From contig JABLUY010000241.1 in NCBI GenBank assembly GCA_013306675.1, positions 1 to 55,943 on the forward strand: a DNA stretch of 55,943 nucleotides, read 5' to 3'. Of this stretch, positions 1-55,943 are shown piece by piece. Position numbers and translations under genes: made by a program. Positions within the stretch are counted from its first letter, which is position 1. Each line of letters opens with the position of its first letter. The stretch comes from Thraustochytrium sp. TN22 (lineage: Eukaryota > Sar > Bigyra > Thraustochytrida > Thraustochytriidae). The notes below the pieces were generated by a model. That model was given only the letters and a program-made list of their open reading frames with translations, was not told the origin of the DNA and did no database searches.

Positions 1-97
1 GCGCTGCGCTGCGCTGCGCTGCGCTGCGCTGCGCTGCGCTGCGCTGCGCTGCGCTACGCTGCGCTGCGCTGAGCGCTGCGCTGCGCTCCGCTGCACT
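1..97. repeat. (GCGCT)n pentanucleotide repeat
   Basis: Eleven perfect copies of a 5-bp unit run from the left edge to about position 55, followed by degenerate copies to about 97. The array ends 15 bases before the ATG of the FHA gene, so it forms that gene's leader or core promoter. Its left end is cut by the window. Confidence 0.9.
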
Positions 98-111
98 GCC
101 CAGGCAGCACC

Positions 112-3100
112 ATGGAGATGGCCGAGGGCGACATGCTGGGCCGGGTGCCGGTCTGGGACGACGGCGTGGCGGCCGACGGCGCCGTGAAGATCCCGCGGCG
201 GCCGAGCAGCGAGGCCGGGTTCGAGAGCGACCCGGAGGACCTGCTGGACCAGGAGCCGTCGCTGGTGCTGGAGACCTCCTTCGAGGACGGCCCGAGCCAT
301 GAGGCCTCCGAGGACGAGGACGCGCACGGCATGCACCTGTACGGGCCGCAGGCAAACGCGCTGGCAAGCGTGGATGCCGCCCGCGTAGATTACAGCGGCA
401 ACGCGTGGGGCGACGTGGTGATCGTGTCGCCCGAGGCCGCAGGGGCGGCGCCCTTTCTGAGCTCCGCCGTGCACGATGACAGCTTCCGCTGGCAGGCGAT
501 GGAGGAGGCGGACTCTTCGGCGCAGCGGCTGGCGCGACGCGGCCGCTTCGAGCGGCAGCGCGTGCGCGCCATGCCGCTGCGCGAGAACGGCCTGCTGGTG
601 TGCGGAGACAGCTGGGCGCCGCCGGAGTGGATCTGGCGCCCCAGCATGGCGATGCAGGACGGCTTCAACGCGCACTACGATGAGACCGTCAAGTCGTACG
701 GCCGCAAGCCGACGCTCGTGGGTGTGCGCGGCTGCGGCGACCTCTGCTTGTCGGTGCTGCCGAGCGTGTCGGGTGGTTACATGCTTACGCAGGAGCACAC
801 GCCGCCCACCTCGCAGGTGCTCCTGTGCCTGCACAAGAGCACGTGGCGCGACCGCCTTGTGCTGGAGGAGGGTATGCAGCTCGACCTCGGCTACAGCGGC
901 GCCGGCGCCTGCCGCTTGCACGTGGTGTCCATCTCGGGCGACCGGCGCCGTGCTGCGGACATCGAGGCGCTTGCTGGCCCGGCCGCCAAGTCAGCCCGCA
1001 AGCGGTCGCGGCGGGTGCGCTTCGGCACGACCACCGAGATCGACACCGGGCGCACCTTCGCGCTCTCGCCCGGCACCTCAGCGGCGGCGCAGGGCGAGGC
1101 GGCCGAGTCCGTCGAGGACGACATCATGTCCAACGCGCCCATCTGGGCCGGCTCCGGCGACCACGAGCGCGCCTCGCGCATGCTCATTGCAGCGCGCAAG
1201 AGCCGCGCCGCGGCCGGGCCTGCGGCCCGTAGGCCGCAGTGCAAGCTCGTGCTGCGCATCGAATTCGAGGGCGGGTCCTCCAAGACCGCCACCCTGTCGC
1301 CGCCCTTTGAGGACTTCCCCGTCAACGCGCACACGTCTTTCTCGCGTGGCGACCGCAACAAGCGCGAGCGCATGCTCACCATCGGGGGCGCCAAATCCTG
1401 TGACATTGTGCTCAAGGACTGCCCGGTGCGCATCGTCGCCACGATCGTGGCCTTCGACAAGGTCTTCACGCTGCTGTGCCCGCACCACCTATCGGACGCC
1501 TTCCAGCGAGGCCTGGAGCTCAACAAGTCTGAGTCGCTCTACGCGCGTCTCACATCCGTGCACCTGGTCCTGGACCCGTCGCGGCCCTGGCCCGTCTACG
1601 ATGGCGACGCCATTGTGGTGCGCGACCGCCACGCGCACGAGTCCTCGCTGCACAATTGCTGCACTGGCATGGAGCTTCTCGTGCGCCTGGCAGACCCGAC
1701 CGAGAAGCGCCGTCTCAAGCTCAACAAGTCCAACCTCGCGGACCTCGGCGTCAAGCAGGTGGCCGTAACGCCGCTCGGCATCAACAAGGAGAGCATCATC
1801 CAGCGGGCCGTCGTCACCAGCGAGCCCAAGGCCATCGTGCGCCGCCGCGGCCGCCAGGCCATCTCCGACCTCGCCCTCGAGGTGCGCGCGCCCGTGCGTG
1901 ACACCGCGTGGGACGGCTCCAATCACTGGCGCTACGGGGACACCGAGGCCTTTGCGCTCCAAGGCATCACCTCGGTCGCGGAGGCCACCATCGGGGCCAG
2001 CCGCCTCATGACGCTCTCCATCAACGACGCCAACATGAGCCGCTGTCACGCCACCATCTTCAAGAAGAGCGGCTCCAAGCCCGCCTTCATTATGGAGGCC
2101 AGCCGCTCTGCCGGCCGCAAGGCCGTGCTGCGCCTCATGGCGGCTAGTGCGCCGCCCGGCCTCACCGCACCCGCCTCGCCTCCGCACCTGCTGCTCGCCG
2201 GTGAGGTCTTCCGCGTCGGCGCCAGCGAGTTCAAGGTCATCGGCTTCACCAAGGATCCCGATGCAGGCGCTGGCGGCGCCGGCGGCACCGGCCGCACGTC
2301 GGGGCGCAGCTCCGGTCGCGCCGTGCAGCGCGTCGCCACCAACCGAAAGCACCGCTCCTCTCCGGACGACGCCGCCGCCGCCGGCACCGTTGCCGCCGCC
2401 GCCGCCGCCGACGCGGATGGCTACGCCTCGGACTCCAGCTCGCTGCCCGGCGGCCGCCTCAGCCGCCGCGGCGTCTCGCAGCGCGTGGTCGATAGCCTCA
2501 TGAAGATTGGCTCCAAGTTCTCCTCGCCACAGGACGAGGCTGCCGTCACCGCAGCCAACGGCGTGGCCGCCCTCGACTCGGGCCTTGTCGGCGGCGAGTT
2601 CGCCCGCATGCGGCCCGTGCGGGCCGCCGCCGGCCTCCCTTGGCCCGACGAGGACGACGAGGACGACGAGGATGATGAGGACGGCGATGCGCGCACGCGC
2701 GCCGAGAAGGAGCGCAGCTCCGTCCGCCGCCTCGAGGAACGCTACATGGAGGAACGCCTCGCGCAGATCGAGAGCACGCAGTTCCAGGAGCTCCAGTCCG
2801 AGGGCGACGAGCACATGCAGCACAAGCTCGACACCTTGGGCTCCATCCCGCTCGTGCGCCACATGCCCAACCAGGACGATCCCTCCAACTGCATCAACAT
2901 CGTATCCTCTTACCGCGACGAGGAGGGCGGCACCGAGGTGCACATCACCAACAACGTTGACAAGAGCTTTGGGTTCGCCCGCGTCGACGAGTACAACGAC
3001 GTGCTGGACGCCTTTGGCCTCGACAAGGACACGCGCGCCATCACCTTTCCGGACCTCGAATCCTTCATGATCGTCCAGTGCATCAAGGGCCCACTGCAGC

Positions 3101-3696
3101 GCCGCATCTTCCTCATCGATCAGAATGAGTGCACAATCGGCGGCTGCCCGTCCTGCTCCATCCCAGTTCCCAACGATCCGCTCATCTCCTCGTTGCACTG
3201 CCGTATCGTATACAATTCCGTCGAGGAGCACTGGCGCCTGATCGACTGCAGCTCGCGCATGGGCACCTTTCTGCGCACTGTCGCCGGTGAGGACGGCATT
3301 TACCTGCAGCCCGGCCAGCGCTTCCTCATCGGCAAGTCGCAGCTCCGCGTTCTTGGCCGCCCCAAGCAGTCCGTGCGGACCCTGCGCGGCCCTGGCTTTC
3401 GCAAGCAGATCCGCTCCGTCGCCTCCGCTGCCATGCGCCGGGGCAGCTTCTCCCAGCTCAATCGCACCCTCTCCGCGCCGGCGCGCTCTTCCATCACCGG
3501 GGACCTGCTCACCAACAAGCAGTACGCCGAGGCCACGTCTGCCTCGCTGCGAGCGGCGCTCTATGACACGGCTGAGCCCCTCAGCGACGCCGACCCAGCC
3601 TCCTCGGACCACTCGGACACCGATTCTTTGGGCCAATCCTCCATCAAGAACGCCTCCAAGTCCAAGGCCAACGGCTGCGGCTGCGTCATCGCGTAA
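112..3696 (+). CDS. Multi-FHA-domain protein with C-terminal CaaX box
   Basis: The product has 1194 residues. FHA domains bind phosphothreonine peptides in signalling scaffolds. The clearest FHA lies at about 995-1085: TIGGCPSC, then S-S-L-H, then M-G-T where N-G-T is usual. A second lies at about 608-715 (ATIGASRL, S-R-C-H) and a weaker one at about 385-510 (TIGGAKSCDIVL). Residues about 190-280 may be a further degenerate copy. An Asp/Glu run at about 845-860 leads into a charged coiled coil (863-905). The protein ends G-C-G-C-V-I-A: Cys-Val-Ile-Ala fits a CaaX prenylation box, with a second Cys two residues upstream that could be palmitoylated and Lys residues before it. There is no signal peptide, so a cytosolic protein tethered to membranes is the natural inference. 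The start is the first ATG after the GCGCT repeat. The partner and pathway are unknown. Confidence 0.85.
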   Translation: MEMAEGDMLGRVPVWDDGVAADGAVKIPRRPSSEAGFESDPEDLLDQEPSLVLETSFEDGPSHEASEDEDAHGMHLYGPQANALASVDAARVDYSGNAWGDVVIVSPEAAGAAPFLSSAVHDDSFRWQAMEEADSSAQRLARRGRFERQRVRAMPLRENGLLVCGDSWAPPEWIWRPSMAMQDGFNAHYDETVKSYGRKPTLVGVRGCGDLCLSVLPSVSGGYMLTQEHTPPTSQVLLCLHKSTWRDRLVLEEGMQLDLGYSGAGACRLHVVSISGDRRRAADIEALAGPAAKSARKRSRRVRFGTTTEIDTGRTFALSPGTSAAAQGEAAESVEDDIMSNAPIWAGSGDHERASRMLIAARKSRAAAGPAARRPQCKLVLRIEFEGGSSKTATLSPPFEDFPVNAHTSFSRGDRNKRERMLTIGGAKSCDIVLKDCPVRIVATIVAFDKVFTLLCPHHLSDAFQRGLELNKSESLYARLTSVHLVLDPSRPWPVYDGDAIVVRDRHAHESSLHNCCTGMELLVRLADPTEKRRLKLNKSNLADLGVKQVAVTPLGINKESIIQRAVVTSEPKAIVRRRGRQAISDLALEVRAPVRDTAWDGSNHWRYGDTEAFALQGITSVAEATIGASRLMTLSINDANMSRCHATIFKKSGSKPAFIMEASRSAGRKAVLRLMAASAPPGLTAPASPPHLLLAGEVFRVGASEFKVIGFTKDPDAGAGGAGGTGRTSGRSSGRAVQRVATNRKHRSSPDDAAAAGTVAAAAAADADGYASDSSSLPGGRLSRRGVSQRVVDSLMKIGSKFSSPQDEAAVTAANGVAALDSGLVGGEFARMRPVRAAAGLPWPDEDDEDDEDDEDGDARTRAEKERSSVRRLEERYMEERLAQIESTQFQELQSEGDEHMQHKLDTLGSIPLVRHMPNQDDPSNCINIVSSYRDEEGGTEVHITNNVDKSFGFARVDEYNDVLDAFGLDKDTRAITFPDLESFMIVQCIKGPLQRRIFLIDQNECTIGGCPSCSIPVPNDPLISSLHCRIVYNSVEEHWRLIDCSSRMGTFLRTVAGEDGIYLQPGQRFLIGKSQLRVLGRPKQSVRTLRGPGFRKQIRSVASAAMRRGSFSQLNRTLSAPARSSITGDLLTNKQYAEATSASLRAALYDTAEPLSDADPASSDHSDTDSLGQSSIKNASKSKANGCGCVIA

Positions 3697-4183
3697 GAAG
3701 AGACGATCACGACCATGTCATGGAGCTTCTCCGTGGCGCTTGATCCTGACCATTGTTGTTGTTGATGTTGTTTGTTGATGATGAAGATGTTGTTGTTGTT
3801 GTGGACGAAGATGATGTTGAAGATGAAAATGCTGTTCAAGGCGATGATGATGATGATCTTCAAGGTGATGACGCGTCTCTGTGCGTGTCAGCGACAGCGC
3901 AGTAGCCACATGCTTGGCAGTGGTTCTGACTTGTAGTTTCTTGGTGCCCACAAACTCGCAACACACATGATGTGCAAGCGTGCGCCACCGGCATGGCGTC
4001 GGCATGAGCGGGTTGATTAAAAGTTAGTACCAGTGAATCATCATGTGAGTCAGTTGGTCGTTGGTCGCCCTCGCCCTCGCCAACGGCGGCGAGCAGGCAC
4101 CTCCTCCTCTCCATCAGGCTGCCTCCACACGCAAGTCTCCAGCCAGCGGCCCAGCGCGAACGGCAGCGCGCGCCGCGTGCGGG

Positions 4184-4231
<48 letters not shown>

Positions 4232-4232
4232 A
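4184..4232. repeat. (GGC)n trinucleotide repeat
   Basis: About sixteen uninterrupted GGC units lie in the spacer, 135 bases before the fucosyltransferase ATG, presumably in its promoter or leader. They are not in a supported reading frame. Confidence 0.9.
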
Positions 4233-4332
4233 GCCTACCGGAAAGGGCTGGAGCGAAGCAGCGGAGCGCGCGCGCGGAGGCCGCTGAGCTCATCCAGTCC
4301 GGGCCAGGAAGGGACCAGCTAGGCTAGGCCTG

Positions 4333-4348
4333 GTGGCACCAGTGCCAC
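4333..4348 (+). promoter_or_regulatory. Perfect hairpin just upstream of the start codon
   Basis: GTGGCAC-CA-GTGCCAC is a 7-bp perfect inverted repeat with a 2-base spacer. It ends 18 bases before the ATG at 4367. It could fold in the mRNA leader or be a dyad protein site. Function is unknown. Confidence 0.4.
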
Positions 4349-4366
4349 GCAGCGCACCAGACCACG

Positions 4367-6103
4367 ATGGGCGGCGTCCGCATCCTGATCGTGCTCGTGG
4401 CCGTGCTGATATGCCTCACGGTCTGGGTTCTGCTTCTTGAGAACAAATTGGAGGAAGGTCTCGTCACGGACAATATCGTCACGACGATCCTCTTCACGAC
4501 AGATGGGGCGCAGCCTGTTGGCGGGGGGCCGCTGGGGCTGGACGCCGCCTCGCCCGATCCGCCTGCCCTGCGGCAGCAGCAGAGCGACGATGGCAACGAC
4601 GAGGCGGACGAGGACGACGACGAGGCGGACGAGGTGGACGAGGAGATGTCCCCGACCGAAACGATCACGGTCGCGTACTGCTCCTATGTGGGCAAGTACC
4701 GCACCGACATGCCGAGCGGCGCCGCCAAGTGGTACGCGGAGCAGGTGGCCGGCGGTATGCAGGACCTAGGCTACCAAGTCCGGCTTATCCCATGCGCCCC
4801 CGACGAGAAGTACATTGAAAAGGAACTCAAGCGGCCAAACGCCACCGAGGAGGAGCGCTGGACGCTGCTCGGACTGCACGCCGACTTCCGCATCTGCTGG
4901 TTTGGCCAGACGAACGCGGTCAACGCGGCGGCTCGCATCAAGAAGGCCGCCATTCTGTCTGCAGATGCAGGGGATAGAGCCGGCTGGGACTCGCCAATCG
5001 ACAAGTACATGAAGTTCCCGCGAAAAGTGTCCTACGTTGGCGATCAGGTCACACACGCGCCCATCGGGCCGGTCTTCGTGCGCCGCAGCGGCGAGCCATG
5101 GATGCAGGCCGTCCGGGGAAACCAGCTCCAAGTAGATGGCAAGAAGGACCAGCTGGCACCTGAAAGCATCACCTTGTACCAGCCCATGGCCATTCTCTCG
5201 CTCGGCAGGCGAATGCTGCCCTCCATCGAGGGCGATTGGGTCAGCCAGTGGGCTCTCGACCACGGTTGCTGTTATCCGGCCGGTACTGGCATCCTTGACG
5301 TGGTCAAGCGGCCAGACGACTTTGACGCCGCCAAGCGGCTGCAGGAGAAACGCTACTTCACTTCGTACATACAGTCCAACTGTCACGCCCACCGTCACAC
5401 AACAGGCGTCAGGGGTGCCTTTTCCTATGAGCTGGCCGAGAAGGTTGGGCCTGTCACGCCTTTGGGCAAGTGCCCCCGGGCCAGTGAAGCCAAAGCGCTC
5501 CTGGGCCTTGACAAGGATGAGCTCAAGCGCCGCTACGACGAGCTGGGCAAGAAGTCGCTCATGGAGTCCCACGGTGCTCACAAGTTCGCCATCGTCTTTG
5601 AAAATGGCCCGCGCGATGGCTACATCACCGAGAAGATCGTGGACGCCTACCTGGCCGAAACCATTCCCATCTATTTCGGCCCGGACGCGCGTTCGCTCTC
5701 GCAGGTGCTCAATCCTGCCGCCTACGTGCACTGCGATGTGCCGGAGGATCTGGTCAATGATCACGTCATGGACAAGAACTTCAAGGAGATGTGCGAGCTG
5801 GACCCAGCGGAGACAAACAAGTATGCGTGCCAACTCAAGTTCGACCTCGCTTTGCGGGAGCGCTTGCGGCCGTACTTTACGCCCTGCATTGAGCGCGTGC
5901 GGGAGCTGCATACGGACGACGACAAGTACATCGACGCGCTCTCGCAACCGCTTGTCACCGAAGACCAGCTCAAGGATGGCCCATGGAACATGGAGTTCGT
6001 GGCGCAACACTTCCTCGACGTGCGCGCCTGGCTGCGAGCACAGACCTTGCCGAGCGCTGCTGCGCTCAGTCGCGTCGACGATCCAGCACTCATCAAGCTC
6101 TAG
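4367..6103 (+). CDS. GT10 family alpha-(1,3)-fucosyltransferase-like type II membrane protein
   Basis: This 578-residue enzyme probably transfers fucose from GDP-fucose to a glycan in the Golgi lumen. Residues about 5-24 form one hydrophobic signal anchor near the N-terminus, giving type II topology. An acidic, disordered stem (about 72-97) follows. The catalytic region carries the GT10 signature at about 405-430: F-E-N, then G-Y-I-T-E-K, then a P-I-Y-F-G-P segment, as in eukaryotic fucosyltransferases. Several Cys residues in the lumenal part could form disulphides. The start is the first ATG; it gives the anchor directly and sits after a 5' hairpin. The acceptor sugar cannot be read from the sequence. 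The gene is head-to-tail with the FHA gene and convergent with RIC1. Confidence 0.88.
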   Translation: MGGVRILIVLVAVLICLTVWVLLLENKLEEGLVTDNIVTTILFTTDGAQPVGGGPLGLDAASPDPPALRQQQSDDGNDEADEDDDEADEVDEEMSPTETITVAYCSYVGKYRTDMPSGAAKWYAEQVAGGMQDLGYQVRLIPCAPDEKYIEKELKRPNATEEERWTLLGLHADFRICWFGQTNAVNAAARIKKAAILSADAGDRAGWDSPIDKYMKFPRKVSYVGDQVTHAPIGPVFVRRSGEPWMQAVRGNQLQVDGKKDQLAPESITLYQPMAILSLGRRMLPSIEGDWVSQWALDHGCCYPAGTGILDVVKRPDDFDAAKRLQEKRYFTSYIQSNCHAHRHTTGVRGAFSYELAEKVGPVTPLGKCPRASEAKALLGLDKDELKRRYDELGKKSLMESHGAHKFAIVFENGPRDGYITEKIVDAYLAETIPIYFGPDARSLSQVLNPAAYVHCDVPEDLVNDHVMDKNFKEMCELDPAETNKYACQLKFDLALRERLRPYFTPCIERVRELHTDDDKYIDALSQPLVTEDQLKDGPWNMEFVAQHFLDVRAWLRAQTLPSAAALSRVDDPALIKL

Positions 6104-6160
6104 TCCCTAAACCTTAGCTGTTGCTTGCGTGCGTGTTCTGTTCTGAATTCACATCACTGC

Positions 6161-6201
6161 ATCATGATCATGATTCTGATCATGATTCTGATCATGATGA
6201 T
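6161..6201. repeat. Palindromic tandem repeat, unit GATCATGATTCT
   Basis: Three 12-bp units (6166-6201, last one diverged) follow the perfect 14-bp palindrome ATCATGATCATGAT at 6161-6174. It lies 58 bases after the fucosyltransferase stop and may mark the mRNA 3' end. Confidence 0.75.
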
Positions 6202-6308
6202 CATCATCGCCATCTCCATTTTTGGGGGCTGGGGCTAAGCTAACAACTAAGGGAAAACGTACAGAAGCGCGCGTCCAAGGAGCGCTCTTGTACTCGTGAT
6301 GAGTCCAC

Positions 6309-6326
6309 GGTGCATCTTGCTGCACC
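6309..6326 (-). terminator. Inverted repeat downstream of RIC1 stop
   Basis: GGTGCA, a 6-base loop, then TGCACC lie 55 bases beyond the RIC1 stop on the minus strand. The distance matches similar dyads after other genes here. A role in 3'-end formation is inference. Confidence 0.35.
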
Positions 6327-6380
6327 TGGAGGCGTCCAGTCAGCCGGGCTGTGCATTGCCTGCGTCAGCACCGATCGAGC

Positions 6381-7220
6381 TCAGGCGAGCTTGGTGAGGC
6401 GAAAGGCGTCGAGCTCGGCGAGCAGAGCGTCGTCCTCGTAGAGGCGGGCCGCGTGGGCGAGGGACGCGATGCGGCGGGATGATTTGCCGGGCGAAAAGTA
6501 GTCGGCCACCACCATGCTGCCAGCAGCCGTGCGCAGGTCGCCCGCATAGATGGCGTCGTTAAAGATCTGCTCCGGATTGCCAGCCCAAGTGAAGAACATG
6601 TCCCACCGGCTAGTCTCCATCTTGCGCGCACACGTCACAACGAGGGCGTCGTAGGCGCGCGAGTCGAGGATCGCCGCAATCTTGCCCTTTCGCAGCAGGG
6701 AGATGACCTCCGGGAGCAGGAAGCGGTGCTCGGTGGGGAGCTCGTCGCGGAACTTAAAGTCTGTCTCGATCGTATTGAACAGGAACAGATCCAGCGTCTC
6801 GCGGAAGAGCGGCAGGTGCGTGCTGGCCTGGACCAGTACCTGTGAGGCCAGGTCGCGGCGCTGCGCCTGGACGAGCCACTGCAGGATGCCGTGCGTGGTG
6901 GGGCTCACTCGCACGGACATTTCATAGCACGGAAGACGGTCCTGCGTGACGTTGCGAGACCGCTGCGAGATGCCGACCACGAGCCCGTGCGTCTCCAGCA
7001 CGCCGAGAGGAAGCACGTCCCAGTACGCATCCGCGCATCGCGTGTTGATGAACTCAGCATCCGGGTCCAGCGCAGGGAGCCAGAGTCGAAGCCCGCGGGC
7101 GTCAAGGATCCAGATAGAATACAGGAGGACCGCAGGCAGCTTGGGCACCGCTTCGTATGCGAGCTGGCCCGAAGCCGTGCGCCGCAGCGGCGGCAGGTCC
7201 ACGAGGACTTGACCACTTCC

Positions 7221-7253
<33 letters not shown>

Positions 7254-9743
7254 GCTGCTCGTACGGTTCATCTGGCCATTGCTATCAGCGTGGGCGCCTT
7301 CAGCCCGGTCGCGGCGCACACTCTGCTCCAACATAATGTCCAGTACGATGTCGTCACTCTGGTCGATCTTGGCCCAGGACTGCGGCATGATACGAAAGAC
7401 GCCCGAGCACACCTTGCGGCACTGGCCCTCATCCGTGTCAACCGCATACAGGTCGCCCGAGCTACTGAGCACAGCGCACTTGGGGAACTTGATGGGCGCG
7501 CCGGCGCGGCGCGTCGCACCGCATGGCATTGCAGCCAGCGACATGGGCACCTCGACCTGGTCCGCCTCGTCGACGTCGGCGAAGCGCAGAGGCACGGTCT
7601 GCACAAGGTGGATGGCGACCTGCGTAGCCGCGCCCGCGCTAATGCCGGCATGGTGGCTAGCGGACGACGCCCGCCGAAAGATGAAGTGCCGGCGTGCCTG
7701 CTTGCGCGTTGCGGTGTCCGCCCCGCTGTCGCCACTGAGCCCGCTGTCGGTGCTGGCCTCGCGGGCACGAGCGCGGCGCGAGTCCGCCTGCGCGTCGGCG
7801 GCGGCGGAGCGTGCCAGCACGTCGTCCTCGCCCTCCGAGGCAGAGCCCGGGTCCTCAAAGACGGTCGCCGGTACGCTGGCGTCGCCGCCCGGACGCTGCG
7901 CCGCCGCCTGCATGTGGAACACGCAGAGCTGCGACTGGAACTGCATGACGAGCACGCTCTCCGCGTAGAGCGCGTCCACGGCCGTGGGACGGCCCGGCAA
8001 GTGGACCCGGCCGAGTGGACGCGCGCTGGACGCCTCGCTGGGGGCGTAGCAGACGAGCTCCCAGGCGCCGGCACGCGGATCCCACTGCACGACGCAGACG
8101 AACTCGTCGCCCCACCACACTAGCAGCAAGCAGGGCGTCCCCTGGCTTTCCAAACCGGACGCCACGATGGCCCAGCGCTTCGTTGTGTGCGAAAAGACTG
8201 CGACGCCGTGCGAGCCGGCCACGGCCAGCATGTTGCCACTGAGGCTGCTGGCGACGAAGCGCAGCGGCCAGTTGTCGCGCAAGAACGCAGCAGGCGGATC
8301 CACACGGCGCCAGGAGAGCGCATTGACATCCCATTCCTGGTTTTGCAGCGTGAGCACGTAGTTCCAGCCCTGCAGGCACATGGCCGTGGTGCCGCCGACC
8401 GCCTGGTGCGTGGCCGTGCAGCTCTTGACGAACTCCTGGATGGCCAGGCGATATCCGCCGCCTCGGGGGACCTCGCCTGAGTGTATTGGCATGGTGACGA
8501 GCGCGCACCCGCGCAGGGCCCAGGTGCAGAGCGGTTTGGTCACCACGTCGTCCGCCAGCACGCTGGACGCGAAGAGCAGGGAGGTGGCTTTGCAGCCCGT
8601 GCTAGACCAGACCATGAATCCGACGTCTGCGTGGCCGACTACGAAGAAGTCGCTCCCGTCCGGGGCCCACCGCACAAGGGAGGGCGTGGCGAAGTCGCCG
8701 CCGCTGCGGCGCGTGGCGACACGCGCCTCGAGGTGCTGCGGCAGTTCGTGGATCGGGAAGGCAATCCTGCGCAGCGCGCGGTGCGTGTGCCTGCCCACGG
8801 CATAGACGCCGACCGTGCCAAGCCTAAAGCCAACGAGCGCGAGGGGCCGCGACCTGTGCATGGCCACCGAGACGGCGTCCTTCTCGCAAAGGTGGTAGGT
8901 GTGCGCTGAGGCCGCCGCTGAGGCCGCCGAGGCTGCCTCGTCACCGCCGGCACGGGCCAGCACGCCAGCGCACCCGGTCGCGCTCGTGAATCCGATGCGG
9001 TGTTGCCAGCCTAGTGAAAGTTGCGTGATGGTGGCCTTGGCCGCCGTGCCGGGCATCACGTTCACTTCCCGGTCCGTCACCACCTCGCCCGTCCACAGCA
9101 CGCGCGCCACGCTGCCACGCGAGGTGCCCATGAGGAGCCAGAGCCGCTGCTGCACGACCGAGTGCAAGGCGATCGGATCGCCCTCTACCGTGCTCTTCAC
9201 GGACGTGCGGAAGCGCACGTCGCGCAGGTACGCAGCGGGCTCGTCGCGCGCCCCGCCCGTGAGACCGCCGACGCCGCCGCCCACACCGCTTCCACCGCCG
9301 CCCGCGCCCCCGCTTCCCGACAGGAGGCCGCCCAGGCCGCTGACATCGGCCCAAGCCGGCGGGGAGAGCCGCACGGCCGCCTCGCCGCGGCGACCCACAT
9401 CGTAGAACTCGGCCACGCCGAGCGAGTTGCAAATAACAAAGGCTGACGCGTCCGCCTTCCAGGCCGCCTGGTGCACGTCCACCACGCTCGGCCCGAACGA
9501 GGGCCGCGCGCACTGGCCCACGGGCGTCCAGTCTCGCTCCCCGTTGCACGCCAGCACCGTCACGAAGCTCGACCCCACGCACAGCACCAGGTCGCCGTTC
9601 GCCGACGCTTCCACCAGCAGCAGCCGTTCCGCCTCATTCTCCGCCTTCGCCTCGTTCTCCGCCTGCGCCGCTCCCGCCTGCGCTGCGCGCGCGACCCGCG
9701 CCGCGTCCACGCGCAGCAGGTCCGGCGGCCCCAGCGCCAGCAT
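6381..9743 (-). CDS. RIC1: RIC1-like subunit of the Rab6/Ypt6 guanine nucleotide exchange factor
   Basis: This 1120-residue protein corresponds to RIC1, which with RGP1 activates Rab6/Ypt6 at the Golgi for retrograde traffic. The N-terminal two thirds have beta-propeller character. Within it, a segment with W-R-R-V-D, D-N-W-P-L-R-F and K-R-W resembles the W-R-V...S-N-W-P-I-R-F region of animal RIC1. The C-terminal helical part (about 900-1090) has C-A-R-K-M-E-T-S-R-W and G-N-P-E-Q-I-F, matching C-A-R-K-T-E-Y-A-L-W and G-N-P-K-D-L-F of the family. It stops soon after this, so it is shorter than animal RIC1 (about 1400) and near yeast Ric1 in length. A Ser run comes from a CTG repeat at about 7223-7260. 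The start chosen is the first Met that avoids a tetranucleotide-repeat-encoded leader; an in-frame extension upstream is low complexity. Confidence 0.85.
7223..7262. repeat. (CTG)n run inside RIC1
   Basis: About eleven CTG-type triplets on the plus strand encode a poly-Ser stretch on the minus strand, in a loop between the propeller and helical parts of RIC1. Length variation would keep the frame. Confidence 0.8.
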
Positions 9744-9768
9744 CCTGGCCGCCTGCCTGCCCTGCTGT

Positions 9769-9770
<2 letters not shown>

Positions 9771-9811
<41 letters not shown>

Positions 9812-9820
9812 CTGCCTGCC
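9771..9820. repeat. (GCCT)n tetranucleotide repeat
   Basis: About twelve GCCT units, slightly interrupted at both ends, lie 28 bases upstream of the chosen RIC1 start codon. If RIC1 translation began further upstream, this run would encode a repeated G-R-Q-A peptide. Confidence 0.85.
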
Positions 9821-10017
9821 CAGCTGCTCGCCTGCTCGCGCCTGCCCGCCTCCCTGCGGCCGCGCGCCGCGCGCGCCCCGCCGCCGCCGCGCCCGCGCCG
9901 CCGCCGCGCCGCCTCGCCGAGCTCGCTTTTGAAAAGCCAAACGCTACTGCCGCCGGCGCTGGCCCGCATCCATCTATCCGCCCATGATCCATGGACAAAA
10001 CCCGGCCAGCTCCCGGT

Positions 10018-10056
10018 CCGAGTCCGAGTCCGAGTCCGAGTCCGAGTCCGAGTTGA

Positions 10057-10089
<33 letters not shown>

Positions 10090-10090
10090 G
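10018..10090. repeat. Hexamer arrays CCGAGT and CCCGAG
   Basis: About six CCGAGT units (10018-10053) are followed by about five CCCGAG units (10059-10090). They lie between the divergent RIC1 and TMEM260-like starts. Confidence 0.85.
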
Positions 10091-10279
10091 CGAGCCCGGG
10101 TCGGAGCCCGAGTCGTGGCCCGAGAGCCCAAGTCGGGGCGCGTCGCCCCGCGCGCGGGCCTGCCTGCCTGCCTGCCATGGCCAGTGGCCTGGCGCTGCGC
10201 GGCGCGGCCGCGCGTGCAGCAGAGCCGCAGCGCCCGAGCAACCGTCGCGCGGGCGCGGAGGCCGCGCGCGGCGGCGGGC

Positions 10280-12646
10280 ATGGCGGGCGGCGGCGCGGCG
10301 CGGCGGCGCGCGCGCACGAGGGCCGCCGAGCCCGCGGCGCAGGCAGGCGACGGCGCGGCGGCGCGCGGGGGAGGCCGGCAGGCAAGGGCGCAGTCGGGAC
10401 GCGCGGCGGGGGCCACGAGCGCGACGGCGAGCGCGACGGCGGGGCCGGCTGCGGCGGCGGAGGCCGCACTGGTTTGGGCGGCCACGGCGGCCCTGTGCGC
10501 AGGCGTGCAGGCGCCCTTCGCGTACGAGGATGTGGCCGGCGGCGACGCGGGCGAGCTGCTGGCGGAGGCCTGCCTCCTGGGCGTGGCCCACCCGCCCGGG
10601 TATCCGCTCTTCATCCTGCTCTGGCACGCCGGCATGCAGGCGCTGAGCGGTGTGGCAGGCGGGCCGGCGCAGGCCGCCAACTTGCTGAGCGTGGCGTGCG
10701 GCGCGGGCGCCAGCGGCTTCGTGGCACTCGCAGTGCTGGACTGGTGGCCACTGCAGGACCGCGAGCCGGCCGTGCACCGCGGCGCGGCCGTGCTGGCGGG
10801 CGCGGCCTTTAGCCTGGCCCCGCTCGTCTGGACGTACACGGCAGGCGCCGAGGTCTTCGCGCTCAATAACCTGCTGTGCAGCGCACTGCTGTGGCTCAGC
10901 GTGCGGCTCGCCGGCATGCGGCGCGCCAACCCCCAGCGTCGGGGCGCCGGAATTACTGCCGGCGTGGCGGTCGGGGCGCTCGTGTGTGGGCTGGCGCTCG
11001 CTAACCAGCACACGAGCGTGCTCTTCCAGGCGCCGCTGGTGGCCTCTGTCCTGCTGGACGTGGACTGGCCGCCGACACCCGCGCGCCTCTCGCTGTACGG
11101 CGCGGCGGGGCTGGTGGGTCTGGCGCCGTATGCGCAGCTCGTGCTGGCGGCGCGCAACCCGCGACCCGGGTCTTGGGGCGCCACGGACACGCTCGCCGGG
11201 CTCTGGCACCACTTTCGGCGCGGTGAGTACGGCACGCTGTCGCTCTCGGCCTTCGCGGGCGCCTCTGAGGGCTTCGCGGAGCGGACCTGGGCGTACGCCG
11301 AGGACCTCGTCACGGAGCAGCTTGGCGCGCTCCCCGTGCTGGGGCCCGTCCTGGTGTGCGTGGGCGCCTTGGTGGCGGTCCGCTCGCGGCCGGGCATCGC
11401 CATGCTGGCGGCCTACGCGGTCTACTTTGGCGTCTTCCACTCGCTGGCCAATTTGCCGCTGAGCATGCCTATGCCACGCGAGGTGCACCGACGGTTCTGG
11501 GTCCAGCCACACCTTATCGTGTGCGTGTGCCTGGGGCTGGGCGCCTCGCGCGCCGGCGCCCTCTTGCTGGACCTGGGCCACATGCGCGGGCGCCCGGCGC
11601 CTGTGCTGGCGCTACTGGCCACGGCGGTCGCGGTGCTGGCGGCGTCCCAGGTGGCCGTAGCCCGGGAGACCTGGACCGGCCTCGTAGGCGCATACGCGGA
11701 CGCCCTGCTGGCCTCGCTGCCGCAGGGCGCCCTCCTAGCGTCGCACACCGACATGAACTGGAACGCGGTGCGCTTCAAACAGGCGTGCACGGGGGCGCGC
11801 CCGGACGTGCGACACGTCTCGCTGCAGATGATGCCGTACCCATGGTTCCAGGAGCGACAGGTGCCGCTGCACCCCGACGTGCGCTTCCCGCCGCTTCCGG
11901 CGAACGGGCTCAGTACGAGCCGCACGTCCGAGGCCAACTCAAGAATGGTGGTGGACCTGGTCCGAGCCAATGCGCTTGCCTCGCGGCAGCCAGTCTTTGT
12001 TGATTTACACGCGCTCGACGATAGTCGCATTGGCGCAGACAATCTCTATCCGGGCTCGGTCTTTTTGCTTCCGCACGGGCTCGTCTGGGAGGTTTATCCG
12101 GCGGAGCTCCTACCGCAGGAGCCTGGCGACGGGGCGCGCGGCTCGTCGCCCCTGCTCCAGGACGACTGGCTTGCGGCATGGCAGAATCAAACACGGCCCG
12201 CGCTGGCGCGGCTGCGCGCCGTCCTCGGCCGCGCCTCGTATGACGTGGCGGGCTCCTGGGAGTACGCCACGATCTGCATCATGCACGACGCCGTGTACCA
12301 GCGCGCGCTCTTTTTGCTGTCTGTGGCACTGCAGCGGCCCGTGACGACTGCCCTGCACGAGGAAGCGTTGCGAGAGGCTGCCGGCCTGCTCAGCGACCTG
12401 GCCCGTATCCTGCGTGTGGGCCAGATCCCAACCATCTCCGTCTCACTTGCGGATGTTGCGAAGAACGCCGCGCTCGCATCCGTGCGCTGGCTGCAGCTGA
12501 CCGCGAAGCGCCGCCCGTCCGAGTCAGCGACGGCCGAAGCTGCCGCGCTGGACTGCCTCGAGGCACTGCGCCTTGCTGGCGACCCGGCCGACCCTGACTA
12601 TGCCAATTTTATGAGGGTTCATGGCGCCCTGCAGGACCGGACGTGA
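10280..12646 (+). CDS. TMEM260: TMEM260 / DUF2723-like multipass ER membrane glycosyltransferase
   Basis: The product has 788 residues from the chosen start. TMEM260 is known as an ER protein O-mannosyltransferase acting on IPT domains of plexins and related receptors; whether that substrate holds here is unknown. The DUF2723 signature is clear at about 89-112: D-A-G-E-L, then G-V-A-H-P-P-G-Y-P-L, with the acidic residue expected in the first lumenal loop. Several hydrophobic helices follow to about residue 470. The C-terminal half is soluble and begins with a Y-A-D-A-L-L-A-S-L-P-Q-G-A motif. An N-terminal Arg/Ala-rich segment of about 55 residues comes before the first helix. The frame is open further upstream through a hexamer repeat, so the start is uncertain; the ATG nearest the conserved part was chosen. 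It is convergent with AAGAB, 108 bp apart. Confidence 0.82.
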   Translation: MAGGGAARRRARTRAAEPAAQAGDGAAARGGGRQARAQSGRAAGATSATASATAGPAAAAEAALVWAATAALCAGVQAPFAYEDVAGGDAGELLAEACLLGVAHPPGYPLFILLWHAGMQALSGVAGGPAQAANLLSVACGAGASGFVALAVLDWWPLQDREPAVHRGAAVLAGAAFSLAPLVWTYTAGAEVFALNNLLCSALLWLSVRLAGMRRANPQRRGAGITAGVAVGALVCGLALANQHTSVLFQAPLVASVLLDVDWPPTPARLSLYGAAGLVGLAPYAQLVLAARNPRPGSWGATDTLAGLWHHFRRGEYGTLSLSAFAGASEGFAERTWAYAEDLVTEQLGALPVLGPVLVCVGALVAVRSRPGIAMLAAYAVYFGVFHSLANLPLSMPMPREVHRRFWVQPHLIVCVCLGLGASRAGALLLDLGHMRGRPAPVLALLATAVAVLAASQVAVARETWTGLVGAYADALLASLPQGALLASHTDMNWNAVRFKQACTGARPDVRHVSLQMMPYPWFQERQVPLHPDVRFPPLPANGLSTSRTSEANSRMVVDLVRANALASRQPVFVDLHALDDSRIGADNLYPGSVFLLPHGLVWEVYPAELLPQEPGDGARGSSPLLQDDWLAAWQNQTRPALARLRAVLGRASYDVAGSWEYATICIMHDAVYQRALFLLSVALQRPVTTALHEEALREAAGLLSDLARILRVGQIPTISVSLADVAKNAALASVRWLQLTAKRRPSESATAEAAALDCLEALRLAGDPADPDYANFMRVHGALQDRT

Positions 12647-12754
12647 AGACGATGAATCATGATGGATGGGGCTGGCACTGCGTGACCGTCTTGAGGATGC
12701 TGCGTGCGTGAGCGAGCGTCTTTGCTCCGCCCGCACTGTCCAGCTGGAGGCCTG

Positions 12755-12786
12755 CTACGCTCTCGCGGCGTCGTCGTCACCATCAA

Positions 12787-12817
<31 letters not shown>

Positions 12818-13711
12818 AAGGCCATCGAGGCCCAGGGCCGCAGCGAGACGCATCGCGACAAGCGTGGCCTCCTCAACCTGCTCGGCGTGTGACCGTGTGC
12901 CGCAGAGTGCTTTGACGCGACGCACCTCATCCATGAGGAGCGCGAGATCGTCCACGTCTGTATCGACGACCACGTCGGGCTCGGGCTCCGCGGAGGGAGC
13001 GCATGGGGCCACGGCTGACGTTTTGGCCAGAGCAGGCACCGCAACATGGGCACCCTCGGCCACCAGATTCCCGGCATCCTCCTCGTCCTCCTCGTCCGAG
13101 TCGGCGACGTTGATGTCGAGGCCGACAAGATCCGAGTCCGACTCGAGGTGGTCTCTTGCGCTGGCGCCGGCACTGGCACTGGCACCGAGGCCTGTACCGC
13201 GCTCCATGCTGTCCCACATGGTCACCTCGAGAACCTCGAGAAGGCGCGAGAGCCCAAGCTTGGAGCCATCATCGGCCCGCGCCGAGGCCTGCGTGTCATC
13301 CTCGAGATCGATGGCGATGAACTCGATGCGCGGGTCGATGGCCTCGAGCGCTGCGGCGGCGCGCTTGGCGGCGTCCGGGGCGTGCGAGCCGAGGCCCACG
13401 CAGACGAGCGTGTCCAGGTCGTCTACGCGGGCTAGCACGGCGTCGCGGCGGGCCGACAAGGAGGCCTCGGGCTGCGTCAGGTCGACGGCGAGCACCACGG
13501 CTTGCACACGGTCCCAGGCGGCAGGCGGCGTGTGGCGCGCCTCCACGCGCACATTCGCGGCATAGTACTTGGTCTGCAGCCGCCAGTCCGCGGCGGACGC
13601 CTCCGAATCCGGGTGCTCGCGCGTCAAGTCGCCGCCCACCAGCGCCGCGGCCAGCCGCTCGTGGTCGTCGCCGGCACCCAGGCCAAGAATCACCGCGCGC
13701 GGCAGCGCCAT
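12755..13711 (-). CDS. AAGAB: Alpha- and gamma-adaptin-binding protein p34-like
   Basis: The product has 318 residues, close to human AAGAB (about 315). AAGAB is a cytosolic chaperone for assembly of AP1 and AP2 clathrin adaptor complexes. The N-terminus has the degenerate small-GTPase-like fold: V-I-L-G-L-G-A-G near residues 6-13, T-K-Y-Y-A-A-N-V at about 44, then alternating strands, A-V-V-L-A-V-D-L-T, and a V-L-E-V-T-M-W helix end. The C-terminal helix pair that follows an acidic linker (D-D-L-A-L-L-M-D-E-V-R, then A-E-Q-V-E-E-A) matches the family's conserved tail. The protein ends in a poly-Asp run from a GTC repeat at about 12790-12818. The start is the ATG just before the first beta strand; upstream in-frame sequence is Arg/Ser-rich and unlikely to be coding. 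Confidence 0.8.
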
Positions 13712-13994
13712 GCTGCTGTTGCTGCGGCTGCGGCTGCGGCTGCCTTTCCGCACGTGCGCGGACACAGGACGAACAGACTGCGCCAGCCTCCGCCTCGCCT
13801 CGCGTCGCGGCGCGGCGCTGCGCGGCGCGGCGTGTGGCACGGCAGGCTCGATCGCAGCTGGCTGGTGCGTGACTCTCATCTCAAGATCATTGACAAGATG
13901 AGACCAGACAACGACACGCACTGCTGCATTCACTGCCAAGACGCCACGATCACTGCAGCCAGCCAACCAACTCGCCAGTCCTGCTGGCAAGTCG

Positions 13995-14552
13995 ATGCGT
14001 CCAAAGACTCCAAACTCGGAAAAGTCGGACGTTCAAGTTGGCTCAAGTTGCCCTAGTGCTCGCAAGTCGAGTGGCCCACGGCGGAGCGGCGCAAAGCCGC
14101 GCTCGGCCTCTACCGCGTCCCACGCGTGTGGTCTCGCGCCTCAACAAGCTTCGGAGCCTCGTGGCCTCGCGTCCTCCTGCACGAAGCTCTCCGCGAGCCT
14201 GGCAGATCATACAACCGTTCGGGTTTTTGCTTGGCAGGGCTTCGACTTGGACTCGTTCGCCTCGTACGAAACGCATGTCACAGGCTCGTTGTATGACAAT
14301 GTATGTTTGAAGTCTTGAAGAGGCGACCCCACCCGTCGCTCGATTGCTGATGAGGCGGTGCTCGCTCGCCCGTTGGTCGGGCAGCCAGAAGAAGCGACAG
14401 ACAAGCCATCACCACTGCAGCTTGCTTTTGATGTCAGGATGTTTCTGGCCGTCGCGGCCGCCGTCGGCCCCTGGCACCGCCGGCGGCCGGCTGGTTCATC
14501 GCTCGCAGGTTACCTACCCACGGCCAGGGCGCAAAGGTGCCTGGTAATTTAG
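13995..14552 (+). CDS. Candidate small two-exon gene, unknown product
   Basis: One frame is open from an ATG at 13995 to a TAG at 14550-14552, apart from a single TGA at 14316-14318. A canonical donor (GTATGT) begins at 14301 at a codon boundary. An acceptor ending TCGGGCAG at 14384 would remove 84 bases including the TGA and keep frame. The joined product would have about 157 residues. Exon 1 is Ser/Arg-rich, then more ordered (F-A-W-Q-G-F-D-L-D). Exon 2 has one short hydrophobic stretch and ends R-C-L-V-I, which fits a CaaX box. Codon use is less GC-biased than in neighbouring genes, and I recognise no family. Chance openness in GC-rich DNA is a real alternative. Confidence 0.28.
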
Positions 14553-15404
14553 TGGTGGCTTCGGTGGTCTTCAACTTCGACAAAGTTGACGCCGTGCACT
14601 TTCGCTTCAATCGCTTGGCGGACGTGCTTGGGTTGGCAAGCTGGCTCAGTCAGTCTTGTGGCCAGCCCGCTGATGAGTCCGGCCAGGCCCAGCCCCCGCC
14701 AGGCCCGCCCAGGCCCGCCCAGGCCCGTCCAGGCCGCACGTTCCGTCAACTTCCGCGCGCTAGGTGGAGGTTGGAGCAACGCAGCGGAAAAACTTCCACG
14801 ACTAGCCCCTAGGCTAGAATCCTAAGGCCTAGCAGCCCTAGCAGGTCTTCTTCTCGCGAACCTCGCCGCGCTACGCGCTACGCCGGCGGTAACGCCGCGC
14901 TACTCCACTCTCGCGCGCCGCGCGCGTCCGTCCTGCCAGCGCGAGTCCGCGGCGGGCGCGCCGAGTCGGTCGGCGCGGCTCGAGACCCTGGCAGGCGCGG
15001 TCAGCCAGTGCGACCGTGCCGGGGCTGCGAGTCCGAGCGAGGGAGGCGCGGCGCGGCCGAGGCGGACGGGCGGCCGCGACGCCTGGCAGTCGCCACCGGG
15101 CCGTGCGTGACCGCCCGCCCGCCTGCGGCGCCTGGCCACCGACTGACTGGCCGGTGCCAAGGCGGCGGCGCCCACCGGCACTGCAGCCTCTCGCGGCGTC
15201 TCGCCGCACCGGTACTGGGCCAGCGCTGCGCAGCGCTGCAAGCCGACTGACGAGCTGGGCTGCGCAAGTCGGGGCCAGGCGCCGCCAAGTCCTCGTTCGC
15301 CGTTTGGGCAGTGGCACAAAGTTTCCACAAATCATCGCTCGCAAGTCGCGAGGCGCGACGCAAGAGCCCGCCCGGTGATTGCTCGCCGCCCGACCGCACG
15401 AGGC

Positions 15405-15487
15405 GAGGCGGAGCGAGACGAGGCGCGGCGCGACGCGGCGCGGCGCGGCGCGGCGCGGCGAGGCGAGGCGAGGCGAGGCGAGGCGGT
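15405..15487. repeat. GGCGC / GGCGA pentanucleotide array
   Basis: Imperfect GAGGC-type units lead into about five GGCGC and then five GGCGA units. The period of five resembles the window's opening repeat. Confidence 0.85.
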
Positions 15488-16000
15488 GAGGCAGGCGCAG
15501 AGGCCTAGCCAGCACCAGCTAGAAGGCCTGGCCTGCTCAGCCCTGCTGGCAGGCGAGCGAGCCTCTGCAGGCGCGCAGTCCCGCAGCGTCGCGCGGCCGA
15601 ACGGCGCCGTAAGAGGCGCGCCGCCGTCAGCGGCAGACCCGGAAGAGCGCTTCCTCGGGCCGAGCGCGCGCGCGCGGCGGGCGGGCGGGCGGGCGGTGAG
15701 CGCGCGCCACGCAGCAGCAGGCCGACCGGGCGCACGCCCAGGCGGAGCGGCGCGAGGAGCCTGCGCCCGGAAGCCCCTCGCTCAGCTCGCTGGGCCGCGG
15801 GGGAAGGCGACCTGAGGCGCGACTCCGACTCGCGGCTCGGAGCAGCGGCTCGGCAAACAGCCGTGCGCGGCAGGTCGGGCTGAGAGAGAGTGGGGCAAAC
15901 AGACAAAGGCCGCGCCTGCGCGGCGTCAGTGCGGCGCAGGGCGCGGACGCGGAGGGAGAGGGCGAGCGAGAGGACGAGGACGAGGACGAGGGCGGGCGCG

Positions 16001-16657
16001 ATGCGCGGCGCGATGCGCGGCGCGGCTGCCGCGGTGGCGGCGCTGGTCGTGCTCGCGGCGGTGGCCAGCCCGGCGCAGGCGCTCGGCGAGGCGGCCCGGG
16101 CGCCGCAACAACGGCGCTCGCTGCGGCTTGGGCTCACGGGCGAGGAGGAGGACGAGGAAATCGACGGCAACGTCCGCTCGTGCGACATGTACACGGGCTG
16201 TAATGAGTGCACGCGCGCCGGCTGCTTCTGGCAGACCCAGGTCGGCTGCGCCTCGGACTGCTATCTGCAGGACAAGTCCTGCTTCGGCTCCACGGCGCAG
16301 TGGAAGGCCTTTTGCCCGGCGCCCGGCAAGAATCCAGAGGACCAGGCGCTCTTTGACAAGTCTAGCTCCGTCGTGAGCGACCACTTCGCCGTGATTGACG
16401 ACGACGACTGCTGTGATGAGCGGCCCATTTGTCCCACCGGCCTCCAAGAAAGCAGCCGGCCCTGCACGCAGGACGAGTTCAAGGAGAACATGTGCATCAT
16501 CGAGCGTCACTGCTGCAACCAGGTCTTTTGCCGATACTCGCCGGAAATGGCGGCGCAGGAGAGCCGGCAAGGCTCTCAAAAATCGCCGCGCTTGTACCTC
16601 TTTGGCCTTTCATGTCTCATCGTCGCATGTTACCTGACTCTGCGAACGCGAAAGTAG
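16001..16657 (+). CDS. PSI-like Cys-rich type I membrane protein
   Basis: This 218-residue protein enters the secretory pathway. Residues about 8-27 form a hydrophobic signal peptide with a likely cleavage after A-Q-A. An acidic propeptide-like stretch follows. A Cys-rich module at about 65-95 (C-x5-C-x2-C-x4-C-x-W) resembles a PSI/plexin repeat. A second Cys cluster has C-C-D-E-R-P-I-C and later H-C-C-N-Q-V-F-C. The last about 25 residues contain one hydrophobic helix and a short basic tail, so it is either type I membrane-anchored or, less likely, GPI-anchored. Start choice: an ATG 12 bases downstream is equally possible and also gives a signal peptide. Upstream in-frame sequence is Arg-rich and rejected. 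Ligand and role are unknown. Confidence 0.7.
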   Translation: MRGAMRGAAAAVAALVVLAAVASPAQALGEAARAPQQRRSLRLGLTGEEEDEEIDGNVRSCDMYTGCNECTRAGCFWQTQVGCASDCYLQDKSCFGSTAQWKAFCPAPGKNPEDQALFDKSSSVVSDHFAVIDDDDCCDERPICPTGLQESSRPCTQDEFKENMCIIERHCCNQVFCRYSPEMAAQESRQGSQKSPRLYLFGLSCLIVACYLTLRTRK

Positions 16658-17434
16658 TCAAGCCCGAGGAGCCTCGACCCTTCCAGTGAGGATCTCGAGG
16701 CACGTGGCTTCCTCCTCTCGTTTCGGCATTCTTTCGCTCTGGCTGTGTACAACTATATCCCATTGGTGTCCTTCATCAACCATCCGATCCGGTTTTCCTC
16801 AATTTTGAACATCTTTTCCTCATTGAACATCCTCCTCTGCTATTCTTTGCTCTCTTCCTTGCATTGCGTGCTTGCATTGCTTGCATTACTTACATGGCTT
16901 GCATTACTTGCTCCTCCACACCGCTTCCGTTGCTGAATCTCTGCCAGACTCGACAGGTGCTGCGCGCGGTGCACCTTTGCCAGACTCGACACGCGCTGCG
17001 CGCCTCTTTGGCCAAGTCTCGCGCCGTTTGAAAGAATAGGCTTTTCTTCTCTCACCGAAGTCGTTTTGAAGGTACAGGACGCGCGTTCGTGACCAAGTCG
17101 TCACCAAGTCACACCGTGACCATCCTTGAAACACCTCTTGCGACACTGCACTCTCGCGGCGCACCACTGGTTCAAATGACGACTGCGGCGGTGTCCAGGG
17201 CGTCTATCTCGACACTCGCAGCGTCCTCGGCGGCGAAATCGCTCGCGGCGCAAACTCCTGCCGCTCGTCCTGTTCATGTACCTGCTTAGCAACGACCTCC
17301 TCACAAAAAGAAGCCCAATCAATCAATGTCCACTGGCAACCTCTCTTCTTGCATCCTCATTCAAGTTCGTTGCACATTGCATGCATGCATGCATGCATGC
17401 TTGCTTGCTTGCTTGCTTACTTGCTTGTGGAAAG
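16658..17434. other. AT-richer convergent spacer, PSI-like / C3HC genes
   Basis: I see no gene. The first 270 bases have unusually low GC for this window, as expected of a 3' region. The right end has a GCAT/TTGC microsatellite. A minus-strand stretch at about 17180-17270 reads as an acidic peptide and could be a skipped 3' exon of the C3HC gene, but no convincing splice pair joins it. Confidence 0.55.
17378..17428. repeat. (GCAT)n / (TTGC)n microsatellite
   Basis: About five self-complementary GCAT units are followed by TTGC units. They lie just beyond the C3HC gene stop, so they also form a palindromic 3' element. Confidence 0.85.
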
Positions 17435-18112
17435 CTAGCTTGCGCCGCTGGCCTCTGCAAGCAGGCGCGCCTGCTTGACGACCGCGGCGACGACAACGGC
17501 GCTGTCCACGGCGTCCGCATCGACGGCAGGTGCATCATCAGCGTCGCCTGAGCGGGCCTCGCTCGTGAGTGCTTGCCCTTGTCCCTGGGCCTCGCGGGCT
17601 TTGGCGGCGGCACGCTTGTCGAGCAGCGTCTGCGCCAGCTCGCGCGAGATGAAGCTGAAGGCGAAGGGGCACGCGCGGTTATGCGCACGCTCGATGCGAT
17701 TCAAAAAGGCCCGGCCGACCGCCGCGAAGTCCTCGCCACTCGCTGCCTCGTGCTCCTCGTTCGCCTTGCTGTCCGGGTACGCAATATCCTCGCCGCACAC
17801 GCAGCACTGCAGGCGGTCCTCGCCCACGTTGGCCCAGCCGTGCGCCGCGCAGACGTCCTTGCTCACGCAGGCCGGCTTCGCGTACCACGTGAAGGCACTG
17901 TACGTCTTGAGGCGCCGTTCGAAGGCCGCCACGTCCGAGGCGCCGCTCACGTCGCGCCCGCGCTTGCGCCCGCTCCTGGTGCCCGCGGCGGCGGCGCGCG
18001 GCCGGCGCGCCGCCTCCTCGCGGCCGCGCTCCAGCGCGGCCAGGCCCTCGCGCCAGCTGCGCGCGGCGGCCTCCACGCGCGCGTCCAGCGCTGCGCCGCT
18101 CTCCACCGCCAT
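17435..18112 (-). CDS. C3HC zinc-finger (NIPA/ZC3HC1-like) short protein
   Basis: The product has 225 residues. Residues about 60-160 match the C3HC finger found in NIPA/ZC3HC1 (nuclear basket / SCF adaptor): an F-E-R-R-L-x-T-Y-x-x-F-T-W motif, then V-C-A-A-H-G-W, then C-x2-C, and later H-x3-C, the four expected zinc ligands. Only this finger is present. The second, Rsm1-like half of animal ZC3HC1 (about 500 residues) is missing and the C-terminus is Ala/Asp-rich. The start is the Met before a helical leader; the frame is open upstream through Ala/Arg-rich sequence without support. It shares a 530-bp promoter region with the divergent dynein gene. It could be a true minimal protein, or the first exon of a longer spliced gene. 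Confidence 0.65.
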   Translation of the reverse strand: MAVESGAALDARVEAAARSWREGLAALERGREEAARRPRAAAAGTRSGRKRGRDVSGASDVAAFERRLKTYSAFTWYAKPACVSKDVCAAHGWANVGEDRLQCCVCGEDIAYPDSKANEEHEAASGEDFAAVGRAFLNRIERAHNRACPFAFSFISRELAQTLLDKRAAAKAREAQGQGQALTSEARSGDADDAPAVDADAVDSAVVVAAVVKQARLLAEASGAS

Positions 18113-18642
18113 GCCGCCTGCGCGCGCGGCCGCCTCGGCGCGCCCTGGCGCTCCGCGGCGACCTCGCTGGCTGGGCGCGGCCCTGCTCTCGTCTGCCTGC
18201 CGAGCGCGACTCGGCGCGCGGGCGCTTCGCCAGCTAGCAGCTGTGCTCGCGCCCGCGCCCGCGCCGGCGCCCGCGCCCGAGCGCTCGCGCCCGAGCGCTC
18301 GCGCGATGAACAAGTGGCCCATCCCGCCAACGTTGACTCGGACCGCGGCGCGAAGTGGCGCATCTGCGCAACGCAGGCCCGGCCCGCCCCGGCCGGCGCG
18401 CGAGCCGTTGAGCGCGCCGTGCGTCACCTTCGCGCTCATGTCGGCGCGGCTCCGGCTGGTGCGGCCTCGCAGGCGCCTGCAGGGAAGGGGGAATAGCGCA
18501 GGCGCAAGTCGGAGCTCAAGTTCAAAAGTGGCGCGGGGAGGAAGGACCCCGGCAGGGCGAGGCGCGCGGCGGCGGGCGGCGCGCGCGCGCGCGGGGCAGA
18601 GCCTGGTCGGCGCGCGCGGGCCGGTCTTGCTTGCCGGCCGCG
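18113..18642. promoter_or_regulatory. Bidirectional promoter, C3HC protein / dynein heavy chain
   Basis: This GC-rich spacer has no TATA box. It contains an imperfect GCGCCC-type repeat (about 18248-18285) and a CAAGTCGG octamer at 18505-18512, 131 bases before the dynein ATG, with further CAAG words next to it. No separate gene is supported. Confidence 0.5.
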
Positions 18643-21600
18643 ATGGAGGGCGAGGCGGCCAGGCCGCGCAGCCCGCGGCGGCTGGCGCCGCTGGGCACGG
18701 GCGGCGGCGCGAGCGGCGCCGGAGAGCAGGGCGAAGAACACAAGGCAGGCGGCAGGAGCAAGGAGGAGACCGTGTACAGCTCGCCGAGCGACAAGATTGG
18801 GCGGAACTACACGCCGCAGGCCAGCCACCTGACGGTGCGCACGCTGGATAAGGACACCACGGGCAACGTGCGCAGCCCGACGCGACCGCGCCTGCGCAGT
18901 CCCATCAATGTAGACGTCAGCAAGAAGCCGAGCTTCCCGCCGCCGCGGTCGCCGCCTGGCGGCTTCGTGGTCTCGCCCACCTCGCCGCAGAGCCCAGCGC
19001 GGCGCGGCAAACGCTTCAACGCCGCCTCGTGGAGCCCCGTGTCGGTGGACGCGCCGCCCCCGGCCATTCAGACCGTGGATGCGCTCGCGGCGCCGGCGCT
19101 AGCGCACGATCACGAGGCCAAGGAACACCACGCGGGCGAGGGCGAGGGCGAGGGCGAGGACATGGTTCCGCTCGAAGAGCAGGGCGGCCCCACCTCGGGC
19201 CGCGTTCGAGACGAGGTGCGCCGCAACGCCGAGCGCTTCCAGGCCGCCGTGGACGGCTACGCCTGCCTGGACGTGTGCGGGCGCCAGTGTGAGATCGCGC
19301 GCCACCGCGAGTCCTGGGAGCACCGCGTGCTGGACAAGCTGCCGCCCGCGCCCGCGGACTCCTTGCTGCCGGTCGAGGCGCGCCAAGCCTTTGTGTCCCA
19401 GATGATCAGCGAGATGCGCAACAACTACTTTCAATGCATCAAGTCCGCCACCATCGAGTACGAGCTGCTGCGCCCGGCGCAGCGCGTCCTGCTCGGCATC
19501 GACCCGGCCAAGCTGCGCGACCCACAGCGCGACTGGACCAGCGACCAGTATACCTCGCACGCCTGGTGCATCCTGCGTCGTTCCGGTGTCTCGCGCACCG
19601 CCGTGCAGACGGCGCGCTCGACGCTCGAGGGCACGCTCGCGCTCGACGCCGCGCTCCGCGAGCTCCAGCACCTCTGGGTTACCGACGTCGGGCCGCGCAG
19701 CACCTTCGTGGAGATGGGCACGCGCGAGTACCGCCTGCACCTGCCCTTCGAGCCGCTCACCTTTGCCAAACACAGCGAGGGCGTCGCCGAGGCAGTCCGC
19801 CTCCACCTCAAGGACAAGTGGCTGCAGCGCGCCTCCGAAATCCTCTCCGCCTCGCTCGAGGGGCTCATGCAGGGCGAGAGGACGGCCGCCTTGGCCGAGG
19901 CCGCAGCGCCCGGCACGGGAGGGCCATCGCATGCGGGGGCGGGCGGTGGTGGCCCGGCCGCGGCTTCAGCCACGCCGGGCGCCGGCTCCTCCGACGCGTT
20001 GGTACCCGCGTCCGGTCAGGCGTCCGCCGCCGCGACGCCCTCGCGATCTGTGCCAAGAATCACGGCCGCTGGTCAGCGCATCCTCGACACGGCGTGCGTG
20101 CTCATGTCGCGCCAGGTGCGCAGCGCCATCGATGCCTCGCTCGACGATGTTGAGCGGTTCTTCCTCACATTCTCGGACGAGGCGCTGGCGACCACGGGCA
20201 CGCCGCCCGCGCCACTCTTCGCCATCGATCTCGACGTCGACGAGGACGGCAAGCCGGTCTTCGTCCCGTCCGCCGAGGAGCTCACGCAGACCATCTTCCA
20301 GGTTCTGGACGCCGTGGTGGCGTCCGCCAGCAAGTTGCCCCGCGTGGACGGGGAGAGCTTCTTGGCGCCCTGCGAGATGCTGCAAAACAATGAGCGCCTG
20401 GTAGCCATCAAGGACGTCGTGCGGACCCTCCTGCACGCGCGCTACAAGGACTGCGCGGCGCTCACCGCAGCCTTTTCGCCCTTTGGTGGCCTCTACGACG
20501 GCTCCGAGGATGCCGCCGTGCAGTACAAGATCAAGAACCGCAAGTTCGGCATGGAGAGCCGCGCCTCGCTCAAGGAGCTCAACGCGGAGCTCATGCGCTT
20601 TCGCACCGTGCAGGACACGATCAGCGCTGCCGTGGAGGACGACGAGAACTTTGCCATGTTCCGCGTCGACTGCACGCCGGTCAAGGTCGCATACCGCAGC
20701 AAGGCCGAGAAGTATGTAGAGACTGTGCAGATGCAGGTGGCCAAGGACAACTCACAGATCATGACCGACCTCTGCACCGAGTACTCGGAGATGATGCAAA
20801 AGCTCGTCAAGGAGCCCCAGGACAGCGAGGAGCTACACGGCCTCATCCTGTACGCCAAGGAGTGCGAGACGCGCGTCAAGGAGATGGAGAAACGCATCGT
20901 GACCGAGGTCAGCCCGCGCATCAACTTTGCCATCAACTACGACTACCACCTCTCCGAGGAGGACACCATCCTGGTGCAAAACGTCTACGCCTTTCCCGCC
21001 AAGGTCTGGGAGGCGCAGCGCCGCAGCGAGAAGCTGCAGGAGTCGCAGAAGCAGGCGCGCATCCAGGTGCTCGAGCGCCGCCGCGAGCTCTTCGCGGACG
21101 AGCTCTCGCGCGCCGAGGAGGACTGTCTCAAGCTGCAGGGGATGGGCGACCTCTCGCCGGTCGGCGTCGAGCGCGCGCTCAAGCGCGTCAACGACCTGCG
21201 CCGCGTCATCGGCGACGCAGAGAACGAAATGGACGGCATCCGCGAGCAGGAGGAGCTCCTCGCGCAGGAGGTCACCGTACCCATGTGGATGACGCGCATC
21301 ACGGCACTCAAGAAGTCGCTTGACCCGTACGGCATCCTGTGGGACACCGCCAAGTCCTTCGCGGACCAGACGCGCACCTGGCTCTCTGAGGCGCTCGTTT
21401 CCCTGGACGCCGAGGAAATCGACCGCGACGCCGACAACGTGCGCCGCGCCATGGCCAAGCTCGTCAAGGAGTTCGAGCGCCAGGAGGTCGAGGAACCGCT
21501 CAAGGCCGCTACCGTGCTGCTCAACGAGTCCAAGACCTACCTGGACGAGTACATCCCGCTCATGTTGCTGCTCTGCAACCCGGGTCTGCGCGAGCGCCAC

Positions 21601-24600
21601 TGGGGCCTCATTGCCGACATCACCAAGCTCCCGGTCAAGTACTCACCCGAGGTCAACCTCCAGCAGTGTATCGAGGTCGGTCTGCACAAGTTCACAACCG
21701 AGATCGAGGACACCTGCGTCAGCGCAAACAAGGAGTACTCGCTCGAGAAAGGCATGGACAAGATGGAGAAGGAGTGGGAGCCCCTCGAGTTCGTGGTCAA
21801 GCCGTACCGCAACACCGGCACGTACATCGTGGGCGGTGTGGACGAGATCCAAACCCTGCTCGACGACCACATCGTCAAGGCGCAGGCCATGCGCAGCTCT
21901 CGCTACGTGCAGCCCTTTATTGAGCGCATCAGGGACTGGGAACAGACGCTCATCGACCTGCAAAACATCCTCGACAACTGGCTCTCGCTTCAGGGCACTT
22001 GGCTCTACCTGGAGCCCATCTTCGGCTCGCCCGACATTATGAAGCAGATGCCCACCGAGGCCAAGATGTTCCGCGAGGTGGACGACCTCTGGCGCGATGC
22101 CGTCGGCAAGACCGCCGAGCTGCCGGGCGTAATCATCACGGCGCGCCGGCCGGGCCTGCTCGCCGACATGCTGCGCGCCAACGAGCTCATGGAGGAGATC
22201 CAAAAGGGCCTCAACAATTACCTCGAGACCAAGCGCCTCTACTTTCCCCGCTTCTTCTTCCTCTCCAACGACGAGCTGCTCGAGATCCTCTCCGAGACCA
22301 AAGACCCGCTCCGCGTGCAGCCCCACCTCAAGAAGTGTTTCGAGGGTATCAACGAGCTCGTCTTCGATGAAAACCTCGACATCCAGGCCATGCTCAGCCC
22401 GCAGAAGGAGCGCGTCGACTTCGTCTACGACAAGATCTGCCACGACGTCATCAACCCGAACGCCACCGGCGGCAACGTCGAGGTCTGGCTTGTGCAGACC
22501 GAAACGGTCATGCGCCGCAGCGTGGCCTACGCGCTCGACGAGTGCATGAAGGCCTACGCACAGACCACGGAGCGCGTGCAGTGGGTGCAAGAGTGGCAGG
22601 GCCAGATGCTCATTGGCGTCAGTCAGGCCTTTTGGACGCTCGAGGTCGAAAAGGCCATGCGCGATCATGGCAACCAAGGTCTGCATGACCACTTCAAGAT
22701 CCTGCAGAAGCAGCTCGCCGACATCGTCACGCTCGTGCGTGGCGACCTGCCCAAGCTCATGCGCACCGCCATCGGCGCCATGGTCACCCTCGATGTGCAC
22801 TCGCGCGACACGGTTGGCATGCTCGCGGAGTCCGGCATCGCGTCGCCGCTCGACTTTGACTGGATCGCGCAGCTTCGCTACTACTGGTACGACAACAGCC
22901 ACTCCGCCACTACCGGCACGCCGGGCTCGCTCGATGTCAAGATGATCACCGCCTGCTACAAGTACGACTACGAGTACCTCGGCTGCTCTGGTCGCCTGGT
23001 CGTCACCCCGCTCACTGACCGCTGCTACCGCACGCTCATGGGCGCTATCCAGCTGCTCTACGGTGGCGCTCCGGAGGGCCCTGCCGGAACCGGCAAGACG
23101 GAGACCACCAAGGATCTCGGCAAGGCTGTCGCCGTGCAGACCGTCGTCTTCAACTGCTCCGACGGCCTCGACTACCTCGCCATGGGCAAATTCTTCAAGG
23201 GCTTGCTGTCGAGCGGCGCCTGGGCCTGCTTCGACGAGTTCAACCGCATCGAGCTCGAGGTGCTCTCCGTGGTGGCGCAGCAGATCCTTACGATCCAGCG
23301 CGGCAAGATCGACAAGGCCGACGTCATCGAGTTCGAGGGGACGCGCCTGCCGCTCAAGATGGGCGCCAACGTGTACATTACTATGAACCCGGGTTACGCC
23401 GGCCGGTCCGAGCTGCCCGACAACCTCAAGGCGCTCTTCCGCCCGTGCGCCATGATGGTGCCCGACTACGCGCTCATTGGCGAGATTATCCTGTACTCTT
23501 TCGGGTACCTGAACGCACGCGTGCTCGCCAAGAAGATCGTCGCCACCTACCGCCTGTGCAGTGAGCAGCTGAGTTCGCAGAAGCACTACGATTACGGTAT
23601 GCGCGCGGTCATGTCAGTGCTGCGCGCCGCCGGCGCGCAGAAGCGCCTCAAGGAGAATCGCGAGACAGATGAGGCCGTGCTCATGCTGCGCTCCATCATC
23701 GACGTCAACGAGCCCAAATTCCTCTCGCAGGACATGCCGCTCTTCCAGGGTATCGTGGGCGACCTCTTCCCGGGCGTTGTGCTGCCCGAGATCGACCGCT
23801 CGCTCTTCCGCGATGCCTTCCTGCGCAGCTGCACCAAGCTCGGCTTGCAGCCGGACGAGTACTTTTACGGCAAGGTCATCCAGGTCTATGAGATGATGCT
23901 CGTGCGGCACGGTTTCATGGTGGTGGGTCTGCCCTTTGGTGGCAAGACCTCCTCGTGGCGCTGCCTGCAGGACATGCTCACGCTACTCAACGTGGAGAAC
24001 CCGGAAGACGGCCGCTGGCAAAAGGTCGTGGCGGTCGTCATCAATCCCAAGTCCATCTCGATGGGTATGCTCTACGGCCAGTTCGATCCGGTCACGCATG
24101 AGTGGACCGACGGCGTGCTGGCGATCAAGTATCGCGACTGCGCCAACAGCAAGATCGGCGACGAGAAGGACCGCAAGTGGGTCATGTTTGACGGCCCCGT
24201 CGACGCGATTTGGATCGAGAACATGAACACTGTGCTCGACGACAACAAGAAGCTCTGCCTGCAGAGCGGAGAGATGGTGGCGCTTTCCGACACCATGTCG
24301 ATGATGTTCGAGCCGATGGACCTCGAGGTCGCCTCGCCGGCCACCGTCTCGCGCTGCGGTGTCATCTTCTTCGAGCCGCATCGCCTCGGCTGGCGCCCGC
24401 TCCTCGACTCTTGGCTCGATCGCGTCACCACGAACAAGGACATCGCGGAGCTCGTGTCCGCGCTCGAGGAGGATGAAGAGGCCTTCGCGCAGGCTCCGCC
24501 CTTCTTCCTTACCAAGCGCCAGCGCCGCCTGCTCAGCGTGCTCTTTAATTGGCTCATGGACCCGTGCATCATCTTCGTCCGCAAGAAGTGCCGCGAGGAG

Positions 24601-27600
24601 GCGCCCACGGTCAACGCCAATCTCGTGGTCAGCTGCATTCGCCTGCTCGAGAGCTCGCTCGAGAGCCTGCTCTGCAACCCCAACGCGCCAAACGGTACGC
24701 CCAAGATCCGTGAGGCCACCGACGTGGAAGTGGAGACCTACTTTCTCTTCTCGCTCGTCTGGTCGCTCGGTGCCTCCATCGATGCGGCGAGCCGCCCACT
24801 CTTCAGCGAGTACCTGCGCCAGGTGCTCAACGATCCGGACGGCACCTTCATCGAGCAAACCTACCCCAAGATCTGGATCGGCCTTCTCGCCAAGGGCTGG
24901 AAGCTGCCCAGCTTCAACCTGGAGCCCATCCCGCGCGAGGCGCCTCCGGCGCCCGAGGCCGACGATGAGGACGACGGCGAGGAGGGCGGCGAGGACGAGG
25001 GCAAGGCGGAAGGTGGTGGCGACGGCGCCGAGGCCGAGGCCAAGCAGGCCGCGGATCAGGCGGCCGCCGCTGCGGCCGCCGCAGCTGCGGAGGATCAGGA
25101 GGACGAGTACGAGGACGAACCGGCGCCCGGGGCGCCCAAGCAGCACAAGTTCCGCATCCCGATCCCGGAGGATGGTTCCGTGTACGACTACTGCTTCATC
25201 CCGGACGAGGAGCGCTGGAAGACCTGGATTGAGCTTCTGGACAAGTTCAAGATCGCCAACGATGCCGAGTACTCGACCATCGTGGTGCCCACCGAGAACA
25301 CCTCGCAGTTCTCCTACCTTCTCACCTCGCTGTACACGCATGAGAAGCCGACGCTGGTCATCGGCCCCACCGGCACGGGCAAGAGCACGTATGTGATCGA
25401 CTGCCTCATGAACCGGCTGGACCGTGACCGGTACATGAGCATTATGACGGCGTTCTCGGCCAATACGAGCGCGGCGCAGCTGCAGGACATCGTGGACGGC
25501 CGCATGGACCGCCGGCGCAAGGGCGTTTTCGGTCCGGCGCTGGGCAAAAAGTACATGCTCTTCGTCGACGATCTCAACATGCCCACGGTGGAGGAGTACG
25601 GCGCACAGCCGCCCATCGAGCTGCTGCGCCAGTTTGTGGACAACGGCGGCTGGTACGACCTAAAGGAGAAGTCCTTCCGCAACATCATTGATACGCTCCT
25701 GGTGGCGGCCATGGGCCCGCCCGGCGGCGGTCGCAACTTCATCACCCCGCGTATGATGCGGCACTTCAACGTGCTCACCTTCACGGAGTTCTCGGACCAG
25801 ACGCTGACGCGCATCTTCCAGACGCTGACGACGTGGCACTTTGGTAAGCCGGGCTTTGACGAGTCGATCCGCGGCCTGGCCGGCGGTATCGTGGCCGCCA
25901 CGCTCGAGGCCTACACCAAGGCCAAGGTGGAACTGCTGCCGACGCCCGCCAAGTCGCACTACACCTTCAATCTGCGCGACTTCTCACGCGTCGTGCAGGG
26001 CGTGACCATGGTGGTCCCGCAGACCGAGGGGGTGGACCGTCCTTATGTGGTGCGTCTCTGGGTGCACGAGGTGCTGCGCGTCTTCTCAGACCGCCTCATT
26101 GACGACGTGGACCGCAAGTGGTTCTTGGACTATCTCAAGACGCTGCCACCGCGGCACTTCAATGCGGACTTCTCGTCCATCTTTCGCCACCTCAAGGAAT
26201 CGCGGCCGGCGGACAGCACGGCCGGCGACGAGATTGAGCTGGACGACATGCGTCGCCTCTTCTTCGGCGACTTCATGGTGCCCGGCGCGGATCCGCGCCT
26301 GTATGAGGAGATTCAGGACGTTGCCAAGCTGTCCGAGACGCTCGACACCTACCTGGAGGAGTACAATTCGGTGAGCAAGACGCCCATGCAACTGGTGCTC
26401 TTCCTCTTCGCCATCGAACACGTGTCACGCATCAGCCGCGTGCTGGCCATGCCGGGCGGAAACGCGCTGCTGGTGGGCGTAGGCGGCTCCGGCCGGCAGT
26501 CGCTGACGCGACTGGCCGGCTTCGTGGCGGACTTTGACGTGATCCAGATCGAGATCTCGAAGAACTACAACAAGACCGAGTGGCACGAGGACCTCAAGCG
26601 CGTGATCCGCGCCGCGGCGCTGCAGCCGCGCGATGCGGTCTTCCTCTTCAGCGATTCGCAAATCAAGATGCCCAGCTTCGTGGAGGACATCAACAACCTG
26701 CTCAACGCAGGCGAAGTGCCGAACCTGTTCCCGAGTGATGAGAAGGCCGAGTGCTTGGAGAATGTGCGCCCTTTTGCCAAGCAGGTGTACGGCAAGAAGG
26801 CGGCCGACATGAATGCGCTGGAGCTCTGGCAGTTCTTCGTACAGCGCGTGCGCAGGAAGCTGCACGTGGTGCTCGCCTTCTCGCCCATTGGAGGCGAGTT
26901 CCGCGACCGACTGCGCATGTACCCGAGTCTGATCAACTCTTGTGTGATCGACTGGTTCAGTCTGTGGCCCGCGGACGCCCTCGTGGCGGTGGCGGAACGG
27001 TTTTTGGCGGACCTGCCCATCGAGGCGAGCGCGGAGGCGACGCGCGAAGAGATCCTCTCCAGCATTGTGGTCACCTGCCAGAACTTCCACACGAGCATCC
27101 AGGAGCTCTCCGACCACTTCCGCAGCGCGATGCGTCGAATCAACTACGTGACGCCGACCTCGTACCTGGAGCTCATCCTCGCGTACAAGGGCTCGCTCTC
27201 GGCGTGCCGCGAGAAGGTGCTGGGCGCCAAGAGCCGGTACGAGGTGGGTCTGGAGAAGCTCGACTTTGCGGCCAGTTCCGTGGCAGACATGCGCAAGCAG
27301 TTGACCGACCTGCAGCCAGTCCTGGCGCAGAGTCAGGCGGACACGGACGCCCTCATGAAGCAGATCGAGGAGAAGCTGCCCGGCGTGGAGGCCACCAAGG
27401 AGGCTGTCGGCAAGGACGCTGCTGTGGCGCAGGGAGAGGCGGACCGCGTTGGAGCTATCAAGAAGGAGTGTGAGGACGACCTCGCCGTGGCCATGCCGCT
27501 CCTGGAGGAGGCCGTGAACGCTCTGGACACGCTCAAGCCGTCCGACATCAACGAAGTGAAGAACTTCAGCAAGCCGCCCGGAGGTGTCGTCCTCACCATG

Positions 27601-30600
27601 GAGGCGATCTGTGTGATGCTCAACATCAAGGCCGCCAAGGGCAAGGACCCGAACGACCCAACCAAGAAGGTCGACGACTGGTGGACGCCCGGCAAGAAGC
27701 TGCTGGCGGACCCTGGCTTCCTCAAGATGCTCAAGGACTACGACAAGGACAACATCAACCCGAAGTTCATCAAGGTCATCCGTGACAAGTTTATCAACGA
27801 CCCGAACTTCGAGCCGGACGTCGTCAAGAAGGCCTCTGTCGCAGCCCATGGCATGTGCAAGTGGGTGCGCGCCATGGAATCCTACGACAAGGTGGCCAAG
27901 GTGGTGGCGCCCAAGAAGGCGGCGCTGGGCGAGGCCGAGGCGGAGCTGGCCGTCACCATGGGCGAGCTCAAGAAAAAGCAGGACGCGCTCCAGGCGGTCG
28001 AGGACGAGCTTGGCGCGCTGCAGGCGCAGTTCCAGGCAGCGTGCGACAAGAAGAAGGACCTTGAGGACGAGGTCGACCTCTGCGGCAAGAAGCTCGAGCG
28101 CGCCAAGACCCTCATCGATGGCCTGGGCGGCGAGAAGTCGCGCTGGACGCAGAGCGCCAAGGACCTCACCGAGCAGTGTGCGCTGCTCACTGGCGATGTG
28201 CTGGTCAGTGCGGGCATGATCGCCTACCTGGGGCCCTTCACAGCGGCGCTACGCGACCGCCAAGTCCAGGCCTGGACCTCCATGCTGCATGAGCGCAAGA
28301 TCCCGGCCTCGGTCGGCGTCACGCTCAACGCCACGCTGGGTGACCCGGTCGCCACGCGCGCCTGGCACGTGAACGGCCTGCCCACGGACGCCTTCTCTGT
28401 GGACAACGGCATCGTGGTCTTTAACTCGCGCCGCTGGCCGCTGCTCATTGACCCGCAGGGCCAGGCCAACAAGTGGATCCGCAACATGGAGAAGGAGAAC
28501 GGTCTGCATGTCATCAAGCTCAGCGATGGCAACTATCTGCGCACCGTGGAGAACGCCGTGCAGTTCGGCCAGCCCGTGCTGCTGGAGAATGTGGGCGAGA
28601 CGCTGGATGCGGCGCTGGAGCCGCTGCTGCTCAAGCAGACCTTCAAGCAGGGCGGCGTGGAGTGCCTGCGTCTTGGCGACAGCACGGTCGAGTACAGCCC
28701 CGAGTTTCGCTTCTACATCACGACCAAGTTGCCGAACCCGCACTACCTGCCGGAAGTTGCCGTCAAGGTGACGCTCGTCAACTTCATGATCACGCCGGAC
28801 GGTCTGGAGGACCAGCTGCTGGGCACGGTGGTGCTTGAGGAGCGTCCGGACCTGGCCGAGGAGAAGGCGCGCCTCATCGTGGAGGGCGCGGAGAACTCGC
28901 GCAAGCTCAAGGAGCTTGAAGACAACATCCTGCACATTCTCTCATCCTCCTCCGGCAACATTCTGGAGGATGAGAGCGCAATCAATATGCTCAACTCGTC
29001 CAAGGTGCTGTCGAACGAGATTGCGGAGAAGCAGGCGGTCGCGGAGCAGACCGAGAAGACCATCGATGAGGTGCGCCAGGGCTACCGTCCGGTGGCATAC
29101 CACGGCCAGCTGCTGTACTTTTGCATCGCAGACCTTGCCAGCATTGAGCCCGTGTACCAGTACTCGCTGAGCTGGTTCTCGAACCTCTTCGTGAACGGCA
29201 TTCGCAACAGCGAGAAGTCCAACGACCTCGAGGAACGCATGGAGAACCTGCGCAATTTCTTCACCTACTCGCTGTACTGCAACATCTGCCGCTCCCTGCT
29301 CGAGAAGGACAAGCTGCTCTTCGCTTTCTTGCTCACTGTGAAGCTCATGTTCGGCTCGCACGAGCTGGAGGAGTCCGAGTGGTACTTTCTGCTCACCGGC
29401 GGCGTAGCCATGGATAACCCGCACGAGAATCCGGCGCCGGAGTGGCTCGCGGATAAGTCGTGGGGCGAGGTCTGCCGCCTGTCGGCGATGCCCGGCTTTG
29501 AGGAGCTGCGCGAGACCTTCGCGGAGGACGTCGCCGGCTGGAAGGCTCTCTACGACGCCAACAACGCTCACAACGAGCCTTACCCGGCGCGCTGGGAGGG
29601 GGGCCGCCTGACCCCTTTCCAGCGCATGCTGGTGCTACGCTGCATCCGTCCGGACCGCGTGACGCTTGCGGTGCAGGACTTTGTCATCCACAAGATGGGC
29701 GAACGCTTCGTCAAGCCGCCGCCCTTTGACCTGCAGGCCTGCTACAGCGACTCGAGCGCACTGTCGCCGCTCATCTTTATCCTTTCTCCCGGATCCGACC
29801 CGATGGCCTCGCTGCTCAAGTTCGCGGACTCCGTCAAGCAGCAGGTCTCCAGTATCTCGCTGGGCCAGGGCCAGGGTCCGATCGCGGAGCGAATGATTGC
29901 CAAGGCGCAAGAGGAGGGCTCCTGGGTCGTGCTGCAGAACTGCCACCTGGCGGTCAGCTGGATGTCCGCGTTTGAGCGCATCTGCGAGCTCATCACGCTG
30001 GACAACACCAAGGCGGAGTTCCGCATGTGGTGCACGACGTACCCGTCCAAGGACTTTCCCGTTTCGGTGCTGCAGAACGGCGTCAAGATGACCAATGAGC
30101 CGCCCAAGGGCCTCCGCGCCAATCTCGTGGGCTCGTATTCGTCGGACCCGATCGCAGACGCGGACTTCTTCGAGAGCAGCGTGTCGCCAGAGAAGGAGGC
30201 CAACTTTCACATGATGCTCTTTGGCCTCGCCATCTTCCATGCGCTCGTGCAGGAGCGCCGCCTCTTCGGCCCCATGGGATGGAATATTCCATATGAATTC
30301 ACCGACTCGGACCTGAGTATCAGCGCAGCGCAGCTGGCGTTTTTTATTCAGGAGTTCGACGAGGTACCGTACAAGGCGCTCCAGTACACGGCCGCGGAGA
30401 CGAACTACGGAGGACGTGTCACGGACGACAAGGACCGCCGCTGTCTCAATGTGATTTTGGCGCGCTTCTACCAGCCGACGATTCTGCAGGCCGGCACCTC
30501 GCTGTCCCCGAGCGGGCAGTACACGATGCCGGATCCCGCCAAGTGCACGTCCCGCGACGACTTCGTGGAGCACATTGAAAAGTTCCCATTGGTGGCGGAG

Positions 30601-31569
30601 CCAGAAATTTTTGGTCTGCACACGAACGCGACCATCACCAAGGACCGCAAGGAGACCAACTCGCTCTTTTCGTCCATTCTGCTCACGCAGGCCGACACGA
30701 ACTCGTCGGGCGCCAAGTCGCCCGACGAAGTCATGGACGAGGTGGCGCAGGATATCTTGCAGCGCCTGCCAGAGGCCTTCAACCTGGAGCTCGCCCAGGT
30801 ACGCTTTCCCGTGCGCTGGGACGAGTCGCTCAACACCGTGCTGCAGCAGGAGCTCGTGCGCTACAACCGACTCACGAGCGTGATTCGGCCGTCGCTGGTG
30901 AACCTGCGCAAGGCGGTGCGCGGCGAGATGGTCATGAGCGCCGAGCTCGAGCGCGTGGGTAATTCCATGTTTTACGGCCTCGTGCCCGGCATGTGGGCCG
31001 GCAAGTCGTACCCGTCGCTCAAGCCGCTCGGCGGCTACGTGAACGACCTGCTGCGCCGGCTCGACATGCTCGGATCTTGGCTTGAGGGCGAGGCGCCGGC
31101 CGTGTTTTGGATCAGCGGCTTCTACTTCACGCAGGCCTTCCTCACGGGTTGCATGCAGAACTACGCGCGCAAGAACCAGATCGCCATTGACTCGGTCAAC
31201 TTTGACTTTGAAGTCATGCCCAAGTCCACCTACCAGCGCGGCCCGGCGTCCACCGAGGGTGCCTACGTGGACGGCCTCTTCTTCGACGGCGCCCGCTGGG
31301 ACCGGGCCGAGGAGGCGCTCGCGGATCCGTACCCGAAGCAGCTCTTCTCCGTCGCGCCGGTCGTCTGGCTCAAGCCCATGCCGCAGGACGACATTAAGCC
31401 GCCCCCACACTACAACTGCCCAATTTACAAGACGTCCGAGCGTCGCGGTGTCCTGGCCACCACGGGCCACTCCTCCAACTTCCTCATGTACATGCGCATT
31501 CCCAGCGGCAAGGACCAGAGCTTTTGGATCGAGCGCGGCGTCGCGCTCCTCACCCAGCTCGATGACTAA
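18643..31569 (+). CDS. DNAH7: Axonemal dynein heavy chain, single-headed inner-arm type (DNAH3/7/12-like)
   Basis: This 4308-residue motor drives ciliary beating by ATP-dependent sliding of doublet microtubules. An N-terminal Pro/Ser-rich leader of about 120 residues precedes the tail and linker. P-loops: AAA1 G-P-A-G-T-G-K-T (about 1479) with Walker B C-F-D-E-F (about 1528); AAA2 G-L-P-F-G-G-K-T (about 1762); AAA3 G-P-T-G-T-G-K-S (about 2241) with F-V-D-D-L-N-M-P (about 2306); AAA4 G-V-G-G-S-G-R-Q-S (about 2612). The stalk runs from about 2856 to 3170 with the microtubule-binding tip at about 2960-3085. The C-terminus with Y-K-T-S-E-R-R-G and G-H-S-S-N-F fits axonemal rather than cytoplasmic chains. 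Between AAA2 and AAA3 sits an acidic/Ala-rich insert (about 2100-2168). The start is the first ATG. The gene has no intron across 12.9 kb. Choice among DNAH3, 7 and 12 is not settled. Confidence 0.95.
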   Translation: MEGEAARPRSPRRLAPLGTGGGASGAGEQGEEHKAGGRSKEETVYSSPSDKIGRNYTPQASHLTVRTLDKDTTGNVRSPTRPRLRSPINVDVSKKPSFPPPRSPPGGFVVSPTSPQSPARRGKRFNAASWSPVSVDAPPPAIQTVDALAAPALAHDHEAKEHHAGEGEGEGEDMVPLEEQGGPTSGRVRDEVRRNAERFQAAVDGYACLDVCGRQCEIARHRESWEHRVLDKLPPAPADSLLPVEARQAFVSQMISEMRNNYFQCIKSATIEYELLRPAQRVLLGIDPAKLRDPQRDWTSDQYTSHAWCILRRSGVSRTAVQTARSTLEGTLALDAALRELQHLWVTDVGPRSTFVEMGTREYRLHLPFEPLTFAKHSEGVAEAVRLHLKDKWLQRASEILSASLEGLMQGERTAALAEAAAPGTGGPSHAGAGGGGPAAASATPGAGSSDALVPASGQASAAATPSRSVPRITAAGQRILDTACVLMSRQVRSAIDASLDDVERFFLTFSDEALATTGTPPAPLFAIDLDVDEDGKPVFVPSAEELTQTIFQVLDAVVASASKLPRVDGESFLAPCEMLQNNERLVAIKDVVRTLLHARYKDCAALTAAFSPFGGLYDGSEDAAVQYKIKNRKFGMESRASLKELNAELMRFRTVQDTISAAVEDDENFAMFRVDCTPVKVAYRSKAEKYVETVQMQVAKDNSQIMTDLCTEYSEMMQKLVKEPQDSEELHGLILYAKECETRVKEMEKRIVTEVSPRINFAINYDYHLSEEDTILVQNVYAFPAKVWEAQRRSEKLQESQKQARIQVLERRRELFADELSRAEEDCLKLQGMGDLSPVGVERALKRVNDLRRVIGDAENEMDGIREQEELLAQEVTVPMWMTRITALKKSLDPYGILWDTAKSFADQTRTWLSEALVSLDAEEIDRDADNVRRAMAKLVKEFERQEVEEPLKAATVLLNESKTYLDEYIPLMLLLCNPGLRERHWGLIADITKLPVKYSPEVNLQQCIEVGLHKFTTEIEDTCVSANKEYSLEKGMDKMEKEWEPLEFVVKPYRNTGTYIVGGVDEIQTLLDDHIVKAQAMRSSRYVQPFIERIRDWEQTLIDLQNILDNWLSLQGTWLYLEPIFGSPDIMKQMPTEAKMFREVDDLWRDAVGKTAELPGVIITARRPGLLADMLRANELMEEIQKGLNNYLETKRLYFPRFFFLSNDELLEILSETKDPLRVQPHLKKCFEGINELVFDENLDIQAMLSPQKERVDFVYDKICHDVINPNATGGNVEVWLVQTETVMRRSVAYALDECMKAYAQTTERVQWVQEWQGQMLIGVSQAFWTLEVEKAMRDHGNQGLHDHFKILQKQLADIVTLVRGDLPKLMRTAIGAMVTLDVHSRDTVGMLAESGIASPLDFDWIAQLRYYWYDNSHSATTGTPGSLDVKMITACYKYDYEYLGCSGRLVVTPLTDRCYRTLMGAIQLLYGGAPEGPAGTGKTETTKDLGKAVAVQTVVFNCSDGLDYLAMGKFFKGLLSSGAWACFDEFNRIELEVLSVVAQQILTIQRGKIDKADVIEFEGTRLPLKMGANVYITMNPGYAGRSELPDNLKALFRPCAMMVPDYALIGEIILYSFGYLNARVLAKKIVATYRLCSEQLSSQKHYDYGMRAVMSVLRAAGAQKRLKENRETDEAVLMLRSIIDVNEPKFLSQDMPLFQGIVGDLFPGVVLPEIDRSLFRDAFLRSCTKLGLQPDEYFYGKVIQVYEMMLVRHGFMVVGLPFGGKTSSWRCLQDMLTLLNVENPEDGRWQKVVAVVINPKSISMGMLYGQFDPVTHEWTDGVLAIKYRDCANSKIGDEKDRKWVMFDGPVDAIWIENMNTVLDDNKKLCLQSGEMVALSDTMSMMFEPMDLEVASPATVSRCGVIFFEPHRLGWRPLLDSWLDRVTTNKDIAELVSALEEDEEAFAQAPPFFLTKRQRRLLSVLFNWLMDPCIIFVRKKCREEAPTVNANLVVSCIRLLESSLESLLCNPNAPNGTPKIREATDVEVETYFLFSLVWSLGASIDAASRPLFSEYLRQVLNDPDGTFIEQTYPKIWIGLLAKGWKLPSFNLEPIPREAPPAPEADDEDDGEEGGEDEGKAEGGGDGAEAEAKQAADQAAAAAAAAAAEDQEDEYEDEPAPGAPKQHKFRIPIPEDGSVYDYCFIPDEERWKTWIELLDKFKIANDAEYSTIVVPTENTSQFSYLLTSLYTHEKPTLVIGPTGTGKSTYVIDCLMNRLDRDRYMSIMTAFSANTSAAQLQDIVDGRMDRRRKGVFGPALGKKYMLFVDDLNMPTVEEYGAQPPIELLRQFVDNGGWYDLKEKSFRNIIDTLLVAAMGPPGGGRNFITPRMMRHFNVLTFTEFSDQTLTRIFQTLTTWHFGKPGFDESIRGLAGGIVAATLEAYTKAKVELLPTPAKSHYTFNLRDFSRVVQGVTMVVPQTEGVDRPYVVRLWVHEVLRVFSDRLIDDVDRKWFLDYLKTLPPRHFNADFSSIFRHLKESRPADSTAGDEIELDDMRRLFFGDFMVPGADPRLYEEIQDVAKLSETLDTYLEEYNSVSKTPMQLVLFLFAIEHVSRISRVLAMPGGNALLVGVGGSGRQSLTRLAGFVADFDVIQIEISKNYNKTEWHEDLKRVIRAAALQPRDAVFLFSDSQIKMPSFVEDINNLLNAGEVPNLFPSDEKAECLENVRPFAKQVYGKKAADMNALELWQFFVQRVRRKLHVVLAFSPIGGEFRDRLRMYPSLINSCVIDWFSLWPADALVAVAERFLADLPIEASAEATREEILSSIVVTCQNFHTSIQELSDHFRSAMRRINYVTPTSYLELILAYKGSLSACREKVLGAKSRYEVGLEKLDFAASSVADMRKQLTDLQPVLAQSQADTDALMKQIEEKLPGVEATKEAVGKDAAVAQGEADRVGAIKKECEDDLAVAMPLLEEAVNALDTLKPSDINEVKNFSKPPGGVVLTMEAICVMLNIKAAKGKDPNDPTKKVDDWWTPGKKLLADPGFLKMLKDYDKDNINPKFIKVIRDKFINDPNFEPDVVKKASVAAHGMCKWVRAMESYDKVAKVVAPKKAALGEAEAELAVTMGELKKKQDALQAVEDELGALQAQFQAACDKKKDLEDEVDLCGKKLERAKTLIDGLGGEKSRWTQSAKDLTEQCALLTGDVLVSAGMIAYLGPFTAALRDRQVQAWTSMLHERKIPASVGVTLNATLGDPVATRAWHVNGLPTDAFSVDNGIVVFNSRRWPLLIDPQGQANKWIRNMEKENGLHVIKLSDGNYLRTVENAVQFGQPVLLENVGETLDAALEPLLLKQTFKQGGVECLRLGDSTVEYSPEFRFYITTKLPNPHYLPEVAVKVTLVNFMITPDGLEDQLLGTVVLEERPDLAEEKARLIVEGAENSRKLKELEDNILHILSSSSGNILEDESAINMLNSSKVLSNEIAEKQAVAEQTEKTIDEVRQGYRPVAYHGQLLYFCIADLASIEPVYQYSLSWFSNLFVNGIRNSEKSNDLEERMENLRNFFTYSLYCNICRSLLEKDKLLFAFLLTVKLMFGSHELEESEWYFLLTGGVAMDNPHENPAPEWLADKSWGEVCRLSAMPGFEELRETFAEDVAGWKALYDANNAHNEPYPARWEGGRLTPFQRMLVLRCIRPDRVTLAVQDFVIHKMGERFVKPPPFDLQACYSDSSALSPLIFILSPGSDPMASLLKFADSVKQQVSSISLGQGQGPIAERMIAKAQEEGSWVVLQNCHLAVSWMSAFERICELITLDNTKAEFRMWCTTYPSKDFPVSVLQNGVKMTNEPPKGLRANLVGSYSSDPIADADFFESSVSPEKEANFHMMLFGLAIFHALVQERRLFGPMGWNIPYEFTDSDLSISAAQLAFFIQEFDEVPYKALQYTAAETNYGGRVTDDKDRRCLNVILARFYQPTILQAGTSLSPSGQYTMPDPAKCTSRDDFVEHIEKFPLVAEPEIFGLHTNATITKDRKETNSLFSSILLTQADTNSSGAKSPDEVMDEVAQDILQRLPEAFNLELAQVRFPVRWDESLNTVLQQELVRYNRLTSVIRPSLVNLRKAVRGEMVMSAELERVGNSMFYGLVPGMWAGKSYPSLKPLGGYVNDLLRRLDMLGSWLEGEAPAVFWISGFYFTQAFLTGCMQNYARKNQIAIDSVNFDFEVMPKSTYQRGPASTEGAYVDGLFFDGARWDRAEEALADPYPKQLFSVAPVVWLKPMPQDDIKPPPHYNCPIYKTSERRGVLATTGHSSNFLMYMRIPSGKDQSFWIERGVALLTQLDD
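24945..25140 (+). repeat. Low-complexity acidic/Ala-rich insert coding DNA in dynein
   Basis: GAC/GAG/GGC and then GCC/GCG runs encode an Asp/Glu/Gly tract, a ten-Ala stretch and a second acidic tract. The frame is kept throughout, so it is a linker, not a frameshift. Confidence 0.8.
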
Positions 31570-31750
31570 CTGCAAGATTTCTTTCTTTTATCCGAATCGA
31601 TCTGACGCCCTTGTAGCCCTAAGTTAGCACCCGAGGCGGCCACAGAGCAGCCAGGCCGACGCCCAGAGGCTAAGCAGCACTGCAACCAAGCATGGCGTTT
31701 GCATTTCCTTTGTGGCAAGGACAAGCACGAAGCATGCAGAGTACCTGTCA

Positions 31751-31769
31751 GTGATGAGAGACTCATCAC
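31751..31769 (-). terminator. Perfect hairpin between convergent dynein and sideroflexin
   Basis: GTGATGAG-AGA-CTCATCAC has 8-bp perfect arms and a 3-base loop. It lies 67 bases beyond the sideroflexin stop and 182 beyond the dynein stop. It is a candidate 3'-end or termination element; no experimental family is known to me. Confidence 0.5.
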
Positions 31770-31835
31770 GTACTTGGGCGCAGTCTCCCTGAGCAAGCAA
31801 GCGCAAGTCTGTTTTCTGTTCAACAAAATTTGGCT

Positions 31836-32810
31836 TCAGAGTCCCTTGTTGCTGTAGACCGTGGTGATGAGCTGGCCGTTCTCGTCACGGAGGTCGTGGA
31901 AGCGTGGCTCGAGCGAGCGCGTGTCCAGCGCCATCTTCTGCGGGAAAATAGCCAGGGTGCCCGGAAGCGCGACGCAGAGCGAGGTGGTGATGACGAGGAG
32001 CTCGGCGACGAGCAGCGTGCGCTTGGGCAGGGTCTTGGGCACCATGTGCATGATGAGCGCCGGGAAGACGAGGACGGGCACGGGCAGGCCGAGCGAACGC
32101 GAGAGAATCGTCTTCATCACACCCTGGCGGCCGGCCTCCTGGGAGACGCCAATGTCGTTTCCGTTGGCGTCCTTGACCATGACGCCGTTCTCGATCTCGC
32201 CGCGGCGCGTGAAGTAGACGTTGGCGGCGCCGGCGCCGGCCACGGCAATGTAAGGGATGACAAAGGGAATGCGCGCGGCACGCCGGAAGAGCGATGGGCC
32301 GTTTTCGCCAAGCCAGCGGAAGGCCATGGACAGGCCGCACGAGGTGCCGATGGCAATCGAGTAGCTCGTCGCGATCTGCTCCATGGACATGTCGGAGCCG
32401 CTGCGGTTGGCGTAGTTGGTGGCGCTGTTGTAGGACTGGTTGGCCCACTGCCAGAAGAGCACCGAGCCGATGCTGTTGGCATTGAGCATACCGTAGACAA
32501 GACCCACGTTGGCCGGCACGAAGGCGGACATGCGCAAGAGCGGGAAAATGTTCTCACCCGTGCCAGGGTTTGTCACGCCGTCGCGGATCTTCTTGGCCTG
32601 CCACAGCTCATCGTCCGACACGCGAGTGCGGTCCACCTTGCCTGCCTTGAAGTCCTCCAGCAGCCGCTCCGCGCCCGCCACCTCCTTGTCGGTCACCGCC
32701 AGCAGCCGCGGGTCCACCACGTCCAAGAAGCCGCGCACGCGGCCCAGGTAGGTGGACTGGTCGAACCGCGACCCGTCCAGCGAGAACGCCGGCGTATCCT
32801 GGGCCGCCAT
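31836..32810 (-). CDS. SFXN: Sideroflexin (mitochondrial inner-membrane amino-acid carrier)
   Basis: The 324 residues match the family length (about 320). Sideroflexins move serine and related amino acids into mitochondria for one-carbon metabolism. Family marks: an N-terminal F-D-Q-S-T-Y-L-G-R segment; the loop T-N-P-G-T-G-E in place of the usual H-P-D-T-G-E; R-M-S-A-F-V-P; W-A-N-Q-S-Y-N-S-A-T-N-Y-A-N-R; then four to five membrane helices with the I-P-Y-I-A-V-A-G-A-G-A-A-N-V stretch. There is no classical targeting presequence, as is normal for this family. The altered H-P-D-T motif is worth noting, since animal members keep it. The start ATG is directly before the conserved M-A-A-Q-D leader. 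It is convergent with the dynein gene. Confidence 0.93.
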   Translation of the reverse strand: MAAQDTPAFSLDGSRFDQSTYLGRVRGFLDVVDPRLLAVTDKEVAGAERLLEDFKAGKVDRTRVSDDELWQAKKIRDGVTNPGTGENIFPLLRMSAFVPANVGLVYGMLNANSIGSVLFWQWANQSYNSATNYANRSGSDMSMEQIATSYSIAIGTSCGLSMAFRWLGENGPSLFRRAARIPFVIPYIAVAGAGAANVYFTRRGEIENGVMVKDANGNDIGVSQEAGRQGVMKTILSRSLGLPVPVLVFPALIMHMVPKTLPKRTLLVAELLVITTSLCVALPGTLAIFPQKMALDTRSLEPRFHDLRDENGQLITTVYSNKGL

Positions 32811-33235
32811 GGCTGCTCGCCTGCTACCTGCGCGTTGCCTTCTCGCCCGCCGTGTCCGTGCAGCTAGCCTGCCTGCAAGCTAGCTGTGGCGGCTTGTGCG
32901 TCTGCAGCAGCCGCCTCCGCACGGACCTCGCGCTCTGGCCTCCCATCCGCAAATCGGACGCGTCTGCGCCGCGCGCGACGCGCGTCCAAAACCCTTTCGG
33001 ACGCGGCGCACACCTGGGCACATCGCGGGTCACGACGGCATCCCTTGCGAAAGCGAGCCCTGGCGCGGACCCGGGCTGGGCGCGGTCTCCGAGTCGGGGT
33101 GCGTGTCCATCCTCGCATGCCAGTCAAGACGGCCGCGACCAAGCCCCGAGCTCGCCGCGCCGCGAGGGAGCCGGCGGCGGGGCGCCCGCCGGCCGCAGGT
33201 GGGCCGAACGAAGCCAGGCCGCGGCGGGCGGAGGC
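32811..33235. promoter_or_regulatory. Divergent promoter region, sideroflexin / ankyrin protein
   Basis: This 425-bp GC-rich spacer has a CTAG-containing word (about 32877-32886) and a GAGTCGGGG word about 150 bases before the ankyrin-gene ATG. Open frames cross it on both strands, but their translations are Arg/Ala low complexity. No gene is supported. Confidence 0.5.
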
Positions 33236-34501
33236 ATGGCCGCGAACTGGGACGATGACGCGGGCAGCGAGTTCACGACCGACACGGGCAGCGTCTCGGA
33301 CGCGAGCTCTACCTTCCAGTTCGACGAGCGCGTGCGCAAGGGCGTGCGGCGCCTGAGCTTTATCGAGTTCAAGCGGACCGTGGACAACCCGGCGGTGCGC
33401 GGGCTCTTCAAGGACAGGGAGCTCGCGCGGGAGATGCTCTCGTTCGAGCTGCACGTGGGCAATCGGCCCATGCGCCTCGATGAGCACACTGGGGAGTACA
33501 ATGGCATTGCGAGCGAGCGCGTGCCCATGACTGACGAGCCCACGACGCCGCTTGGCTGCGCACTGGATGCCGGCCTCGAGAGGAAGCGACGACAGCGGCG
33601 GCGCGGACACGAGGCTCCCCTCGCCGAGGCGGCGCGGAGCGGCGTACCGCGTGCTGTTGCGGAGCAGCTTCAGGGTGAGATCACGTCGGACCAGCTCGAT
33701 AGCCCGTCGCAGCAAGATCGTTTGGAGGAGCACTTGGACAGCATGCCGGCGCTCGTGTGGTCGTCCTTTCTTGACCATCGCCGCGTCACGGAGCTCCTCC
33801 TGCAAGGCAAGTGCGACCCAAACATGGAGGACAGCAGAGGGTGGACCGCGCTCATGTGGGCCGCGCACCAAAACCACGCGGCCATCGTGCGCCTGCTGCT
33901 CGAGCACGGGGCGGACCCGGAGCGCGCCAATCGCCACGGGTCAACGGCGCTCACCTGGGCTGCGGAGCAAGGCTGCCTGCAGGCAGTCTCCGTCCTGCTT
34001 GACGCCGGGGTTCACGTGGACCAGACCTCGAGTGAGGGCAACACCGCGCTGCTGGCCGCGAGCGCCGCGGGCTACGAGGCGGTTGCGCGCCATTGCTTGG
34101 AGCGTGGTGCTGATGTGAACGCCAGGAACGAGGCTCTTCGGACGGCGCTTACGGCGGCGGCAGAGTCAGGCCATGTAGCCATCGTGCAGCTCCTCTTGAT
34201 GCAGCGTGGCGTGGACTTGGAGCCGGAGGACCAGTTTGGCCAGACGCCGCTCTCCCTCGCGCGTCTCTGGGACTCCTTCGCGCACCGCCGCATCGCGTCG
34301 CTTCTGGAGACCCACATTGGGGCGAAGCGAATCAGGGATGAGCGCGAGCGCCGCGAACGCCTCGAGTCCGAGCAGAGCGAGCGGCGCCAGCGCCGCCTCC
34401 GGCGCCGGCGCACCCGACGCGAGTCCGCCTCCAGGCCGGTTTCGAGGCAGAGCGAGCGAACGAGGTTGAGCCGGACCGCGACGCCGCCAGCTTCACGCTG
34501 A
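33236..34501 (+). CDS. Ankyrin-repeat protein with basic C-terminal helix
   Basis: The 421-residue product is a probable protein-interaction scaffold. About five ankyrin repeats span residues 165-350, with clear T-A-L-x-W-A-A, A-I-V-R-L-L-L-E-H-G-A-D and N-T-A-L-L-A-A-S-A-A-G units; the last repeat degenerates at S-F-A-H-R-R. The N-terminal 70 residues are acidic and Ser/Thr-rich. A middle segment has R-L-S-F-I-E-F-K-R, a basic motif suited to phosphorylation. The C-terminal about 70 residues form an Arg/Glu helix that turns strongly basic, possibly a nuclear or RNA-binding tail. There is no membrane segment or enzyme domain. The start is the ATG before the acidic leader; the frame is open upstream into low-complexity sequence. 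The binding partner is unknown. Confidence 0.8.
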   Translation: MAANWDDDAGSEFTTDTGSVSDASSTFQFDERVRKGVRRLSFIEFKRTVDNPAVRGLFKDRELAREMLSFELHVGNRPMRLDEHTGEYNGIASERVPMTDEPTTPLGCALDAGLERKRRQRRRGHEAPLAEAARSGVPRAVAEQLQGEITSDQLDSPSQQDRLEEHLDSMPALVWSSFLDHRRVTELLLQGKCDPNMEDSRGWTALMWAAHQNHAAIVRLLLEHGADPERANRHGSTALTWAAEQGCLQAVSVLLDAGVHVDQTSSEGNTALLAASAAGYEAVARHCLERGADVNARNEALRTALTAAAESGHVAIVQLLLMQRGVDLEPEDQFGQTPLSLARLWDSFAHRRIASLLETHIGAKRIRDERERRERLESEQSERRQRRLRRRRTRRESASRPVSRQSERTRLSRTATPPASR

Positions 34502-34788
34502 CATTGCCTCTCTAGCTCTAGCGAAGACGAGTCCTCCAACTTTGCTTTCGCTGAGCTTGTAGGCCTCTAGCTAGCTAGCTAGAGTTGGTGGTGGTGCACG
34601 ACCTTTGGGGGGGGGGCCATCATCAGAACAAAGGACGTAAAAGGTGAATCATCCATTACTTTCTCGCTTTGGAACGTGAGGGGGTAGTTTTTTGCTTCAC
34701 CAAACGCCTCACCAAACGAAGATCAAGCAGCGCAGCTGGTCGTAGTAACTCGCTGGCTGGCTACAGCCGTCACGGGGCACGACCGGGT
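34502..34788. other. 3' spacer after the ankyrin gene
   Basis: I see no gene. It contains a perfect 20-bp palindrome, a G9-type homopolymer run near 34608 and AT-richer sequence. It separates the ankyrin gene from the convergent mini-gene. Confidence 0.6.
34565..34584 (+). terminator. Perfect 20-bp CTAG palindrome
   Basis: CTCTAGCTAG followed directly by CTAGCTAGAG is a perfect palindrome, 64 bases after the ankyrin-gene stop. Position and symmetry resemble the other downstream dyads in this window. Confidence 0.45.
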
Positions 34789-35070
34789 TCAACATCCGAC
34801 GCTGCCTGGATTCACCACGCCGCGCTGCGCGCCAGGGGCGGCGGCAGGGGCCGCGCCGCCGCCGTACGACACGCTGGCCACCTTCTTGAAGACCATGTAG
34901 GACTGGTACCTGCGCGCGTCGCCGTCGCCGTCGAGAGTTAGTCAGCTTGCTGGCCGCGCCCATCTTCATGGCGGGGCCCGGCCGCCCGGCCGGCCGCCCT
35001 GCAGCCCGCGCCTGCGATGCGGTGCCAAGCCGCGGCGCACGTACAGCCCCGAGTTCACGTCGTAGATCAT
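34789..35070 (-). CDS. Tiny spliced gene, 48-residue conserved-looking protein
   Basis: Exon 1 is 35070-35045, exon 2 is 34909-34789, and the intron is 35044-34910 (135 bases). The intron starts GTACGT, carries ACTAAC about 28 bases before its end, and ends GCGCGCAG, so all three splice signals are near ideal. Joining restores frame across a split Leu codon. The product starts M-I-Y-D-V-N-S-G-L-Y-Q-S-Y and continues through a Lys pair and Gly/Ala-rich stretch to a TGA. I recall short eukaryotic proteins opening with the very similar M-I-Y-D-V-N-S-P-L-F-R-S-F, but cannot name or verify the family. Neither exon would be called alone by an ORF-length filter. The function is not known to me. Confidence 0.6.
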
Positions 35071-35669
35071 CCTGCCCTGCCGCGCGCTGCGCTCTCGCTG
35101 CCGTTCGTTCGCTTGCTCGCTCGCCTGCTCGGGCTCTGCCAGCTGCCAGTCGCTCCGGGCCTGCTTCCTCGCCGCGGCGTGATCTCGAGTCAAAGCCTCC
35201 GAGTCTGGGCCAACGCCGAAGTCCAAGCTATCTCGTTGCTCGAGCACCCGTGAAGGAACCACCTGTCGCGGAAAGAAAACTACTCTCACGTAGAGACAGC
35301 ATCGCGGAGCGGCTCGGCTGTTGCGCGTTCGGACAGTTAGCTTGAGCTAGTTATGGCTGTGGTAAGCAGGGACGTGGATTGTACGCAAGTAAAAAAGAGC
35401 GCGGCGCCTGAGGCCAAATTCAAGCACCACAAGAAGTGTTTGCACATCCAAATCGTGTCGCCTCAACTCCACGCCTCTGGCCAACTTGCCAACTTGCAAC
35501 AGTATGATCCTTGCACCTATGATCTTTACCCGTGCTCAAGAAGCGTGCCTGGCTACCGAAGATCACTGTTGAGACACGATTTTGGTCGCGAGCTCCACCA
35601 GCAATGGCCATGGAGAAGCCCAAAGGATGTTACCTACCACACATTATTCTACCATGGGATACATCAAAG
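35071..35669. other. Spacer between mini-gene and secreted-protein gene
   Basis: No supported gene. The left half is GC-rich mini-gene promoter. The right half is AT-richer. It has a 106-codon plus-strand frame (35353-35673) with unbiased codon use that overlaps the next gene's end, which I do not accept. An 8-bp palindrome (ATGGCCAT, 35604-35611) lies 59 bases beyond the next gene's stop. Confidence 0.5.
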
Positions 35670-36623
35670 TTAGGTGAGGCTTTCGAGGGCGTCCGCGATG
35701 GCCGTGATGCCATCCTTCCAGGTGTTGCCCTGGCAGACCGCATGCACCTCGTAGCCGCACTCCCACCAGCAGTCACCACAGGCGCAGGAGATGGCGCTAT
35801 TGCACGTCGGCGTGAAGGGGTCGTTGAGCCAAGTGAGCGCGAGCTGGTCTGCGATGCCCATGGCGCGGCCCTTACAGAGACCGTCGATCTCCTTGAGCGA
35901 GTGGTAGGTCGCACACTTGATGAGGTTGTAGACCACGGAGGTGCCGATCATGGAATTGATCTTGTTCATGAGAGTAAGGCTCGGCCCGCACCAGGGACCG
36001 CAGCCGGAGGTGGCAGCGCAGAAGGCGGCGTTGAGCGCGATGGAGCATGCGTAGATGACAGCGACGACGGCGGCATCGATATCGCAGAAGATATCCCACG
36101 CCTCCGCAATCTGCTTGCCCAACCACTCAAGGTCGTCCACGAACTGGTTTTCCATGTAGTCTTCGATGGAGTTGCAGCCCTTGACGAGGTCCTTCCACGC
36201 GCTGCCGCCGGCCTTCTCGATTGTTTTGAAGAAGTCCTTGTTGCGCTTGATGAACTTGCCCTTGAAGGCGTCCTTGGTCTCCTTCCACGCGTCCTCGGCC
36301 AGATCGCCGACCGGGTCCACCACCTTCTTGACGGCCTTGCCGACGTCCTTGACCGCCTTGCCAATGGAGAACTTCTTCTTCTTCTTGCCCAGCATCCGAT
36401 CGCGCCGTGCGGCGCCCTCAGCGCCCCCGTCGATGCTCACCGCGAGCAGCGACCGTCCATCATGCGACCGTCCATCATGGCCATCCGCGCCCTGGTCCTC
36501 GTGCGCATTTTGCAGCGCCAGGGTCGCCACAGTCGCCACCTGCTGCTCTGCACGTGCGCCCAACGCGAAGGCGGCCAGCACCAGCGCCGCCAGCGCCGCC
36601 TTGCTGCTGCACACGACCTTCAT
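35670..36623 (-). CDS. Orphan secreted Lys-rich / Cys-rich protein
   Basis: This 317-residue protein starts with a clear signal peptide (residues about 8-25, cleavage near A-R-A). Then come a short spacer with a duplicated H-D-G-R-S motif, a basic pentalysine tract, and an amphipathic Lys/Val helix (G-K-A-V-K-D-V-G-K-A-V-K-K) within a helical region of about 100 residues. The C-terminal half carries 14 Cys residues, an even number that suggests seven disulphides, including C-A-C-G-D-C-W-W-E-C, and a hydrophobic Ala/Ile segment. No catalytic motif or known domain is recognised. Secretion or display on the cell surface is the safe inference. A membrane-active role is possible from the amphipathic helix but is not shown. 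A uORF precedes it. Confidence 0.7.
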   Translation of the reverse strand: MKVVCSSKAALAALVLAAFALGARAEQQVATVATLALQNAHEDQGADGHDGRSHDGRSLLAVSIDGGAEGAARRDRMLGKKKKKFSIGKAVKDVGKAVKKVVDPVGDLAEDAWKETKDAFKGKFIKRNKDFFKTIEKAGGSAWKDLVKGCNSIEDYMENQFVDDLEWLGKQIAEAWDIFCDIDAAVVAVIYACSIALNAAFCAATSGCGPWCGPSLTLMNKINSMIGTSVVYNLIKCATYHSLKEIDGLCKGRAMGIADQLALTWLNDPFTPTCNSAISCACGDCWWECGYEVHAVCQGNTWKDGITAIADALESLT

Positions 36624-36663
36624 CTCTTTGTGGTCGACAGCGCTCTATGCTCGCTCCGCCGGC

Positions 36664-36741
36664 TCACTCTTCTTCAAGTTCGCTGTCAGCCAGCTCGATG
36701 ATCTGTGTTTGATTGCGCGGCGCTGCGACCGGATCGTCCAT
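36664..36741 (-). promoter_or_regulatory. uORF (25 codons) upstream of the secreted-protein gene
   Basis: An ATG-initiated 25-codon frame ends 41 bases before the main ATG, in a different frame. Its acidic C-terminus (E-L-A-D-S-E-L-E-E-E) looks protein-like, and G-A-G-T-G-A-G-C at its end also resembles a splice donor. It may repress translation of the main frame or be the first exon of another transcript. Confidence 0.35.
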
Positions 36742-38161
36742 TCCAGCTGCACACTCGCCCCTCACTCGCTCATGGTCTGAGTCGCTCGCTCGCGGTCGCC
36801 CGATCTTTCACTCCCACCCAAAGTAAGTTGGACCTACTGTGATTAGCGCTGGCCGTAGGGGGGGACCACTTGCCGGTACCACCACGGCGTGAAGAGTGGT
36901 GAAGTATCGAAACACCTAATCACAGAGACTGGATTCTACCCTGGCGTGAATGCGTCAAGCCTTGCAGTACATTCGCTCCAGGGGTAGATTGCAAGTTGAG
37001 AGCTTCCAATTGGCTGCCCAGCGGCCCCAGCGGCGGCCAGGCAGCTGGTCTTGGCCGCGTGCCAAAGTGCTTGCAAGGCATGCTTTCCTTTCCAGCGGAC
37101 ATTCTGGCCAGCGCCGCCACGCGCAGCTGGCTCGACGGCCCTCGTGGCGCCATGACCGTAAATTGATTCACCCAGCTGGCCGGACAGAACTTTTTCCAGC
37201 GCCAGAGATTCGCTCACTCACTCACAGCCGAAGACAAGCCGCGCTGACCGCCGGCCCCCGTTCTCGTGCTGGCTCGCGGCTCCGAGTCGCCCTTCGCTCT
37301 GACAGTAAGTTACTTCAAGCTCTAAAAGAACGAAGCACGAGCTCTCCAACTACTACGCACGTCACGGTCTGCGTCTGCTTCCCTTGGCTAGAGCCTCGAG
37401 CTCTAGGGGCAGCCAGACGCGCTTCAAGTCGGAGCAAAGGAGTGCCTTCGCCAGCGGCAGGCGGCAGGCGGCGGACGCGAAGCCTAATGGACTGCAGCTC
37501 GGGACATGGGTCTCGCGCCCAGCCTGACGGCTTCTTGGCTGCCAGTGTTGGCGCTGGCAGGCGCTGGTAGCCATTTTCGCCAGTCCCTGCACAGTCTGCG
37601 CTCGTCTCGCAGGCCCGACTCGGGCTCACTCGCACTGGCAGAATGCTCGAGCCGCCGGAAGTGCCAGTGGCCACAGAGATGTGACCATCATGGCGACTGC
37701 GCGCGGCGCCGCGCGCAAATTGCGTTGCGGAGGTTGCGCTTGTTTCGAAAGGCGCGGTTTCGCGCCGTTTCGGCTCAACGGTACTGCGCAGCCGGCGCGG
37801 GCCAGGCGGCGGGGTCAACGGTCCTGGCTGGTTGGCGACGCGGCCACGGCCGGGCGCGCGGGCCGCGGCGCGAGCGGCGTCGCCGGAGGCTGGTCTGGCG
37901 CCTGCCTGGAGGTGGAAGTCCGAGTCAATCGCTCACCTGGGTTCGTGCTTGCCGTGGCCTGGCTGGGCCTTTTCGCCTTTCTTGATGGTGAGGAGAGGTG
38001 GAAGCAAGTTGGCGCAGCGACGAGATTGCATGCTTAGCAAGTTGCGCGCGGTGCAGAGAGCGGCCAGTTGCGACTGACGCGTGGAGGAAGGAAGGAACGG
38101 GTGACCTCGCAAGAACGAACCAGGGTTTCACTGTCAGTCAGTAGGTTTGCACGAGCTTTTA

Positions 38162-38207
38162 CTATTCGTGATGAATAGCTCTCATTGCTTGTGCATACTC
38201 GCACAAG
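38162..38207 (+). promoter_or_regulatory. Two adjacent hairpins upstream of PKA-C
   Basis: CTATTC-GTGAT-GAATAG (38162-38178) is followed ten bases later by CTTGTGC-ATACTC-GCACAAG (38188-38207). Both have perfect arms. They lie about 330 bases before the PKA ATG, in the promoter or leader. Confidence 0.35.
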
Positions 38208-38249
38208 GCTCGCGCGGACTGGCGCTGGGAAACGCACGAGCGAGACGTT

Positions 38250-38432
38250 GGGCAGGCGAGGCGAGGCAAGGCAGGGCAAGGCAAGGCAGGGCATTGGCAG
38301 TGCAAGGCGGCGGCAGAGAGGTTCGAGCTTGCTTGCTCGCCCGCTCGTGTAGGCGCAGCAGCGCAGTGCAGCGCGGCGGCGCAGCGCAGCGCGGCGCAGC
38401 GCGGCGCAGAGCAGAGCAGAGCAGAGCAGCGC
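38250..38432. repeat. GGCAA/GGCAG and GCAGC/GCAGA pentamer arrays
   Basis: Two imperfect arrays with period five (about 38250-38300 and 38348-38432) sit in the PKA upstream region. The second ends in four GCAGA units. Confidence 0.8.
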
Positions 38433-38534
38433 ACCGTATTGCTTGCGCGGCTCGTCGCGTGGCGTTGCGTGGCGTGGCGTCACACGCGCGGTGGTGAGGC
38501 GAAGAAGTGACCAAAAGGCTAGGAGGTGGGCGGC

Positions 38535-39539
38535 ATGGCGCTCACGCTGAATGACTTCGACCTGGGCGTGACCCTGGGCACCGGGTCGTTCGGGCGCGTG
38601 CGGTTCGCGACGTACAAGTCGAACTCGTCGGTACCATGCGCCATCAAGATGCTCAAAAAGAACGAGGTGGTGCGTCTGCAGCAGGTGGACCACATGCTCG
38701 CGGAGAAGAGCATTCTGGAGAGCATCAGCAAGGGGACTGATGGCCTGGCGCGGCACCCATTCATCGTGAGCCTGTTCGCCACCTTCCAGGACGAGTGCTT
38801 CCTGTACATGGTGCTTGAGTACGTGAACGGCGGCGAGTTCTTCACCCACCTGCGTCGCGTGGGCCAGCTGGACAACAACGCAACCAAGTTCTATGCGGCG
38901 ACCGTGACGCTCATCTTCGAGCACCTGCACAGCGACGACATCATCTACCGCGACCTCAAGCCGGAGAACCTCCTCCTGGACCACCAGGGCTTCATGAAGA
39001 TCACGGACTTTGGCTTCGCCAAGAAGGTGCTCTTCAAGACGTACACGCTGTGCGGCACGCCCGAGTACATTAGCCCCGAGACGCTGCTCAACAAGGGCCA
39101 CGGCAAGGGTGTTGACTGGTGGACGCTTGGAATTCTCATCTACGAGATGCTGGCGGGCCAGCCTCCCTTCGTGGATGACGACCCCATGGGCATCTACCAG
39201 CAGATCCTCGGCGGCAACGTGAACTTCCCGCGTTACTTTGACCGCCAGGCCAAGAACCTCATCAAGAAGCTGCTCACCGCGGATCTCACCAAGCGCTATG
39301 GCTGCCTCAAGCGCGGTGCCGTTGACATCAAGGAGCACAAGTGGCTCGCTGGCCTCAACTTCGAGCACCTCCTGGCGCGCAAGCTGGAGCCGCCCATCAA
39401 GCCCAAGGTCTCCGGGCCGTGCGACACGAGCAACTTCGACCCGTACCCGGACACGATGAGCCAGCCGCAGCGCTTTGCATCCAATGAGGATCCGTTCCAG
39501 GGCTTCTCCACGATCGTGAGCGACCCTGCATCCGAGTGA
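38535..39539 (+). CDS. PKAC: cAMP-dependent protein kinase catalytic subunit
   Basis: The product is a 334-residue AGC Ser/Thr kinase. Motifs in order: glycine loop G-T-G-S-F-G (residues 15-20), A-I-K Lys, Y-R-D-L-K-P-E-N catalytic loop, D-F-G, activation loop T-Y-T-L-C-G-T-P-E-Y-I-S-P-E with the Thr expected to be phosphorylated by PDK1, and D-W-W-T-L-G. After the kinase core, D-L-T-K-R-Y-G and S-N-F-D-P-Y lead to the C-tail, where F-Q-G-F stands for the hydrophobic motif but is followed by ten further residues instead of ending the chain. The N-terminal A-helix and myristoylation Gly of animal PKA are missing; the kinase fold starts almost at once. It would be held inactive by a regulatory subunit until cAMP rises. 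The ATG at 38535 is the first in frame. Confidence 0.92.
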   Translation: MALTLNDFDLGVTLGTGSFGRVRFATYKSNSSVPCAIKMLKKNEVVRLQQVDHMLAEKSILESISKGTDGLARHPFIVSLFATFQDECFLYMVLEYVNGGEFFTHLRRVGQLDNNATKFYAATVTLIFEHLHSDDIIYRDLKPENLLLDHQGFMKITDFGFAKKVLFKTYTLCGTPEYISPETLLNKGHGKGVDWWTLGILIYEMLAGQPPFVDDDPMGIYQQILGGNVNFPRYFDRQAKNLIKKLLTADLTKRYGCLKRGAVDIKEHKWLAGLNFEHLLARKLEPPIKPKVSGPCDTSNFDPYPDTMSQPQRFASNEDPFQGFSTIVSDPASE

Positions 39540-39585
39540 AAGCCGTCGTAGCAATCAATCGACGCGCTGGCTGCCACTGGGACGG

Positions 39586-39611
39586 CTGCGCGATCGATTG
39601 CGTGCGCGCAG
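39586..39611 (+). terminator. Hairpin downstream of PKA-C
   Basis: CTGCGCG, 12-base loop, CGCGCAG: 7-bp perfect arms, 47 bases after the PKA stop. It is part of the recurrent downstream-dyad pattern. Confidence 0.35.
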
Positions 39612-39802
39612 TTCGCCAGCCCTTGAAGAAGCAAAGCAGGCTTCGCATTGCCTCGGCCCAGTATCGGACAGTCTCGTTTTCCACTACCGACGACGCGATT
39701 CGCATCGTCTGCGGAAGAACCACCGCAACAACCGCAACAACCAACACTTTTAAAATCCTTTATCCCTGCACCGCATCTTTTACGTTTACCTTTAGCCCTA
39801 GG

Positions 39803-39820
39803 CCTAGCTAGTTAGCTAGG
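39803..39820 (-). terminator. Perfect CTAG dyad downstream of F-x-P gene
   Basis: CCTAGCTA-GT-TAGCTAGG has 8-bp perfect arms and a 2-base centre. It lies 53 bases beyond the F-x-P gene stop on the minus strand. Confidence 0.5.
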
Positions 39821-39872
39821 TCCAATCACTCTTCGCCTTTTACCAAACAGTGAGAGCACTTGGATCTCGGCA

Positions 39873-42347
39873 TCATGCGCTGTCGCGGCGCTCCAAGATG
39901 CGCGCGATCTGCGCGCGCTTCGCCCCGAGATTGGTCTTGGGCGCGAAGGAATACTGTGGCGCCTCTGGTTGGCGCCCGTTGCCCTGCGAGAGCTGAAAGG
40001 GCTCTGGGATTGTGTACGGTTCAGGCCGGATCGCGCCCGCGTCCTCGAGGAAGACCTTGGCCTCGCGGCGGCGCTGCTCCTCGGCGTGCCGCTTGGCGAG
40101 CTCCTGCTTTTGCAAGTGCCGACTCAGGCCGCGCACCACGACGCGGCCACCGACGCGGCCACCGTCCGCAGACGCCGGCCGTGGCACGCCCGGGTTCACC
40201 GCCGGCGTGAAGGTGCACTCGCGCAGCTCCTCGAACTCCTGCTCGCGCTTTTGCTCCAAGAGGCGCAGCTCCTTTTGCCGGCGCTGCTGCTCGATATGCT
40301 CGATCGCTTGGTCCGAGCTGAAGCGCGCGAGGCGAATGGCGGCCGAAGGCTCGGCGCCAGGGCGCTGCAGCGTCTGCGGCTGAAAGGTACAGTCTTTGAG
40401 CGACTCTTCGGCGAGCTGGGAGCGCGCCATCTCGCGGTAGTGACGACCGCGCTCGTTCCGGTAGAGGTCCTCGAAGACCTCCTGACCCGCGCGGCGCGAG
40501 TCGCGCACGATCTCGGCCGAAATGCGATTGATCTGCGGCTGGTGGTCGTACTGCGCGTAATAGTGCTCCCGGATGGACGCCTGCAAGCGATCCTTGCGCT
40601 CCCTGTCGCCCCGCGCTAGGCGTTCGAAGCGCTGCTCGCTGGTCTCCGCGAGCAGCTCTGGCCGCGTGCGCACCAGGACGGCCTCCGGCCGGTGTGTCTT
40701 GGGCCGGAAGGTCGCCACGCCCGACATATCGTGCGCCGCGGCGCGGCGCTGCTGGTCCCGCTCGCGGCGCTGCTGCTCCAGCACTTCCTGACGCTGCACG
40801 AAGGACGTGGCGCCGTCAAAGAGCTCCTTGCCCCGCAGCAGCGACTTGGAGTTCTCCGAGACGCGCGGCTGGAAGGCGGCACTACCCTCGCCGCCGCCCT
40901 GGCCCGGCCCGCTGCCGACGCCGCCATGCTGCGCATGGTGCGCCTGCTGCAGCTGCTGGTGCGCCGAGGCCTGCTCGCGCGCCTTGCGCCGCTCGTGCAC
41001 GCTATTGCCGCGCGAGAGGAGGCGCTCCACGACGTTACGTGCCGGCGCCTCGCCTCGACGTAGCGCTGCACCTTGAGCGAGCCGCTGGGATTGCTCGCTG
41101 ATGGCCGGCTTGAAGGTCAGGTTGCCGTCGCCGAGCTCCACCTCGAGCTGCTTCTTTGCGAGGCGCTCCTGCTTCTCGCGCTGCACGCGCGCGGCGCGCC
41201 GCTCGATAGGCTCGTAGTCGATCTGCTTGGCGATCTCCTCCGACACCGGGTTCACCTTGGGTCTGAAGGGCTGCGCCTGCATCTCGGCGTCCTCCAGCTC
41301 GCGCTTGGCGCGCTCGCGCGCGGCCCACCGCTCGCTCGCGTCCAAGTGCAGCCGCTTCTCGACCGGGACGTGGTTTCTATATGCCTCCTGCACGCGCTGC
41401 TCCCAGTCGGACTTTGCCTGTTGCGGCTGCGCGAGCGAGATGTCCGGCTTGAACGTGCACGTCTGCTGCAGCTCCGAGGCCTCGCGCGCGGTGCGCTCCT
41501 CCTCTACGCGCTGCCAGTATTCGCTCTTGGGCTGCGCCAGCCGCGCCAGCCGCTCCCCCGCGGACTCGTTGCGGTGCTTGTCGGTCAGCACGGCCGGCCC
41601 TCCAGCCGACTTGCGCCGCCGCACGTGTGGCTTGAACGTACAGTCGCGCGCGCGCTCCTCCTCCACCTGCCGCCGCACCTGGTCCAGCGTCTTGCGCGTG
41701 AATCGCGTAGACGCGCCCGCCTCCGCCGACCCCGCCTTGCCGCGCGCGCGGCCGTGGGCCGCGCCGCGTCGGGGCCGATTCTCGCGCCGCTCATTCTCGA
41801 GGCTCTGCAGGCGCGCTTGCTGCTGCCGTCTCTGCTCGCGCTCCTTGTCCTCCACCTCTCGGGCGAGCCGCTCCACCTCCTGCTTGGCGGCCACGGCCTC
41901 CTCGCGCTCCCTGAGCAGCCGCTCGATGAGCTCCTCGCGCGCTGCGCGGCTCTCATACTTGGCATTTCGCTCACGCCGAGGAGGAGGCGACCGTGAAGCC
42001 ATCGGCTCGAGCTCGCGCTCGTCCTCCTCCTCTTCCTCGTCCTTCTCGAGCTGCTGCTGTCGTCGGCGCGAAGAGACCGAGGACGCGGACGAGGACGAGG
42101 AGGGCGAGCCCCAGCCGCCACGGCGCAGTTGCATTCTCAGCAGGGCGTCGGCTTCCACGGGCGGCGGCGGCGCAGCCGTCGCGATGCTCACGCCCACCAC
42201 CTCCGCGCGCGCCTCGCCGAAGCCGGCTTCCGCCTCGGCGCCGAGCGTGGGCGAGGCGGCGGCCAGCATCTCCAGGTCCCTCGACATGAGCTCCTCGGCG
42301 CGCCGGATGGCGGCCTCCACATCGTCCAGCGCGTCGTCCGGCTGCAT
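39873..42347 (-). CDS. Coiled-coil protein with ten F-x-P repeat motifs
   Basis: The 824-residue protein is rich in Arg, Glu and Gln. The N-terminal 230 residues hold an acidic Ser region and a long charged coiled coil. From about 235 to 805, a short motif recurs ten times, at about 235, 296, 361, 408, 491, 545, 602, 653, 712 and 798: C-T-F-K-P-H-V, C-T-F-K-P-D-I, P-F-R-P-K-V, T-F-K-P-A-I, A-F-Q-P-R-V, T-F-R-P-K-T, H-Q-P-Q-I, C-T-F-Q-P-Q-T, C-T-F-T-P-A-V and S-F-A-P-K-T. Each is followed by a basic helix with R-L or E-R-L. Spacing is about 45-85 residues. I know this motif style from uncharacterised flagellate proteins but no named domain. A filament- or microtubule-binding role is inference. 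The chosen Met begins a helical leader; the frame stays open upstream. Confidence 0.78.
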   Translation of the reverse strand: MQPDDALDDVEAAIRRAEELMSRDLEMLAAASPTLGAEAEAGFGEARAEVVGVSIATAAPPPPVEADALLRMQLRRGGWGSPSSSSSASSVSSRRRQQQLEKDEEEEEDERELEPMASRSPPPRRERNAKYESRAAREELIERLLREREEAVAAKQEVERLAREVEDKEREQRRQQQARLQSLENERRENRPRRGAAHGRARGKAGSAEAGASTRFTRKTLDQVRRQVEEERARDCTFKPHVRRRKSAGGPAVLTDKHRNESAGERLARLAQPKSEYWQRVEEERTAREASELQQTCTFKPDISLAQPQQAKSDWEQRVQEAYRNHVPVEKRLHLDASERWAARERAKRELEDAEMQAQPFRPKVNPVSEEIAKQIDYEPIERRAARVQREKQERLAKKQLEVELGDGNLTFKPAISEQSQRLAQGAALRRGEAPARNVVERLLSRGNSVHERRKAREQASAHQQLQQAHHAQHGGVGSGPGQGGGEGSAAFQPRVSENSKSLLRGKELFDGATSFVQRQEVLEQQRRERDQQRRAAAHDMSGVATFRPKTHRPEAVLVRTRPELLAETSEQRFERLARGDRERKDRLQASIREHYYAQYDHQPQINRISAEIVRDSRRAGQEVFEDLYRNERGRHYREMARSQLAEESLKDCTFQPQTLQRPGAEPSAAIRLARFSSDQAIEHIEQQRRQKELRLLEQKREQEFEELRECTFTPAVNPGVPRPASADGGRVGGRVVVRGLSRHLQKQELAKRHAEEQRRREAKVFLEDAGAIRPEPYTIPEPFQLSQGNGRQPEAPQYSFAPKTNLGAKRAQIARILERRDSA

Positions 42348-42966
42348 CGCCGCTGCGCGGCCGCGCGGCCGCGCCCGGCCCGCGCCCGGCCTCCGCTCGC
42401 GCCCGCGCTCCCGCTCCGGCTCCCGCTCCCGCGCCGCGGCGCCGCCCCGAGACTGCGACTGCGGCGCTGCTCGGGTGCAACGGGGGCCGTTGGGCTCCCT
42501 CCTTTGGCGGGGCGGGGCCCAAGTCGGTGTCGGCGTCGGTGTCGTCCGACTCGTGCAGCGCCAATAGCCTGCCAGTGAGCGAGCAGACCAGGCGCTCGCA
42601 GAGCGGAGCGGGCTCCCCAATTCGTCTCGGTCTCTGTCTCGGTCGTCCAATTTAGAACGCAAATGTAGAGATGCTCATGTTGTTCGCGCGAAACTTGAGC
42701 ATCAGCGAGGTTTGTCGATGTTGGTGTTGATGGTTGTTATCTTCTCTCCGTGATGGTGGTGGTTAGGGGTGGTGCGCGGTACCAGTACCCTGGTACCACC
42801 CTTCCCCATGACACCACCACCACCACTCGCATACTCTAACTAGCTTCGGGGTTGGTTGGGAAACAGGGCGGCCAGTCGTCCGGCATGCGGGCCGTCCAGC
42901 CGTCCAGCCAGCGGCCCAGCGAGCCTACCACGCACGCATGAGGACCTGGCGGTGGCGGGATCATGA
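42348..42966. other. Spacer between F-x-P gene and COPB1
   Basis: No gene. The left part is the F-x-P promoter with a CAAGTCGG octamer (42520-42527, 173 bases before the start). The right part is COPB1 3' sequence with GGT/CCA low complexity and a strong GGTACCAG hairpin. Confidence 0.6.
42778..42797 (-). terminator. GGTACCAG hairpin downstream of COPB1
   Basis: GGTACCAG-TACC-CTGGTACC has 8-bp perfect arms and a 4-base loop. It lies 170 bases past the COPB1 stop and well upstream of the next gene's promoter octamer, so it marks the boundary of two tandem minus-strand genes. Confidence 0.45.
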
Positions 42967-45825
42967 TCACTTGTTTGTCTTTTGCATAAAGGTGACGCGG
43001 TCGCCGAGGGAGAGGGCGATACCCTGCGCCTTGGCGCGGATGCGGCAAAAACCGGTGACGGTGCCATTGACGGCCTCGACGCTGACGTTGACGAGGGCAT
43101 CCTCGCCGAAAACGGAGCGCGCATAGAGGTTGGCGGCGAGGAAGTTGCACGGGCCGTTGCCCTTGGTGGAGCCGCGCGACAGGCAGTTCATGTTTGTGGA
43201 GGCGATGATGTGGTCGAGGTACTCGTCGACGTTCGTGATGAGGGTGTTGACCGCGACCTTGTTCTCCCACTCGAACTCGGCCCACATGGCGCGGAAGGCG
43301 GCGTCGGTGCACGTGGCGGGCTTGATGTAGTCCATGATCTCAATGGGGATCTCGTTGAGGTTGATGACGGTGTGCGCGGAGGAGGTGGAGGAGTCGTAGA
43401 CGATGTTGCCGAAGATCTGGCCGGTCTCGGTGGAGGAGACCTTGATGTTGGCCTTGAAGCGGCGGTACGCGTTGGGGCCGATGTTGTAGCTCTGCGGGCG
43501 CTCGACAAGGCGCAGGTCGCCGACCGTGGAGAGCTCCACGGTGAGGTTGGAGAGGGTCGAGGGCGTGCGGTTGATGACGAGGATGTCGAGCACGATGTCG
43601 TAGTCATGAACGGTGACCTGGGCCTCGGCGTAGACCGGGTCGGAGAAGCCGGTGAGCTGGTGCACGTGGGCGAGCTGCTCGGCGAAATCGGAGCCGTCGC
43701 CGACGCCGGCGGCCTTGGAGAGCGAGGCCTCGTCGTCGAGGTCGACGTCGGTGGTGCCTAGCGCGCGGCGCGCCTTGAGCTGGCGGAAGTTGATGAGGTC
43801 GTCGGGCTGCGCGGCGACGCCGGCGGCGGCGTCGGCCTCGCGCTCGCGGAGCAGCTTGCGGTCGCGCTCAATGACGTCGATGAAGACGCGGCGGCAGTCG
43901 TCGAGGACGGCACCCTCGACCTCGGCGAGGACCTCGGGGTCGAGGAGGGCGCGGATGCAGAAGCTGATGCGCTCGTACGAGTCCTTGTCCAGGCGCATGG
44001 GACCCTTGGCGCGCTTGCCGGCGTGGATCATGGAGCAGCAGGTGAGCAGCAGCTTGGTGGTGTACTTCTTGACGAGGTCGTCCTCGGGGCCGCGGTCGCG
44101 GCGCATGCGCAAAATCATCTTCATGAGCGAGGCGGCGGCCGAGGCGCCCAAGAGGTAGTTGCCCTTGAGCATGAGCTTGCGCAGCGTGGGGCCGGCCTCG
44201 CCGGCCGCCGTGGTGTCCTCGTCCACCGCCGACGTGAGTGCGGTCTGCGTGGCGTAGGTGCCGTCTGCGAGCACGGTGACCTTGGACTTGGGCTGGGCCA
44301 GGACCTGAGCCACAGTCTTGCCGGTGTCCTCGTCGTCTTCCTCGGCGCCGTCCTCGGCGGCCTTGGCACCCGGCTCGCCCGCAAAGGGAAGCGGACCAAA
44401 GCACTCGTAGACGGCATCGGTGGCGTCGGCGCGCAGCGCATCCGTGTCGGCGTACTCGCCGAGAATCCAGAGCGCGACGCGATAGACCTGGGCGGTCTTG
44501 ATGTCGGGCAGCGCCTCGATGAGCTTCTCGATCACCGAGGCGCGCATGTCTTCGTAGACGGCGACGATCTCGCGCACAAAGAGGATGACGTCGATGGCGC
44601 CCTCGTTGCTGAGGAAGTCGAGCAGCAGGTGCACGACGGAGCTGGCCACGTTGGCGAAGCGAATGGCGCACTGGTGGATGGCCTTGACGAGCATCTGACG
44701 GTACTCCGCGGCCGCCTCGCGGTCCATGTCCTTGCTCTGCGTCTTGACGATCTCCTTCTTGAGCACAAGCACGACCTCGTTGATGTTGCGCGGCGACACG
44801 AGTTCCATGCTGATGGCCAGCGTCTTGCGCCGGATGTCGGCGTTGGGGCTGGCGAGCGCGCGCATGATGTCCATGAGCAAGCCCTGCAGGATCTTGGCGT
44901 GGTGCTTGCGCATCTCCATGAGCTTCTCCAGCACGATGAGCTTGACATTGTTGTCGCTCTCGGCGTTGAGCAGCATCGTGTACGTCTCCGCCGCGGCGCG
45001 CACCGCCGTGGGCGCCGACGACAGAGACACCAGCGTCCAGGCCGCCTCGTAGCAGACCGCCGAGCTCTGCGACTGCAGCAGCTGGAAGATGACCTTGATG
45101 AAGCGCGACTTCTGCGCCGGGTTCGTGCGGCACACCTTGCGCGTGAGCTCCAAGATCACCAGCTGGAAGCCGTCGCCGTACTTTTGCACGTTCTCCACGT
45201 TCTCCACAAAGTATTCAACCGCCTTCTCCTGCGAGCACTGGTACAGCATCAAGAAGGCGTTGCGCCGCGCGCTCGCGTCCGCCTCGCCCTTGAGAAAGGC
45301 CTCGATCAGGTTGTCGGCGTCCGGCATGAGGTCATCGCCGAAGTTCTTGTGGATGGTGTACACCGCCATCACGGCATACTTGCGCACGTACGCGTGGCGG
45401 TGCTCAAGGTTCTCCTTGACGGCCGCCACAAGCGGCTCCACGATCTCCGCCTCCTTGACGCGGCACAGGAACCGCAGCGTGTATCCGCGGATGAACTCGT
45501 TCGGGTGCTTGAGGTTCTTGAGCAGCGCATTGCACATCAGGATAATCTCCTCGCGCAGCTTGCCGTCCTCGCCGTACTTCTCCACGCACTCCCAGTACAG
45601 CGAGCACAGCTTCTTGACCTCGTGGTCCTGCGACGGCACGCAGTACCGGATCACCGCCATGAGCAGCTTCGGCAGCGTCTCGCCGTTCAGCAGCAGCAGG
45701 ATGAGCGTCTTGAGCCCGCGCACCTGCTGCGCCGGCTTGCCGCTCTCCAGGTCCTCCTGGATCTCCTGCGCCGTCGGGGGCATGCCCTTATCCATATGGA
45801 TGAGGAGCGTGCAGTTGCGCTCCAT
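42967..45825 (-). CDS. COPB1: Coatomer subunit beta
   Basis: The 952 residues equal the human length (953). The beta subunit is part of the COPI F-subcomplex that coats Golgi-to-ER vesicles and binds cargo and Arf1. The N-terminus C-T-L-L-I-H-M-D-K-G and K-L-L-M-A-V-I-R-Y-C-V-P are typical. An adaptin-like helical solenoid covers residues about 15-540 (for example R-F-L-C-R-V-K-E-A-E-I, R-K-Y-A-V-M-A-V-Y-T-I-H). An acidic Ala-rich linker with A-Q-V-L follows, then the beta-sandwich (about 690-810: D-Y-D-I-V-L-D-I-L-V-I-N-R-T) and the appendage platform to the end (W-A-E-F-E-W-E-N-K-V, L-A-A-N-L-Y-A-R-S-V-F-G-E-D). Every expected block is present. The start Met is the one in the conserved leader. 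Confidence 0.97.
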   Translation of the reverse strand: MERNCTLLIHMDKGMPPTAQEIQEDLESGKPAQQVRGLKTLILLLLNGETLPKLLMAVIRYCVPSQDHEVKKLCSLYWECVEKYGEDGKLREEIILMCNALLKNLKHPNEFIRGYTLRFLCRVKEAEIVEPLVAAVKENLEHRHAYVRKYAVMAVYTIHKNFGDDLMPDADNLIEAFLKGEADASARRNAFLMLYQCSQEKAVEYFVENVENVQKYGDGFQLVILELTRKVCRTNPAQKSRFIKVIFQLLQSQSSAVCYEAAWTLVSLSSAPTAVRAAAETYTMLLNAESDNNVKLIVLEKLMEMRKHHAKILQGLLMDIMRALASPNADIRRKTLAISMELVSPRNINEVVLVLKKEIVKTQSKDMDREAAAEYRQMLVKAIHQCAIRFANVASSVVHLLLDFLSNEGAIDVILFVREIVAVYEDMRASVIEKLIEALPDIKTAQVYRVALWILGEYADTDALRADATDAVYECFGPLPFAGEPGAKAAEDGAEEDDEDTGKTVAQVLAQPKSKVTVLADGTYATQTALTSAVDEDTTAAGEAGPTLRKLMLKGNYLLGASAAASLMKMILRMRRDRGPEDDLVKKYTTKLLLTCCSMIHAGKRAKGPMRLDKDSYERISFCIRALLDPEVLAEVEGAVLDDCRRVFIDVIERDRKLLREREADAAAGVAAQPDDLINFRQLKARRALGTTDVDLDDEASLSKAAGVGDGSDFAEQLAHVHQLTGFSDPVYAEAQVTVHDYDIVLDILVINRTPSTLSNLTVELSTVGDLRLVERPQSYNIGPNAYRRFKANIKVSSTETGQIFGNIVYDSSTSSAHTVINLNEIPIEIMDYIKPATCTDAAFRAMWAEFEWENKVAVNTLITNVDEYLDHIIASTNMNCLSRGSTKGNGPCNFLAANLYARSVFGEDALVNVSVEAVNGTVTGFCRIRAKAQGIALSLGDRVTFMQKTNK

Positions 45826-46974
45826 CCTTCCGATCGGGTCGCGTTACTCCGAGCCCTCGTGCCGCTGCCGCTGCCGCTGCTCGCTCGCCCGCTCGCTCGC
45901 TCGCTCGCGCGGCCCCTCCCTCCCGGCCGCCGTCCGGCGCGCGCAGGCCGAGGCGGGCAGGCAGCTCGACGGGCAAGCTCGCGCGCGTTGCCGGCTTCCG
46001 CGCCCGAACGTTGGGCGCCGCCGCTCGCCGCCCTCGCCGCCGCCGCCCCCGCCGCCGCCAGCAGCCGGCCCGCCGCCCGAGCGCGCCCGCGCCGCGCCGC
46101 GCCCGCGGCCCCGCGGCCGCCCGCGCCGCCGACTCCGCCGCCCGCGCCCGCGCCCGCGCGCCCGCTCGGCTCTGCCGCTCCACGTCAGCCGCCGGCGGAT
46201 ACGGGCGAGCGGGCGGGCGCGCCGAGGCACGATAGGCCTCCGCTTGGGCCGCTTCGCCGCTTGCGAGCGCGTCAACTCCGGGGTCAACGACGGCGCTGCA
46301 CGCAGTGCACTGTGGCACGGCGCGTCGCGATCACTGACCATGACCAGCCTGGGAACGAGGCGGCCCGGAGCGAGAACCGGCGCCAGGGGCCGTCGCTCGC
46401 AGACTGGCCTGGCTTGGACGCGCACGAAACGCCTCTAGCTAAGGTGGGCTGAGGAGGAGGAGGCGTAAGGTCGACGTCTTGATGGAGTTGTGAGCAGTTC
46501 GTGAGACGGAGGTTGGGCGTAAGTTAAGTGAGCTTGGGTCAGCACAAGCAAAAGGTTCTAAAATCATTTAGCCTGCGACAAGTAGGTATTGAAATGCCTG
46601 CCAGCCTGAGAGGGATGAGGTGGTGAGCGCAGGACCTTTTTTCTTACGTCGCTCGCCACAAATGGAGTAGCTATCTCGCACCAGCCTCCCTGCTACTCAA
46701 AAGAAGAGCTCTCTTTGACGCGTATAACATCGCTTGCAGTGGCCCAGGCCCGTCCGCTGCCGTGGTCGCGCGTGGTCGCGTGCAGAGTGGTACCGCATCA
46801 GAATCGGCACGTGCGCGATCCGCGCCGGTTCCGTGCCCGATCCGTGCTGGGACGGATCTTACACCGTACCAGTACCGTGCGACGGCGGCGTGCGTGCATA
46901 CGTCACGGTGCTTGCATGCAAATCCTCATCACAAAGTCGTCGCCTGCCTCGGCTTGTATATAGATCGCCCCATC
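45826..46974. promoter_or_regulatory. Divergent promoter region, COPB1 / orphan gene
   Basis: The 600 bases next to COPB1 are very GC-rich with a GCTC/CTCG tetramer run (about 45880-45910). The next 500 bases (about 46440-46950) are AT-richer. A TATATA lies close before the orphan-gene ATG. Open frames extend in from COPB1's antisense strand and are rejected as shadows. Confidence 0.55.
46957..46962 (+). promoter_or_regulatory. TATATA element close to orphan-gene ATG
   Basis: TATATA lies 12 bases before the ATG at 46975, too close for a normal TATA-to-start spacing unless the leader is nearly absent or the element has another role. The DCD fusion gene shows the same arrangement. Confidence 0.35.
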
Positions 46975-48594
46975 ATGGAGGCGGCGGACAGCGACGATAC
47001 CTGGACGGTGGTGAGCAAGGCGTCTTCGTCGTCTCCGAGTCGCAGGACGGCGGCGGCGGACGCCTCGAGCGAGGCCGGCCTGAGCTGGGTGGTCTGTTCA
47101 TGCCCGCCTTGTGCTCCCTCGGTGTGCTCCTCGGAGACGCCCTCGGCGGCTTGTCACCGCAGCTTTGCGGACCCAGTCAGCCGCAGCTTTGCAGACCCAA
47201 TCAGCCGCAGCTTGGCGGACCCAATCAGCGCGGCTCAGCTGCAGCGCGAGCAGGCCCGGCTCTGCACCGTCGCTGAGGAGGAGGCCAATGGCGAGGAGGT
47301 GGCCTGTGGCGAACGCATGGTGGCGCCTCGCTTCCAGCGCGAACGCTTCTCCGTTTTCGCCGGCAAAAGCACGGTGCGCAAGTGCCAGAGCAGCTGCTGC
47401 TACAAGGCGGAGTCCCTCGAGGTGCGCCGGCCGGAGCCAAATGTGGTCACAGATATGGACCTGCACCTCTTCAACGGCATGCCCCCTCCAAAGGAGGTCC
47501 TGCGCACCTCACTGAACCACCACCAGCGCTGGCACCTGGAGAAGATTCTCGCGGACCTGGCCGTGGCGCCACCCAAGCGCAAGGAGAACCTGTGGTCCGG
47601 CGAGGTGGAGATCGCCTACCAGCTCCCGGCCTGCGGTGAGCAGGTTTGTTCGGCCGTCACCGCTGCGCTCAAGACGAAGCATGAAGCGGAGGTCTTGGCC
47701 CGCCAGATCTACGTGGTCAAGAGCCGCGGCGACCCCTTTCACCTGCGCCTCCTGGGCGAGTACCCTCGCGAGAACCCGGACCCGGAGAACCTGGAGGACC
47801 TGAGCTTTTCCATGCGTACCAACATCTCCGCGAAGAAGGACGACAGGATCGGCTTGCAGCTCGCGCGGTGCCGCGAGGGCGACTGCCGCAGCGGTTTCAA
47901 CCCAGGCAAGGACGCCCCGCACGTTTACCTGGAGACGCACTTCGGCCGCCATGTGCACGTCTGTGCGGTCAGCACGGCCGCGCGCTTCATGCGCTGGGAG
48001 CACTACCCCGACAAAGAATGGCTCGACGCGTACCGCCGCCGCAAGCGTTGGACGCAGCGCTTTCACCGCGTCGTGCACCGCGAGGAGAGCCACCGAGAGG
48101 ATCTCTTCTTTCCCTCGTATCGGCTCTTCTACCGGCCCGACTTTGGCAAGCCCTGGATCCCGCTCGGCGTTTTCAAGGGCCCTCGCAACAACTTCGAGGA
48201 GCGTCTGCAGTCCCTGGGCGACGCGCCCGGCATCAACACACCGGACGGCGTCCGCTGCATTGCACTCCGCTGGCAGGTTGTGACCGACGGTCTCGAGCCC
48301 TCCAGCATGCACTTGCGCGGCATGCGCGTTGCGGCCTTTACGGCGGCCAGCTCGACCAAGGCCCATGGCGAAGCCTCGCAGAACAAACGCAACGTGGAGG
48401 TCAACGCCATGAACGGCGCCAAGCATGTCACCTATACACTCACCAAGCCGCAGCATACGTCCGTTCGCAAGCGCAAGACGGGTCGCTCCACGTCCACCTG
48501 GTGGCGTTATGGCGACATTGCCAACCCGCGCAAGGAGCGCGCCAAGGACCTGCGCGAGATGCTCAATGAGTACTATTACAATGAAGAGGACTGA
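46975..48594 (+). CDS. Orphan protein with possible discoidin-like beta-sandwich
   Basis: I do not recognise a named family for this 539-residue protein. It starts with an acidic W-T-V-V-S segment. Residues 62-85 hold three copies of an 8-residue repeat (R-S-F-A-D-P-x-S), encoded by a 24-bp DNA repeat. The middle has conserved-looking blocks: L-N-H-H-Q-R-W-H-L-E-K-I, then G-L-Q-L-A-R, then Y-L-E-T-H-F-G-R-H. The part at about 325-450 (R-F-M-R-W-E; F-F-P-S-Y-R-L-F-Y-R; W-I-P-L-G-V-F-K-G; A-L-R-W-Q-V) has strand spacing like F5/8C-type galactose-binding folds, but this is only a structural impression. The C-terminus is basic (K-R-K-T-G-R) and ends acidic. It has no signal peptide, so it is probably intracellular. 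GC-rich codon use supports it as real. Confidence 0.7.
   Translation: MEAADSDDTWTVVSKASSSSPSRRTAAADASSEAGLSWVVCSCPPCAPSVCSSETPSAACHRSFADPVSRSFADPISRSLADPISAAQLQREQARLCTVAEEEANGEEVACGERMVAPRFQRERFSVFAGKSTVRKCQSSCCYKAESLEVRRPEPNVVTDMDLHLFNGMPPPKEVLRTSLNHHQRWHLEKILADLAVAPPKRKENLWSGEVEIAYQLPACGEQVCSAVTAALKTKHEAEVLARQIYVVKSRGDPFHLRLLGEYPRENPDPENLEDLSFSMRTNISAKKDDRIGLQLARCREGDCRSGFNPGKDAPHVYLETHFGRHVHVCAVSTAARFMRWEHYPDKEWLDAYRRRKRWTQRFHRVVHREESHREDLFFPSYRLFYRPDFGKPWIPLGVFKGPRNNFEERLQSLGDAPGINTPDGVRCIALRWQVVTDGLEPSSMHLRGMRVAAFTAASSTKAHGEASQNKRNVEVNAMNGAKHVTYTLTKPQHTSVRKRKTGRSTSTWWRYGDIANPRKERAKDLREMLNEYYYNEED
47158..47229 (+). repeat. Three 24-bp tandem repeats
   Basis: Three in-frame units (47158-47181, 47182-47205, 47206-47229) differ by only a few bases and encode R-S-F/L-A-D-P-V/I-S. 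Near identity at the DNA level indicates recent duplication. Confidence 0.9.
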
Positions 48595-48802
48595 CGGCAA
48601 TGCACCTTCTTGCCTGCGCGGCTCATGGCTTATACGCCAGGCTCTCGGCGGGACTCGGCTCGGAGACGGCCGCTGCGCACCATCTCGTGGCCTCGCTGCG
48701 GGAGGCGCCGGTGGCTCGCTCTGCAGTGCACCATTGACGTTCTTTCCTTTTACGATCAGGCGGCAAAATGTTTAGGCATGTAAAGTCACGATGAAAACAA
48801 AA

Positions 48803-51800
48803 TCAGGCGCTGTAAGGTGGTGGGTACATCATGTTTCGGACGGTATCGTTGTAGTCCTGCATGAGGTCCTTGTAGAACTTGATGCGCACCTCCCTGTCCA
48901 TGATGCGGTGGCCCTGCATCCTGAGCATGGCGCGGCGAGCATCGACGTTGTTGGCGTAGGTGATGTAGAGGGAGCCGCGCGCGGCCGACTGGTTGGTGGA
49001 GATGACCTTGCCGAGGGCGCGAAATTTCTCCTCGAGGTCGGCGAAGTCCTCTGGCGATGCCTCGTACGGGATGTTGCGAGCTACGATGGTGATGCCCTCG
49101 TCCGGGATGAGCGAATTGGCCGGGCTGCGCGGCACGTCTGGGAGCGGCCACATCATATAGTGCGGCGGCGGCATGGGCGGCGTGAACGTTTGCTGCGTCT
49201 GTGTTCCCTTGGCGAGCGGCGGCATGGTCTGCGTGCCATTGCTTCGCGTGGCGTGCGGGCGCTGCGGCTGTTGCTGAGACGAGGAGGCCGCGGCAGCGGC
49301 GGCGGCGGCGGTGGCGGCGTCGGCAGTCGGTGTGGCTGGCCCTCCGGCGGCCGGCGCGAAGCCGGCAGGGAAGCCGTACGCACCGTGGGAGAAGCCCATG
49401 CTGGGATACGCGAACTGCATAGGCACGCCAGGCATGCCATGGTACGGAGACGAGGGCGGGCCATGCGCGGGCGCGGGCACCCGCGGCGGGACGCCGTCAC
49501 CTTGCGGCATCTGGCTCGCGACCTTGGGCGGCGCAGCCTCCTTGGCGTTCTCGGTGGTCATCTCGGCCTGGGTGCCACCGCCGGCGGCCGAATCGGCGCA
49601 GGGCTGCGGCTGCGGTGTGGTGCACGCCGCGGCCGAGAGCGGCGTGGCCGGCGAGGGCGGCGCTTGGCCCCCCGGCCCACTGAGCGCTCCGTAGCCACCG
49701 GCGAGCGGGCCATAGCCGAGGGGAAGGTGCATGGGGAGAGGAACCATGGGATGGGGCGCGCCAGAGAAGGAGACCGGGATGAAGGGTACGTAGCCGGAGA
49801 TGCCGGGGTAGGGCGGCGTGGGGCCGAAGCCGTGCGGAGCGGGCATGCCCATGCTCGGCAGCGGCGCCGACTGGGGCGAGGCCTGGCTGACGCTGGGCGG
49901 GAGATCCATGGCGAGCATGTCGCTGAGCTTGCTGGGACTATGCATGAGCATGTCGCGGAGCTGGCCAAACTTCTGCTGCACGAGGTACATGTTAAAGGAG
50001 CCGGACCCGAGGCAGTGGCTGCGGCGCACCGGGTCGCGGATGCAGAGCGGCGACGGCTGCTGCGGAAGGCCATCCGTGTCGCGGCGGCGGCGCTGGAGGC
50101 GAACAGAGCCGCGCTGCAAGATGGAGAGCTCGAGCTGCTCGAGGTCTAGCCCGCCGCGCGCGGGTCGCGAGTAGAGTTGCAAGAAGCCCATGAGCAGTAC
50201 GCCAACGTTGACCTTGCCCTCGCAGCCGCCGCGGACAAAGCCGCGCAGCCACTCTCGGCTCTCGCGCGTCGCGCTCTCCACGACCTGGGCGGCCTTTTTC
50301 AGAATCTCCTCCTCATCCATGGCGGGCGACTCGACGCTGCTGTTGCCCTTGCTCCGTGCGTCATCCTCGTCGGCGTCCCGGTCGTGGTCGTGGTCGGCCT
50401 CGCCGTCGATCTCCGCCTCGTCTGCCTCCTCGCCTTCGTTGACGCGATCGCCGCGCAGGTCAGAGCGCGCGCGGCGCTCGCCGCCGGCGCCGATCCTGGT
50501 GCCGCTGTTGTTGTTGTCGTTGTTGTTTCTGGCGCTGCTGGACTCCGCATCTTCATCGGCGTCTTGGCCGTGGTCCGAGGCGGACGAGTCCAACTTGTAC
50601 AGGGGCGGCAGGTTGTCGAACTCGACAAAGGGGAAACGAGGCGTGCGCATCTGTGGTGGCACGCCCAGAGGACTGGCCGCCATGGCTGGCGCCGGCGACG
50701 GGGGCTGCTGCGGCTGCGGCTGCTGGAGGCTCGCCACCGGGCTCGGGAGCGAGCAAGGCGCCGGCGATGCGGGTTGCGCCGTGGCGGCCGAGGTGGGCGG
50801 CGTGGGCGTGAGCGGGATGCGAGGTGGCTGGAACATGCGGCCGAGGTGCGAGACCATCTCGCCAGAGATGACAAAGCCGACACGGACCAGAAAGAAGACC
50901 ACGAGCGCGGTCAGCGAATAGGAGCCGAGGCCACCCTTGTACACATCATGCAGGTCGTTCTCGCGCAGTAGGCGCTTGAGGATGAGCACAAGCGGGCGCA
51001 AGACGCCGCAGAGGTCGTCCGTAAGCTGCAGCACGAAGTCGCGCGCCTGCAGGCCGTAGTGGTCGGCGGTGCGGAAAGAGATGTCCACGGGGATCTCCGG
51101 ACCGGAAGCCGTGCCGTCCGCCTTGAGGTTGACGGCTTGCATCTTGATTACCGGCATGGTGGAGCTCTTGATGAGCTTGATGGACTTGCACCAAGGCTGC
51201 GCCTTGAGCGCCGAGTGCATGGCGCACATGTACGTGAGGAGCTGGCCGCGGTCCGACCCGAGGTCCACGCCAGCGTCCATGAGCGGCGACGGCATGCCGG
51301 CAAAGTAGTGCCCGAACGGCGGGAGCGTGGACGGCATGGGCGCCGGCACCGGCACTGGCGCCGGCGTCTGCACCTGGGCGTGCGTCTGGGGCTCGGCAGA
51401 CCGCGTCGTTTCAGTGCCCTGAGAGCGCGTGCTGAGCGGCAGGCGCGGCACGCCGGCCGAGGGCGCCGCCAGGGGCGGTAGGCCCTGCGAGGTGAGCTGG
51501 CCGCCGCTCTGCCGCGAGCCCGGCACCGGCGTGGACGAGGGCCGCGCCGGCGCCTCGGCCTCGCAGTCCCGCTCCATCGACCGGCCCGCCTGTCTCCTGC
51601 CCGGCTGGCCCGCGACGGCGCCGCCGTCCTCGGGCGCGGACGCGGGCGCGGAGCCCGTCGACTCGCGGCGCGCCTGCTCCTGCGACGCGGCAAGGGGCGC
51701 GGGCCCGGGTCCGGGCCCGGCCTCGGCCGCGTCCGGGACCCCAGCCCGCGCGCGCGAGGCCCAGGTCGAAGCGGCCTGCTGCGCGGGCACGGGGGACTCG

Positions 51801-53251
51801 GCGCGGACGCTCGTCGGGGTCTCGGACGTGGGCGGCGAGACGTCCTCGTTGGTGGCGGCGTCGCTGTCGCCAGCGCCAGCCTCGGCCGGCGGGGTGACGA
51901 TGGACATGGACATGGAGCGCATGATCGGGCGCGTGCCGTCAAAGGAGCCGCGCTGCAAAAAGGGGCCGCCCGCGGACGAGGTGCGCGCACGGTTGTAGCC
52001 CTGCATGAGCGCATGGCCGTGGTGCAGCGTGATGAGGAGGTCGAGGTCGCTCTGGCCGGGCAGCCAGAGGCCGGTGGCGAAGGAGCCGTAGATTTGCACC
52101 ACGGCGCTCGCGTAAAGGTTGTGCACGACCTCCTCGACGCGACGCCAAATGACCGTGGCATCGTTGCCCGAGTAGCCGGACATGTCGTATTCGAGGCTGT
52201 CGGGCGCGTTGCGCGGGCGCACGTTCATGGCCTTGACCACGTTCTCCAGAAAGGTCTCGATGCTCTCGTTGACGGGTTTCAAATAGGACACGTTCGGCTC
52301 CTCCTCGACGACGATGGAGAGCGGCTTGCGCAGGCGCGCCTGCGTGCCGGACTTCTCCACCGCGGAGTCGTCCGGGTCGCCAGTGGCGGCGGTCGCCGCG
52401 GCGCCCTCGCCGCTGCGCTGCGCGCACGGGTCCGCGGACGGGCCCGTGCCGGTTGTGACGGACGAGAGTCCCGACATGTAGCCGGAGTCCTCGTTGGTGT
52501 TCATGGAGGACACGCTGCTGTCCTCGCTGCACAGGCTTTCATTGGAGCTCGCGTCCAGCACCGTCATGGTGACGCCCGGCTGCGGCTGCGACAGCGGCTG
52601 CCCAGCCGCAGCCGCAGCCGCAGCCGCAGCGGCCGCGGCGCTCGCGCTGCCGCGCTTGCTCTTCTTCGACCCGCGCGAGCGCTTGCCGGCGCTCCCGGTG
52701 CTGCTCCTGCTGCTACTGCTGCTGCTGCTGCCGCCGCCAGGGGCGGCTTCGGGCACCGTGGTCGGGCAGGCATCCAGAGCGTCCGCCACGGTCTGGCTGA
52801 GCAGGTCGCAGCGCGTCTCGTCCCAGAGGCGGGTGTCGGGCAGCACGTTGCTTAGCACCGCGCGAAAGTGCTTGTACAAAATGGGCTCGCACCGCCTGAC
52901 GCGGCGGATGCGCACCTGCGCAAGCAGCTCCGTGTCCTTGGTGTCGCCTGCTGCGCTGGGCATGCGCCGCATCGGCTCGATCTCGCGGCGGCCCTCCGAG
53001 GCCGCCTCGAAGCCGATGTGCAGGTACTCGCGCTGCACGTCGAGAATAAAGACCTTGGTGCCCGGCTGCACCTTGCGCACCACCTCCAGGTTTTCTTCCA
53101 CCGTGCCGAGCAGCATGCGGTCCTCCACGGCGCGCACCGTCGCGGAGTTGCAACGAAAGAGGACGCCGGCGGGCGCCGGCGCCGGCGCCGGAGTCGGCCC
53201 CGGCAACGCCGACGCCGACGCCGACGGCGCTGTTGTTTGCGTGCCGCTCAT
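48803..53251 (-). CDS. DCD domain - TENT4/Trf4-type poly(A) polymerase - RRM fusion
   Basis: The product has 1482 residues. A DCD domain lies at about 29-158: G-V-L-F-R-C-N-S, P-G-T-K-V-F-I-L-D, L-H-I-G-F-E-A-A-S-E-G, A-Q-V-R-I. DCD is a plant stress and cell-death module. The nucleotidyltransferase core has Y-G-S-F-A-T-G-L-W-L-P-G-Q-S-D-L-D (about 388-405, two catalytic Asp) and the third Asp in V-D-I-S-F (about 722), split by a roughly 300-residue disordered insert. The central domain G-G-L-G-S-Y-S-L (about 771), a second insert, and the PAP-associated part (G-V-L-L-M-G-F-L-Q-L-Y, about 1015; G-S-F-N-M-Y, about 1083) follow as in Trf4/TENT4 enzymes. A Pro-rich linker leads to an RRM (about 1380-1455: I-T-I-V-A-R-N-I-P, then G-S-L-Y-I-T-Y). 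It probably adds A-tails to RNAs and selects them by its own RRM. Confidence 0.85.
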   Translation of the reverse strand: MSGTQTTAPSASASALPGPTPAPAPAPAGVLFRCNSATVRAVEDRMLLGTVEENLEVVRKVQPGTKVFILDVQREYLHIGFEAASEGRREIEPMRRMPSAAGDTKDTELLAQVRIRRVRRCEPILYKHFRAVLSNVLPDTRLWDETRCDLLSQTVADALDACPTTVPEAAPGGGSSSSSSSRSSTGSAGKRSRGSKKSKRGSASAAAAAAAAAAAAGQPLSQPQPGVTMTVLDASSNESLCSEDSSVSSMNTNEDSGYMSGLSSVTTGTGPSADPCAQRSGEGAAATAATGDPDDSAVEKSGTQARLRKPLSIVVEEEPNVSYLKPVNESIETFLENVVKAMNVRPRNAPDSLEYDMSGYSGNDATVIWRRVEEVVHNLYASAVVQIYGSFATGLWLPGQSDLDLLITLHHGHALMQGYNRARTSSAGGPFLQRGSFDGTRPIMRSMSMSIVTPPAEAGAGDSDAATNEDVSPPTSETPTSVRAESPVPAQQAASTWASRARAGVPDAAEAGPGPGPAPLAASQEQARRESTGSAPASAPEDGGAVAGQPGRRQAGRSMERDCEAEAPARPSSTPVPGSRQSGGQLTSQGLPPLAAPSAGVPRLPLSTRSQGTETTRSAEPQTHAQVQTPAPVPVPAPMPSTLPPFGHYFAGMPSPLMDAGVDLGSDRGQLLTYMCAMHSALKAQPWCKSIKLIKSSTMPVIKMQAVNLKADGTASGPEIPVDISFRTADHYGLQARDFVLQLTDDLCGVLRPLVLILKRLLRENDLHDVYKGGLGSYSLTALVVFFLVRVGFVISGEMVSHLGRMFQPPRIPLTPTPPTSAATAQPASPAPCSLPSPVASLQQPQPQQPPSPAPAMAASPLGVPPQMRTPRFPFVEFDNLPPLYKLDSSASDHGQDADEDAESSSARNNNDNNNSGTRIGAGGERRARSDLRGDRVNEGEEADEAEIDGEADHDHDRDADEDDARSKGNSSVESPAMDEEEILKKAAQVVESATRESREWLRGFVRGGCEGKVNVGVLLMGFLQLYSRPARGGLDLEQLELSILQRGSVRLQRRRRDTDGLPQQPSPLCIRDPVRRSHCLGSGSFNMYLVQQKFGQLRDMLMHSPSKLSDMLAMDLPPSVSQASPQSAPLPSMGMPAPHGFGPTPPYPGISGYVPFIPVSFSGAPHPMVPLPMHLPLGYGPLAGGYGALSGPGGQAPPSPATPLSAAACTTPQPQPCADSAAGGGTQAEMTTENAKEAAPPKVASQMPQGDGVPPRVPAPAHGPPSSPYHGMPGVPMQFAYPSMGFSHGAYGFPAGFAPAAGGPATPTADAATAAAAAAAASSSQQQPQRPHATRSNGTQTMPPLAKGTQTQQTFTPPMPPPHYMMWPLPDVPRSPANSLIPDEGITIVARNIPYEASPEDFADLEEKFRALGKVISTNQSAARGSLYITYANNVDARRAMLRMQGHRIMDREVRIKFYKDLMQDYNDTVRNMMYPPPYSA

Positions 53252-53272
53252 GTCGTCGGCACTGATGTGATG

Positions 53273-53278
53273 TATATA
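53273..53278 (-). promoter_or_regulatory. TATATA element close to DCD-fusion ATG
   Basis: TATATA lies 21 bases before the DCD-fusion start codon, as in the orphan gene. Moving the start downstream would remove the DCD domain, so the ATG is probably right and the leader very short. Confidence 0.4.
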
Positions 53279-53393
53279 TGTACGCACGCCCGCGCCGCAG
53301 CCGCAGCCGCAGACGCTTTCACACGGAATCCCCCGCGCCGGTCGAGCGAGCGGCTCTTCCGGTCGCGCCTACTTTCGCTGTACCGTGCGCTTC

Positions 53394-53627
53394 CTATGAC
53401 GGTCGGCCGCGGCACGACGAGCTGTAGACAATAGAGTTTATAAGACGTCCCACGACCACGACGCCGAAGGTGACGCCCACGTCGAGCGAGCCCGACGACG
53501 AGGCCGAGGCCGAAGCCGAAGCCGGTCGTGGGGTCCCCCGACGCGCGAGGCGCTCTAGCCAGTCGGCGAGCGCCGACTCGGACACGCGTGTTAAAAATAC
53601 GCGGACGCCGCGCCTGGCCGTGCTCAC
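53394..53627 (-). other. Candidate coding fragment with hydrophobic segment
   Basis: This minus-strand frame has codon use like the real genes (GTC/GTG, CTC, GCC). It encodes an A-L-A-D-W-L-E-R-L helix, a Ser/Ala spacer and a hydrophobic V-G-V-T-F-G-V-V-V-V-G stretch, ending at TAG. It has no ATG, but GTGAGC and TTTTTAAC words at its 5' end resemble splice signals. It could be a terminal exon. Confidence is low. Confidence 0.22.
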
Positions 53628-55333
53628 GCCGCGAGCGAGCGCGCGCGGTGGTCCTAGGCGGGTGCTCTCGTTCGCCTCCGCGCAAGCTCGCTCGCAGCTA
53701 CTCGCTACTTGGCGCGCAGGTAGCTAGCTAGTAGATGTCGGGAGGAGAAGTAGAAGAAAGAGGGGGGGTCGCGTCGTCGGCGCCGCTTCTGCGCGCGCGT
53801 CCGCGCCTCCGCGGCCGCGCACGGGCCTGCCCGCTCGCCTCGCCGCGCCGCCTTGCCGCGCCTCGCCTCGCGCCTCGCCTCGCCGCGCTGGCCGCGCGTG
53901 CGCGCCGCCGCGCGCGCGCGTGCGCGGTGCCGGCCGGGGTCGCCAGGCGGGGAGGGGAGTGAGGTGCCTGCCTGAGCGGGCGCCGCCACGATGCCGCCGC
54001 GTGCGCCGGGGGCCGCCGCTTCGCTCCGCTCAGCTGCGCTCCGCGCCACTTCGCTCCGCTCGCGCCGCCGCGCGCCGACCCAGGCCGCGCCCGCCGGCCG
54101 CGCCGCCGCGCCGCCGCGCCGCCGCGCCGCGCAGGAGTCCGACTGCCGGGCGCGCCTCGCCCCGACTCGAACTGGCCTGTTTAGGACCGTCCCGAACCCC
54201 TTTCGGACGTGTGCACGCTCGCGCCGACTCGCCTCATCATCAGGGCATGTCACGTCAAGCCTGAATCAGAAGATCAGGCATCAGCCGCAGCCCGCGCGCT
54301 CTCGGGCGCGCTCGGTCGCCGCTCGCCGCTCGCGGCTCGGCCGGCGCCCCCGTGCCGTGCCGTGCCGCGCCGAGGACCTACGGAGAGACCGCGGGGCGGC
54401 GTGGCGCGGCGCTGGCCCGCAGCTGGCGGGCACGCCGCCGTCGTCAACGACGCGCTGGTGGCCGCTGTGAACTTGAACCGCAACGTGAACTTGGACGTTC
54501 TGTCAAAGAAGAAGTTCGATCTGAGGCGGAGGCGGAGGAGCTGGTGCACTTCAAGTTGAGATTATCCGATTCCGAGTCCGGCATCGTCGTGGTCGCTCTG
54601 ATCACCGAGCTACCGCCGCCGACCTGGGAGGGGCGTCGACGACTCTGCCCTGAAAGCAGTGAAAGGGAAAGGAAGCTCATCTGACTCAACAACACCGACT
54701 TACATTCTACGATGGCCTGCTTTCTGCACGTGCGACGGGCTCAGGCTGGCGAGGCGGACCGCACTTAACTTACTACAACTCCGCAGCCCCTGCCAGCTGG
54801 CGACCAGGTGGGCAGTCGCAGAGCAGGTGCTCGGACCGCGAGACTCTGACCCAGACAACCCGCGATTGTGCAGCCCGCTTTGCTCCGCCAGCCGATCAAT
54901 CGAGGGGCGCGCGGCGAGGGGCGCATCGTCAGGGCGCTCACTGTCAGCAGATTTGAAGTTGATGAAGAGGAGGCCGCCTTACAGTCCGCCGCGGCGGCGA
55001 GTCCGAGGCTGATGAACCCATTTATAGACCAGTTACTCATTGAGTCTTCAAAGAGAAGATCGTCTCGCGGGCGCGCTGCTGCAACTGGCAGGGCTCCCGG
55101 ACGGACGCGGGCGCACGCACGCACGCATGCACGAGCACGATCTGCAAGGTCGTTTCACCCTAGCGCCCGGCGTCCCTTTCGTGATCGCGCGAGCGCTGGT
55201 GCGGTAGCTAAGAGCTCGGCGCTTGGCAGACGGGTCAACTCCAGCAGCACTAACAGACCCAGGACCCGCTGGGGCTACGTTCGAGCCGGGGCCGCCGGAT
55301 TCGCCACCACCTTCTCGAGGGGGAGAAGCGTAA

Positions 55334-55943
55334 GAGACAGGAGCAGCAGCGGGCGGAGCTCCTGAGCATGTCGAAGATGAGGCCCTGGGGCGCCTTGCCG
55401 AGCTACTTGGCGGCGCGCGAGACGTTGCATTGGCCGCGCGCACGCTCGAGACATTGCTGCGCGCCAAGAACAAGCTGGAGCTGCAGGAGATGCTTCGAGG
55501 TGCTGCAGCTCTCATCAAGGAGACCGCCGTGCTCGAGACAATTGTAAGCTGGGCGAGCGGTTGCCTTGCCTCGATGCTGCACGAAGAGATCTGCCTTCTC
55601 ATGGCTGGCGAAGGCGATGCAAAGACGGAGTGCTGGCAGTATCAAGCCAATTTCGCGGCGTGTACAAGGACTTCGATGCCAACGAGATCCGCGACTGGAG
55701 ACCTCTCGCCAACGGGAGGAATCTGAAGAAGAATGAAGCCGATTTCTTCCGGCTCGGCCAGTGAGCTCCCACCAGCCTGTGCGATTACATCATCGTGTTG
55801 CTGTACTCTCTCCGTAGCCTCGAGCGGGTGGATCGCGAGGTTCGCGCCAAGGCCTGCGGTAGTGTCGACGGCAACGCCTGGCTCCACTGGGTCGCTCACC
55901 TCCTCAACCCGAGAGCGTCTCAGCACGTGCGGACCATCACGGC
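55334..55943 (+). CDS. Candidate partial, intron-bearing gene at right edge
   Basis: One frame (55334-55726) gives a Leu/Ala-rich helical peptide with D-V-A-L-A-A-R-T-L-E and L-E-L-Q-E-M-L. A second frame, open from about 55561, reads F-R-G-V-Y-K-D-F-D-A-N-E-I-R-D-W. It continues to the window end apart from one TGA at 55762-55764. That TGA falls inside a good 57-base intron (55761-55817) that starts GTGAGC and ends in a pyrimidine tract plus GTAG; its removal keeps frame. The switch between the two frames needs another splice (a GTAAGC donor lies at 55544, the acceptor is unclear) or a frameshift. I recognise no family. A decayed pseudogene is the alternative. The gene runs off the window. 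Confidence 0.35.

Follow-up and report, generated by a model that had tools for sequence, protein, structure and literature searches.

The window, by which we mean the whole 55,943-nucleotide stretch of Thraustochytrium sp. TN22 DNA that was analysed, carries on its minus strand, at positions 48803–53251, one uninterrupted open reading frame of 1482 codons from ATG to stop. A Pfam scan of its 1482-aa product, P0001, matched six families, five of them above their curated cut-offs (the sixth, RRM_Nup35, fell below its own), in the order DCD (residues 28–135), nucleotidyltransferase palm (367–415), PAP_assoc (1015–1079) and RRM (1392–1456). This agrees with the initial annotation, which had placed a DCD domain, a Trf4/TENT4 core and a C-terminal RRM in a single frame. 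Sequence comparison and structural modelling together show that the frame joins a DCD with the predicted fold of EVE and YTH domains, a complete TENT4-like core and an RRM. The NCBIfam scan gave one match, at 19.2 bits, far under its cut-off of 281.3. A 610-aa frame on the plus strand (46762–48594), with no Pfam match at 0.001, is convergent with this gene, 208 bases separating their ends. Elsewhere in the window are genes for an FHA-domain protein (112–3693, plus strand), a family-10 glycosyltransferase, or fucosyltransferase (4367–6100, plus strand), a RIC1-like protein (6384–10469, minus strand) and a dynein heavy chain of 4312 aa, encoded by an intron-free open frame (18631–31569, plus strand).

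Several properties of the P0001 frame provide evidence that it is one exon of one gene. Under a mononucleotide model, the chance of a random frame of 1482 codons staying open at 70% G+C is about 4e-13. Every one of the 25 blocks into which the frame was divided, also those in the linker and the inserts, has a third-position G+C (GC3) between 0.78 and 0.97; the flanking sequence, in five blocks, gave 0.58, 0.63, 0.67, 0.70 and 0.83. The consensus splice donors GTRAG and GTRRGT occur nowhere in the frame, a scan that unusual donors would escape. Within the same window, the dynein heavy chain and the coatomer beta subunit (952 aa) are also encoded by single open frames, showing that genes here can be intron-free. 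The DCD (or the RRM) might still be an artefact of the gene model, part of the transcript of a neighbour, or of one spliced in another way, and in frame by chance. The linker between DCD and core is indeed long and of low complexity (residues 136–366, 52154–52846, minus strand), but its GC3 of 0.87–0.95 and its lack of a consensus donor match the rest of the frame, and with the single-frame dynein and coatomer genes nearby we regard such an artefact as very improbable.

The catalytic core is split into blocks by two long insertions (all coordinates on the minus strand). The first part of the palm, with its GS and SDLDLL motifs, spans residues 345–412 (52016–52219) and was recognised above cut-off in the full protein by MTPAP-like_central (PF22600, E 2e-7, residues 367–415) and NTP_transf_2 (PF01909, E 7e-6, residues 372–412); the PF22600 stretch scored alone in the genome search reached 26 bits, just under the cut-off of 27. 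A proline-rich insert follows (about residues 413–664, 51260–52015), after which the second part of the palm, aligned to yeast Trf4 (PDB 3nyb), carries the third catalytic Asp and a GGLGSYSL helix (residues 665–800, 50852–51259). A second low-complexity insert (about residues 801–1008, 50228–50851) precedes PAP_assoc (PF03828, E 4.7e-6, above cut-off, residues 1015–1079, 50015–50209). By motif and alignment, D402, D404 and D723 fall on the three catalytic Asp positions, the last of which is Ala in the 3nyb chain as given, so that the TENT4/Trf4 hallmarks, namely GS motif, DxD, third Asp and PAP_assoc, are all present. Between block anchors, the palm insert measures 257 residues in P0001 versus 0–33 in seven other TENT frames of the genome, and the second insert 225 versus 15–165 at the same place. 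Because these other frames also bear second-site inserts, and given the high GC3 and missing consensus donors, we judged it unlikely that the inserts are read-through introns. One stretch of the palm insert, FGHYFAGM..., aligned by chance as a counterpart of the GS/DxD region, and the alignment concerned (A3) was left out of folding and counts.

Among PDB sequences, the P0001 core is closest to yeast Trf4 (3nyb, 1.1e-12), followed at a distance by GLD2 (0.0059) and Cid1 (0.057), with no MTPAP-named chain among the 15 sequences listed. With Trf4 the best solved relative and the Asp triad and PAP_assoc in place, the TENT4 assignment of the initial annotation is upheld, and P0001 is best explained as a TENT4/Trf4-type RNA nucleotidyltransferase and is probably a poly(A) polymerase; its specificity for A and a link to Mtr4 are assumptions. 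Core identities are 33.7% of 258 sites to the paralogue C403, 32.1% of 221 to Trf4 and 30.3% of 271 to the paralogue C206. An unrooted tree of nine sequences, for which the three catalytic blocks were aligned separately, pairs the paralogue C205 with Trf4 (0.883), joins this pair to C309 and C110 (0.756) and places P0001 beside C206, a topology that neither proves nor refutes a TENT4 origin.

A profile search of the genome found eight TENT palm loci, P0001 included, and the seven other frames (C205, C309, C110, C385, C117, C403 and C206), scanned at E up to 0.001, show neither a DCD nor an RRM. P0001 and the first three of these were compared with PDB sequences. C205 matched 3nyb at 5e-47, its next match being 5.4e-20, and by this criterion is the Trf4 of this genome, which makes P0001, as judged from its sequence, an additional TENT4-like enzyme beside the standard one. 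The presence of a separate Trf4 would leave P0001 free to specialise. C309 and C110 instead matched TUT4, URT1 and TUT7 best, 3nyb coming 39th (0.00011) and 40th (0.0089), respectively, of the 40 matches listed. These paralogues bear on whether P0001 could be a uridylyltransferase or a cytoplasmic GLD2-like enzyme instead of a poly(A) polymerase. Few residues separate TENT families, identity to Trf4 is only 32% and the tree does not pair the two, yet the Trf4 match has an E-value nine to ten orders of magnitude better than those of GLD2 and Cid1, and the TUT-like paralogues, unlike P0001, rank Trf4 last or second-last; we consider such an activity improbable. Two of the paralogues have partners of their own: C110 (frame L019) is a TUT7-like TENT that has a CCCH finger at its C terminus as well as CCHC zinc knuckles, and C206 (frame L023), a 2017-aa TENT frame, has an unusual partner in a zf-TRAF match (29.1 bits, cut-off 27).

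The DCD occupies residues 28–135 of P0001 (52847–53170, minus strand). The initial annotation had named the lack of a significant match here as grounds for giving up its reading, and had proposed a structure prediction of the region. The match to Dev_Cell_Death (PF10539) is clearly significant (57.9 bits, E 1.1e-15, cut-off 27.8; 63.4 bits in the genome search and 64 bits for the domain alone). An AlphaFold2 model was obtained from an alignment, A2, of this DCD, a second DCD from a CPSF30-like protein of the same genome and 23 archaeal DCDs, with a mean pLDDT of 80 and a pTM of 0.73. The model shows the beta-alpha-beta-alpha arrangement, followed by strands, of an EVE-like fold. Compared with the PDB, it gave 251 matches at E up to 10, three of them at E of 0.001 or below: 2hd9, 1wmm and 2p5d (9.3e-6 to 2.8e-5), representing PH1033 twice and MJECL36. 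PH1033 is an EVE protein; for MJECL36, the near-identical archaeal L144 matches Pfam EVE at 1.7e-28. Entries 4–50 of the best 50 of the 251 matches are YTH domains (Mmi1, YTHDC1, YTHDF2, MRB1) or EVE-type proteins, THYN1 with 5-methylcytosine DNA among them; 2gbs, 2eve, 2ar1 and THYN1 are EVE proteins. Since archaeal DCDs in the alignment guided the model, the fold match partly reflects them.

Profile comparisons agree in part with the structural match. The A2 profile searched against PDB sequences at E up to 1 found only MJECL36 (2p5d, 0.0029) and PH1033 (1wmm, 0.018), and hhalign of the DCD alignment against an EVE protein gave an E of 8.1e-5 at a probability of only 60.9%. The P0001 DCD alone matched the DCD family and not EVE at E up to 1, and hhalign of the DCD alignment against the YTH domain of the genome's own CPSF30-like protein found no match (probability 0.2%, E 0.31). 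Sequence and model, taken together, show that the P0001 DCD has the predicted EVE/YTH fold, that of modified-base readers. In agreement with this, Bell, Wolf and Koonin (2020) grouped DCD with EVE through profile comparison and predicted modified-base binding (PMC7641849). The description of DCD in the initial annotation as a plant module of unknown biochemical role is thus outdated, the same paper grouping it with EVE readers and reporting it within a heterokont CPSF30-YTH-DCD-KH protein (PMC7641849).

The archaeal DCDs came from a wider search. PF10539 exceeded its cut-off in none of the first 11 archaeal genomes (the one weak match there being an EVE protein), in one of 28 genomes of one archaeal phylum, and, in the phylum to which a Thermoproteota genome belongs, in 26 of 398 genomes (28 with an E of 0.001 or below as the threshold). 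We extracted 29 loci, of which 23 entered A2; those left out were L144 (an EVE protein), L145 (which also matches EVE), L149 (a near copy of L148), L152 (with an internal stop), and L167 and L170 (similar to ones kept). The weak matches L171–L173 were not extracted, and three more match rows had no locus. L145 matches DCD at 2.5e-12 and EVE at 1.1e-4 (22.6 bits, just below the cut-off of 23); L146 and L151 match DCD and not EVE. In nine of the 29 loci (L148, L149, L151, L153–L157 and L174) the sequence runs on into a methyltransferase-like region with a motif of the DPMxGSGTT type. To the eye, the region after the DCD in L145 and L146 resembles a PD-(D/E)XK nuclease.

A family search of the Thraustochytrium genome found two DCD loci, P0001 and C92 (frame L024, 1032 aa); because only top candidates are scored in this search, it could overlook a DCD that has diverged strongly. 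C92 carries CCCH fingers, a YTH domain (1.5e-17), a DCD and a KH domain and was not matched by NCBIfam. Its DCD is weak, at 24.7 bits in the whole protein (below cut-off) and 29.4 in the genome search. By domain content, C92 is the known CPSF30-YTH-DCD-KH form, which Bell et al. reported from heterokonts (PMC7641849). Both detected DCD loci of the genome therefore sit in RNA 3'-end proteins. The two DCDs are 20% identical in A2 and 30% in a two-sequence alignment (A1), and this low identity, with the much lower score of C92, gives no sign of recent copying; we rejected the idea that the P0001 domain is a copy of the other. A protein search of the genome with the P0001 DCD, at E up to 1, returned nothing but the query itself; a search of the genome for EVE domains was negative, and no relatives of this DCD appeared in collections of viral contigs, GTDB contigs, plasmids and phages, which are not meant for eukaryotes. 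The genome also contains two MT-A70 loci and two DSHCT loci of Mtr4/Ski2-type helicases.

We also looked at the positions of the pocket aromatics in EVE and YTH readers. In the hhalign alignment, Leu48 of the P0001 'LLG' (53108–53110, minus strand) falls on the Trp of the EVE 'IWG', and in A2 the same site is Phe or Tyr in 19 of 23 archaeal DCDs. A second Trp is found in 19 of the 23 as well; P0001 has no Trp in residues 28–135, the sole one of residues 1–160 being W143, outside the domain match, and a local insert makes its alignment near the second Trp uncertain. The DCD of C92 likewise has Leu at the first aromatic site and lacks Trp at the second. On sequence alignment, then, the aromatic base-pocket residues of EVE/YTH readers are absent from the P0001 DCD. 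From the order of structural elements and the YTH sequence, the Leu48 site would correspond to W377 of YTHDC1. The m6A cage of YTH domains contains two strictly conserved Trp, W377 and W428 in YTHDC1, but Mmi1, a partner of the nuclear exosome, keeps both without reading m6A and binds RNA through another surface of its YTH domain (PMC6356822). With this precedent, the missing aromatics leave room both for RNA binding without a mark and for protein docking.

The second candidate reader, the RRM, lies at residues 1386–1462 (48866–49096, minus strand), behind a region rich in Pro, Ala, Gln and Met that was read from the translation and GC3 (residues 1120–1370, 49142–49894, minus strand). The RRM_1 match (PF00076, residues 1392–1456) is weak, with an E of 9.7e-5 and 22.6 bits, 1.9 over the cut-off of 20.7; the fold model agrees with it, and the C-terminal RRM of the initial annotation stands. 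Of five single-sequence models, one was confident (mean pLDDT 77.8; the others 38–47). It has the beta-alpha-beta-beta-alpha-beta fold of an RRM and gave 1862 PDB matches, 427 at E of 0.001 or below, the best 50 being headed by the RRMs of SF3b14/p14, U1A, HuR and Rbfox. Several of these 50 are entries for ribozymes, riboswitches or large complexes and have no RRM in the title; the matching chains there are presumably U1A or other RRM subunits. At the usual aromatic sites, RNP2 (IVARNI) has V and RNP1 (RGSLYITY) has S and then Y, so that one of three is kept.

Taken together, these observations make it rather likely that P0001 is a TENT4/Trf4-type polymerase that chooses its RNA through its own DCD and RRM. 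In such a mechanism, the two domains would bind the body of the RNA close to the 3' end and keep it in place at the active site, where a short oligo(A) tail would be added. DCD and RRM would do the job that in TRAMP falls to the zinc-knuckle partners (Air/ZCCHC) of TENT4, and the tailed RNA would be handed to Mtr4/exosome decay or, less likely, be stabilised. The DCD itself might engage RNA at a modified base or, given that it lacks the aromatics that normally line the pocket, through a different surface in the manner of the fission yeast Mmi1 YTH domain. The Mtr4/Ski2-type helicase and MT-A70 genes of the genome are consistent with this explanation. That P0001 carries its own RNA reader, as the initial annotation put it, is plausible on sequence and model, qualified by the absent pocket aromatics and by the single RNP aromatic retained. 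Its suggested link between DCD and RNA tailing gains two supports, the EVE/YTH fold and the second DCD in a CPSF30-like YTH protein. Its premise that TENT4 enzymes borrow their RNA binding is not absolute, as a title cited in PMC6232586 gives PAPD5/TENT4B an unusual RNA-binding motif.

The fate of the pocket weighs on two other views of the DCD, both of which we hold to be rather unlikely. It may be a true modified-base reader, for m5C or m6A for example, so that the enzyme, as a reader-writer fusion, tails marked RNAs only; we count this as a special case of the explanation above, and the probabilities of the two overlap. The EVE/YTH fold, the methyltransferase-like continuations of archaeal DCD loci and the MT-A70 genes speak for it, as does the proposal of Bell et al. 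(PMC7641849), and Leu at the EVE Trp site and the lack of a counterpart to the second archaeal Trp, W143 lying outside the domain match, speak against it. Alternatively, the DCD may have kept its PUA-like fold, lost the nucleotide pocket and become a protein-interaction module that docks the polymerase on another 3'-end factor, such as the cleavage/polyadenylation complex with the CPSF30-like protein. The loss of both candidate aromatics in both DCDs, the place of both proteins in RNA 3'-end machinery and the long low-complexity arms of P0001, which suit assembly, would fit such docking, but the structural neighbours of the DCD are nucleic-acid readers and the domain is mildly basic (19 K+R, 15 D+E).

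Our preferred reading, a tailing enzyme with its own RNA reader, can be set against known systems. P0001 shares with Trf4/TENT4 the catalytic core, Asp triad, PAP_assoc and the GGLGSYSL and GSFN-type motifs, and adds a DCD, an RRM and two long inserts in the same chain, whereas in human TRAMP the partners of TENT4B are ZCCHC7 and MTR4 (PMC6232586). Like P0001, TENT1/TUT1, the U6 TUTase, has an RRM in its chain and a proline-rich palm insertion, and since RNA is bound by its own ZF, RRM and KA-1, it can probably do without a cofactor (PMC6232586); an RRM within a TENT is thus not new. Unlike P0001, TENT1 uridylates, its RRM is N-terminal, and a zinc finger and KA-1 take the place of the DCD. 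By analogy, P0001 looks like a TENT4 that has adopted the TENT1 solution with other parts, a DCD in front, an RRM behind and a proline-rich palm insert. The heterokont CPSF30-YTH-DCD-KH protein is likewise an RNA 3'-end protein with a DCD built in but lacks a catalytic domain, and the DCD of this genome's version is more diverged. EVE and YTH domains have the fold in common with the P0001 DCD, which does not keep their aromatic pocket sites. In the CAPAM-DCD and eTudor-DCD fusions of a haptophyte and choanoflagellates (Bell et al. 2020, PMC7641849), DCD is likewise joined to RNA-acting or RNP domains, with a methyltransferase or Tudor partner and no polymerase.

We found no description of a DCD-TENT fusion in the open literature; domain databases may record it unremarked. 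In the text of Bell et al. 'polymerase' occurs four times, in no case for a DCD fusion, and 'nucleotidyltransferase' does not occur, the DCD classes being drawn in its figures and supplements (PMC7641849). In the literature on the DCD domain and nucleotidyltransferases, DCD appeared only in a cited reference title, and 'polyadenylation' in soybean NRP work referred to a vector. P0001 is informative in that its parts are known, their fusion is new and its role can be tested, though the altered pocket tempers this.

For years, plant stress and cell death have been the setting in which DCD proteins were studied, and Bell et al. (2020, PMC7641849) predicted that the domain reads bases. That one DCD of this genome lies within a polymerase and the other detected one within a CPSF30-like protein directs attention to RNA 3' ends. 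It is possible, if on balance doubtful, that outside plants DCD serves generally to target RNA 3' ends and that P0001 is a fusion of reader and polymerase, whose PUA-like reader would take over from the TRAMP adaptors and let an RNA mark or motif trigger tailing directly. The question is testable with one purified protein: whether the DCD binds RNA, whether it needs a mark and whether it steers tailing. If true, 3'-end targeting would provide a domain best known from plant cell death with a molecular function that can be tested, and DCD domains may help choose the RNAs that get tails.
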